Shown: in pieces, positions 1-64,000 of the stretch | Layout: every line of letters begins with the position of its first letter | Numbering within the stretch: position 1 is the stretch's first letter | NCBI GenBank assembly: GCA_037893245.1 | Contig: JBAIAA010000104.1 | Coordinates: 558,001 to 622,000 of the forward strand | Reading direction: 5' to 3' | Source of the DNA: Crossaster papposus | Lineage: Eukaryota > Echinodermata > Asteroidea > Velatida > Solasteridae | Length of the DNA: 64,000 nucleotides | Notes under the pieces: model-generated | What the model saw: the letters and a program-made list of their open reading frames with translations, nothing else | Told to the model about the DNA's origin: nothing | Databases searched by the model: none | Position numbers and translations under genes: made by a program

Positions 1-3000
1 GATTCGCATTCGGTCTACAGTCAGTGAACGGTTCCGCATCAGGGTCAACGCCACAAACCACTTGTTGCGAGGCCAGAGCTTTTTCCTGGTTACCTGGCTT
101 AACTCATTGCTGTCATTAACTGCTCCGAGAAAGACAACATATATTATCTGCTGGTCATTAATTTGTAAGGGCATTGCAAGTTATATGAGAGCTTCAACTA
201 TAGGATTTTTCAAATTAGTGCACAGTGCGTAATTCGAGTTTATTTCCTATTGCCGACATTAGGGATCGTAATTATTGTTCTGGGCTAAGCGAATTTATGT
301 GAAGTTCTTTTAGACAACAAAGACTTTCCAAACTATATACATGTAAAACCAACCAAGTATACCAACCCATTTGTGCTGGTTTCTGTCTCCAGAAGATTAG
401 TGGAACCCTTTTTGTTCTTATGTCCTTGCCAACAGACTTCCAAAGGAAATGGCAAAACGTGACGAGAACAGGGTGCGTGTGGGCTACCTCCAGCTGCAGG
501 AAACCTAAATAAGACTTAAAACCTGCACCAAAACAAACGAAGAAAGCTAAGAACGATAATCAAGAAAACCAGTTTAGTATATCAACTGTATGTCTGTTTG
601 CATGAACATTCGGGGCTCCAACAATATTTTAAAAAAATAGAAAATAACCACGTTCTGTAATTCTGAGTTAACAAGCTTGGAATCATGTTTGAACTCAAAA
701 AAGGCGTTGTTTTATTATAAACTTCATTGGATAGCGCGTGCTTTTCACATTTTATATGTACTTTGAATCAACCGCTGTAGTTTACTAATGCGTCTCTATC
801 GAACTTGCCCTCGAGCAGTTACAGCTCTAGGGCGACTTCGATGAGACGATAGCTTACCCGGATCCCAGAGCTCCCATCCTCTCATTAAGGTACACTTATC
901 AACTCTGCCGATAAAGAGAACGCCGAACACGACCGCTTTGATGATCCGCATGAGGCATGACACCAAGCCCACCACGGCGTTCATGAAAAGGGTGACGTAA
1001 ACGGTCCAATGGAACAGCCGCCTGAATCAAAAGATTTAAAGCAATACGGTTGAAATGGGACGTAATTCAAAGAACAGTATTAATAACTGACCAATCAATG
1101 ACAAACATTAAAATGTTTTATGTTTTACATATTACTGTTCGAAATGTGTGTAGGCCTACATCTTTCATCTTGTCACTGAGCACAAGTATTGACCTTTTTG
1201 TTTTTTAATGAAATAATGTGCAACTTTGGCCAACTTTAACCATGTTTGGCCACCCTGTTAAGATTTAAGACTCATGAAGTGTTTGATGTTTCAATTTGGC
1301 CAACCTGTTGTTGAGACTTAAATGAACTTTCTCGCGCGCGTTTTTCTTTTCCTTCTGCAAGAAAACCATATGGGCCAAGGCGACTTGAAGGTAATATAAG
1401 ACGAATCCCACGACAAAGGTAAGCCTGATGAAACAAAATAAAAGAGAGAGAAAAAACACGCTGAAATAATGTAAACGAATAGTCTATAACTGCTCCCTTT
1501 CTAGTAGGGGAAAATGCATTTATGAAACAGGTGGCGGTAACAAGCCAACCGACCCCGGCTAGCTTGGTGTTCGAGTGGTAAGATTGTTTTCATCGAAAGA
1601 ATCTTTCTGGACAACACTCGTATGTAAATACACGTCTAATATGGACAAGTTAACTGGATTTTCAACTACATGTACTTCTATTTGCAAACAATCCAAGTAT
1701 TGATCAGTTACCAATATCCCTCCAGGAATGACAGGAGCCAGGTTAGCTCGCCTTCTTTGTGGATATAGTTGTTTAGTTGATAAATGATGAAATACGCCAC
1801 GAAGAACAGCAACAACCAAGCGACGAATTGGGTGATAAGAAAACCTGCAAGTCAAACCAAGCGAACAAAACGGAATGAATGACGCTTGTGACGTGGGGTA
1901 TAATATGACCGGCTTTTTACAGACACTGTAAATCAATAACATAAGTTTATTCTAGAAACTAAATGGAAGCAAATAAAGACGGTTATTTACCCCAGGCGGA
2001 AAACGCTATGGCATAACCAGAATAACGAAGATTTGCCACCTGTGTTACAGAGAAAACAAAATGTCAGAAAGATTCAGGGTGTGGATGTTTTCTAATAAAT
2101 TATCTGATTTGTGTTATTAATTTTAATTAATCTAAACTTCACGGAGCGTATGAAACCGGAGCGTATGGGGAGAATAAATAAACACCGCTCATTAATTTAG
2201 GTTTTCTTTATAATAGGCCTAAGCTTCTGGTATTAAAACTAATCGTTTCATGTGAGCTTACCACTAAGGCAGGTAAACTGAAGTTTTCTTTCGGACAGAA
2301 ATCCCGTACGCCCCTCCATAGCAATAACGTGTGTTCTCTGAAATGTACAGGTTGTAAAGTTGGAATTAACAGAGAAACATCTTTGTAAGACATCCAATTT
2401 TGGTGCCAAATTATCCACCCCGAATTTATTTTTTAAGAAAGAATATGGATAAACTCCCAGTCAGAATAATTAGTACAGCAGATACAAGCATGGAATTTGG
2501 TATGCCATAAGAAAGATAGGGCCATGCGGCATACCGCAACTAAACTAGTATTATTGAGATTTGCGTCAGGGTGATGTGAATTCCAATGTAACTTTTCGAT
2601 TCGTACATTTTGCAGTTAGTGTATTCTTTTTTTCAGTGTTTTGAGTTGAAGGCAATCCCTATTATGATAACTGGGTGGATTTCTTGAGGTCGTGACCATA
2701 GCCCTTTTTGTCTGCAAACAATAAACTTTTTTGGGGGCAATTATTAATGAACTATAATACCTGTAACATATTTGGACAAGGGAGTTGTAGAGCACTGCCA
2801 AAACTATGGCGATGTAACACGCAACCCAAAACGTATCTTAAAAAAAAAAAAATCAACATTAATCACATTTTGACCCTGAAAGTTATCATGACAATTGTAA
2901 TCCGGGTTCTGATGGGTCAAATCTAACGCAAAACGTTTAAGAAAGTGGAAGAATCTTTCCGGAAAACGCGCAAAATCAGATGGCCTATGGACTAAAACCA

Positions 3001-6000
3001 TGCGTTATTCGAACCTGTGCATGTCCGAGTTTAAAAGCGAGGAAAAGTATACTGCCGCGCAAACCTAATTCTCGTTGGTTTCCGAATAAAGACTTAAACC
3101 TATACTAGTCTATAACCTATATGTGATGGTACTAAAGTTAGGATCCAACCTTCAGCTATGTCGAATAATGCACTGGCTTCGTCCACGTATCTAGTCGCAT
3201 TGATGAGACTGAAGGCCTTGTAGATTAAACTATCTTCCCCCAACAGTTCGTCTTTCCTTTCCCAGAGTGAATTCACAACGGTGATGTACAATAAACCAAT
3301 CTTGAGCAATCCACAAGAAAAGCAACGATAAATGTTAAGTGCCACAGGGAGTTTGTTCCGAGTCTGTTGCGTATTTATCTTTATATTATGTTCAAATTAG
3401 GCGCCATTGTGTTCACAAATCACAAGCTTAAACGCGCAATATAAAAAACGAACTACATAAGTTTACAATGCATGATTTACATGCAGTTTAATTGTGATGA
3501 AATATGAGCAAAAATTGTTTTGCTTACTATAGTGGTCATCTTGAAGCTTCCGAAATAGAACCTCTTTCAAAACACGGTTTAATATACTGTTGTAGAGTTT
3601 AAGTTTGATAAAATACACCTTTCGCACCTGATAGGTTGTGATTGTGCTCAACGCGACGGTGATTATGTTGCGTGTAGAAAATCGGAAACCTGCGGCAAAT
3701 AAAACAAATCAACTGGTAAAGTTCCCAAGGCAGGCTGGTAGCCTACTGCGGAGTTTTTGGTAGATTAATTTAATCAGAAAATCGCCCTCAGAAATGATCT
3801 TTGTAAAATTTGTATTAGTATTTCAGGAAACTTAAAAAAATTGCATGACGTGAAAAAGAAACATCGTGCCAAAAATTGACTTCTCACTTCGAAAAATATA
3901 ACAGACCTCGGAGCACTCGTATTTTGTGGCGGTCATAGGATACTATTTTGTCCGGGTTCACAATTCTGCATTTGAAGACGGAATTTCGTAGACGAAATTG
4001 TATCTTTAGTAAACGTACCGGGTGCATCAATCCATATCTTTCTGATGAATAGATTCAGCCACCTTGTTTCTTTTCTAAAAGAGGACAACAATTAAAACAG
4101 AAATGTTAAGTGTAACAATAAAAGACGCCAGTGCAACACGTGTGGCATTGCAACAATGAAATAGAAAATAGTTTTGAGACACAGATTTATATGCACTTTA
4201 AAATCTGTAGAAAAATAAACCATAAGAACGTATGTGATTTTAAATTGTGTGCCTTTCGGTTTATATCAAATTTTGTTGATGCATTTTTCGATTGGTAAGT
4301 ATTCTAGTGTGGACTGACTCACTTTTCGTTCGGTGGAGTAAAGAGATACTTGACTCGTTCGTAATAATGCGTCTTTTTAAAGTAATCCTCTTCCTCTGCA
4401 TGAGCTGCTGTGATATCCTGTTATAAACAAAATGTCATAAAAACCAAATACTGGTTTAGAATATAGCATTAGTGATGTAGATTGATGTAGATGGAGGGGT
4501 GGTAGTGTTAGGGTGAAGGGGTGTAGGACTATTATGACAGTAATAATGCAGCCACAGCTTTTAGTGATTTGAAATAATGTATTGGTGAAAACATGATGAC
4601 TTTAGCTATAATAATAATAATGCTGATGAGGAGAACAATGGCTAAGAAAGTAAACCTATAATTTGCTCACTATTTACTGCGAGGACAATGGGTCTATTAG
4701 ATGTAAAGAATTTTAGCAAGGTCATTATATTTTACGACAGCAAAAAACATCAACCGACCTTTGGTTTATAGAGGTTCTTCTTGATTGCCTTCAAGAGTTC
4801 AATGAAAAAACTGATGTTGAGAAAGATGTAGTTAATGTACACTGGCACAGTCAAGGCAATGGTGGTGTCGCGTGACAGCTGTTTGGAAAATATATTAATA
4901 TCTCATAAATTCTTGTTTTTTCTTTTATTGTGTGTAAGATGAGTAGGCTTTTACTAATTACAACTCAGACAATTTCGGCCTAACTGCCACTTTCAGCAAG
5001 TTGGGAGGATAACTAAGTATATTTTAGTTAAATCTTATATTTTTAAAAATAAATCATGAAAACAATATAACGTAAATTAGTCATATGACTAGGCATCGTT
5101 TAAAACGATGCCTCATTTACGTTATTGTGACTGATATAATGTTGCAAGATATATGTTGATATAGGTTGCGACGTGTGCAAGAGTTGCTGTAAAATATATA
5201 AAATAAAAAAAGAATTTAACATTAACGAGAGTAAACGACAAAAGTAGATAACACTTACACCTTGCTGGCCTCTTCCGCAGAAGACAATTTGCATGATATT
5301 ATAGACAAGCCTGCAACAAAAACGAGGGAAAAGACCTTATACGGGAGACCAACTAAAACAGCACGATGAACATAAAAGGGTGGGGGGATCCTATTAAAAA
5401 AAACAGAAGGAACAAAAGAGACAAGAAAAGAATCTGCATTTCTTCCTAGACAATACCGACCCATACTCACCAGATATTAGTGTAAAATAAACCGATGGAA
5501 TTTCCGATGAGCCCATGCGTGGATCTGATTCTCAGGCACAGAAGAATCGGATAGAATACCAGAGATATCACCAAGACATTCGCCAAGCCAACGAATATTG
5601 CTATTGTTCCTTGAGGGAAAGACAGCAAAATATGGCTATATTCTGAAATTGTATTACCTATTTCCCGATACAGTAGAATCATCATAAGGAACAATCTCAC
5701 AGGGAGTTTAGCGTCATTAATATCTTTACATTGCAAGTAAGCTTTGGAAGAGTAATTTGGTTGGTTACTTTTTGGATAGTTGCAAAATGTATACTTTCCC
5801 TTCAAATGGGAAAGGAGGTAAACCCCTTCTATCGATTGTATGAGATGATGATTTTGTAATTACCTTTAAAGAAAAATAAACAACAATGTCCTTAAGTCAG
5901 TGCTAAAAACAGTTGAGATTACACACTAGACGTTTGGGAAAGAGACAGGGGACGGGGTGAGGGTGGGGGGAGGGGGGAAAGGGGGGGGGGGGGGGGTAAG

Positions 6001-8947
6001 GGTTTGCGGGGAGGTGTGGGATGGAGAATGGATTATGGCTGAGAAATCTGTCGGGGCACACCCTATATGTGTACGTCGATTATACCTTGAAGCATGTAAG
6101 GAATTCCAGATAGGACTGGGTCAATGATCCAATCTCCCGTGAACAGCTGTAGTACACTGGTAGACATGACGGAGAACGCACTGGCGACTGACCAGCGATC
6201 ATCGTACGAATCCACTAAATTCACTGGACTGAAAAGGTTTTAAAATGGTGGCAGTTATTCTGAGCTTATTGACGTATTTCGCATTAAAATTTCACTTTAA
6301 CCATTTAAGGTTTAAGTCGACACATTGCTTTAATTAAATTTTTTTAACTCGGAAATGAACATCGTTATCGCGCTTTGGGTTTAGTAAAAATGGACTTTCC
6401 ACAGAAAAGGTTCTGGCTTCGGCAAAACTGAATAATAATAATAATAATGTCGAGCTGTAAATTATGTAAGCCACTTAATGTCATATTGGCCACACATCGG
6501 AGTATGATAAAGGCACAGTGTCCCTCAAGTCAAAGCCTTAAGAAATGTTGAAGCCGAAACAAATGTTTGGAAACGGGCTGCCGAAGACTATACGGATGCT
6601 GCGTTCCTTCAAGTTCTGAAGGCGTCATTGTGATTAACAGTGTGGTTACATTTTAACTTGTCTAGATCTCGACACCCCCTTTCAGATTTCCGTTGGATAT
6701 GTGAATATCTTTTCTCAGTTTCAATTAAAGGAAAGACATTCTGGTAAGATTTTGCAGTGACCTCAACTTTATAGATTTTTAATTAGTAATTATTTTCAAA
6801 TTATACTTGACATTTTGACTAGCATGTGACACTTGTAATCATGTATAATATGTAAGCTGGTAATTCAAGTAAACATTGAACGAACTTACTAGGGAATTGC
6901 GGGTCTTCGAAAGCAGCATGTTGGACAAAGTTTGACCCTTTCTTCAAAGAACGCAAATATAAATATAATTCCTGCCTGTAAATAGAGAGAAAACATGACG
7001 CATCAAAACTGTTCTTGTTTCGTTACATTCTTCATTTTTAAAACTATTTTTAAGGGCTGTATACAACCCCTGTCTCCACATTTATAGTACGAGAACCTAG
7101 CGAGGTTTAAGAATATCGAGGCGCACAACGATAATTCCACCTCTAAATTGTAGTGTACGAGTATTTTTTTGCAGATCATATATCAATTAAGGAAGCGGGA
7201 ATCGGTCTACCCTGCTAAAAACTGAATAATAATAATAATAATGTCGAGCTGTAAATTATGTAAAAAAATGTAAACTAAATATTCATTAAATCATGCACCT
7301 ATTTTTATCTACATGTATCAGCAACTTAAGCAACTTAAACAAGTACTTGACTAAACAATCGCACAGACGGTAAATATATATTTATATATATATTTTATTT
7401 TATATTTTTATTACATTTTTTATTTTTAGGAAGGGGGGCGGGTGATCTGAAAAAAAGTCACAGGTTTACCCATGTGTGCCTCGAACCATTCAATAAAATG
7501 GAGTTAATACAAGTTTTACATTTCTCCGACGAAAATGATCGTACAACATGTCCAAAATAAGTTTAAAGTTACCGATATTGGAAGAGTAGCGTAGACCCAG
7601 TATAGTAGCTTTACTACTGGGTTATCGCATCCTGGATCGAGGGTTGAAAGTGGCTTTGTTGCGTTCAACAATTCACTGAAAATGTAAGAAAACAGAGGTT
7701 TCTAAGGCGATACTCGGACAAAAAACAAGATTTCGAGACGATTATGCCGTGTTATGTTATTTAGGCTGATACGGTAGGCCTACTTTATTGTGATCATAAT
7801 TGTGATTTTGTGGGTACATCACGTGGTGATGTAAGGAGTAATATCAGTGACTGTGATGACCATATCAGTGACTGTGATGACCATAACATATACTATTATA
7901 AGATACAGAAAGATAAATCGATCCAATTTACAACTGTGATGTGGAATACGTGTTTAACAACGGAGGGACGCATAGCACTCGAGACGAAGCCAGCGTCCCC
8001 GAGGGTGTTAAAAACGTCATATCCCACATCCCAGCAGTTAGCTATTGTGGCAAAAAAAATGTATTTTTGTAATAACACAATCGAGGAGTTTCTTTTGTTC
8101 CTCTCGATAATTTCCCTTGTTTGTACTAACGTTTTCCGACGGCTCTCATTGGTTTTGTACACGAATCTCAATCGAGGACGTCCTCGATTCTAACCCTAAC
8201 CCCAATTCACCTTCGTGTCGCCAGGCATGTGTCCTCTATTTACACCATAAACAAACGCATGTATTTCTTGTGGTATTAATAATTGCTTTTCGGGATGGTA
8301 CAAAATGATGAACACGGTGCTAAGGAACTGATAAATCAAATGGTATTTTTTGTTTACTTACTCAGCACGCCAATCGAAATCATTGGCAACCCTGCAATGG
8401 AAAAAATATCATATTTAGAAATGAGAAAGAAAAACAACCGTCGATTTCATTAGTATATATATTAACAAGTGTTAACAAGCAGACAGTGATGTTAAACGAT
8501 GTTAAAACGCATTTAAGAAGTACTCAATGTTAAAAGTAAATTCACGTATAGAATCCAGGCGTGAGGTATTCATATGGCCGGTAATGGCTTGTTAGACTGA
8601 AATTCATCAATACCAGCACAATATAATTCAACACAATAACTCATCATTACCAAAATATAATGACTCATCGTTACCAGCATATTAACTTTATTATTGAACA
8701 CAATTATTGCTGTCCATTATCAAGTAAACAAACACAACAGTATGCTATAATTACAGAGTCAACCATTATTTTGTAACATAGTTTGCGTCAAATACTCTAT
8801 TCACAGTGTGGCAATATGCGGTGATATTGAAAAGCCACACTGCACTTACATTGTAGCCAATACCTTTTATGTAGTAACACAATTGTGAAATTGTCGTTGG
8901 TGTACTTACCACCATGTTGGATCTGTGTACGGATCGAAGGTCGCCAT
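1..8947 (-). CDS. STRA6-like multipass retinol-transporter family protein A (partial, C-terminus off window)
   Basis: Twenty exons join in phase on the minus strand: 8910-8947 (ATG), 8362-8391, 7573-7675, 6890-6975, 6086-6228, 5471-5609, 5259-5310, 4759-4878, 4323-4417, 4019-4074, 3628-3689, 3150-3300, 2761-2836, 2262-2337, 1991-2039, 1712-1844, 1305-1424, 858-1021, 367-522 and 1-119 (continues left), giving 656 residues. The start ATGGCGACC has A at -3; exon 1 begins at an AG (about 9022), so a noncoding upstream exon is likely. The family moves retinol across the plasma membrane; vertebrate STRA6 binds RBP4 and calmodulin. Family signatures are LFMNAVVGLVSCLMRI (858-1021), FLQLEVAHTHPV (367-522) and NKWFVALTLMRNRSLTVDR (1-119), the last aligning with the conserved basic C-terminal helix. 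The N-terminal extracellular segment has a sequon (NAT) and is longer than in gene B. The pair diverges head to head. The donors at 3150 (GTTGGA), 1305 (GTTGGC) and 367 (GTTGGT) are weak but fixed by phase and by the paralog. Homology is secure; ligand and physiology are inferred. Confidence 0.93.
5071..5124. repeat. Inverted-repeat hairpin in intron of STRA6-like A
   Basis: Core arms aggcatcgttt / aaacgatgcct (5091-5113) lie inside outer arms acgtaaat / atttacgt. The outer arms are separated on the left by a small palindrome agtcatatgact. It sits close to the donor side of exon 5259-5310. It could be a short MITE end or a chance stem. Confidence 0.5.
5948..6020. repeat. G-tract, potential G-quadruplex (C-rich on the gene's sense strand)
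   Basis: Consecutive G runs, the longest about 17 G, separated by short spacers. On the sense strand of gene A this is a poly-C tract in the intron between exons 6086-6228 and 5471-5609. Long homopolymers are prone to length error in assemblies. Confidence 0.7.
6424..6469 (+). repeat. Dispersed repeat copy 1 (AAT microsatellite plus unique tail)
   Basis: A segment of about 46 bp (aaaactg, (aat)n, then tcgagctgtaaattatgtaa) recurs at 7217-7263 with essentially no change. The copies lie in two neighbouring introns of STRA6-like A. Probably the 3' tail of a short retroelement or MITE. Confidence 0.65.
7217..7263 (+). repeat. Dispersed repeat copy 2
   Basis: Near-identical partner of 6424-6469, in the intron between exons 7573-7675 and 6890-6975 of STRA6-like A. 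The flanks differ, so only this short unit is shared. Confidence 0.65.
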
Positions 8948-11329
8948 TTTACCTCACTCTTTGACGCTTCTGTTCTATAAATGTGGCTCTTCATAAATCG
9001 CAATCTCACAATATTTAAGGTACTGCAAATTAAAAAAATTATGCTGGTAATCAGTTTATTTAATTCAGAAATTCCACTGGCAATTATTGTTTAGCAAATA
9101 CGTCCACGTTCGCCTCGCACTATACTATTACTAGGCAACACAGACGCACACACAACACACTCATTCGCAATGATGGTTCTTCGAGGCGTACTATATACTA
9201 CATAACTATTGACATTATAGGAAAAAGCTTTTGTTATTCATTTTGAACTTTGCCCTTGCGAGGCTTCCCTGGTCCATACATTCAAATGGATACCAACAAA
9301 TGGTCGACAACTAACAAGACTTAAACCTTGGGTTAATGGGAGCCTGGAGGGTGAACGGGTCATAATTAGAGAGATGGAAAATTGATTTGGAGATATAAAA
9401 ATGTAATTTTGGAATAGGCCTACAACGTCAATCATTGATGAACGTACAATATTATAAATCTCTACCCATCTTCACGACGAAGTATGGCCTCAATCATGTG
9501 TTTTGATAAAATGTATGTACAAAATATACATATGGTAATTATTTCTATCAATTATAACAATACACTCAAAGCTAATTGTGCATTATGCCATTATGAACAT
9601 CATGTAATAATTAAGATGATCAATATCAACAAAAGCAAGTAACCAAATATATTTAATAAATATCTTGTAAGTGTGAAGATTTGTACATGTTATTAATATT
9701 TCACTTAATGAATTCCATAATCTAGGTCCCTCGTATCTTATAGTGTGTTTTTTAGCAAAGGGCTCTAGCGCGAGGTAGGCCTAATAATATGAATGCCAAT
9801 ATCCCACTATGGTTGGGACCGCCCCAACTGTAGTTTGGGTTGGCCTACTATACAGTTGGAACCTTAGCCGCAGTTCAAGTTGGGGCGTAACATTACCCGT
9901 ATGATCGCAAGTTTAATATGGCACGATGGAGGTATCGACATCAGTTTTTTGTTTAGAACATAACTGACCTTTCTTTTTCAGTAACCACGATCCTGAACGA
10001 CGTGCAATGATAAACAAATCTAACGACAAATCATTTTGTTGTTGACACACTAGTTGCTGTGATGACGCGTTGCCACACACACTCCGCCGTCGGTTTTGCC
10101 AATTCACATACATTTTCAGAGAATGGTGGCCACGGTGAAAGACTCACATGCAGGATGAGTGCATGTTGTGTCTGGTTATCCTGCCATGCACATATGTATG
10201 ATCGAAGGTAGATGTGTAAGCGCATCGACTACTACATTTTATACGTAGTTTTTAGGACTCTAAATAAACATGAGCAGGGGCTAAATTCATTGAGCTGCTC
10301 AGTACAGACATGTTGCTATACCAGCCCAAAACACTATGTTCTAATTCAACATTAGCTAGCACTGTAGCAGGCCCACAAATCATATACAATCACCTAAAAT
10401 TGTTTGTATTTTGTGAACCTGTTTTCGCTATAAGGAAGATTGTTTATGCTAAGCAATTATGATTTATAGCTGACAGTTCCATAAAATTGGCCTCTGCAGA
10501 GGTCATCACAAGTCCGCACACATTGTATTTGTCGCATGACCGATGAACCGCGACCAGCTCACGTACGGAAGTGACTGCCATCCATCCATGCAGTGCCGAG
10601 TTTCAAAATATCGGGCACACTTACCCTAGTGGCACTGTACATCTGTTGCTGCCTTCAAATTTGTACAGTGTCCATGTACATGTACATACTGTACACGAAC
10701 AGTGCCAACTGCGTTTATTTGCAGCACACCTCTTCCGTAAAAAACATCCAACAATACATTGGGGGATTGGACTAGTAATTCTATGACTGTGGCGTCAATG
10801 TTTCCGAGGTAAGTTGTGTGTAGAAATCAGGAAATGACACATGTACATGTACTTGCGCGGTTATAGTTACATGATAAGGATGAGTTGGATGATGCAAGCC
10901 TCATAATATATAGCGTATCAGTCGTGTGGTGCGTACAGTGAATGATGGTGATGGTGCAGGTTTCAGGTTTCAAACCTCGATTTTCTTTATCACAAACGGT
11001 GCAGCCAATCTCAGTCAGTCTAGAAATTCACTCAAACAACGTTAATATAAAACAAGTAGATCAATCGTATTTGCTGAAACAATATAGTTTCACTTTTAAT
11101 TCATATATCCTAAAAAAGAAATTAAGAAAATCTTTTAGTAGTTCATAAGAAAATAGAAAGACAGTCGTAAATTGTGGATAATAAAACAACGTAGACTTTA
11201 TTAAATTTGTGCAACATGTAAAGGGAAAGAATCGGCCAAAAAACAAATAAATGAGTGATGGGGCGTTAACTAGTTCTTGGTTTCTCCAAGTTAATATAAC
11301 GTTATTGCCTCAGCACTAGAGACAACAAT
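8948..11329. other. Intergenic region between divergent STRA6-like genes
   Basis: It separates the start codons of two head-to-head paralogs and must hold both promoters and the 5' UTR of gene A (exon 1 extends at least to 9022). I see no convincing coding exon. It holds tacatgta-type palindromes near 10675-10695 and 10840-10852, a hairpin-like segment at 9815-9890 (gccccaact / agttggggc), and a stretch at 9708-9745 resembling common dispersed-repeat sequence. No TATA or operator was assigned. Confidence 0.6.
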
Positions 11330-14300
11330 ATGGAAGAGGGGATTTCGAATAATGAAGACCAACCTTCGGCATTTAGCTGCAGTGAGACATCTTATCAGCT
11401 GAGCCTATGGATCCAATACAGCCTAATACCGGCCGTGAGTTCATTCATTTTGCAGGTTCCTCTTAATTATATAGCACTAGTTTTATATTATCATGCTAGT
11501 GTTTAGTAAACAACCAGGTTCTTTTGAAAAGAAAATCTTTTAATGTTCGTGATTATTGAAAAGACGTGGTATAAGCATAACATTGAAAATGTACTTCATC
11601 TTATCGGTAAAACGACAGTCGTTAATTGCTTTGGCCTCTTTGTGTCGTGCCCAAAAGATTTTGTTATAAAAATGTTGCTATAGTATTTAACCTGCAGTCC
11701 ACTCAACTCAGTTGTGGAGGACAAAGTAAACAGGATTCCAGTTATTGTCTTGGAAACCAAATTATTAAAAATATAATTCTCTGTTTAAATCAAGGGGAAT
11801 ATGTCAATATCAGTATTCCCCTTTTGCTATTAAAATCCTTAGCTAAATGCTTGTTGGCCCCCTCCAGGTTACGACCATAATAGTGTTTTCATTTCTGCAA
11901 CCACGAGTCCGTCTGTGGCCAAAATGCTGCAAGATGAGGCCCAGTATTGCAAGGTGAGTATTTGGGGTGCCAGTTTGGTTTTTGTAAAGGTCAAGTTAAT
12001 GTTGCGTGTGAGATTGAATCGCTGATGAATACCCATAGTACAGAATTAATATTCTCCTCAAAGCTTTTGGGCCATCCACTTGAAAGCAAAATAGGCTTGT
12101 TGGTGATTTTTAAAGTATAGGCCTATGCATTATGTAAAATAGTTGTAAAATAAACGTCCAAGTCAACACTCCCCCCATACACCCCTCCCCCACCACTTCT
12201 CCCCTGAACAACTCCCTCCTCCCAATCCCCTCCGAAACCCCTCCCTTTTAGTAAAAGATTTACACCACAATTCCTTCCGATAACCCCCTCCCAAACTGGC
12301 CCCAGCTCTTTCTTTCCAATTCCCTCTTGAATCATTCAGTCTTGCTATTTAAATTTCTTGTTTTAGTTATTTCGATTGCATTGTCCCTTTTCTTACTTGC
12401 AATATTTTCATTTACATGTGTATTTGCTTTGTCATTGTGCTGTTTTAATTTCTTGCGCGAATAAAAAATAATAAATGATAATGACAATACTAGCCTATAT
12501 TGTGCAGTTAGGGTCTCACAGTTTACAACGGCTAAGAGCTAATGTATGTCAATGTTACAATATTAGAATGTTTGATAGTTGACGCCAATGTATGATTTTG
12601 CTTTCAGTCCAGCGAATTTAATCGATTCCTACGATGACCGTTGGTCTTTTGCTTGCGCCTTTGCTGCTATGTCTACCTGTGTCATTATGCTGTTTACTGG
12701 GGAGTGGTTCTATAATCCTGATATTTCCAGCGTGCCGGAGGTTTTACAAGGTATTCCATTTTTCCCCATTTGAGTTCAATAGGTTGTACATGTATATCTT
12801 TTTAGGTCGTATGTCATTTTACAGTAAGTTTATTATGTTAATGATTTAATTCCAAAATACACTTATTTGTATATAAATAAATTTGCCGACTTACTCCATA
12901 TAATGCATGCATATTCCTATACTATTTCTCCCCAGAATATGGCGTCGTTGAAACGCCCTGTTCAACATACTAAACGGCCTTATACTGAATAAATGAAACA
13001 TTTCAAAGGCCATATTTTTATTTAGTTTCACAGCATTTTCTTTTTTGCTTACAATTTTATAGGTAGCGTTCTATACGAAAATGTACGATGGCACTATAGC
13101 GGCCGTATTGCAAAATTTAAAAAGAAATTAAAAAAACTACTCACGTACAAGACTGTGTACATGTACATTTGTTTGGACTGGTGTGACCTTTGTCGCATTG
13201 GGAGTGTTATCATTAAAAATAATATTGACTCTGTGACTCATCGTACCAGACAGTCTGTATCGGTTTCTGATGACAACATTGAACCTGAAAGACGGAACTA
13301 TAATGTACCACTAGTGTTACCTTACTTTCGTATTATAAGTCCATCTAGATTTAACGATAAAGTTAGCACAAAGCAGATAACGTCACAACATTATATTGTT
13401 AATGCGCCTGCCGTTTTCAATTTAATATTCCTTAAAAAAATATTCAACTTGTTTGCATATCAGTTTGTGCGTAAAAAGTATGATATACGCACACAGTGAA
13501 TTGTTTATCTCAACAAACAAAGTACAATATTTTTATGTGCGCTTTAATTGTTACGCTTAAAAATGGCTTCTCATTGCTTGTACAATGAAACTTATCTGTA
13601 TGTGAACATTTATCTGCGTCATTTTTGCTGACATGAACAGTCTATCTTATTGCATAAACCATGGACTCTACGTCAATAGTCACAATAATACTTTAATGGG
13701 TCATTCAACGGTCGTGCCTACTGATGTTTGGCATTATACGAACGCATGATAAGTCAAGTTGCCAAAGGCATAACTTTGAAGTTTTAATATAAATTATTGT
13801 CAGAATTTGGAATTTTAATCATGAACAGAATTTAGATGTAGTAGAATGAGAAAAATATGAATTTAAGGATTCGTACTGGGGCGCAGTAGCAACTAATGGA
13901 ACCAAAACAAACTTACAGCTTTCTTTGTTATTGTGAGTATTTACATGTTTTGTTTATTTGTAAAAATAGGTACCATCAAGATATTCATCGCGATGCTCAA
14001 CGTGTTAGAAATCAGCATAGCGTACTACCCACTCCTACTCTGTCTAAGCACAGACCACGAGGTGCTTGGAAATACACTAGGACTGATTAATACATTAATC
14101 TGGTAAAATGAGACATTTCTTTATTCAGAAAAAAAATTCATGTATTTTAAAGTCATATTGAACGTTATTTAAATTTATACTACGCCCATGTACTTTGGAG
14201 GTTTGAGGCCTGTTCATTAGTCATCACCTTGATGTCTCCTGTCAAGTCGTTATCAAAGACAGAGAGCAAACATCCTCGACAAAATGTGCAATTTCTTCTT

Positions 14301-17300
14301 TTAGTTTTTTCTTTCCTTCCGTCCGATGACGCGTGTGGGCTCCCTTTATCCTTGCCAATGCGTCTGCTGATATCGCCGCTTTTTAGGATCATAATATCGC
14401 TTGTCTATAGTTGTCTGCAATCGTCGTTATTAATGATAAGTTAAACAATATGATGCAGTATGTCCTTTGTTAACTTGATGATCGGTATTCCTACAGTATT
14501 TGTGCTCAAAAAGATTCTACGATCTTAATTTGCTGTAGACGGCGTATATAAATCAATCATTAAACCGATTATATATATAATAAAATCATACTTTTTATGC
14601 AGGAGTTATTATTACGTTGCAATACTGGCCGCATGTCCGAGCGATGGCGGGGTAAGTGGCAATTTTTGATAATTATCTAAACTAATTTTCGGAAATAAAA
14701 CAATAAAAATTGAAAATGAAATCGAAGATGTCTTTTATAAGGTTTTTAAGTTGTGTGAATAAACTTAAATGGCTCATTAGTATTTATTAAAACAAAGGTA
14801 TATTTGACCGTTTATATAGACTTGCATCCAATCTCAGTAAATCTAGAACCCATCAGCAAATCTTCTTGATAATGGTTTTGGAACTCTGGAGCAGTTTTTA
14901 TATCGACAAAATTAAAACCGACCTTAAGTTGGTCAATTTTTAGTGTCATTGTGCAAGAATTTCCATAAGATAGAATGCCAGTCGGGTGATGTAAATTCAA
15001 TATCGGGTTTTACCTTTCACGGACGTATATATTCGTTGTTTTTCTCAAGAGATTATTAAAAAACATTACTTGTTATCGCCGACTCTGCCCTAGTATGGGC
15101 CGAGTAATAAACGTCAGGGGAAGGCATCCATGTGTCTTGTACATGTACCATCTTTTACGTCACGCGTACACACGCTGACATTACTCAATGCAGTTGTACA
15201 AGTAGTGGAATTGGTGTTAATTGTGTTTTGCATTCCAGATTGAAGCACGGACAATCACAGCAGTCTTGGGTCCTGTATACGTCTGTTACTTGATCCTGAT
15301 TGTACGCTTCGCTTACGGACTGGTTATCAGCTTTCGCAAATTGTTCTGTCCCCCAAAAGTAAGTCTGGGACACAGACAACAAATCTTCAAAATAAACTAC
15401 TATTACATGTACTAAGAAAACTGACTAAGTGAATTATTTTGTGAACAAAGAAATAAACTGGTGGGGGTTTTAAGTTACCAGCCATAATGTCAGCGGTCTG
15501 GTCATTCTCTTCAATGTGTTCAAGTAAAAACAACATTTTGTAATCATTATCTACAGTTTTTAAAATTATTAAAACGCAACGAAGGAGATTAATGTCTTGG
15601 AAACTTCATTATTCTTCTCAATAGGGCTTACCGATTAATATGATTACGATTGGTTGTGATCGAGATGACGAATTTACGAAGACACACTACTACAAGAGGG
15701 TCAAATATCTTCTAACTTCGGTAAAACCCGAGTAAGTTAACCGCGGTTGCTTGAAGATAACTTATGTGTGTAGTTTGTTTTCACTAAAAAGGTGTTTTAC
15801 CATACAAGTTGGAACAACGGCCCACTGAAATCCTGTACGATTTTCTTAAAAGAGTTTATCAAAATTGGCTGGAAAAGTAAACTATTTTAAATGCCTCTAA
15901 ATGTTGAACATGAAATATTTAATATTTGATGCATTTTGAAACATTTCCTTGACAGGGGTGAAGTGAGCTTGACTGTGCGGCTGCGCAGAAGATTTATTGA
16001 GGATGCCCCAGGTACAGTCATTATATAGAAGGATTCACAAAATCCAAGATAAAGGAAAATGATAAAGGGAAATGTCTGGCAATTTCGAGTTAAAAACTGA
16101 CAACCAAGAAATTTGAGCTTTTGAAGAGTAAATCCATTACCGGTGTACATTGAGTTTTGTTGAATGTTCATACAAATAACACACATACATTACTTACAAA
16201 GGGCTACAGAAAAGTTTTAAAGTGAATCTAATGTTTTTATTTCATCGTCACAGGGTTCATGTTCTCAAGAAGAAGTATTTGCACGTTTGTTCTGAGCGCT
16301 CTAACTACATACCAGGTATGTTCTGATTCGATCACACAAAGACAAGCACATGTCGGCCTACATACGAACGTGTTTACGTGTTTTAACGCTTAATGTAAAT
16401 ATTGTGATCAATGATCAATGTTGAATTCTATATTATTTTGAATGTAGTGTGGCCCTACACATAGGGCTGCCGACGGCTTTTAAACATTTTTTTTTTTAAA
16501 GAGGGCATCCATCATACGTGATCCGCGTCCGGGTCCGGGTCCGGGTCCGTGTCCGTGTAAGCGTGAAGTGAACATCCATATACGTGTTGACATACGTGAA
16601 AACACTCATTTTCCCCTAAATGAAATTATGAAAAGCAACGTTCCACTGTCACTGAGGTCATCGAGGTCCTGCCAAGCTTCAGAATAACACGCCCGTGTCA
16701 GTGTCAGTGAAAATCGCTTACTGCGCGATTGCTCGCGGACGCGGACACGGACACGTACACGGAACAGATAAATCGTCACCGTTTTCACGAAGAGGCGAAT
16801 TTCATGAAAAATCGTGTATTTATCGAAATTTTTTTTTTTGATGAAAACGATTAAATATTGCAATTTCTACAACCTGGTGAAGTTATACATCCACAAAATC
16901 ATTAAAATCACAATTAACCTAATTAACTAATGGGCGAATTGGTCCTCAAGTGCCCTTTTGCGTTTTCACGAAGAGGCAAATTCGAAATAGCGTTGACTTC
17001 AACGTGTTTATGAAGGGCACTTTGGTGCGCGTAGTCACTTTAGCGTTTTCACGAAGAGGCGAATTGGGCGAATTGGTCGCGAAGTGGCTTTTAGCGTTTT
17101 CACGAAGAGGCAAATTCGAAATAGCGTTGACTTCAACGTGTTTATGAAGGGCACTTTGGTGCGCTTAGTCACTTTAGCGTTTTCACGAAGAGGCGAATTG
17201 GGCGAATTGGTCGCGAAGTGGCTTTTATCGTTTTCACGAAGAGACAAATTGGGGGCGCAATGGGAAAATGTATACATTCTGACTCTCACAGCCACGGGCG

Positions 17301-20300
17301 AATTTGCTAATGTATCGTTTTTTTCGTTTTCACGAAGAGGCAATTCTATTAATTGATTAATTCTGCAAAACTAATCACCTATTTTTCTTAACGTTTGCTA
17401 TATTTAAGAAGATTGAAATCTCTTCTTTCCCATGATACCTTAATCTTGTATATTCTATGAATATTTATGTTTCAAACTGCCAAACGAAAAAAGGACAAAC
17501 TTTACAAGCGATTATCTCGAAAGTTTGTTCAGACCGTGAAAGGCTCAATTTGCCTCTTCGTGAAAACGGTGACGAAATGAATGCTTCGCAATGTTTTCCC
17601 ATGTAAGCGATTTTTCACGGACGCGGACGCGGACGCGGGTCACGTATGAATGGATGCCCTCCTTTAAACATGTCTTATTTACCACCATATCGTCGCCATT
17701 AGCGCCCTATCACGATGGCGCCCGGCCGTGAGCATGTTGCAACAAAACTATATGCACCGAAACTTGGGCATGACGTAGGCTCACAAGATTCGTGTATTAT
17801 GGCGAGCCTATTTACGCGACTAAGAGTTATTGAGATATATCTCTAATAGAGATATTTTTTAATATTTATAGAAATCTCTAATTATATAGATATATAACTG
17901 GAAATGTTCGGACAATGAGTTACGCCCTTTGAGGCGGCAGAGTTTATACAGACATGCGCGTGACGTAAAGGGGGCCCTGTGGAAATGGCACTCGTGACAA
18001 AGGGCAATCATTAGAAAATGTTACGTTACGATTTAGCTTCTGCCAGCGTCCTCGCGATTTTGCTTTAAATCCGTTGCTTTACCACTCTTGAACAATTCCC
18101 TTAATCCAAATGTGTGCAGTTGTCCTATTTTAATAAGCGAAACTGAATAATCGCAAATGTCTCGTTTCTAGTGGCATAACGGGAACCTTATTCTCTGTCA
18201 CAAAGTATCTTTTTCGATTAACTTTTCAGCTCGGTTTAGTGTATGTGACGTCTATATCAAGTTTCTGGGTTGCCACAAATCAGACTTTTGCAACAGGAGG
18301 TGAACTGTACGACTTATTTGCACAGGTCAACCAAACGGACACATTTCTTAAAATCAAGACATTCTTAGATATTGCGAAAGGTAAAAATAAGTATTCTAGG
18401 ATGTCTGATATTTTGTTAACGATATCAGTAAATCTTAATTAACGATATTTCATAATATTTATTTAATCTTAAAAAAAACACCACAATTTATTCTCCAAAC
18501 CGAGTTTCGATTTTACAAAGCATATTGAGTAAACAATTTATATTCTAAGTTCTGTATAATAGGCAACAATCAGCTCAGTGGTCCAGGTATTTATGAAACA
18601 ACATAATTTCAGCACACGTAACAATAGTAGGTATCTCCATAAAATTAACCCCTGGTTTTTAATGCATATGTATACTGCTTAATATACCTATACAAGTTTG
18701 GATCTATTAGTTAATTTTTTTGGGAACTGCTTACATATTAACTCTATCGTTGGGTTTGTACACCTTTTGGGATATCGTTTTTCGATTATTGTAAAGAGTT
18801 TCATCTTCTCTCCCTGTGGATCTTTGTTTCCAGATACCTTTTGGCCCACATGTTATTTTGCCATAGCTACCACTATAGGATACAGCCTTCACATGCTAAT
18901 ATGTTACAGGTGAGGTTTTATTAGGTTTATAAACGACGCTAAATTTGTTCTACGTAAAGGGTTATGTTTATAACACAAATTGAAACAATTTTGTTCAGTG
19001 CTCAAAGAATTGAACTTTCATTTTTAAGCCTAATTTTAATTTTTCAGGTTGAAAATACCGCCAATCTTTCCACTCAAACGGTTCACAAAGAAACGTTTTC
19101 AGACCAGTCGTTTCTCTGAAATATTTCAATTTCGTTTTAGAAAGCACACGCTCCGACTGTGGCGAGGCAACAGGGACTTTTGCCCGCGTGCGCAGACCAG
19201 TTTCGGCTCTCTCGTGGTGAGTGAATTGTTCATTTGCTCATGCCTTCAGAATGACTGGCGGAGGGAAAGATGCAATTCATGGGGGCCCTCAGTATGCGCG
19301 TGCGATTTTTTGACTGCATGCTTGAAGCGCGTTGTATGTGGGGTACCAGCCTCGGTACCAGCGCGTGTGCGTTCCTTCACCAACTGCAGTCCATGGCTGT
19401 TTTCCAAACCCCCGGCTTTGGCTTCGTCTTCGGCTTCGTCTCCGGCTTCGTCTCCATTCCGCCATTTTGAAGCCCATACCAAATGAAGGCTTTGGCTTCG
19501 GCTTCATCAAGAGGCTCCGTTTTTGGCTAAATTATGAAGCCTGCCGAGGAGGTGACTTCGTGGAGGCTTCGTGACGTATTGTCACGTGATACAAGCCACA
19601 AAATCATCACAAACAAAAAAGTTTGCGACGGCCGCCATTGTTTTCGCGGTGTGTCTGCTCGTTTGCAAGGAAGTTTTCACCGACAATTCACTGTAAGTTT
19701 AATGATTTTGTTAAAAGAAATTTACCAACTCAATTGAAAATGTTACGTGTAACCATGAAGATAATCATACTATCTATAGGACCTAGGACAACATTTCTAA
19801 CCCTAACGTTATACTACCGTTTTTTCGACGAAAGTTTCAATAAGGTGTTTCACGGTAATATGCGCCATCTTGTTCACGGGGCAAATTTAACACGCGTTGC
19901 TAGACGCGCGCACATTTTAGAATGAACGCATGATGACTTGGAAGCGCAAAATTTTTCGATCGAAGTGGCGTACACAGCAACGCGTGTAAATTTGCCCCGT
20001 GAACAAGATGGCGCATATTACCGTGAAACACCTTATTCCAACTACTACTACTGACTAGTCCAACCAACTTCCATGCAAACCGGCACTAGTACTCAAGCTG
20101 CCTGGTTATATACATGTAAATAAAGGCAGTGGGACAGTGGCTATTGTTATGGCAGTCGGCCTTCTGGCCTCTTTTGACCCGAAACTATTGATCATAACGA
20201 GTTTCCACAAGTCAGTATAAGGGCATGTTAATAAGCCGATTCACTATTATCGCGGCGCAATTGCATGCTGGGTATTGTCAAAGGTCACGGAAGATAAACA

Positions 20301-23300
20301 AATTGCGTTGTCAGTGGTAACGTATTAACTCCCTTGCAAAAAACACTAACGATGTGTGGCAATTTCTGGGCATAACATGCGATATTTCTGTTTTGTTTTT
20401 GAAGTAGAATGGAAGGTCTTACATTAGAAGAGATAAACCACTGGACAGTATAAGATCACTAAAGGATTTTTTACGTATAAGGGGCCTAAAAGTAACAGGG
20501 AAAAAGGTAGAGTTACAGGCATTGGTGTATGCATGTACCCAACTTAACATTGACATTAAACCTGATGAGGTCGAGGAAGACCGATCGAGATCACAGCATT
20601 ATGCAGAACTTCTACAAGTAAATGGCCAAAGACTACCTGATCCATTAGCTGATTTAAAAGATGGATGGATTCATGAGAAAAAAGGTGTTCTCCAATGGCC
20701 GCCTGTACAAAGTCCAGATGGGGATTGGTTCTGTACAACTTGCAGAAAATAAGTACAGATAAAAGGAAAAATCACCAAAACTGGAATTGATATAGTGTTA
20801 CATGTACTTACTTTATTAATAAATGCAAACAGTGTGTTGTAGTATAACAGTTACAACAGTATTTAAACAACAGTATTTAAACAACAGTGTACAAACAACA
20901 GTTTTTAAACAACAGTATTTAACAAAAACAGTTTTTAAACAACAGTATTTAAACAACAGTTTTTAAACAACAGTATTTAAACAACAGTATTTAAGCAACA
21001 GTATTTAAACAACAGTATTTAATTGAGAAAATGGGTATTGGAATTAGCAGTTTTGGCCAAGTAAAAAACTGGAGTGTGTGAATTACAATGTTGTAATTTA
21101 TTTGTCTGATTGAACTATTGACAACAATCATGTTAATTAGGCTACTATTTCACCTTTTGTGTTATGAATTTGAATTATGTGCTTTCCAAATAATTCAAAC
21201 TATGTTCTTTCAAAATAATTTCAAATTGTGTGCTATTTAAAAAACAAAAAATTAATTGTGTGCTTTCCTTTGACTTTATTTTCAATTAGTGAAATAAAAT
21301 TTGCCTCAGAAAATTGCCTCAGAAAATGGCCTAAATGCTAATTTTCTAAATTAAGTTGCCGTGAAATTAAACAATTTTACAGTATCCAAACTTTGTTATT
21401 GTCAATAACACTTATTCTTCTTGGTCTACAAATTGAAATTCCTTATTTTAATGACAATTTATGCAGCCTTACAGTAAGACAGAGGATAGTCAGTATAGTC
21501 AATCTGCAAGGTGCCGTTGCCACAGTTTATAGCAGCACAGATCCTCATGATGAACTTGTCTGAAAAGTACAAAAAATGAAAAGATGTGTAAATTTTATGG
21601 AAGAACTTTTAGATATAAAGGATAATAAAAACTACTAACAGCACAAAAATAGGTATTAAAGCAGGGCTTCGTGCAGTGATAATTAGGAAGAAAAGGGTAA
21701 CGAGAGTTCCCTAGGCTAAACCTATCAGAGTAATCAATTAGTTAATTCAAGGTGTATTGCAGGTCTATGTATTTTGGCCTAAATTACTGCATGGAGAGGT
21801 GTTTTAAACCAGTGTTCTTGGTTGGTGTTTATCATTTTATGTTGGCTATCTATATAGATTGAAAAACTCTAGTTATTCAGCATACCCACCAATCCATTAA
21901 AAAGAAAAGTCTGATCCGGCTGAGGAACTACATGATGGATGTACATGCCCACACAGTACACAATTAATATCACAACCACACTCATCATCTTTAAATGTAG
22001 TCAAGATTATATTAAGTTTAGCATGATGGAAGCAAAACTAATTACTAATCATTACAAATAACATGCGTAAAATTGATCACAGCGAACTTGCATAGCTACG
22101 TACGAAGAAAAGGTTGCCGAATTCGACACCCGGAAGTCCGTGGTTATCCTCAGAAATCACCATAAACTTGACGATATGTGGATAAAAACGTACCGTATGA
22201 AATATGTTCTTAAAGTGAATAAGTATACAATAAATATATTATATCACGTTCGTTTCCACAAATGACAACAAATTTTCTAAAAATACGACGACGGTAACGG
22301 TTCGGTCTAAGGTACTACGCCGCACTACGCGGGTGTATTGTTTATCTTCCAAAAGCGGTCGTCAGGTCATGTGACGGACATGCGCAGTTGTAATAGTGAA
22401 TCGGCTTATTGTTATAGTTATACAGGGTGTAGCCTAACGTTAGCCGGTTAGGCATAGATTTATTCGCAATTTCTGTTCAATTTACTAGATCATTAGATGG
22501 AGCAGTCGGCACCCATTCTGAGAATCGCACGGCATGCCGTAACAATAGCCAGTTTAACTGAGCGCATTGTTACACCTCGTTGTCACATGCATGTTAATAC
22601 AAAAAATAAGTGAAAATAGTGTTATATTCAATACCAGAATCTGAGTTAATAGGCTAGGCCTACAAAAAAGAAACTTATTGCTGGAGATTTAGAAAGAATG
22701 TAGCTCAAACATTTCACCTCTAAAATCTCAACATGTCATAGCTTTAGGGCTGGAAGCTGGAAGGAAAAGGGGTTAGTTTGGAAATTAACAAATTTCTTTT
22801 TGAAATAGAAGTATACTTTTATTGTGTTTTGATTAAATTGATTAGTTTCTATCATAAGCAGAATCTGTACTATAGATGACGCAAGATAAACCAAATATTT
22901 GCTGCTTAAACTGAACGAGCCATAAAACAATTTGGTGATCCCTGTGGAGCATTTCCTCAGGAAAAACACAATGTCTTGTTTGGGAGGCAAATTTGTTTGC
23001 ACCAACACCACCACTTAAAGCATTCAGTGTGTGTGTATACCTAACTTGCTATTTTGTCCTAGACCATCACCATTCTTAATTCTGCTTTTGTTTATTTTCT
23101 TGATGGTTCTTAGGTTCTGAGGATATTCAGAATTCAAGCACAGGTAAACTCCATCGTGGACTTTCTACACCACCATGGATTGTGTGCACTAGGAAAGATG
23201 AGCAACTCATTTTCTTCCCACTACTTATTTCTAGCAGTGGAGGAAGGTTCATTCTCCAATACAAGCCTCTCCAAGTCCATCAGCCAAAAGAGGGAGAATC

Positions 23301-26300
23301 TCAATTTATGCTTGCCAGCCGTGTTGTTATAAAGGATCTTTGACAATATAGAGACTAATTGCACAGGTATATTCTGAACAATCAAAGCTATCTGTACTGA
23401 GTGTGCTCACATATTTGCTCACCTAAATCTCCCAATTTTGAAGAAAAACAATTCACTCCCTATTTATGTTGTTTACACTGGAACAGCATGGAATTGTTGG
23501 AACAGGTCCTGGTCAACTTAACTCAACTCTCTTATTTATAATGCCTATGCCTGCACTACAAATGACAGTTGGTATTTGTTTATATGCTGGGGAAAATTCT
23601 ATTTCAAATAATCAATTGTCAGCAGTAGAAAGTCTTGAAGTATAAAATGTAGGCCTGACAATAATAATGTTATTTATGAAGTGCAAACGTTATGTACATA
23701 AAGTTTAAATGCACTGTAAAATGATAAAACCAGATTCATTAAAATATTAAAAGGCAAAAATCCATGTACATCACAAACTACTATTACATCAAGGAAAACA
23801 ACATGTTTTTAAGAAAGGAGTACAATTTTTACAACATATCAATCAAAAGCGATTTCAAAAAGGTTGGTTTTGAGCAGCCTCTATTTGAGGCCTCAATCTA
23901 TTTTCAAAACAAACCTAATCCTGGCATGTCTTTAAATTTGTGAAAACTTACTTCAAAGGAGCTATTATTGTTTTAGAATGGTACTGGTGGTAGGGGGTTT
24001 CAATAATATATATTCCCAAAAGTCACAGCAAAGGATACATTACAATTTCAAAATTTAAATATTTTGTTGTTAATTTTTAAATTTAACATTGGGATTTTCT
24101 TTTTCAGTTTTGTCTTTTAAATTATCTATGTGAGCACATATTTTTTAATTATATTCTCAATTTAATCTTTTGTTTAGTTTTATATTGAATGATTTGTAAT
24201 TATGTTGCCCTGTCTTAATCTAAATGTTTATTTTTCCATGTTGTTTGCCAAATAAACCATCAGTAATAATACATGGTTGACAATTCTTTGCCGAAAAGTA
24301 CATATTTATTTCCTTGAAAGACGGACACGGCATATTAAAGGAGTGCATATTACTTTTAGATCGAATCTGCAGATCAAATCGTAAAAAAAAGAATTACAAG
24401 GTCTCTTCCCGAAGTAAAAGCAGATTCCGTTTTTAGCCGATAGTGATGCAAACAAAGTATTTTGAATGAGGCATTTTTTTAATGGAAATATTTAAATTGT
24501 GCCCAAAACAAAACCTTTTCCAGAGGTCTACAGACGCGGTTACGAAAAGGGGAAAAGACAGAATTTGGTTGAGTGAATAAATGGCATATATACATGTACA
24601 TACAAGTTTACATTTATTCCTTGATACGTCTATTGTCCCCGTAGTGAAAGCAGGCGCAAAATAATATTGCTTCAGCCGTTCATTAGCGATGTTTCCATCC
24701 ATAGGCCGGTAACTCAACGGAATGTAACGAAGCATCACGAATGGCATAGAGTCGCTAGTCGAAGCCAGCCGAAGCCTCCCGAAGCCTCGGTGTTCCAAAA
24801 CTTTTAGGCTTGTCGCGGAGCCTCATGAAGACGAAGCCTCATAAATTGAAGCCGGAGCCGAAGCCAAAGCCGAAGCCTGGAGGTTTGGAAAAGGGCCCTA
24901 ATTTAAATGTGCCAATATATGGCACATTTAATTTAGACAATCTCAGGGGTTAAGATCGCGCATGGAAAAAAACATGGCGCAGCAAGATAATAGGCATAAC
25001 CAACTTCTCCACGTCGTATACGCGTCGTGGCGCTGACCTGTCAATGACCTATATTAGCATAACATGTCATTATTATAATATTTATGACCTTTCCCTCAAA
25101 AACTAGCGTGCAGTATGAACAATGACAAAAATCACTTTTTAAAACAGTAGAAAAGCTTTCCAATGCAAACAAACAAATTAATTCATTAGAATACATTATA
25201 TTCCTTCAAAATTCGTTCGAGAAAACAAAAATCGGAATTTTGAAAAAGCACGCGGACAAACCCACTTTAACGTATACATCTTTTTGGCCTATCGACAGGT
25301 TGCAAATCTTCGGTTTACTGGCTACCACATAGGATTTTCTGTATGGGGTAAGTTGTTCTTTTAATGCAAAGAAAATTGTTCGGTGGCACCAGCATCACAA
25401 CTCACAATTATATTGTTTATGTACGGAAATATTTTCAAGACAAAAGCTATATCTATAGGTGGTATCCAAAAATGGCGTCTAATTTTTTTCCTCGGATTAG
25501 TCTACAGGCTTCTTTGATCTTCAAGGCGTGTACGAGTTTTTAGTAGTATGAGTTTGTGGTTACATTTCCCCCTTTTTTGCAGGCTTCGTATACATTTTTG
25601 GTAGCGTTTCCCCATTTTTGCAGGCTTCGTCTTAGTTTTGGGTTGCATTTTTCCTTTTTTGCAGGCTTTTTAATCCTCCAGTTCTTGTCTTGGTTCATCG
25701 TGTTTTTTATCGTGTACTTCATCATCTATCCGCTTACCATTTCGACTGAAACGGCAGTGCTGGATTTTCTTAGCAATTACTGGTAAGTCCTCTCATAAAC
25801 GCTTAATAACGAACAAAAATACAGGGACGATACTTTAATTACTAACCATGCAGTCCTCTTCGATGATGGGATAAAAATGTCATGTTTTTAAAATGACAAA
25901 CGCCTTTTTGCCATTGACAAGATAATGTCCTTATAAGAGAAAACACATGTGCCATTTTGTTGTATAGTTGAATGGAACAATTTAGGAAAAGTATATTGTT
26001 TAGAGACTAATTTTGGTCTTGTTTTCAATTTGCAGGTTGACTTTAGTGGTTGGTTTCGTCTTGTACTATGCCCAGGTGCTCTTATCTCAGCTGGCATTCC
26101 TTCAGAGCCAAAAAGAAGACAAAAAAACAACTAGGTATTTTTGTCTGAACAACAGGTTGGTATAGATTCCAGGCGGAGGACATGGCCTAAAGTCGGTAGT
26201 GTGATTCTTACTTGTTTGCCCTCATTCACCTTTTTGATTTTGCTTTTCTGAGATGTGCTACCCTCGGCGTACGCTGTGCTGGTCTTCAATAAAGGCTCTT

Positions 26301-29300
26301 GGTAGGTTTTTGAGCACGTTGGTATAGACGTGGATGTGTATCAAAGCAACGTGATGACGGGTTATTTTGCCTGAATTATCGTTTTCTTTTATGACTATGA
26401 TACTTCGTGATTGCTTAGTTCTCAGCCCGCAATTACAGGCATCGGCATCACTATTGCTAAAACAAATTTGACTCCAAATTGTGACCAGAAATTGTTGTGA
26501 CCAGACATTTCCTCAATGAATAACCCAAACCTCAATATATGCACCTTCTTACCTTTGCTATATTTTATATACCCTAGATTCATCGTAAGATTATGATAAC
26601 TCGAAGAGGGTAATAGAGGCTCATACAGACATTGTTCCGAGTAAAATTATCCAAAGAGAAACAAGTAACTGAAAGAGAACGTAAAGCAGTATATTGCCGC
26701 ATTTTAAATGCGTCAAGAAAGTCGACTGGGTTTTGGTCACGCCCATTTATTACCTTTATGACTTTAGACGAGCCTACAATGTGACAGTCTACATAACCCT
26801 GTTCATGAACGTCATCTTGGGCCTGTTGTCCTGTCTGATGCGGATCTTTAAAGCGGTGATTTTCGGGGTTTTGTTCATCGGGCGCATTGATCGGAGCACA
26901 CTGATGCGGGGCTGGGAGCTGTGGGATCCAGGTACTGTATCCGGATTGCAAGCAGTGACCATAATACTCATGCATCTGTTGTTAACGAAATAATATGTGA
27001 TCATTGATCCTAGCTTTAAAAACTACTTAAGAGCCAGGAGTTTAGAGAAATATAACGTATATAAGCTGTAAGAAGGAAGCTTAAGAAGGAAGCTTAAGAA
27101 ATCACCACTACCTCTGTTAGTTTGTTGGTTAGTATCTAACAAAAATCGCTACACAGAGAAAGATAGGCAGGTATAGCAAAAGTCACACTTTTCGCGGCAG
27201 TTTGTAGGCAAAATCTTCATCTCTCCGTAAAAGCAATTTTCCAGCATTTAAACTGCACTGGTTTAAAATCTTGACTCTTTTTGATCAATAACTGCCTGTT
27301 TCACTTTAGAATTGACCAAAAATAACGATTTTTGAAGAACGGCGTCGACTGGTGTGGGCATTCCCCTGGCGGCATTTGTGACGTCATAAATAACATAAAA
27401 GTATTTTTCGGATGGTTGAGGAACAACAAATTCAATTACGCAGAAAAGGTGAAAACTTGTCTTCGTTATTCAACAGGTTTCAAGGCCTACATTGGCTTCT
27501 TGCAGCTGGAGGTGGCACATACGCATCCAGTTGTTGTGACGTTTTGCCATCTGATGTGGAGGACCATTGATACTAGCAGATCCTCGCAGCCAAGTTACAA
27601 GACATTTAAGGTGGTTGCGGAAGGTATGAGCCTATACTTTTCTTTTGTTCAAAATGTTTTGGAATTTCAAATGGCAAAAATTTAAAAAAAAATCGTCAAC
27701 TTCGCCCGGTTTAATTGCACGTGTACTCTCATGAGCCATTACCATCGTAACTGGAACCTATCGAAGTAAATATTAACAAACCTATTTTTTTCCATGTCTC
27801 CATTTTCTTTAAAATTATAACAATAGCCCAAGAAAACACCAAGGGTGTTACGCAACACTCACCCAAGGTGAAATGCCGACGGGCCCGCAACCGCTGGTTC
27901 GTCGCTCTGACGCTCATGCGCAACAGGGCGCTGACTATCAATCGGGTCCCTGTGCTCCCTGAACTGCAACAGGTCAGGGAGGAGTCTAGGGACAAGACTG
28001 AAAGTAGCGCGGTAAAGGTGAGCCAAGGTAAAGTATTGAACTTTTCGTTTTGCTCTTCTTGTTTCTGCTTGGTGCCTTGGACCTCGTCTGTACTATGTGC
28101 ATGCTGGTAGATTCTTGTGAGTATGAGTAGTTTAACGGTGTACATTGTGTATCGTTTCTATGTTAGTGTTATGGTTGTGCGCGGTAGCCCAATATGGCAA
28201 GGCCGCCACAACAAAGGGATCGACACAACAAGAAAGCTTGCAGGCACAGCTTAATTACCACGAATATACACAATTTAATAATTACACTAAACGAGTTACC
28301 TACACAAAACTATACAGGCTTATGGGCCCGAACCACCCGGTGGCACGTTGAGGGACACAGACCACGAGTACCCAAAGCCCAGCCCTTCAACCAAGTTAAC
28401 AGTTCGGTAAACTCGATCAGTTACGCACAGAGTTTATTATTATCTTCTTGACTTTTTTTCTGATACTTCTGTGTCCCAAAGAGCCGTCAACCTTCAGTTT
28501 ACCAACTGAATATAATTATAGTTGCAGACATTAATGTCCCTCACTCAGAAGTTTAACCCTAGTTAGGCCGCCGCTGCTTGTGACACACTCCAATTAGTGC
28601 AGGTTATTATTATACACCTGTCCATGGCATGTCTTTCTTCATATATATCTCAACTTTTTGTTGCGAAGCTTTATGCACGTTTCTGTCTTTTATAATTAGC
28701 AATAAAGGTGTTACTAGGAAAAAAAAGATGCTAAAGTTAAAAGTATGTGAGTTTGTAGCAATTAGTGATGACTGTAGTTTAGATAAGTTCGTTTGAAGGT
28801 CCCTATCAGATTAAAACCTGCACGATTTCCAATATATTTTGTTTGCTGCAGCACGCACTTTCTTTCGATACTAACAAACTTTGCTTCTCTATTTGTTGGC
28901 TAACAACTGCGTTATTCTGAGCCTCGGCACTTTTCAAACCTGCACAGTTGTATTTGATCACTAACAATCAGTAATTTACATTGTTATTTGCAGCACTTAA
29001 CATTTTGTAGTGACAGTTTAACAATAATTAAGTATAGTTGCAATGAAGTGGTTGTTTTGGCAAAGCAAGTCAGCAACTTCGGTTACATAGGCTTACGCGC
29101 AAATAAACAGAAGGTACAATTTGCTCGCTAAGTTATAATAAACAGTATTAATGTTTTCCCGCTAAATTTATGAAAAATTTAATTTGTAATGAGTTCGTAT
29201 TGAAGCAATGTTGGTAATGTATACTGCCGCGTCTCGTCGAAATTTATTTTAGTGAGCATTCGTCACGTATCAGAATGAAAAGCGTTGTCTTTAGGTTTGA

Positions 29301-29681
29301 TCATTTTACAAGTGAAACAACGAACTTTTGTTATATTTGACTGAGAAATTATCACTGACTGTCGAATTGATTTCATTTCAGCTGAGCCAGCTGCTACGGC
29401 CTTTGTCACTACAGCGACTTAGCTATACGCCTAGCTACGATCGCCTGTATACCGAGATAGACTCGCACGATACGCATATCCAGGGTCATAACCTCGTAGG
29501 CGTACTCAAGCCGTCCACTTGCACTAGAGACCCCGAAGAGAACTCGTCTTCTCCAAAGGAGACGGACTCGCTGCTGGAGGGTCAGACTAAGCCCAGACGA
29601 TCGATGAGCGGACGGAGCTCCGACTTCAACAGCGTCGTCTTAAAGCTGGAAAATGACGCGATAACAGATACGGACGCATAA
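11330..29681 (+). CDS. STRA6-like multipass retinol-transporter family protein B (complete)
   Basis: Nineteen coding exons join in phase: 11330-11434 (ATG), 11868-11953, 12608-12750, 13970-14102, 14603-14651, 15239-15358, 15625-15731, 15956-16011, 16254-16315, 18230-18380, 18834-18909, 19141-19216, 25299-25347, 25665-25782, 26036-26155, 26768-26931, 27477-27623, 27827-28017, 29382-29681 (TAA), for 750 aa against 667 for human STRA6. Thirteen exons equal gene A's in length. Family landmarks are YDDRWSFACAF (exon 3), GEWFYNPDI, YITLFMNVILGLLSCLMRI (exon 16), FLQLEVAHTHPVVV (exon 17) and RRARNRWFVALTLMRNRAL (exon 18), the last matching the basic helix that binds calmodulin in vertebrate STRA6. 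The loop in exon 10 has two NQT sequons but lacks the YxxxGxG I recall for RBP binding in mammals. The last exon adds a 99-residue Ser/Thr- and Tyr-rich hydrophilic tail (SYTPSYDRLYTEI). The retinol-transport role is inferred from family. Confidence 0.95.
16497..17666. mobile_element. TIR element with internal tandem repeats, intron 9 of STRA6-like B
   Basis: The ends are inverted: left gagggcatccatcatacgtg at 16501 and right cacgtatgaatggatgccct at 17641-17660 (one-base indel), followed inward by gcgtccgggtcc-type subterminal repeats. The flanks share ttaaacat (about 16480 and 17664), a possible 8-bp target duplication that would fit a hAT-like element. The inside holds two copies of a block of about 133 bp (about 16962-17235) and many cgttttcacgaagaggc words in both orientations. 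No transposase ORF is visible, so it is non-autonomous. Confidence 0.75.
19389..19600. repeat. ggcttcg-rich repeat arm (left), intron 12 of STRA6-like B
   Basis: Repeats of ggcttcgtcttcggcttcg-type words starting with gttttccaaaccccc. The segment is roughly mirrored at 24745-24900 in inverted orientation, which begins ttttccaaacctccaggctt on the minus strand. The two may be ends of one large insertion (about 5.5 kb) or two members of a family. Confidence 0.4.
19839..20037. mobile_element. Hairpin MITE
   Basis: Arms of about 60 bp at 19839-19900 and 19976-20037 are reverse complements with a single one-base indel. The loop is about 75 bp. The outer ends read aataaggtgtttcac. There is no coding capacity. 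It lies in the large intron 12 of STRA6-like B. Confidence 0.75.
20409..20752 (+). pseudogene. SAP-domain protein fragment, frameshifted (transposon-borne)
   Basis: A start at 20409 reads MEGLTLEEINHW then hits a stop. From about 20445 the next frame reads SIRSLKDFLRIRGLKVTGKK, a SAP helix-extension-helix pattern, and stays open to a stop at 20750-20752, ending with DWFCTTCRK. One base of frame correction near 20437-20446 would join the parts, so this copy is broken. SAP modules bind AT-rich DNA and often occur in proteins of invertebrate mobile elements. The identity of the complete parent protein is unknown. Confidence 0.55.
20856..21022 (+). repeat. Minisatellite, unit about 15 bp (aacaacagtatttaa)
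   Basis: About eleven units alternating aacaacagtatttaa and aacaacagtttttaa, inside the SAP-bearing TIR element directly after its ORF. The units are A/T-rich and noncoding. Confidence 0.8.
23104..23343 (+). CDS. Orphan open frame of 79 codons, possible decayed exon
   Basis: The frame is open between a stop at 23101 and TGA at 23341 without a good start codon. It reads protein-like, for example RFILQYKPLQVHQPKEGE and FMLASRVVIKDL. It lies outside the right TIR of the SAP element but inside intron 12 of STRA6-like B. It may be a remnant exon of a mobile element or chance; I do not recognise a family. Confidence 0.2.
   Translation, partial: WFLGSEDIQNSSTGKLHRGLSTPPWIVCTRKDEQLIFFPLLISSSGGRFILQYKPLQVHQPKEGESQFMLASRVVIKDL
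24745..24900. repeat. ggcttcg-rich repeat arm (right)
   Basis: Inverted, diverged counterpart of 19389-19600: on this strand gaagccggagccgaagcc-type words ending in ggaggtttggaaaa. Possible right end of a larger composite insertion. Confidence 0.4.
25507..25664 (+). repeat. Tandem copies of a 3' splice site upstream of STRA6-like B exon 14
   Basis: The junction ttttttgcag|gctt occurs at 25582/25583, 25623/25624 and 25664/25665 with an exact 41-bp period. A related ctacag|gcttc is at 25506/25507. Only the last AG (exon start 25665) keeps the frame (GFLILQF). From each upstream AG the same phase runs into a stop (TAG, TAA or TGA). The array therefore supplies decoy acceptors with strong pyrimidine tracts. 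Confidence 0.8.
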
Positions 29682-31030
29682 ATCCAGATTTACCCGGTTT
29701 ACTCTATTCAATTCAAGTGTGCTTCTTACCCAATTCATTAAAAAAATCAAAATCATTGTGTCATTTTTGAGAGCTCAAAAATCCCTTGATAGGGCGAATA
29801 ATTGAAGTAAAAGTTGTTGGAATTTTTAAAGGTTGAGTAGAGTAAGCAGTTACGCAAGGACTGATCAGTCTGCTGGCCCCATATTCAGCCAGGCCTTCAA
29901 GTACATTTGCTTGTTAGCATAACAAAACTAATACATATTGGTTAAAAGAAGTTAGCACTTGTACACTTGTACATGTACAAGGGAAATGTATCTGCGGAAT
30001 TTACACATGCAAAGTCTACAAAATACACAACATTGAAATGCAGCAATCTTTGACAGTTGTTGAACTTTGTTCTCATGAACTGCTGGAATGATTCCACTGC
30101 TATGAAAAAGTTGGACACATTGCCTTAATTGTTGACTAATTTGGGTAACAACAAGCACGTTCGGTATTTAAACTGCGCATTGTGTAGAATAATATAATAC
30201 GGGTTATTCGGGATAATCACGCGCTATGGCCCTGGGTGGTCACTCGACCCGCACAATTACAATCAGAATGCACGTTTGCGCGTATTTATCGCGTTTCACG
30301 TGGCACGATGTCAGTGGTTTTATTCTACTAACCTTTGGCCTGGACTACTTCATTAAAATACCGAGATGGCTTATTATTAAACAACTTTTGTGAAGAATTT
30401 GCAAAAGAGTGAGAGTTGGTACTGTTGACCGACATTTGGAAAAATACCAAACCATTCGCCTAATTTGGTTGGGTGGTAGTATCGGTACGGGAAATGAAAC
30501 GTACCGTACAAGTACGTTGTCTTTTTTTTCACTGTGAAAACCACTTTTTTAATCCCTTTTGTATTTTTGTTGTTTTAGGGGACTTTGTTATTACCTTCAA
30601 TTCGTCAAGTTACGATCGGTCACGTGATAATATACTACAATATATAGTTATCAATGTTTTGAATTCCTGTAAATATCCTTGTACGTCCGTAAATATTATG
30701 TTTGTAACTTTCTGTAAATGTTGTTGTTAAAAGTACTGTTATTTTATTTAATGATGTATGCAGAGCCCCAATAAAAACCAGCTTTCCTGTTTGGGCATAC
30801 CGTGGGTAAAGAAATGGAACAAATAAATGGTAACGTCTACGATGTATAAGCCAAATAACATGTACGTGGAGAAGTTGAAATTATATGAAAACATGTTTTT
30901 GTATCTCGTCTGGTGTATTTGATTTACTCATGATGCATACTGAACTAAACCAATGTGGATTTTAGAGCTTTGTGTGCAGTCCCGATTCATAGCCTGGGCC
31001 CAATTTATTGGCTCTGCTTACCGTAATACC
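29682..31030. other. 3' UTR and intergenic sequence after STRA6-like B
   Basis: No further coding exon is recognised. An AATAAA at 30770-30775 is the best poly(A) signal seen downstream of the stop, which would imply a 3' UTR of about 1.1 kb. Short open frames here lack codon or family signal. Confidence 0.5.
30770..30775 (+). promoter_or_regulatory. Candidate poly(A) signal AATAAA for STRA6-like B
   Basis: A canonical hexamer in ccccaataaaaacc, followed within about 20 bp by a cctgtttggg segment. Assignment to gene B is by position only. Confidence 0.4.
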
Positions 31031-31774
31031 CCCGTCACACCGGACTGGCGTCCTTACTGCGTCCTAAAATGGAGGACGTCGATGGTCGCCGTGAGAACCC
31101 CAATCCTTTTTCTTTAAAATATCAAGATTTCGGTCACCCGTCACACCGGGGTCCTGTGCTCCGCGATCTGTACGTCTACTCGGCGTCCCCACGGCGTTCT
31201 CACCACGACCTTACCGCGTCCTTGGCGTTTCTATTGAGTTTGCACGGCGTCCCCACGGCGATCATCGGCGACCTCACGGCGTTTTTGGCGTTTCTACCAC
31301 GACCTTACCGCGTCCTTGGCGTTTCTATTGAGTTTGCACGGCGTCCCAACGGCGACTCCACGGCGCAGTAAGGACGCCATAGACGTGGTGGGGTCGTGGT
31401 AAGAACCCCATAGACGTGGTAAGGACGCAGTAAGGTCGCCGCGGGGTCCACGATCCATTTATTCGCGTCTCCACGGCGACCCTACCACGTCCATACTGCG
31501 TCCCTAGGGCGTTCTTCGAGTTCCTACTGCGTTGCTACGGCGACCATGGCGACCCCAGGGCGATCCCACCGCGTCCTGAGCCAGGACGCCAAACCTCGGC
31601 GTTTACTTTGAACATGTCCGAAGTAAACGCCGTCGCTCTGCGACCTTTGGCGTCCTTGGGGTCCCCACGGCGTCCTTCTGCATTCTCACCACGACCCCGC
31701 GGCGTCCATGGCGTCCCTACCGCGTCCTGGGTCGCCGTAGGAACGCAGTAAGGACGCCAGTCCGGTGTGACGGG
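31031..31774. mobile_element. TIR element, GC-rich internal repeats
   Basis: Terminal inverted repeats of about 35 bp: left cccgtcacaccggactggcg at 31031, right its reverse complement ending at 31774, both continuing as tccttactgcgt(t)cct. The interior is built of ggcgtcc-, ccacggcg- and ccacgacc-type words in both orientations, with no transposase. No clear target duplication. Non-autonomous. Confidence 0.75.
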
Positions 31775-31794
31775 CCATAAGAAGATGTCGTGCT

Positions 31795-31933
31795 TGAACG
31801 TCATCTTGGACCTGTTGTCCTGTCTGATGCGGATCTTTAAAGCGGTGATTTTCGGGGTTTTGTTCATCGGGCGCGTTGATCGGAGCACACTGATGCGGGG
31901 TTGGGAGCCGTGGATCCAAGTACTGTATCCGGA
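31795..31933 (+). pseudogene. Duplicated fragment of STRA6-like B exon 16 with its donor site
   Basis: 139 bp aligns to 26806-26945 with six differences (about 96% identity), including one deleted base. The match runs through the exon end and 14 bp into the intron (tactgtatccgga), so it is a genomic and not an mRNA-derived copy. The deletion shifts the frame after MRGWEPW and the copied donor is changed (aagtactg). It starts 21 bp after the TIR element at 31031-31774. Confidence 0.9.
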
Positions 31934-32070
31934 ATACCATATATACTCGCTTGGCACCACTACATTGTTCACAATGGGTGAGAATGGCGCAAAGACATGG
32001 GGGTTGCTAGCGTTAGACTTGCCCCAAATCACGTGATATAGTAACAGTCTTCCTTAGTCAGGGGTGCGTT

Positions 32071-33640
32071 CTACTAGGGTTCTTGCGTTTTAGACCGTCA
32101 ATAACCGTCGTACGCAAGCCTAGCCAATCAGCACTTGCGAGTGTTCATGAGGTCAGCAGTGCTTGCGTTCCATCCAATGAACTGTCGGCACTGTACCTTA
32201 GCTTGTTGTTATTCGTAATAAGGCCTGGCATACGATATACATGATTATTCTAATTATTAGTATATACACGCCCTCCTCTTGCTGGCGACTGACTTGTGTA
32301 CAATGGCGCTTACAATGACGCCCGGCCCGCTTCTATTGTTAAAAGGTTCAATGGGATACGTATGTACCATACATGGCGGGAATTTCAATGGGGTATTTTC
32401 AACATGCGGGTTGTAATTGAGAGGATCAAACCACTTTAAATGCAGGGAACACACAGGCCTGGTAATCATTTACACAAAGTATAGGGTACATAAACCAGCT
32501 TCCAGAGGGGGTGTTTATGAATATTAGTGCCGTCCACGCAAAAAAACTTTTTTTTATTACCGTCAGACGTACCAAAACGCGGATGCCTTAAACTGGTGTA
32601 TTCCATTTCCACCCCAGAGATAGAAAAGGGGTATATTAACTCTCACATCAGAACCCATAAACGTGCACCGTGACCCACCCCCAAGCATAACGTAAAATGG
32701 GGCAACTTTGTCATGCTGGGTAACTTTGGCCACTACATGCAAAAAACAACCTTTTGTTGATGATTTTACTTGTATTTTTGGACATGGTTTTTATTATTTA
32801 TGTAAATGATCAAAAAAAAGAGTTGAAAAATAACATCAAACTGGATTTTATGTGATATTTTAGAAATGTTTTTCCCCAAACGATCTGACCAAAGTTACCC
32901 TAACCCTGAATTTCCTTTAATGAGTATAAAACGTACAATACGCTTCCGGAAACTTATTTAACTCATTGTGTGTAACGAAGGCAATCGTCAATTTTAGCTT
33001 TTCAGAAAATTCTGGGGTGTTTGAGGAATCAAATCGATTTTTATTTGTATTTTTTGTTTGTGCAAACGGATTTTATTTACGGTCAAAAAATGTTTGTTGG
33101 CTCAAACCCAACTCTATTGTAAAACATAACACGGAAAATATAACATTATTGTTTAATATGCAAAAATATATTGTAAATTGTCTGAAAATATTGACCAAGG
33201 TTTCCCATTTTACGGTACAATGTCCACCACACTGACACTGCGTGAGCAACGAGCAGTCGTTCGTGTTCCCTGCAATTGAAATGGTTTGATCCTGACAACC
33301 TGCATGTTGAAAATAACATTGAAATTCCCGCCACGTACGTATCCCATTGTACCTAGCCTTGTAACAATAGAAGCAGGGATCAGTCCTTGCAAACGCCATT
33401 GTCCATGTACATCCGTGTCGGTCACGCGACCAGCGGGGGGAGGGTGTGTCTACTAATGATTATAATAATCATGTAGATCGTGTGCCAGACCTTATTATGA
33501 ATAACAATAAGCTACGGTACAGTCCCAATAGTTCATTGGATGGAACGCAAGCACCGCTGACCTCACGAACACTCGCATGTGCTGATTGGCTAGTCTTGCG
33601 TACAACGGTAATTTACGGTCTAAAACGCACGAACTCTACT
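32071..33640. mobile_element. Foldback-type element with arms of about 380 bp
   Basis: The arms 32071-32452 and 33262-33640 are imperfect reverse complements (estimated about 80% identity by eye). Shared blocks include gcgttttagaccgt, gccaatcagcac, cttgcgttccatccaatgaac and ggcgggaatttcaatg. The spacer of about 800 bp has no recognised transposase. The arms are indel-rich, so it is probably old. Confidence 0.75.
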
Positions 33641-34827
33641 CAAGCGAACGTTGCCAACGTTGGCCAACGTTAGCGTTTTTCGCTTGAGCGCAATGTACGC
33701 CAATTATGTTGACGAACGACATTCCGAGCTGTTCGCTGTTGGCCAGTGACGTATTTTAAAGATGGCGAAGGGGTTAGCAGACGGCAGTGTTCTTTTCACG
33801 GTTTTGATTTACGTTTCAGACTTTTCGTTATCCATTAGACGGTGAATTGTTTCACAATGATATTTTAAAGAAAAATACGTTGGACAAAAAACAGCCAACC
33901 AAACGATATGTCACTGTCACTGGGCGCCGGCATTTTAAAAACGTAGTTTTTTAAAATATTGTTCCACTTCAACTAACGCCAACTCAAAACGTAGGCGAAC
34001 GTTCGCGCAAACCCCTGGAGAATTCAAATTTTAAATGTGCCACGCATGTTGAGCCGCCATGGTCATGGGAATGGGATCACTCCCAACGTTGGTGGCGCCA
34101 AACCCCTCCGCCAACCCGCCGCGCGGGGGCGCTGTTGACGCCGCGCCAGTTTTTCCACAAATTGCGCGAAACCTACAAAAATTGTCACCACGGCAAATAT
34201 TCAGTACTTGGCCAGGAAAGGCAAGCTTAAGCGGACTACTACTACAACAAGTGTACCGTACCGATCGGTGGATTCAACAAAATGTAGGTGAAGGGTTGCC
34301 TGACGCGAGACTAACAACAGTACAAGGTTTTGCTAATGCTAGCAGCAACTTGGGGATAATATTAGCCATTTTAGATCTTCACCAATAAAACCAGTAATGA
34401 CCGTTCTCATTTATGGAAGTAGAATTAGAATCGCCAAAATAAACTTAAAAAAATACAAAAATGTTACTGTACTACTACTAGTTATTTATTTTTTATGCAA
34501 AATATATTGTTTTAAAAACTCCAGAGGGCTCTTACTCTTAGTCTTAGTCTTAGTCCTAATATTAATTAGTTGGCCCTATAAATAAGGGATCCTCATGCAT
34601 ATGTACTGTACGTGATTCTGTGAACGTGGCGTTATAACGCCACTTTCCCAGTCTAGCCAAAATATAGTGCTTTTTATGCATCTGCGGTCATGGACACAAA
34701 ACAGGCCTTCTGCCTCGGCGATTACAGTAAAGCATCCTGCTTCGGACACTAAGCCACCTGACCTAAAATTCACACATCCAATGTTGCATTTTTGTCTTAG
34801 TTTCAAAATTCACTTTTAGTTGTCAGG
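33641..34827. other. Upstream region of TIPIN
   Basis: Locally GC-richer (34050-34160) and likely to contain the TIPIN promoter and 5' UTR. A short stem aagcgaacg...cgcttgag spans about 33642-33687. AG sites at 34818-34819 and 34826-34827 just before the ATG suggest that a noncoding 5' exon is spliced to the coding exon. No TATA was assigned. Confidence 0.4.
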
Positions 34828-37800
34828 ATGCAGTCCATATCTCTTGACATGGATGAGATACACGGGGCCCAGGATGGTTATATCAGTGATGAGGAGTTTC
34901 CACCTCTAGGACCAAATTTGCCCCCACTGTCGCCTACAAGAAGTACTGCTGGACACGTGGGAGACAATGACAACTTAGTCAATGGGGGAGGTTAGTATTA
35001 GGTCAATTTCTAAATTTGGAGTCCACTGTCTGTCCTGTGCCTGTTGCTTCTATATTTATGATTTCTGATGCACCCTTTTGGGGGGTTATCATGTGTCACT
35101 GTTGGGCCATACCCAGGCAGAGCCCCTCAACCCAAGTCCCAACCAGTTTGGATATTTACATGTAGCTATACAGGTGCAATACAGGTGTTTAATCCTTGCT
35201 AGTGTAAATGTGTGTATAAGAAGTTGGTAACTGGGTACCCAGTTGAAGTAAATTATGGGTACCTGCATTTCCGTGAAAGAAACCCAACTCTGAAATTCAA
35301 ATCCTGAAAATGCCTGGTTTTTACCTTTATAGGTTTCCCTTATGGACTGCAACTTTAGTGGTCCGCATCTATGGCAGGAAAATGTACATAAACTTGAAAA
35401 TTATTTGATTTTCCATGTAGCCTGGACTGTTTTCATTTTGAAAATTCCCACAATTGGCATTCAAAACCTTTCTTCTTCATTGTGTGAGAATTAATTGGTA
35501 AAGTTACATGAGTACCTGAGTGATCCAATAATCCTGAAACAATTCTGATGCTCACCTCTATAAGAAGTTGCAATCATTGTTATTTCTGAGGTAAATTTGT
35601 TGGCCTGTGGATCTTTCAGAAAGCGATGCAGACAAGGAGAACCATGGCGACAAAAAGCGCCCTCCTAGACTTGTCAACAGAAAGCCGCAACCGAAACTGG
35701 ATGCTGTACGGTAAGGTCCCCCCAGAAGTTCTGCTTTCGGTTTATATACCTGACCTACCCTATTTTAACGGCCTCGATCCTAATTTAAACAAATTACTAC
35801 CTACATGTATGTATACGTTTACATATGATGTGCCAAAAAAGGAAAACAAAAATTAAATTCCTACCTACCTACCCCTTTTTCAAGCACGTGTTTTCATCAT
35901 CGTGATCGCGCACTGAAGGGAACTTGTCACGTTTTTTCGTGAAGAAAACTTTTTAAAAAAAAGTAATTTTTTTCTGAAAACAATAACGAATGTACGTAAG
36001 TAGGCAAACAAATTACACGATTTGTTGACATAATTAGGTTGTTAAGAAGCGTTTCGTGAAGACAGAAAAGATATGTATTTTTTCAAGTTGCTGATAAAAA
36101 AGTTAGGGTCGGGGCCTAAAATTAGGGTCGGTCAGGTTTTTGGCCTTGCCAGTGTTTCTAAAAAGATTCTAAGCCGTAATGGTTACAAACGTTTGTTTCC
36201 CTTTTTCAGGCTTTGTTCAGACAGAGGCCTGCCCACCCTCAGCAAGCACTTTGAACAGGTCAAGTTTAAGGGCAAAGGTCATGAGGTTGGTGACCTGAAC
36301 CGCCTGATGTCCACCATGGAGCACTGGGCTCATCGGCTGTTTCCCAAGATGCCGTTTGATGAGGTCATTGAGAGGATTGAGAAGCTGGGAAAAAAGCGAC
36401 AAGTCCAGGTAACTATACAGCCTCCTGAATATTTCTTGACTTGAAAATTGGAATATGTCATGCACTGATTTTTCTTTCTTGTAGTTATTACAATTTTTCT
36501 AAAACTATTGCCAACATAAAACTATTTTTTTTTATGTGATAGTATGTTCCTACTTCGCCTGGCATCCCAACTTTGCTCCAATAGGTCTCAAGTCTATACA
36601 AATGTTTGTTTATTTATTTTCAAGACGTGCATCAAAAAGATTCGAATGGACATGCCACTAATGGACGAGGACTTTGTGGAACCAGAAGCAGGTTAGGCTG
36701 ATATCATTAACAGTTAGCGCCGGGATTATTTTGACAGGCGCGGGATTGTTTTTAACAAACCTTGATCCGAGACGGGTTCAGGCTAGCATCTGTGGGTAGC
36801 ACACTCTGATAAATTGGAGGTATAATATTTTGTGTTTGCTTTGTAGCTCATGTCAAAGTTGGCAAAATGTGATTTTCCTATGTATATTGTATGCAAATGT
36901 ATATACATTTACATACAATATACATTGTAAACCTTGTGGAAACCTATTCATCTATAGAAATATACCCAGTCCTTTTGACTCCCATGGTCCCCATTGCATT
37001 CAAGTCTCCACAGGGTAACGAATATAGGTACACATGTGTGCCTCCCATTGAGCACTATTAAGTGGTCACAAAGTCCATTATCCATTTTGTTATTTGTTTT
37101 TTTTAAACAGACCATGAGGGCAGTGATGCATTAAATGGCCATAGTGACGATGATGTAGTGAATGGCCGTAGTGACAACGATGTAGTAAATGGCCGTAGTG
37201 ACGATGAAACCAAAGAAGCTGAGAAAGAAACTTTCAGCCAATTAGCAGGTCGATCATTGCAAACCATGACAACTACTGCCTCTGATGCTAGCGTAAGTTA
37301 AAAGGAGGAAGGGAAATAAACCAGTTGTAAAATTTAAGGGATTTTAGCTGTGGCATCCAATTTCAGGTTTATGCTTGAAGGTCAATGTTATGACAGCCTT
37401 TGTTGGTCAGACATGGCCAATTAAAGAGGAATTATTATGATAAACATTATGATCAATAGAGCCTGAAAGTATGCCATTTTGTCTTAGCGCTTCTGAATCC
37501 CTCCATGACCCTTCTATAGACATTTTACACGTGGTTGCTCTCAGTTGCCCTAAACCACATTTGTTCTCTTTTTCAGGGATTATTTTGGCATTTACCGTCC
37601 CCAGGCGTGGAATTGTTTTTCATGAACCTTGATCCCAGACGAATTCAGGCCAGCATCTGTGGGTACCACACCCTAATTCAGTGTTATCCTTTATTTTACA
37701 CAGGCCTCTCTGTCAGAGGAACAGAGGGAGAAAATGGAGCGGAACAAACGTCTGGCCATGGAACGTCGCAAGTCCAAGTCCAAGGGGTCAGTTACTCCAG

Positions 37801-38801
37801 CCACTCGGGTCACTCCCCAGGCACCAATCACGGCCGACGAAATCCAGGACCTAGAGAGAGAACACGCTGATGAAGAAGACGTAGAAAATGAACATGAACT
37901 GTGGAACAACATTGCCATGTTTGAGGCTGACCAGAGAAACATCTGGAAAAGCTCGCCAGCAAACATGGCTGGAAAAAAGACTGATTCAGTTCAAACTCCT
38001 ACTGGTAACGAAATGGCAGGGACTTCCCACGGTCACTCACAGAAGGAACAAGGCCTGATGATGTCCAAAGAAATCATCAATGTACAAATCTCTGGGAAAG
38101 ATACTGGCAAGAAAGCTAGTGTTTTTGAGACTGTTGATGTAGGTGCTAAGGATGAACAAATAGATGTAGAGAGGAATGATTTCATTGAGGTTATTGAGAT
38201 GGATGAGGAAAGAAACACACTGGAAGAAGAAAAGAGTGATAAGATTGTGGAGACTGTTGATGTTGATGGAGAGGCCGAGGACAAACAAATAGATTTAGAG
38301 AGGAAGAATTCTAAGGAGGTTATTGAGATGGATGAGGAAAGAAACACACTAGAAGAAGAAAAGAGTGATGAGATTGTGGAGACTGTTGATGTGGATGGAG
38401 AGGCCGAGGACAAACAAATAGATTTAGAGAGGAAAGATTCTAAGGAGGTTATTGAGATGGATGAAGAAGTAATGGATGAGGAAAGAAACGCACGAGAAGA
38501 AGAAAAGAACAATAAGATTGTGGAGACTGTTGATGTTGATGAAGAGGCCGAGGACAAACAAATAGATTTAGAGAGGAAAGATTCTAAGGAGGTTATTGAG
38601 ATGGATGAAGAAGTAATGGATGAGGAAAGAAACGCACTAGAAGAAAAGAACAATAAGATTGTGGAGACTGTTGATGTAGATACAGAGAACGACGGTGAGA
38701 AAATGGAAGTGGATTTCAAGACGGATGGAGAGGGGAATATGAGCTCAGATTTGGTTCTGAAATGGGACTCTGAATCAGCGGACGAGAGTATGACCATCTA
38801 G
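34828..38801 (+). CDS. TIPIN: TIMELESS-interacting protein (TIPIN/Swi3 family), long acidic C-terminus
   Basis: Six exons join in phase: 34828-34990 (ATG), 35620-35710, 36210-36408, 36625-36691, 37111-37292 and 37704-38801 (TAG), for 599 aa against about 301 in human. TIPIN pairs with Timeless in the nuclear fork-protection complex and contacts RPA. The Swi3 core spans about residues 76-165: RKPQPKLDAV, RGLPTLSKHF, KFKGKGHEVGDL, MEHWAHRLFPKMPFD, TCIKKIRMDMP. The N-terminus has the acidic-proline motif EEFPPLGPNLPP seen in TIPIN. The helix SLSEEQREKMERNKRLAMER opens exon 6 and matches the segment reported to bind RPA. Exon 5 encodes three NG(H/R)SD repeats. Exon 6 adds four copies of a 41-48 codon acidic repeat (about residues 376-555) absent from human TIPIN. 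It is convergent with DIS3L downstream. Confidence 0.96.
36716..36803 (+). repeat. MITE-family copy in TIPIN intron 4
   Basis: gcgccgggattatttt...gggttcaggctagcatctgtgggta matches the element at 47731-47974 and the copy at 37574-37672. Ends are degenerate. Confidence 0.65.
37574..37672 (+). repeat. MITE-family copy in TIPIN intron 5
   Basis: Contains gggattattttggcat and aggccagcatctgtgggtac, aligning with 36716-36803 and with the left half of 47731-47974. It lies about 30 bp before the exon 6 acceptor. Confidence 0.65.
38127..38664 (+). repeat. Coding minisatellite in TIPIN last exon
   Basis: The word gagactgttgatgt recurs at 38127, 38250, 38379, 38523 and 38664 (spacings 123, 129, 144, 141 bp, all multiples of three). 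Each unit encodes ETVDVD, EDKQIDLERK, KEVIEMDEE and EEEKS-type blocks. The two middle units are nearly identical, indicating recent in-frame expansion. Confidence 0.92.
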
Positions 38802-38834
38802 GAACAGAAACAATTGAAGTGAGGGATAGAATGG

Positions 38835-38840
38835 AATAAA
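38835..38840 (+). promoter_or_regulatory. Candidate poly(A) signal AATAAA for TIPIN
   Basis: AATAAA in atggaataaagtcatg, only 34 bp after the TAG. It would give a very short 3' UTR. No alternative was examined in detail. Confidence 0.5.
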
Positions 38841-39639
38841 GTCATGATCCAAAAGAAATGAGAAATGGGGTTGTCCACTGACCCTTTCGACCCAAAATTT
38901 TAGAAATCCAGGGTCGAATGAAGAACTCAATTTAAAACTTGTTAAGGCCTTAAATCTAGATATTTCATTTTAAGACTGTTTTAAAGACCAGCGGGCACCC
39001 TGTATATAAAACTCATATATGAGGGATAATGACAAAAATTATTAAAAAACAATGGCTTGATTTAGGTTATTACAAAAATAGTCTTACTCGTGTATTACTA
39101 AATTACTCTTAACATATTAAAACATGTTATAGATATATTAAAATCTCCACCAGAACCACATAATTTGACGTAGTTTTGTTATAAATTTTACATCATTTAG
39201 TTATTACCAAAGATATTTGATTTTCGCATCTTCTTTTCACTTAGTGCCAGCGCCCACCTCTAACAACACGATTATGAACCAGCTACCTTAGCTCCGTCAT
39301 CTTTGCAAACTGCACCTAGCGGTTTATCTTTTTCTTCATTTCTCAGCAGATTATCAACACGTACTTTGCGCACATGAAATTCCTTCGTGAAGCAGCGCTA
39401 ATCAGATATACAACGCAGGCCAGCGCGACTGCTTAATGGGTAGTTGACTGCGTGAAGACGCTATACCTATTAGAATGGTTGAATTTGCAAGGGAGTTTGC
39501 AAAGACGAATGTATAAGTTGGGGAACTGGACTAATTGTGTCGTTAGCGGGTGCACTGTCAAATATAGAAAGGCTAATATTGGTTGACAAGATATTCTGTG
39601 TACATGTACATGACTTAATTTGTCTGGGAAAAATGTAGT
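38841..39639. other. Intergenic, between TIPIN and satellite
   Basis: No coding exon or RNA gene recognised. AT-rich with no clear repeat structure until the satellite begins. Confidence 0.5.
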
Positions 39640-40890
39640 ATACTGCCTTAAAACTTTTCCAAAAAGTAAACAATATTTTTGCCAATTTTAATAATAATAA
39701 AAGGCAATGCAAACTGCGCTTACAATAAAAAGAAAATTGATGTCAAATGTTGGGGCCAATTAGTTTTTTCAGAAAAAGCAAGGCTAACCACACAATTTAA
39801 ATTTTGGCTAATTTTTTTAACAAATAGCAAGGCTAAACCCGTACAATTGTAAACATTTTCAAAAAGTGAAATTTTTGCCAATTTTAATAAAAAATGCAAG
39901 GCTTACCCTTTACAATTGTTAATTCTTTGAAAATATATAATTTCGGCCCATTTTAATAGAAATACAAAGCTAACCACTCGCAATTTTAAAGTTTTTCAAA
40001 ATTTAATTAAACAAATGGGCTTACATTTATTAGTTATATTAAAAAGTTGCATTTTAGCCGATTTAAATAATAATGCAAGGCTAACCCCTTACAATTAATA
40101 TATCTTTTCAAAAACTAAAATTTGGGACAATTTTGATTTGCAAATTTTAATAAAAAACAAGGCTAACCCTTACAATTGTCAACTTTGCCAAAAAGTTAAA
40201 TTTTGGCAATTTGAAGAAAAAAAATGCAATGCTAATCCCTTACAATTTTGTTTTCTTTTCAAAAAGCCAAATTTTATCAATTTTTAACAAAAATTGCAAG
40301 GCTAACCACTTAGTTGTAAATTTTTCAAAAAAGCTACATTTTATCAAATTTTAATACAAATTGCAAAGCTAACCCCTTACAATTGTTAATTTTTCAAAAA
40401 ATTCAAATTTTGGCAAATTTTGTTAAAACTGCAAGGCTTACCCCTTACAATTAAATTTTCTTTAAAAAAGTCAAATTGTATCTAACTTTAATACAAATTG
40501 CAAGACTAACCCCTTACAAATATTGGTTATTTTTATAAAAAGCTAAATTTTAATAAAAATTGCAAGGCTTACAATTGAATTTTTTTTCAAAAACACTAAA
40601 TTTGGGCCAATTTTTGTAAATGCAAGGCTAACCCCTCACAATTTTAATTTTTCCAAAAAGCTAAATTGTATCTAGTTTTAATACAAATTGCAAGGCAAAC
40701 CCCTTACAATGTATTTTTTTTGGGAAAATTTAATTTTTAGCAAATTTTAATACAAATTGCAAGGCTAACCCCTTACATTTGTTTCTTTCCAAAATACCAA
40801 ATTTGGGAATTTTTTTTTTAAATTCAAGGCTAACCCCTTACAATGTTTATTTATACCAAAAAGTCAACAATAAAAATGCAAGCCTAACCA
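39640..40890. repeat. Diverged satellite, unit about 60-70 bp
   Basis: About 18 imperfect units built around gcaaggctaaccccttacaa, then a T-rich block (ttttcaaaaagctaaatttt) and (t)ttaataaaaatt. Units are strongly diverged and indel-rich. Noncoding, in the TIPIN-DIS3L intergenic space. Confidence 0.8.
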
Positions 40891-41015
40891 TAACGTTTGA
40901 CCTATCGCAGTATGCTGGTTGCCGTATCAGGGCAAGGCTTTACAAACATTAGTAAATCATGCACAATTCTCCCTTTGCCTTTTATTGCTCCGATTACAAA
41001 AGTAAAATATTACAT

Positions 41016-42690
41016 TGCAGGCCTTCATTTTTAGAAATTCGTGGAGCTCAGTTAATCGCTCTCCTGGAAAATCTGAGGAGCTCAATTTGAGCACCCAAAA
41101 TTGCTCTCCTGGGAAGTCCGAGGAGCTCGATTTGCATGTACAAGTAACGCCATTACAAAATGTCGAATGGTACTACGCACAAACAATGTCACCGCGTGCA
41201 CGGGTGGCCAGTTGACCGGCCGCCGCGGCGCTTGCGGGCATAGCCCGGTAGCCGACACACAGAAAATCGCTCTGCACTCTATCGTTGTGGGACAAATGAG
41301 CTCAACCTTTCGTAAGGTATTTCCAACCCAAACTTGTCAAAAATGAACGCTAGTTTCTTGTAGATGTATCGGAGATCATTCAAAATGCCGTTCAAATACT
41401 CTGGCTCCCTTTGGAATATCACAACTTCCAGAAAAACGGTGTAATTTCACATGCCTACCCACTGTTGTCTGGCTGCACAGTACATGTACACGTATTAGAT
41501 CGCACACAACACTGGCTGCACAGTATTAGATACTTCAGCTTGAAAGGGGCAAGGCAGTTTTGCCTTGACTTTTTGTAAAAATTTAGGGCACCAAGGCAAT
41601 TTTCAAAAATTTCAAAGGGCATCAAGGCGATTGCAAAAATTTGCAAAGGGCACCAAGGCAATTTTTGAAAAAAACCACATATTTCATAAATACATGTAGG
41701 CCTACATGTAATACATGTACAATCTTACACAATAAATACACACCACTCATTTATATAAAATCAAAAAAAATAAATGTCTATAATTCTAAAGTCTAAAGTG
41801 TTTTTCAGTTCATCTTATATTTTTGCTAAAGTTGTCTTTTGTGGCCGTTCTGTTTACTCGGTGTCTGTCTAGATGGAGGATTACTCTTCCGACTCTCGTC
41901 GCGTCAAGTTATAGGCCTGCCGTGCGTAATTAATAGCCTACCGCGCGCACGTACTGCACGTGGCCACAGTCGTGCCATTCTACACTACACTCGATCGACC
42001 GGACACGCAGTGGGAATATAATACCAATGACCGCGTCGCTGGTTCACGTGCAGTATTAGTATACATAATTGCAGGGAACCGCGCTGCATTCGGTATAATA
42101 TTTTCACATCCTACTGCGCGTCTGGGCCAGTGTTAACTGCGAGCGAATATGTGCGTGTGTGAGGCAAGTTGTTCGTTGCGTTAATTTTTTTGTGGGATCT
42201 GCTGATAGATCACACAGACATCGCAAGTTTTGACAGCTCATTTTCTGTGTCATTTTTTTAGATTTATGTCGCATGCAGAATATCGTTTAATATATTTGTT
42301 TTCAGGAGAAAGGGCACGGCAACAATTGCCGTGGAAAGTGGGATTTTTGAAGGGCATTGCGGCAATCGGTAGGGGCATCGACGGCAATTGCCGTCGTTGC
42401 CGTCGTGAAGTATCAGGGCTGTCCGGTCATACTCGCCGCGCTGGTGCTACGCGGTGCGTGCCGAGTAATTATAAATGTAGGCCTAACCTTTAAAATAAAA
42501 TCGGGATGACAAGTTAAGAAATCAAGTATATAAAATTCGGATTGACAAGATTTTACTGTTGGCTTTTATGTAGACAAAAACTGAGCTTACAAAAATACCC
42601 AGGAGCGCTATTATTCGCGCGCCAGAAACCGTGTTGAGGAGCGCGAAGGAGCGCGATCGCGCTCGCGCTCCTTAAAAATGAAGGCCTGCA
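41016..42690. mobile_element. TIR element of 1.7 kb with gagctc/gcgctc subterminal repeats
   Basis: Perfect 18-bp terminal inverted repeats tgcaggccttcattttta at 41016-41033 and reverse complement at 42673-42690. Subterminal regions carry gaggagctc words (left) and gagcgcg words (right). The interior has caaggcaattt repeats (about 41545-41665) and a gacggcaattgccgtcgttgc segment. No transposase ORF seen. Confidence 0.75.
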
Positions 42691-43131
42691 TTGGTTAAAA
42701 CTTTTTACAGCTTGCAAATATTACAAAAAAATAAAAAATACAATTAATATGAAAATATTGATTTAATGTTAAGCCACAGACCTTCCATTTCACAAAATTA
42801 AGAAAAATGCGTCCTACATGTATCGACACCTGGGTCAGTGCCAGCAGATTCAAAGTGATATAATGTATTTGTTCAGATGCAGCCTTATTAGGTTGTGTTC
42901 TAATAATTTGGTTATAGCTTACAATTTAACATGCCACCATATATAGACGTTATACTGCATGCCATAGTCAATAAATATGCCAAGTCCACTTGCCACTAGA
43001 CAATTGTCACTGCACATCAAATGAAAGGAATTCCAGACAGTGAAATTACTTTTCAGTGGGGCACATCAATTTCTGGCATCAGACAATACAAGCTTTCATG
43101 TCTCTATGTCGGGTCATACTCTGCATTATCC

Positions 43132-46100
43132 CTAGCCAGGCTCAATCTCTTGCAAGCCCATTTCTGTCAACTCCAGCATTAGACAATACAAGCTGTTATG
43201 TCTCTTTGTCTGGCCATACTCCTTCCTAAGCTCACCAATGCTGCTGCCCAGTATGTCTGTGGTCTCATACATGTCACCTGATGCTGTCTCATGCTGCTCC
43301 CTAGATAAGCCGCTAACCTCCTAATTATGTAACAACAAAAACAGATGAGAAACATTTTGTTGAGTTGTGATTTTACTTCTGATTTAACTTATAGGGCAGG
43401 GTGACATTGAGTCAGCCAGTGAACACATAAGCAATTAACCATTCAGTACACCAGACTATAGAACCATTCAGTTTTATGAAGATGAGTCTGGAAACGAGAC
43501 AATTAAGGAGAATTGAGGAGTTCCCTGATGTCCACACTTGCCTATATTGACTTGTACTGTGATTGAATTAAGATTAACTTAATGCCTGTTGTTTTGATCT
43601 GTTTGTGACCTCAGGATCACGATACCAGTCATCTGATCATGATGAGCTTTGAATTTGCACATGCAAAGTGATAGAGAATACACAACTGGGAAAAAGTCAA
43701 AAGCAACTGACCTGTACAATGTCAGTACGTAGACCATGTCCATGTTCCATAAGTTGGCTGGCTAAATGTGGCTGTTTGGATATCAACTCAAAGTGGAGAG
43801 ATTGGGCGTGGGATCTTGAGGATTGCACAGAGATTTGAACCTGAAATAATTGGAATAAAATTAAATCACTAAAATGTTATACAACTGATGGACTGTTACT
43901 GCAACAGCGAATTGTTCACAGATTCTATACATATAGACAGGAGCAACAATTTCCTCTGGAAAATTCATTATTTAAAGTAACGGGAAAGATTTCACGTACC
44001 GTCACATGGTCAAAAAGACTGAAAGTTAATTGGCTGGTGGTGGTTGTCACGGTGATTGCATCAGCAGTTCTGGTCACTGAGCCTATAATGAGGACATAAT
44101 TGCGTCAGATTTTAACCCCAGCATGCAGTGCAGAGTTTCAATTCAATTCCAATTTTAAATTCAAGAATATTCATTTTCATCAATAGCTAGTACATTAGTC
44201 AGTACATGCAACCTTTGCATTTGTTCCACTTTAATCACAGCATAATGTCTAGCAGACTATCACCAATCTTGTGAAAATTGGACGTAGCAATACACAACAT
44301 ATCAAACTTTCAATGCGGGTACACTCTTTGGTTTCACTGACTGTATGCATAGGAAAAAGTAACTATTACAGGATGGAGATAGAAAAGAATAAATCCTGAT
44401 TGTAATTACATATAAAAACACTCAGCTTTATTTGCTTCCTTGATCTGTCATATTTTTGCATTTCTGATATTGGAAGGGGCAACAAAAATCTTCCATCCAC
44501 AATGATAAAGTCAATTCAAGGTGAGCATGTGTACAAATTTATGAGAACTCATCTGCAAAATGTCTCCCAACATCAGTCTGAAATCTTCATAATATTTTCA
44601 ATAACTAATAATAACCTGATGTCCACAACGGGTTTCCGTCGTCTGAAAGGTCACATACATGACCTTCTTTGTCCTTCAAAGACACAGCTCCCTTTATGCC
44701 GTACCTTAAATATAAGCAAAAGCAAGGAAAAGAGTTATCAAAGTTTTGATTGTCATTTTTTTAGCCATTAGTTTGCTTGTCATTCAGACTAGTCCAACAA
44801 CAGTTGATGACTGGTGCAGGTTAGAGCAAATGAAGGTATATAGGAACATTTGTTTTTTGGTGCATTTGCTTTTCAATACTTTTAAAAAAGAAAAGGTGCA
44901 CCCCATTTGGGGGTCTTCAATATTGAAGAAAAAAATCCATTAAATTCCTACAAATTACATTGATGTAAAAAAGACGACAAATTGTTACCTTGGAATGAAG
45001 ATTAGAAAGCCATTAGCCCTTAGACTGTGTACCACAGCATCCACTGTACATAACTCATCAGTTGTTGGGTCCTTGTCCTTAAAGAACAACGCCTGAAATA
45101 ATGCTTGCGAGTCCTGCTGAGCATGCTGGGAAGCCTGAAATGGACCAATCAAAATAGGGCTGAAGAAGGACCGTTAAACTGTGACATTGTCTTAAAGATT
45201 CTTGAGCAGTTTGGGAGAAAATGGACTAAAAAATTGTCACAAATCTCTAAGAGATGCCAAACTGATTCAAACTGAGCCATGGGCACGGCCATCTTGGATT
45301 TAACACTAATGACATGAAGTATGATCCGTTGCGATTCAAGTTTCTCATATTCTTTTTATACTTCTTCATAGTATCAATGTAAATAAATGTGCTGGTGCAG
45401 GAGGAATGTTGCTTGTCAGTTTAAAGACAGATCAAGAATCTATAATATAAAGACCGTAACCGCACCATCTTGGCCCATGCGTCGCGCCATCTTGGAATTA
45501 GAACCACGAAATTGTTGTATTAGAATTAGGCCATGTTGGAAAAATGAGGCAAAATGTGTTCACACAGAGCACCAGGTAGTTATATTGAAAGAAATATACT
45601 TTACCCTGTGTTTGTTATTGATGTGTCCACACAGCTCCTCTAATTCACTGTTGCTATGCAACAATGACCCATTGCCATGATCATCAGAAATGGCTGCCAT
45701 TAACAGACGATGAACCTAATTGGGGGGGAGGGGGGGGGGGGGGGGGGTGTATGAGTTCTACATTTATTACAAAAATATTGTAAATAATTTACCGTCACCT
45801 TTTTAAAAACTGTTGTCCCAAGTTTTATTTAAAATGGAACTTATTTTTGGTTGTTTCTAATACGATCATCACCTATTGTATACTTACAATAATGTCAGCA
45901 TATCTTCTGATGGGTGAGGTAAAATGTGTGTATCTGTCCAGGGCAAGACCTACAGTCAAATGTTAACATCAGATGTTATTGGCAATTCAATTTGAGGTCA
46001 TTTCTCGCAGTCTTTTCTAGACAATAGTTTGCTAATTTGTTTTTTGTTGCATTTAGTTGCATTTGCAATTGCAAACATTTGCAAATTATTTCCCCTTGAT

Positions 46101-49100
46101 AAAGGAATATGTTTTGAATGGTTACGCGTGGAGCAGGCCCTGGACATCAAGCAAGATCACGTGACTTTTGCCAAGGTTGTCAGTGGTTCACACTTCTGCA
46201 TGTTAACTTAATCTACAGTGAAATTAAAACAAATTAAAATGTTATGCTAAAAGGTTCAAAATTGAAACTAACAACAAATGGACAAGGATGATAAGGAATA
46301 CATACCATAATGAAAGAATTGATCTCTGGGCAGACTACCAGTTGAGAAGTACAACGCATTGGACATGGCCTTGGTCGCCAGTGAACGCAGGATCTTGTTG
46401 TAGATGGGATCGTTGGGGTCAACGCACTTATCTAGCGAATCGGCAAGTGCTTTGTTGGAACTAAGAGAAAATTAACAAATGAAAAAAGTCCAAAAAGACT
46501 TATAATTTAAAATGTAATATTATTGCATAGCCGCAAATCAATCAACCACAGCAAAGAATCCTAATCAAACATGCTCAAAATTATAGACATTTAAATCTTT
46601 ATAGGTTAAGGCCTTGCCTGATAAAAAACACACCAGATAGTGCGTATATAGATGTGGCTGGACACTTCCCATAGACACATGCATTACTGTCAGCCATAGC
46701 CATAATCAGCCTTACCTTGTGTCAATGGTGAAGCCTCTTAATTTGCCTTTTCACTATTCACAAGACGCCTATAGATGTGGCTGGACACTTCCCATAGACA
46801 CATGCATTACTGTCAGCCATAGCCATAATCAGCCTTACCATGTGTCAATGGTGAAGCCTCTTAATTTGCCTTTTCACTATTCACAAGACGCCTATAGATG
46901 AGGCTGAACACTTCCCATAGACACATGCGTTACTGTCAGCCATAGCCAGAATCAACCGTCCATGTGTCAATGGTGAAGCCTCTTAATTTGCCTTTTCACT
47001 ATTCACAAGACGCCTATAGATGTGGCTGGACACTTCCCATAGACACATGCATTACTGTCAGCCATAGCCATAATCAGCCTTACCTTGTGTCAATGGTGAA
47101 GCCTCTTAATTTGCCTTTTCACTATTCACAAGACGCCTATAGATGAGGCTGAACACTTCCCATAGACACATGCATTACTGTCGGCCATAGCCATAATCAG
47201 CCGTCCATGTGTCAATGGTGAAGCCTCTTAATTTGCCTTTTCACTATTCACAAGACGCCTATAGATGTGGCTGGACACTTCCCATAGACACATGCGTTAC
47301 TGTCAGCCATAGCCAAAATCAACCGTCCATGTGTCAATGGTGCATGAAGCCTCTTAATTTGCCTGTTCACTATTCACAAGACGCCTATAGATGAGGCTGA
47401 ACACTTCCCATAGACACAAGCTTTACTGTCAGCCTAAGCCAGAATCAACCGTAAGCCTCTTAATTTGCCTTTTCACTGACGCCTATAGATGAGGCTGAAC
47501 ACTTCCCATAGACACATGCGTTACTGTCAGCCATAGCCAGAATCAACCTTACCTTGTGTCAATGATGAAGCCCCTTGCCTTTGCACTATCCACCAGATCC
47601 TGGAACTGGTCCTGTCTTGGCAACGGGTGGTGCCTTAGCTGAGTAAACAATTAAACAAACCAACAACCAATCATTTCGGGTCAAAGCCTAATGTCAGTCT
47701 GGTGACTGGGCTAAATAGATCTTTGTTCCTATTAACCAGTTCGCGCCGGGATTATTTTAACATCACAGAGCCGAGGCGCTAGATTATTTTTAACGAAACT
47801 CGATCCAAGGCAAGTTCAGGCCGATAGTACCGGGAAGCACACCCACGCATTTCCAGCCTTGCTCGCTGCTGACAGACATTTCTGGCCTTGTTTGTGACGT
47901 GTTTATGCGTCATTGGTTTTGAATCTGGGAAAAACTTTGCGTGTATATACGTCCTTCGGCGCGAACTGGTTAATAAATTTAAATATGTACATGGACAGTC
48001 TTTATATTTTATATGAAGATTATTAAAATTTTCTGGCAACAGTTACAGGCCCACTTTATTTGTTGGTTCTTAAAGTGCTATCATGCTAAAATGACTTCTG
48101 CATAAGCTGAATCAGTCTTCTTTTAGTTCAAATAACACTATTTGTGGATTGAAAAATATATGTGGATAGAAAATGCAATGCTCTCATAATTATGCAGCTT
48201 GTTGCTTCTAGGGCGCATTACACAATCAATTAAAGCTCACAATTGGCACCAGTCTCAAAGTGAAGTTCCCACAAAATGAAACTATATATAGAAGCAAATA
48301 ATAAAAACGAAATCTAGGTTTTGAGGTTTAAAAAAGGTTTTAATGGTTCTAATGTTTCCTGACACTTTCTAGAAAGAATTACTTGTCTCCCCAAATTATT
48401 TAGCTTTAAGGATTATTTTGAAATACTGACCAATGCACAAATAGGGAACGTCTCTGCAATCTTCTTAGCAACCCAGTGATTGGCAAAGATCATGCATTCA
48501 GCTATGGTCTCATGGATCTCCATTGTCTGACACACAAAGTGGAACAAATATGAATATAAGGCTGTATGTATGTATGTATGTATGTATGTATGTATGTATG
48601 TATGTATGTATGTATGTATGTATGTATGTATGTATATAAACTCATCACAAAAAGTATTGAAACACTTAAAAATTAGCCAATAATTAACGGCCCGAAAGGG
48701 TATGGATTAATCGAAGCAAATCACCAAGTGCATAATTTTGTTCCGCGTATTTTGACACCTCGATTGTTGAGATACGATGTTGCGGAGCGGAGTTATTGTC
48801 ATTTCAATGGTCGTAGGTCCAATTTCAAAAGTGACAATCATCCCTAAAAGTATAGAAGCAGGTTTGCAATATTGTTTTGAATGATCAGGTTCTTCTTCTG
48901 CTTCTATAGGGATGATTGTCACTTTTAAAACTGGACCTACATGTACGACCATTGAAATGACAATAACTTCACTTCGCAACATCGTATCTCAACAATCAAG
49001 GTGTCAAAATACGCAGAACACAATTATGCCCTGGGTTATTTGCTTCGATTAATCCATACCCCTTCGGGCCGTTAGTTATTGGCTCATTTTTAAGTGTCTC

Positions 49101-52100
49101 GATACTTTTTGTGATGAGTATATATATATATATATATGGCCAGGAATAACAGGTATACCTATCCCTTATGATAGGTATACTGGTGGCTGCAGCCACGATC
49201 TAGTGTAGCCAAGTATTTGCACCTTGTGTAAATTGTGATGTGTTAAGATCAGACTCTTCATGACAATTGATTTAAACTTGTTTTTATAAACATTGTTGAA
49301 AAAAAGGGAAAAAAGGGCTCTTTACAATAACAATTAAATTGTTGTATACACTTTCTTTGGCAAAATTATGCACAATTGAAGTTGATGTCGCAAGGTGAAA
49401 ATGAAGAAATGAATTTTGGATTATACTCTATAAATCATTCAACACAAAAATTAAGATCTTAACAAAATACAAACATTTCCCCAACAACGTATCTGAAGTA
49501 CATTGTGCAGATGGCATGTACAGTTGTACACAAATTATAACTAAGTTTGTACTTGTCGTGCCCCAAACACTATGAACAAGTAACAATGGATTTGTCATTG
49601 TTTGTGTACATATTTTATAGTGACGTTACCTAATTACTGGTGACGTGTTTTTGCTTAGCAGTACGTACGTTACCTGTTTAGGAATAAGGTCCTCAATTTC
49701 CTGCTCTTCGTTGAGTTCAACTTTGACCTCCATTCCCTCCAGCTGTACTGCCCCGCCTACCACCCTCCGTGCCTTCAGGCTCCTGGCAATATCCATCAGT
49801 TTGTCAACGCACCAATGCAATTCTCCCAACCTAATGCAAAATGTTTTAAAATCTATTTAAAAATCTTTCTGTTTCAATTTGCTTCAGACTGAAGGACTTG
49901 TGACTTGGCTTCACACTAAAACTTGTGACTTAGTTTAAGACTGAATTTGTGACTTGGTTTCAGATAACCTTGACCAAGGCTATCAATTTTGTTACCTGAA
50001 CAAGCTAGCAGCCAGTCACTACCGTGCAGTTGATTTGTTTGATCCGTCTCTGCACGGCACATATCGCCAATGAGCAGCACGCTAGCCTCAAACCAGTGTT
50101 CCATACTGCATGTAGTTGAGGAGAATGATAGCCTTGATAGGTTTACTTCAGGGTTTTGTGGTCAAGTTGTTTTCGATTGCGTTATCTGATTCGCCCTCGG
50201 GTGGACGACCCAACGCTATTAAAAAACACTGAACTTGTGACTTGGCTTAAGACTGAAGAATTTGTGACTTGGCTTAAGACTGAAGAACTTGTGACTTGGC
50301 TTCAGACTGAAGAACTTGTGACTTGGCTTCAGACTGAAGAACTTGTGACTTGGCTTAAGACTGAAGAACTTGTGACTTGGCTTAAGACTGAAGAACTTGT
50401 GACTTGGCTTAAGACTGAAGAACTTGTGACTTGGCTTCAGACTGAAGAACTTGTCACTTGGCTTCAGACTGAAGAACTTGTGACTTGGCTTCAGACTGAA
50501 GAACTTGTGACTTGGCTTCAGACTGAAGAACTTGTCACTTGGCTTAAGACTGAAGAACTTGTGACTTGGCTTCAGACTGAAGAACTTGTGACTTGGCTTC
50601 AGACTGAAGAACTTGTGACTTGGCTTCAGACTGAAGAACTTGTGACTTGGCTTAAGACTGAAGAACTTGTGACTTGGCTTAAGACTGAAGAACTTGTCAC
50701 TTGGCTTCAGACTGAAGAACTTGTGACTTGGCTTCAGACTGAAGAACTTGTGACTTGGCTTAAGACTGAAGAACTTGTGACTTGGCTTAAGACTGAAGAA
50801 CTTGTGACTTGGCTTCAGACTGAAGAACTTGTGACTTGGCTTCAGACTGAAGAACTTGTGACTTGGCTTCAGACTGAAGAACTTGTGACTTGGCTTCAGA
50901 CTGAAGAACTTGTGACTTGGCTTCAGACTGAAGAACTTGTGACTTGGCTTCAGACTGAAGAACTTGTGACTTGGCTTCAGACTGAAGAACTTGTGACTTG
51001 GCTTCAGACTGAAGAACTTGTGACTTGGCTTCAGACTGAAGAACTTGTGACTTGGCTTCAGACTGAAGAACTTGTGACTTGGCTTCAGACTGAAGAACTT
51101 GTGACTTGGCTTCAGACTGAAGAACTTGGGACTTGGCTTCAGACTGAAGAACTTGTGACTTGGCTTCAGACTGAAGAACTTGTGACTTGGCTTCAGACTG
51201 AAGAACTTGTGACTTGGCTTCAGACTGAAGAACTTGTGACTTGGCTTCAGACTGAAGAACTTGTGACTTGGCTTCAGACTGAAGAACTTGTGACTTGGCT
51301 TCAGACTGAAGAACTTGTGACTTGGCTTCAGACTGAAGAACTTGTGACTTGGCTTCAGACTGAAGAACTTGTGACTTGGCTTCAGACTGAAGAACTTGTG
51401 ACTTGGCTTCAGACTGAAGAACTTGTGACTTGGCTTCAGACTGAAGAACTTGTGACTTGGCTTCAGACTGAAGAACTTGTGACTTGGCTTCAGACTGAAG
51501 AACTTGTGACTTGGCTTCAGACTGAAGAACTTGTGACTTGGCTTCAGACTGAAGAACTTGTGACTTGGCTTCAGACTGAAGAACTTGTGACTTGGCTTCA
51601 GACTGAAGAACTTGTGACTTGGCTTCAGACTGAAGAACTTGTGACTTGGCTTCAGACTGAAGAACTTGTGACTTGGCTTCAGACTGAAGAACTTGTGACT
51701 TGGCTTCAGACTGAAGAACTTGTGACTTGGCTTCAGACTGAAGAACTTGTGACTTGGCTTCAGACTGAAGAACTTGTGAATGACTTGCAACTGCAACTGA
51801 CGAGGCGTAAACTCACCGGTTTTCTACTTCGTCCTCGTTCATTCCTGCCAATTCCGGTATATCTTGCCTCACATCTTTCCCATCATGCAATGCTTGTGCA
51901 GCCTGAATACAAAAAATGTAATCAGTTTCACTCGGTACAGCTTTAAATCACCATACATAACATTCACTACAACCATAACAGCCTTTAATTAAAAAAAGAG
52001 AAAAAAGACCCTTCAAATTTGAATTATCAAGAAATGCGTTATTATAAGTGAGATACTGTAGTGTACTGCTACAGCGTGACTTATCTTGATAACACATCAA

Positions 52101-55100
52101 ATTCCATTTACCGACTTCTTTTACATAATTCTAATTGTCTTTTTATTTATCCCGTCCACCCATCTGCATTTTTAATTGTTTTATTATGCCAGTATTTGGT
52201 CCGTGTACATGTATGCGTTTGTGATCTGTGTTGTGATGGGTTGGAGTGACACGCCTTTTTTGATGACAGAGTTTTATTCACTTTTAGTTTTCTCTTTGGC
52301 TGTCGAGTTATTCTTGTTCTTTTAATTAAATTTATACTTTTGGTGTAGAATGTCTGCATAAAGTAATAATAATAGCTAAATTAGGCCAAATTTACACTTC
52401 GTAATATGGAGTTTGAGAGGAGTCTTCAATACAAAAACCTCACAACACTCGCAATAACCCATGTGTTTGATGCTCGGAAGCATTTTTCTCTAAAAGTGGC
52501 ACACACTCGATTTTAAGTGCAAGTGGTTAATCAAACATATATATCTTTGAAATGACAAACGCAAATAGGGTAAAACAAACAACATTTGAAAGCTTATTGA
52601 AATATCTTGCAGCTCGTACAAACAACATTAAATGCTAAATATCTAATGAGAAAAACAACACGTTCCACTTGCACCATTATTATTATTATTCTGGTTTATT
52701 CGTATTAAAACACGAGGTAGGCAGCCACAGAAGAGTAGCTGAAGTGACCACGTTTACACTTTACAAGAATTAAAAATTGTTACATAGCAGTTAAAAAGAA
52801 TGGAAGTATAAAATTACACAAAGTACTCACTTGCACCTATATTGTAAACAATTAAGAATTACAAAAGTTTAGCTAAAACAGGAATTGTGGACTTCATGTA
52901 TCTATCAGTTTTGGACTACCATGGGGGACACGATGTAGAATCTATTACATAATACCTGTTTATGTAGAGTCCATCATGTTATAATTGCTGCACATGATTC
53001 TCAATAACATTTCTAGAACAAACAATACAAACCAATGACAGACCTCATAGAACATCTTGTGTGAGGATCTGATGACTGTGCGGCCGTACCAGACTTGACT
53101 GACTTCATAAGTCTGAGGATCCAGTTGCCACAAAACGCTCACTGCGTAACGATCCACTCCACCAATCAGAGAGCAAAGATCTGCGCTCAGAATTGCAGGC
53201 AGCATGTCATAGCGTCGGTCGGCAAGATACACAGTTGTTGATCTGTGAGTTAACAGAAAAATGCAGAAAGTAAAACTCTCTTTTGATAAAGGTTTCTTTG
53301 TAAAATTTGTTCAGTAAACTTACTGATTGCCCACAAATTTTGTAAATATTGTTGTATTTATAACATTTCCCTCAAAGATGCTAAATTTTTGAAACAATAA
53401 AATATTAATCTACCTAATTTTCTACACTATTTAGACCTAAAATTTTAAGTAGATATCTTGACAAAGTGCATTTTTCAAGTGCAAAAAAACCAAACATTAG
53501 AAATCTGTCTGAATCTGTCAGGATTATTCGGGATGTTTAAACTATTAGTGTACACTGTACATGCTCTGCATGTACCACATCTCTTACAGAACAGTGCCAG
53601 AATAATACATTTATTAGGATCGTCTTAAATAAAAAGGCAAATAACAATCACTTTATAGTCAAAGATGGTGGAGTGTCGTGGCCGAGCGGTTAAGAGCTCG
53701 GTTTTCTGTTCTGCAGAGCGTGAGTTCGAGTCCCGGTGTCGACACGTGTGTCCTTAAGCAAGGCAATTAAACCACCATTGCTTTGTCCTTCGGATGGGAC
53801 GTAAAGTTGTAGGTCCCGTGTGTTGTATAATTTATAATGTGTGTATATATCTTTCCCATTATAAAAAAAATTGTATAATGCACGTAAAAGAACCCAGAAC
53901 ATTTATCGCTAAGAGAAGGGGTTTGCCCCGGTGTTCCTGGCTGACACAGCCTCTGTTTACGGGGTTTTTCTGGCTTACGAGCTACAGTGCCTTGAGCGCT
54001 TTTGAAGGATCCTTGGTTTCATTACCAGAAAATAATAATAATAATAATAATAACAAGTTTTACCTCTGTTTGGCCTCCAGATCTGTGAGTGAATTGGGTT
54101 GGACAAAGTAGGAGACATCAGCAATGTGAACTCCTAGTTCCAACAGCTTACCATTCTTCAACTTCCTATCACAAAAAAACAATTAACAGCTACTAGTTCC
54201 CAGTTAGTTTGTAAGTTAAGTATGAATTATTATCATAACTCTTATTTTAATAACTATAATAGGAAAAAATTGGCAGTTCATTCACTTATTTCCATATTAA
54301 ACTCGGTTCCATGTCAAAAACTAATTAACAAATGTAATTAAGTGTAAGCGACGGCACAACCATTTTGCTTGACCACCTATCCTATCATAAGGACAAAATA
54401 TCATCGACTGTATACTGCGTCTTCCATCTATCACAGTATCTGTCCTACCTTATGGACAATGTATCTACATGTACTGTATACTGTATCTTCGATCTATCAC
54501 GGTATCTGTCCTACCTTATGGACAACGTATCATCTACTTTTTACTGTGTCTTTCAAATATCACGGTATCTGTCCTATCTTATGGACAACGCATCATCTAC
54601 TGTATACTGTGTCTTCCATCTATCACAGTGTCTGTCCTACCTTATGGACAACGTATCATCTACATCTTCACATCCTTTGGGATCAATACTGAAGACAAGA
54701 TGTGTCTTGCGGAGGTCCCGTCGCTGCAATATTTCCCCTTCCCCTGTTTTCCAGGGATTTTCTTCAGAATTGGTTGGTAATTCTTTCACCTCAAATAAAA
54801 ATGTCCATTGAATTTTTATTTGTTATTACAATTAGCTAATTAGTGCCCCTGGAAGTATATTTAATAGCTACCGGTATGCTACATCGCAGAAAAACAATTG
54901 CTAATAAAAGATCAGTTTCTGGTGTTGCAAGGCAAATTCAGAGAATTCATAATCTGAGAAAAACCTGCGAATTAAAGGTAACAGTAAAAGAAGTAGAAAT
55001 ATTCCACAAATGGTTCTCAAACAATGACGAAATCATGATAATAGACCTTATACACATGACGACAGAGTTATATAGAGAGCAATGGTTTTGTATTCTATGA

Positions 55101-58100
55101 GTAAACTATTTCTGCATTCATTGTTAATAAATTAGTTGAAACTAATAAAAACACACCCTCTATGAGACATTCGCAACATAAAAGGAAGACCTTAGATCAG
55201 AATAACAAAAAATGCTTCCTTGTGCCCCTCACCTAGATAAACATACATTTGTTTGACTGAGACTCAAACAGCAAAATAATAACTAACTTGATAGAGTAAT
55301 GGACCACAAACTCATGTGTACACAGGGCCATCATCACAAGGCCACTAGAAGTCATTCACAAGTTTGTTGAAACTCCAGTCACAAGTAAATAACAAACATG
55401 TCTGGCCACAATTAAATTACAAGTTCTTTCACAAGTAATTATAAATGGGTCAGATCATTCTACCAACTTTAAACACGGTTTTGTTATGTCCAGAACTTGT
55501 GGTGAGGCATTTCAGTACCTCTGCATATCACACAAGCTTAAAGTTAGGTACTCTTACCTGAAATACAAGTCAGTAGCTACATGTATAAACAATTTAACAT
55601 TGTGTACCCTAGCATGACACTTGTTACATTGAAACATATCCCTTGTAATTCAAATACATTATGGTTCCATTTAGTTGTCAGGTAGTAGTATGCAGAAGTT
55701 TGTACAATAAATCCTGCAATGCGACAACAAGATGAAAACAAGACACTGTTCTTGATAATTAAAGCTTTTTTTTGATGAAATGCATGTAATTTAAAATGTC
55801 ATACTTTGTGTCCCAACCTCATGGAATGACCCAAATTATAAGTCCTTTTACAGCCAGATAACTGGGGATGGACTTGAAAACCAGATAACTGGGGATGGAC
55901 TTGAAAACCAGATAACTGGGGATGGACTTGAAAACCAGATAACTGGGGATGGACTTGAAAACCAGATAACTGGGGATGGACTTGTGGATATTGACTCCAC
56001 TGTAACACATACCTGACCCTCGGAGAATGCCCCAGCAGAGACGCTGTTCTCAACCAAGATGGCAGCTATCTGTGTTTCCAGGCTGTCCATTGGCCCAAGT
56101 GACCGCACAAAATGACCGTTGGGATACAGGGAGTCTATTTCCCAGGAGTCAATACGCACAATAATTCTGTCAAAAATAACCAACGATAAGGAGCAGTATA
56201 GATATTATTTGCAACATTTTATATCTAAGGTTGGTAAACTCTCTCAAACCTTGAAAAGAATCACCTAATATTAATTATTAATTAATAACCTGTGATCTCG
56301 GAGCGCCTGTGCTTGTCTAGTGCTGATGCGTATCTTGGGTATACGGTAATCCCACGGAATGACCAGGACCTTGCCTGCTCCAGAACCTTGACTCTGAGAA
56401 AATAAAAAACAACAGATGTCAACAAATTCTCAACTGTTTCTATAATAAGCTGGCATGTGAATCATCAATGTCTTGAGTTACAAATTAAGAGTTGTAATTA
56501 ATATTTTAAAATTTGTATGAAAAATGCATGACAAACCATAACTCAGTCCACATCACTAGCCGCTCACAGTGGGTATAATTAGGAAATAACAGGGTGAGTA
56601 CCCGGTCATTACTGCGTGATAATTGACCGGGTTGGGCGATGACCAATGGTAATAGACCGAGCCGAAGGCGAGGTCTATTACCAGCGGTCATCGCCCAACC
56701 CGGTCAATTATCACGCAGTAATGACCGGGTACTCACCCTGTTATTTCCTTTAATAAATACCTTTTGTTTTAGGGAAAAAACAGTGAATTTTTGAAAGCCC
56801 GGTCAATTACTGCGTGGTAATGCCCTCCACGTGATCGAGTCTCGACCAATCAGAAGCTTTGAACTCTCCTAGGTATTTATTAATCACCAATAACAAAGTG
56901 CCTGATAATAAATATACATTTTAATGACACCACAGAGAGAGTATATATACTTGCCTCTTGTTCTTCAGGAAAGCTAGCTACATAATCCCTCCAATGTCTT
57001 TGTAACACACCCACAATGCGTCCAGTAGGCTTTATGCTGCTCTGATCTATATCGGATATATCTGCTGGATCACCTACAAGTAGACCAATCACAAATTCAA
57101 CAAATGACTGCATTTCTGTCCTATTACATGCATTACCATGCATCTGTGGCCAAATCATAAATTATGTTAAATCAAGCATCAACTAAGCTTCAAGTCAATT
57201 GCAAATCATTTTACAGGCTAAACCTTATCACAAGTCAATTACAAGCCTTATCACATGTCAATTACAAGCCACATCACAAGTCAATTACAAGCCACATCAC
57301 AAGTCAATTACAAGCCACATCACAAGTCAATTACAAGCCACATCACAAGTCAATTACAAGCCACATCACAAGTCAATTACAAGCCACATCACAAGTCAAT
57401 TACAAGCCACATCACAAGTCAATTACAAGCCACATCACAAGTCAATTACAAGCCACATCACAAGTCAATTACAAGCCACATCACAAGCCCTGTTGCAAGT
57501 AACATTTCAGGAATACTGACAGTAGAATTTAATTTGAAACTGGAAGACTTGGGACTGTGTCTTGTGACTGACTCGATTATAACTCTGCCTATTACAACTT
57601 CGGGTGGTCTATCACCAAAGGGAAACGTACCAGTTGAAGATAAAGAATTGATTTTGCCGATCCACTGTGACCTGGGGAGCAATTCAACAGCAACTTGGTC
57701 CCCATGAATGGCACGATTCCTATATTTAAAAGAAGGTTTTTGGTAATAGAACTAAATAATTATTTCCTTCTTTGTCTCATTGGCCAATACTATCAGAGTT
57801 GCACTCTTGTCTATGAGTACATTTTAATTGATTTCAAAGGCTACACAATCGTCTAATTTAGCATATTACAATACATCAACAGCCCACAACTAGATATATG
57901 TCACAAGTCAGTCTATAGGTCAGTCTATCGGTCAGTCAGTCAGTCAGTCAGTCAGTCGGTCGGTTAATCGGTAAGTCTATCGGTCAGTTGGTCGGTCGGT
58001 CAGTAAGGCAGTCGGGTAAAAATGCAGAATAAAGGCTGGCTTTTTAGGACGTATAAGGTTTATTGTTAATTACCTGTTTTTCATTCCAGCTATCAAGATG

Positions 58101-61100
58101 TCTGAATCCAAAGTGATCCCTTTATTACTGCTTCTTTTGGTGAGAAAATAAAATATAAACAAATAAACAAAGTTAAATCCATTAGTTCCTGTATCCAAAC
58201 TTATCTGCCTGTTACACCTAATGCTTCAAAAAGCCGTCCTCAATAGTTGTATGCAATAATTGGGAATAAATATATTGTAATACAATGTATTCATAAATAC
58301 CTTAGACAGTTTACCTATTCCTATTGGCCGAAAGCCCACCACATGGGCAGTTTTAAAATGGTTGATAAAACAAGGGCGTCACATACAATTTAGACGGTCA
58401 TGAAATGTAGTCCCTTCACTCTTTTATTGGTTGAAACCTCAAAAGGCATGCCCAATACTACAAACGAGTCCATATTTCACAGTCCTTAGTTTACACTGCA
58501 GCGGCAGCTTTCAATCTGCATACTATTACGCAGTAATGGCCATATTAGGAGTTGTTTACGTGTGGAACATACCATGAACGTAGCTAGATAGGGGTGTTTC
58601 ACAAAATATGAAAGTATAATTGTTCAACAAAATTGTTAAAATTTATACCAATTTGTTTTAAATATATATAACTAACATGTTTTACCGAAAGGTATGAATG
58701 GGAATAAATACATGTATGTGGTTGGCCTTTATTGGCTTGAGCATTGACATGAGTAACTATTGCTTTCTAATTTGCCTCTCTGCCAAGTCTATGTCCAGAT
58801 ATATTATTGGCTACTTGTGAAGGTAGAGGCCAGATTGAGAGGATCTCGAGCTGATGATGCAGATGGCTTGATGAACAGGGGTAATAAGTCTGAAGTGCCA
58901 TGAGACACTGTGATGGTTGTCGGTCTAGTGGTTAGGGTGCAAGAGAGGGGCTCAAATCCAACTAGGGTTATAATACAACTGGAGACCTATGATGGACTAC
59001 ATTCAAAGAAAAAAAGTGGTAAAAACCAACCTTGCATATTGGAAACCCTGACCCATAGGGTGTGTGGACACTTGTATTTAAATTAATTATTTCACCATAC
59101 GTGTTAGTGTTATTTATGTAAACCTTACAGTCCTTTTGCAATGAATGCCTCATTCTGTGCATGATATTTGTTGACTCGCAACATCCCTTCAATGTACAGT
59201 CCTGACTTGATGCCTGCTGCTAGAACATCACTCAGTAGATACTCAGTGTACTCCTTGCAACCACCTGAACCATTGGACAGAAAAAAACCATAAGTATCAT
59301 AGAAATATTGGTTTCTAAGAAAGTAGCAGTAGATTTGTTCCACTAATAAGCCCCATCCCATGTCCAATTCTTTGTCCAATCACTGCATAGATTAATGAAG
59401 AACATGTGTGCACAAAAGTTTGACATGTGTGCGTGTACATTTGATGCACACAGCTGGAATTGGTAGAGTCCACTAGGAGAGACATTTGCACTGCTGAAAG
59501 ATGTATATGTTGCTCACGAGAAGATATGGCTTTTACAAGTCGTGCATTCTTTAAACTACATTGTATGCGTGTGAACCAGTAGCTATAGTAGTGTATGGCA
59601 CATGTATGTCCCCCACTGGAGCTTGAAAAAGGCATTGTCACTTGTTGGCACATATTATTAGACTCACTCTCGTCTAACCAAACAACTGACTAGAGTACAG
59701 TCAACTTTTAGGACCAGCCATCTGATGTTGGTTGCGTCACTAGTAATCGTACGTCATAACACCGAATATTATTTTATGCCGACTGGCTACCAAAAGTGAC
59801 ACGCCTTTTTTGGCGACTGTATTTTATTTACTTTTACATGTAGTTTCCTCCTTGGCAGCCCTTCACTGTTCTTGTCCTGTCGTGTTATTCTTGTTCTTTT
59901 AATTGTTTGTATAGTTTTGCTTTATATTGTTATCTGTATGTGTGTAAAATGCCTGAATAAAGTAATAATGATAAAATAAATAATAAACTCATAAGCTTTC
60001 CCTGATGTTATTTTGCCCACGTTAAACAGTAAACTAACATTTCTAAACAATACATATTTCAAAAGATAAACATGTAGTGAGAAATGGGTGCGACATCTTT
60101 ATAGCATTTAGCACTTGCCTGCATAATTTGGCATAATAATTAGTATATGTTATAAAAATGCTGTTAAAACCAAAATGAGATGACGGTGTACCTTTTTTTT
60201 TGTCTTTGGTATCTGCCAACGACGCAGAAAGCGATTCATAGATATCATGAGCCTGAGTCAGATTAGGCCAAAACAACTCCAGATACTGATGAATATTCAT
60301 CACATGGACACCAAGGGTATTACTTGCATATTTGTCTATGGCCTAAAGAAAAAAAGAAAAAAACCAAAGTTGAATATTACTAATGTGTTAAAGGACAGAT
60401 AAATGATTTCCATGCTCACATAAGTCTTGTTTTCAAATGCCTTGGGACATTTTTTATTTGCACCTAATTATGCTCATCTGCAAGAAGGCTTCTATTTTAA
60501 CATTTCATTTAAATGGCAAAATATTTGACTGTGTTGACATCATGTACAAGCACAGGTTTGCGTGCATGCTCTCAGTAGGAGCCCAACCCCCCAAAAACTA
60601 GACGTAAGTCCATCGTAAGTCCATCGCAAGTCACAAGTCTAGTCATGCAACAAAGAATTGCCTTTACAGCTGCCTCTGTAACAGTGAAAGTGAATTTCTT
60701 GTCACTTGAGACTGAATGAAATCACGAACAGACTTGACTTAGAATCGGTCACAATTTCACATTACCACATAAAGTGGATTCATTGTGGGTATAAATATTA
60801 GCAAGTTCACACAATTGGTGGCCGTTGATAAATTCTTACTCACATGTTTACCCTGTGTTAAAAACACAATGGGTTTCTGCCCAACAAGGTGACGGTAATA
60901 CCACACAGCACTGTCATACACAACCCTAGAAGCAAAGACAAAAAATACACTATTAAATCAAAATACAACTCCAAGTCCCTTCGGTTATTAATTAAACATG
61001 GGAAAGGACTGTGTGTTGGTACTGATGATAGACCATTTTTTTAAGCCCTACTCCATGTTTTTGACCAATCAAAGTTGTGACTGTGGAAATGAGTAATGCA

Positions 61101-64000
61101 TTGTGCTCAGAGCAGTGCTGTACGTGCTCAGAGCAGTGGATGAATCCACTTATATATTTGACCTCTCATTCATTATGCACGCAATGTCACACACGCATGC
61201 AAATGCCACAGAGATCTGCTCAAAATTGTTGGCCTTATAGAGGGCGCCCGCATCAATGATCTTTGAGCGTTGCATCGCATATATGGCTGCTAGTACATCT
61301 TGCAACCAAGGTATATGGGGTAGTGCATGGTAAATGAATCAGTCTACTCACAAACTACCTACTCACGAAATAAGCCAGTCTTCAAGGCATAGGGCAGCGG
61401 TAAATGGATCAGTCTACTCACAAACTACCTGACAAGCCAGTCACCAAGGCATAGGGCAGCGGTAAATAAATTAGTCTACTCACAAACTACCTGACAAGCC
61501 AGTCACCAAGGCATAGGGCAGCGGTAAATGGATCAGTCTACTCACAAACTACCTGACAAGCCAGTCACCAAGGCATAGGGCAGCGGTAAATAAATTAGTC
61601 TACTCACAAACTACCTGACAAACCAGTCTCCAAGGCATAGGGCAGCGGTAAATGGATCAGTCTACTCACAAACTACCTGACAAGCCAGTCACCAAGGCAT
61701 AGGGCAGCGGTAAATGGATCAGTCTACTCACAAACTACCTGACAAGCCAGTCACCAAGGCATAAGGCAGCGGTAAATGGATCAGTCTACTCACAAACTAC
61801 CTGACAAGCCAGTCTCCAAGGCATAGGGCAGCGGTATATGGATCAGTCTACTCACAAACTACCTGACAAGCCAGTCTCCAAGGCATAGGGCAGCGGTAAA
61901 TGGATCAGTCTACTCACAAACTACCTGACAAGCCAGTCACCAAGGCATAGGGCAGCGGTATATGGATCAGTCTACTCACAAACTACCTGACAAGCCAGTC
62001 TCCAAGGCATAGGGCAGCAGTAAATGGATCAGTCTACTCACAAACTACCTGACAAGCCAGTCTCCAAGGCATGGGGTCGTGCTGAATAGATCAGTCTACT
62101 CACAAATTACCTGATGACAAGCCAGTCTCCAAGGCATGGGGCAGCGGTAAATGGATCAGTCTACTCACAAACTACCTGACAAGCCAGTCTCCAAGGCATA
62201 GGGCAGCGGTATATGGATCAGTCTACTCACAAACTACCTGACAAGCCAGTCTCCAAGGCATGGGGTCGTGCTGAATAGATCAGTCTACTCACAAATTACC
62301 TGATGACAAGCCAGTCTCCAAGGCATGGGGCAGCAGTGAATCAGTCTACTAACAAACTACCTGACATGTCAGTCACCAAGGCATAGGGCAGTGGTGAAAA
62401 GATCAGTCTACTCACAAACTACCTGACAAGCCAGTCACCATTACTTTCGCCGGGGTGTCTGGCACTGTAGGCAGAACGGCAAAACTCGTTGGCAAAAAAC
62501 TTGCAGTGGTTCCGACTGTCTCTGACCTTTATCTGTACGCGTTGGTGAAAACGGCGTCCTTTCTCATGCAACACCTGCAACAAAAATTTCAAATTAAAAT
62601 TAACAAAACCTGACTTTGTAAACTGAAGAAAAAAACAAACAAAACACGAGAATGAAAATATAAAACAGAAAAATACAATAAGTTTATATATAAATTAATT
62701 CTTCAAATTTTTAACACAGAAAATATATATATTATGTACAACCTATTTGCTCGTTCTCTGCATTTCTCAAACTAATCTCTGAACAGCTGTGATCTGATCA
62801 CAGTATAGTCTTGTTTGCAAGACAATCTTCGCGATTCGGGCGCCATCTAATGTACGCCGTAGACCACGCGCGCAATGACGTTCGCTAAGACAGTCTTGTT
62901 TATCTGCTCTAATCGCTTCAAAAATTCCGAGCAGAATTGTTTCGCATTTGCATGCGCGTGTGACATCGCGTGAAGTAACTTGCACAAACGCTGACTCACT
63001 GGTATAGTTTCTGTACGTCGCAGCGACGTGTGGACATAGTATAAAAAAGACCATGTGAGCGCGTCGCGAGCGTTGTTGTTTAGTAAAAAAATGTCGGACC
63101 GAGTGGATGAAGCAATCGATGTTACAGCAAAGTTGCCCCTGGGCCCGGCTTTGCCGAAGCCCTAATACCGTCTGTTCGCGACCAGGCGCGGCATCAATAA
63201 TCGTCCACGTATTCCGTACGTTTGATTGCCGCGATGTACATGTATGTACATGTATACGTACATAGGTACATCGCGCGCACGGTACCTAACTAGCAAGCTC
63301 ATATCTAAAACACGAACTTCCTTTAGTGCGCAAGTGTCATTATGCTTTTGACCTCTCTGTTGAATTATGTATAGAGGTTACGCGCTGCGATTAGAGCAGT
63401 TAAACATGGTTATGTTATCGAAGGTCATTGCATGTATAGTACGGCGTACGTTAAATGACGCCTGCATTGGCGGCCTACGCGCGCTGCATACCGCGATTAA
63501 GATCGTCTTGCAAACAAGACTAATCACAGTACCATAATGTAGGTATGTGCAGAAACCACACATGCCAGCTTAATTCACACACATACGTGCGCTTGAAAAT
63601 GCACAGGTTTGCGAACACGTCAAAAGCTGCTCTAATCCGGATCATTTTCTGCCCGGCTGACATAGGCCCAAAGTACGAGGTATGTTCGACCATTTCTCAC
63701 AATTTTTGTGTGTGTAAACAGTTTGGTTGTTATCATGCCTTTCATGCACAAACTCATTCCTCCCGCAAAGCAGACGAGGTAGCATTAAACTACATACACA
63801 TTGTAATAACAAATGAACAATGGGGTTCACAATCGTTGAATTGTTTTGTTTAAATCACAACATTTTTAGCGACTGAATCTCTTCAAACTTACATGATGAA
63901 GCACCGTCTGCATAAAGATGATTCCTTGTAACTCTGGCAACTCCAAAACTTCAAGGAAATCGCTGGTCACATGACAGTCAGGAATGAGATAATGTGTCAC
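43132..64000 (-). CDS. DIS3L: DIS3-like exonuclease 1 (partial, N-terminus off window)
   Basis: Twenty-five exons join in phase: 63893-64000 (continues right), 62423-62574, 60844-60925, 60192-60342, 59129-59264, 58074-58133, 57631-57719, 56955-57073, 56290-56393, 56013-56166, 54641-54789, 54064-54165, 53044-53242, 51817-51902, 49674-49830, 48431-48526, 47553-47638, 46306-46460, 45888-45949, 45605-45715, 44989-45134, 44616-44704, 44000-44082, 43712-43840, 43132-43320 (TAG). This gives 997 residues; about 57 N-terminal residues are missing versus human. DIS3L is the cytoplasmic exosome's processive 3'-5' exoribonuclease. Order: PIN-like region (about 1-160), cold-shock domains, RNB (about 413-760), S1 (about 790-930). 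The RNB has [12 protein letters not shown] with all four catalytic Asp (421, 427, 429, 430) and [16 protein letters not shown], so it should be active. The PIN region keeps little of the DIS3 acidic site, as in vertebrate DIS3L. Intron 8 uses a GC donor. Introns are loaded with minisatellites. Confidence 0.96.
45721..45748. repeat. G-tract; poly-C polypyrimidine tract of a DIS3L 3' splice site
   Basis: Runs of 7 and about 18 G end 6 bp from the acceptor of exon 45605-45715. In the transcript this makes an almost pure C polypyrimidine tract before aattag. Length may be uncertain in the assembly. Confidence 0.75.
46650..47552. repeat. Minisatellite of about 122 bp spanning the 5' splice site of DIS3L exon 47553-47638
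   Basis: Seven further copies of the junction follow the authentic one on the minus strand. In gene orientation each unit begins with a diverged copy of the exon end (gcaaaggc...ggcttcaycattgacacaag) and continues into the same intron start (gtaaggctgatt). The GTAAGG donor is intact in copies near 47092, 46837 and 46713 and lost (tggacgg or deleted) in the others. Confidence 0.88.
47731..47974. mobile_element. MITE of 244 bp with 18-bp TIRs, DIS3L intron
   Basis: Perfect inverted ends attaaccagttcgcgccg at 47731-47748 and 47957-47974. The interior matches two copies inside TIPIN introns (36716, 37574). TTAA-like ends are compatible with TTAA target choice, but the duplication cannot be fixed from one copy. 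Confidence 0.8.
48565..48633 (+). repeat. (GTAT)n microsatellite
   Basis: About 17 tandem gtat units in the intron downstream of DIS3L exon 49674-49830, immediately before a foldback element. Confidence 0.9.
48637..49121. mobile_element. Foldback MITE with arms of about 225 bp
   Basis: The arms 48637-48861 and 48897-49121 are reverse complements with scattered differences. The outer ends read actcatcacaaaaagta and its complement, with TA-rich flanks ((gtat)n left, (at)n right). The loop is about 35 bp. No coding capacity. A TA-target family is plausible. Confidence 0.8.
49150..49183. repeat. Short palindrome
   Basis: aggtatacctatc / gataggtatact arms around cctta form a tight stem-loop next to the foldback element. 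Significance unknown. Confidence 0.5.
50229..51778. repeat. 27-bp minisatellite, about 57 copies, DIS3L intron
   Basis: Unit gacttggcttcagactgaag plus aacttgt, near-perfect over 1.5 kb. The left part mixes cttaag and cttcag variants; the right part is homogeneous. A few degenerate units lie at 49883-49962. The unit length is a multiple of three with no stop, so artificial ORFs of about 500 codons run through it on both strands. It lies wholly in the intron between exons 51817-51902 and 49674-49830. Confidence 0.95.
52246..52372 (+). repeat. Retroelement-like 3' tail, copy 1
   Basis: Starts gtgacacgcctttttt and ends with aataaagtaataataat. It is homologous to 59797-59975, sharing also gttattcttgttcttttaat. 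The A/T-rich terminal repeat suggests the 3' end of a non-LTR element or SINE. Confidence 0.6.
53667..54057 (+). mobile_element. tRNA-derived SINE adjacent to a DIS3L donor site
   Basis: The head (53674-53745) looks like a tRNA: A-box tggccgagcggtt, B-box gagttcgagtccc, and acceptor stem gtgtcg / cgacac. The body has ccttaagcaaggca, cttcggatgggacgtaaa and gcacgtaaaagaaccc, typical of widespread invertebrate SINE bodies. It ends in (aat)n. It is antisense to DIS3L; its tail stops about 10 bp from the donor of exon 54064-54165. Confidence 0.85.
54365..54640. repeat. 64-bp minisatellite spanning the 5' splice site of DIS3L exon 54641-54789
   Basis: On the minus strand the exon end gatgatacgttgtccataag|gtaggacag is followed by four more copies spaced 63-65 bp (junctions near 54577, 54514, 54449, 54386). 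Two copies keep GTAGG donors; two carry ATAGG. The duplicated exon piece encodes the VDDTLSI part of the RNB active site. Confidence 0.9.
55850..55986. repeat. 28-bp minisatellite, five copies
   Basis: Unit ccagataactggggatgg acttgaaaa repeated nearly perfectly, ending about 27 bp inside the intron downstream of DIS3L exon 56013-56166. The unit does not include the splice site itself. Confidence 0.92.
56581..56749. repeat. Near-perfect palindrome, arms about 78 bp
   Basis: The left arm from aggaaataacagggtgag and the right arm ending ctcaccctgttatttcct are reverse complements almost throughout, with a loop of about 13 bp (gagccgaaggcga). It lies in a DIS3L intron and directly abuts a second inverted-repeat segment. 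Confidence 0.85.
56749..56886. mobile_element. Small inverted-repeat element next to palindrome
   Basis: Ends ttaataaatacct (56750) and aggtatttattaa (56870-56882) are inverted. The interior carries ccggtcaattactgcgtggta, a variant of the palindrome arm. Possibly the palindrome and this segment are nested copies of one MITE family. Confidence 0.6.
56949..56954 (-). other. GC-type 5' splice site of a DIS3L intron
   Basis: Exon 56955-57073 must end after codon GAG to join exon 56290-56393 in phase (EEQE then SQGSG). The junction is GAG|GCAAGT, the usual consensus of GC-AG introns; no GT donor nearby keeps phase and homology. Confidence 0.85.
57228..57490. repeat. 23-bp minisatellite, about 11 copies
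   Basis: Unit caagtcaattacaagccaca plus tca, near-perfect, between DIS3L exons 57631-57719 and 56955-57073. Short ORFs in three frames through it are artefacts of periodicity. Confidence 0.93.
57905..58020 (+). repeat. Degenerate (GTCA/GTCG)n tract
   Basis: Repeated cagt/cggt tetramers including gtcagtcagtcagtcagtcg, in a DIS3L intron about 55 bp from the donor of exon 58074-58133. Confidence 0.75.
59797..59975 (+). repeat. Retroelement-like 3' tail, copy 2
   Basis: Longer relative of 52246-52372 with the same start gtgacacgcctttttt and tail gcctgaataaagtaataatg. In a DIS3L intron. Confidence 0.6.
61330..62422. repeat. 62-bp minisatellite spanning the 5' splice site of DIS3L exon 62423-62574
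   Basis: About 17 full units follow the authentic junction. In gene orientation each contains ggtgactggcttgtcag|gtagtttgtgag, meaning the last 16-18 exon bases plus the donor, then a shared filler. The array fills the start of the intron for 1.1 kb. In-frame read-through past the true donor meets TAG at once (LVR then stop). Confidence 0.93.
62795..63533. mobile_element. TIR element in the first visible DIS3L intron
   Basis: Inverted ends share agtcttgtttgcaagac (62807-62823 and its complement near 63504-63520), extending imperfectly to tgatcacag-type termini and inward to acgtacgccgta-like blocks. About 740 bp, no transposase ORF. Short ORFs inside are not gene-like. Confidence 0.7.

Follow-up and report, generated by a model that had tools for sequence, protein, structure and literature searches.

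Mirage-type minisatellites span exon-intron boundaries of a DIS3L-like gene

The window analyzed here, a stretch of 64,000 nucleotides, carries on its reverse strand a DIS3L-like gene, and its 23-exon model encodes an uninterrupted protein of 892 amino acids. Over its whole length the protein is colinear with the PDB entry for DIS3-like exonuclease 1 (9g8n; query 1-892 versus chain 57-954; 1138.7 bits), which bears out the DIS3L identity proposed in an earlier note on this DNA, and it aligns to that enzyme without gaps over the junctions LVR|VVYD, SIR|KLK, and DTS|SNK. The same note had called exon 2 a PIN-region exon; this agrees with the colinearity and with a weak PDB match (E 6.3e-05) in which query 5-106 aligns with 6md3, a chain named Rrp44p homologue, but the Pfam search of the protein reported no PIN domain. 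Elsewhere in the window there is a TIPIN-type Swi3 match (E 9.7e-29); taken with the STRA6-like and DIS3L-like genes it would fit an invertebrate chordate, and the cephalochordate source suggested in the earlier note is probable. No known RNA family reached its gathering score in the window. The features of the gene are as follows.

44000..64000, reverse strand: DIS3L-like gene, 23 exons within the window, N-terminus past the window edge
62423..62574, reverse strand: exon 2, 152 nt, ending ...ESNGDWLV plus AG (phase-2 end), placed by model and ungapped alignment
62417..62422, reverse strand: true 5' splice site of intron 2, the first six intron bases of CAG|GTAGTT, frame kept (LVR|VVYDS)
61305..62440, reverse strand: intron-2 mirage minisatellite, 62-bp unit, 17 decoy donors (TRF core, 61372-62440)
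60844..60925, reverse strand: exon 3, acceptor TTCTAG|GG, placed by the gene model
54641..54789, reverse strand: exon 11, end ATAAG|GTAGGA, placed by model and alignment
54377..54663, reverse strand: second mirage, intron 11, ~63-bp unit with 23 exon nt, 4 decoys (TRF core, 54380-54663)
47553..47638, reverse strand: exon 17, end ACAAG|GTAAGG, placed by model and alignment
46647..47592, reverse strand: third mirage, intron 17, 123-bp unit with ~40 nt of exon 17, 7 decoys (TRF core, 46647-47453)

TRF reported the intron-2 array at 61372-62440 with a period of 62, 17.2 copies, 90% matches, and a score of 1720; the lower limit of ~61305 was set by eye and includes a distal partial unit. Each unit consists of the 18 terminal bases of exon 2 and 44 intron bases. 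An anchored search located 18 copies of the donor: besides the true donor at 62422 there are 17 decoys, the first at 62360 and the last at 61358. Neighboring copies are mostly spaced 62 nt apart (exceptions are one interval of 61, one of 65, and a final one of 70). The decoys read CAG|GTAGTT (14/17), CAG|GTAATT (2/17), or TAG|GTAGTT (1/17), and AG and GT are both retained in every one of them. The exon-derived 18 nt (TGGTGACTGGCTTGTCAG) are exact in the best copy, as are the next 22 intron bases. Compared with its own intron, the exon-2 boundary reaches a score of 96, whereas none of the 21 other introns gives more than 22, and the repetition is therefore not due to chance. The colinear, unbroken protein model indicates that the first donor is the true one. 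When the exon-2 frame is read past the junction (...DWLVR*), a stop codon begins 1 nt beyond it, and the stop is likewise immediate at the array-bearing junctions of introns 11 and 17. A GTGAGT located 7 nt beyond the true donor was rejected as the real donor (score, 2.6; an in-frame TAG would enter the mRNA). These results agree closely with the earlier note, which had described about 17 extra units of ~62 bp, a repeat of 16 to 18 exon bases, a ladder of CAG|GTAGTT donors, the exon-2 junction now supported by homology and reading frame, and a TAG directly after it. Its span of 61330-62574 combined exon 2 with the array, which alone occupies ~61305-62440.

The intron-2 array is not solitary, as further mirages are present in the DIS3L-like gene and in a STRA6-like gene. 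In a boundary scan of the DIS3L-like gene, 3 of 22 donors have tandem copies within the intron that they open (introns 2, 11, and 17, the last two being new), while none of the 22 acceptors is duplicated in its own intron. The duplicated donors score 96, 106, and 112 in their own introns, and any donor segment scores at most 29 against 21 other introns. AG|GT is whole in two of the four intron-11 decoys (54514 and 54448) and GT is lost in the other two; the lower limit of this array (54377) was set by eye. Among the seven intron-17 decoys, GT is kept in three and lost in four, with AG|GT present in two (47083 and 46715), which brings retention over the three arrays to 21/28 decoys. The introns flanking exons 2, 11, and 17 measure 1318/1497, 1223/475, and 792/1092 nt. 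The STRA6-like gene has a 3' counterpart.

25563..25668, forward strand: three-step 3' splice-site ladder, 41 bp x 2.6 (TRF)
25665..25782, forward strand: STRA6-like exon behind the ladder, followed by GTAAGT

The decoy acceptors of this ladder have exon starts at 25583 and 25624, and the presumed true start is 25665. The exon has a weak Pfam RBP_receptor match (E 0.12, below the cut-off) and a paralogous exon at 1845-1711 on the reverse strand (51% identical, E 9e-11).

The placement of arrays within DIS3L-like introns was evaluated with the six arrays having a TRF score of at least 100 and a period of at least 20. Under random placement, at least three donor overlaps have a P of 0.005, but at least three overlaps with either boundary have a P of 0.049, in a post hoc test; targeting of the arrays to exon-intron boundaries is therefore only weakly supported. 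The mean relative intron position of the six is 0.099 (P 6.5e-05, post hoc and with the three boundary arrays included), where the intron-17 array was set to position 0 after homology extension (its TRF core alone gives 0.347), and the three non-boundary arrays alone show a 5'-end bias with a P of 0.035. Of the smaller arrays omitted, those at 48563-48635 and 49896-49962 sit close to 3' ends (0.966), and another two have relative positions of 0.243 and 0.448; the list of smaller arrays also included 53900-54030, a hand-entered range and not a TRF row. The STRA6-like array is likewise located at a 3' end. With these counterexamples near 3' ends and a post hoc P value, we claim no polarity of arrays toward the 5' ends of DIS3L introns.

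The intron-2 units differ among themselves and display a three-unit period (lag-3 identity, 0.928; permutation P, 0.0006). The six least-alike units are the four end units (1, 2, 17, and 18) and the paired variants 3 and 6; units 18, 17, and 2 are the most divergent, and unit 1 ranks sixth of 18. When the units are aligned in register, they hardly vary in columns -3 to +22 (0.035-0.042), compared with 0.273 for columns -18 to -4, a value that partly reflects indels. Columns -3 to -1 read 0.175 where the aligner placed TCA plus 8-nt insertions and 0.037 in register. The microhomology TGGT is found at both the exon edge and the distal edge of the founder segment, and microhomology of at least 4 nt occurs in 2.6% of random breakpoint pairs in the gene, arrays included.

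Donor and acceptor scores are rough, as the matrices were built on this gene alone, with 23 donor and 22 acceptor sites. On this scale every intron-2 decoy but the last (5.0) scores at least as high as the true donor, and two outscore it (10.4 versus 8.5). Masking of the decoys by RNA structure was rejected as an explanation of donor choice: the unpaired probability of the true donor (0.0002) falls inside the decoy range (0-0.027). A minigene study (PMC9225289) reports that the upstream of two identical donors is preferred with 365-nt introns, and that once both donors were weakened, larger-exon constructs were mostly skipped and the upstream preference held only in smaller ones.

The earlier note had filed the array under the mirage minisatellites of amphioxus, an assignment upheld by units that overlap genuine boundaries, by the retained AG/GT, and by published parallels. 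A mirage minisatellite in amphioxus Adh3 was reportedly described by Canestro et al. in 2002. The amphioxus globins BflGb6 and BflGb9 (Ebner et al. 2010; PMC3087553) carry mirages of both 5' and 3' types, with AG/GT in many units and cluster-boundary units outside homogenization, and lancelet PGBD5 and troponin C contain 60- and 108-bp repeats at or overlapping 5'/3' splice sites (PMC3902484). Both papers report no effect on regular splicing (PMC3087553, PMC3902484) and state that the Adh and troponin C mirages yield no aberrant mRNAs (PMC3902484). The DIS3L-like arrays resemble these systems in placing tandem units across genuine exon-intron boundaries (introns 2, 11, and 17); less homogenized boundary units are a further likeness in intron 2, where inner units 3 and 6 are divergent too. 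They differ in number, with 17 extra donors in intron 2 against 6 and 3 units reported for the two BflGb6 haplotypes, and with three arrays in one gene, known here from one sequence, in comparison with the Adh3 and globin mirages. The PGBD5 repeats, unlike the other published ones, are described as imperfect, whereas the intron-2 units reach 90% matches in TRF. In the Rogers model of AGGT intron gain, as given in a review (PMC3443670), AG|GT duplication similarly creates new potential donor/acceptor pairs, but the DIS3L-like duplication lengthens an existing intron, and at none of the three junctions does the 892-aa model alignment show inserted coding sequence. Recursive splicing ratchet points also juxtapose an acceptor and a donor inside an intron (PMC8605326), whereas intron 2 has a weak polypyrimidine tract and spans only 1.5 kb. 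Amphioxus VCBP3, with partial exons and splice sites in introns (PMC2632668), may be related, and the amphioxus huntingtin paper (PMC2206037) was uninformative. No genome-wide mirage survey was among the matches listed, whose coverage leaves out most subscription literature.

We consider it highly probable that the intron-2 array is a mirage-type minisatellite that arose by tandem duplication across the junction and is passively carried, tolerated through exon definition. The founder duplication would have begun 18 nt inside exon 2 and reached ~50 nt into intron 2, with breakpoints probably between the TGGT microhomologies. Slippage or unequal exchange may then have multiplied the copies into the intron, with the copy next to the exon remaining the functional junction. 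The array would be passive baggage and no device. Its tolerance is expected because exon definition would favor the upstream member among equal donors; occasional use of a decoy would meet the in-frame stop at once and send the message to NMD. The loss of GT in the intron-11 and intron-17 decoys suggests neutrality and argues against a selected function. As a counterpoint, no intron-2 decoy lacks AG or GT, and the near-invariant junction columns could reflect constraint acting on the donor.

The same junction columns, together with AG|GT in 17/17 decoys, would fit a ladder that erases itself, which we regard as unlikely. As each unit runs from GT to AG and is formally an intron, a wrong donor choice could be mended by a second splicing event, or the intron could be taken out step by step via zero-length exons, with an identical mRNA in every case. 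The unit AGs score 2.4-6.1 on the own-gene acceptor matrix, up to the real-acceptor median of 6.1 (87th to 97th percentile of 1032 intronic AGs, decoys counted in), and the review already cited (PMC3443670) indicates that a tandem AGGT duplication can be precisely spliced out. By eye, however, the polypyrimidine tract before these AGs is weak, since the unit ends in coding sequence, and it is broken up by G and A. The sole clear motif resembling the branch-point consensus, CTGAT/CTAAT, was located by eye at a distance of ~20 nt from the donor; a single 62-nt unit would therefore make a poor intron, and at least two units would be needed. Moreover, AG|GT survives in just half of the intron-11 decoys and fewer of those in intron 17, and in Drosophila the exon junction complex is described as inhibiting regenerated recursive sites and resplicing (PMC8184009). 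If true, such self-erasure would explain the tolerance and build-up of mirages in this genome as well as the full AG|GT retention in intron 2.

Very little probability is assigned to a regulatory role in which decoys are retained to send some DIS3L transcripts to NMD, so that array length would tune the level of an RNA-decay enzyme. Any decoy use would bring the immediate stop into the message, and all decoys but the last score at least as high as the true donor; against this, the sibling arrays in introns 11 and 17 are short of many donors, and exon definition predicts little decoy use. We give the least credence to an array inflated or collapsed by the assembler. The amphioxus PGBD5 repeats do vary between genome versions (2 versus 7 and 3 versus 6 copies; PMC3902484), but the distinct variants and three-unit period of the intron-2 units argue against simple assembly stutter, and three arrays lie at different boundaries of one gene.

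As tolerated mirages, the DIS3L-like arrays are a large new example of a class known from lancelets, unusual in size and density. The occurrence within 64 kb of three in this gene and of a 3' one in the STRA6-like gene suggests that this genome has mirages in some abundance, which bears on intron growth and the origin of new splice sites. Eighteen nearly equal natural donors, the true one directly followed by a stop, offer a ready-made experiment on spliceosome choice, for which array-length alleles of DIS3L intron 2 would supply a dose series. With 18 coding bases in the unit, array turnover could also alter the last codons of exon 2.

Exons of the minus-strand DIS3L-like gene were located by tblastn with a human DIS3L sequence, which matched in consistent order, and their boundaries were then curated. 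The resulting model comprises 23 exons from 64000 to 44000 with an uninterrupted 892-amino-acid reading, and 21 of its 22 introns are GT-AG. The exception is the GC donor of exon 8 at 56954 (minus strand), where intron 8 is GC-AG (GAG|GCAAGT). Pfam analysis identified an RNB domain (2.8e-91) and Dis3-type cold-shock domains. The earlier note's assignment to DIS3L is borne out by the top PDB match, DIS3-like exonuclease 1 (1138.7 bits; model residues 1 to 892 colinear with 57 to 954), with far lower scores for RRP44/DIS3 (507) and DIS3L2 (319). This alignment runs without gaps across LVR|VVYDS, SIR|KLK, and DTS|SNK. The junctions of introns 2, 11, and 17 are all in phase 2, and on read-through a stop codon begins 1 nt beyond each. 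Because the 892-residue model is colinear and the junction alignments are ungapped, full-length protein is predicted from the exon-proximal (true) donor of intron 2. The earlier note had proposed exactly this, with a stop right after the true junction; both points agree with the ungapped LVR|VVYDS alignment and the read-through stop.

On the minus strand, the end of exon 2 and the start of its intron read ...AATGGTGACTGGCTTGTCAG|GTAGTTTGTGAGTAGACTGATC. TRF places an array with a 62-bp period here, counting 17.2 copies over 61372-62440. Each unit consists of the last 18 nt of exon 2 plus the donor and 44 intron bases, giving 18 donor copies: the true donor at 62422 and 17 decoys, the farthest at 61358. 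The approximately 17 extra units of about 62 bp described from the sequence alone were thus recovered. AG and GT are both intact in all 17 decoys, which read CAG|GTAGTT (14), CAG|GTAATT (2), or TAG|GTAGTT (1).

We aligned 40 nt on each side of the 22 donors and 22 acceptors of the gene to their own intron interior and to the 21 others. Three donors stood out against their own introns (scores of 96, 106, and 112 for introns 2, 11, and 17), while the remaining 19 scored at most 24 and the foreign-intron maximum for any donor segment was 29. None of the 22 acceptors was duplicated in its own intron (all ≤23; top score against foreign introns, 36). The sibling arrays of intron 2 are as follows.

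54380-54663, minus strand, intron-11 array, 63-bp unit including 23 exon bases
46647-47453 (TRF), minus strand, intron-17 array, 123-bp unit, same kind as the intron-2 array

AG|GT is retained in 2 of 4 intron-11 decoys and 2 of 7 intron-17 decoys (GT in 3 of 7); owing to divergence, the intron-17 TRF call ends 99 nt before the donor. When six arrays of the gene were placed at random (exon overlap of ≤45 nt allowed), at least three donor overlaps arose in 0.5% of trials and at least three overlaps with either boundary in 4.9%, in a test designed after the data were seen. Because the test is post hoc, targeting of arrays to donors is a lead rather than a result. Elsewhere in the gene, a 27-bp array at 50231-51779 (57.4 copies, 98% match) fills most of intron 14, starting 37 nt from the donor, and through repetition holds open frames of hundreds of codons on both strands. 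Another 27-bp array (55854-55984; 4.9 copies, 100% match) begins 28 nt past the exon 10 donor and excludes it.

Mirages, minisatellites whose unit straddles an exon-intron junction, are already known from amphioxus. PMC3087553 describes how intron-exon boundaries of BflGb6 and BflGb9 have been duplicated in a minisatellite-like manner, takes the name "mirages" from work on Adh3, and reports that the phenomenon affects 5' as well as 3' boundaries, that AG/GT is retained in many units, and that RT-PCR suggests regular splicing. PMC3902484 adds PGBD5 and cites troponin C. Like these, the DIS3L units span 5' junctions and many decoys keep AG/GT. By the defining features open to sequence analysis, the DIS3L arrays are mirage minisatellites, in line with the likeness to the amphioxus Adh class proposed in the earlier note. 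What is notable is the size (17 decoys) and the density, with three donors of this gene and one acceptor of a second gene involved. That acceptor lies among STRA6-like pieces, which share the window with TIPIN-like and DIS3L-like genes.

272-1845, minus strand, STRA6-like piece of one gene
25665-27685, plus strand, STRA6-like piece of another gene
31752-32036, plus strand, third STRA6-like fragment, under the Pfam cut-off

At 25563-25668 (plus strand), a 41-bp unit with TTTTTGCAG|GCTT in 2.6 copies yields a ladder of three strong acceptors (scores of 10.8, 7.4, and 10.6 under a matrix of the DIS3L gene's own acceptors). Spanning an acceptor as amphioxus 3' mirages do, this array is the 3' counterpart of the DIS3L donor arrays. 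The exon behind it, taken alone, matches RBP_receptor weakly (E = 0.12), and its paralogous exon at 1845-1711 (minus strand; 51% identity, E = 9e-11) has no comparable ladder at its acceptor by eye.

The intron-2 array may have been founded by duplication between TGGT microhomologies. TGGT is common to the left homology edge in exon 2 and the right edge in intron 2, and the inner junction (CCTTGGTGACTGG) is as expected from such an event. This trace is suggestive only, since 2.6% of random breakpoint pairs 50 to 80 nt apart in the gene share at least 4 nt. The least alike of the 18 units are 18, 17, and 2, then inner units 3 and 6, which are copies of each other; unit 1 is sixth. Identity at lag 3 exceeds permutation (P = 0.0006). 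In-register diversity among the 17 decoys is 0.037 (-3 to -1), 0.035 (+1 to +6), and 0.042 (+7 to +22); the value of 0.273 at -18 to -4 is raised by two insertion types, and gapped alignment of the units gives 0.069 there and 0.127 at +23 to +44. Constraint on the donor could give the same look, but we read the low-diversity stretch as homogenization because it reaches well beyond the donor, the units are recently related, and donors have decayed in the arrays of introns 11 and 17.

The exons at the arrays measure 152, 149, and 86 nt, with introns of at least 475 nt on either side. The competing-site experiments of PMC9225289 report that, with 365-nt introns, the upstream of two equally strong 5' sites is preferred; with both weakened, the preference persists in smaller exon constructs while larger ones are mostly skipped. 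Such a preference would select the true donor over the decoys, and ordinary splicing would probably cope without a special device because exon lengths are moderate. Masking of decoys by RNA structure was tested and found unsupported. Alternatively, each unit runs GT...AG, so whatever run of units stays in the transcript has the formal ends of an intron and could be spliced out later. The unit-end AGs do rank at the 87th to 97th percentile of 1032 intronic AGs, but by eye the polypyrimidine tract there is weak and the branch-like site within a single unit too close to the donor, AG|GT is partly lost in introns 11 and 17, and PMC8184009 reports that the exon junction complex represses resplicing in Drosophila. 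Such self-removal is unlikely beside simple choice of the true donor.

Two further arrays lie outside the DIS3L-like gene. A coding minisatellite at 38155-38681 (plus strand; TRF unit lengths 129 and 144 bp, or 43 and 48 codons) sits within the open frame for the acidic C-terminal part of the TIPIN-like gene, and an AT-rich array of about 69 bp (39799-40863) lies between the TIPIN-like and DIS3L-like genes.
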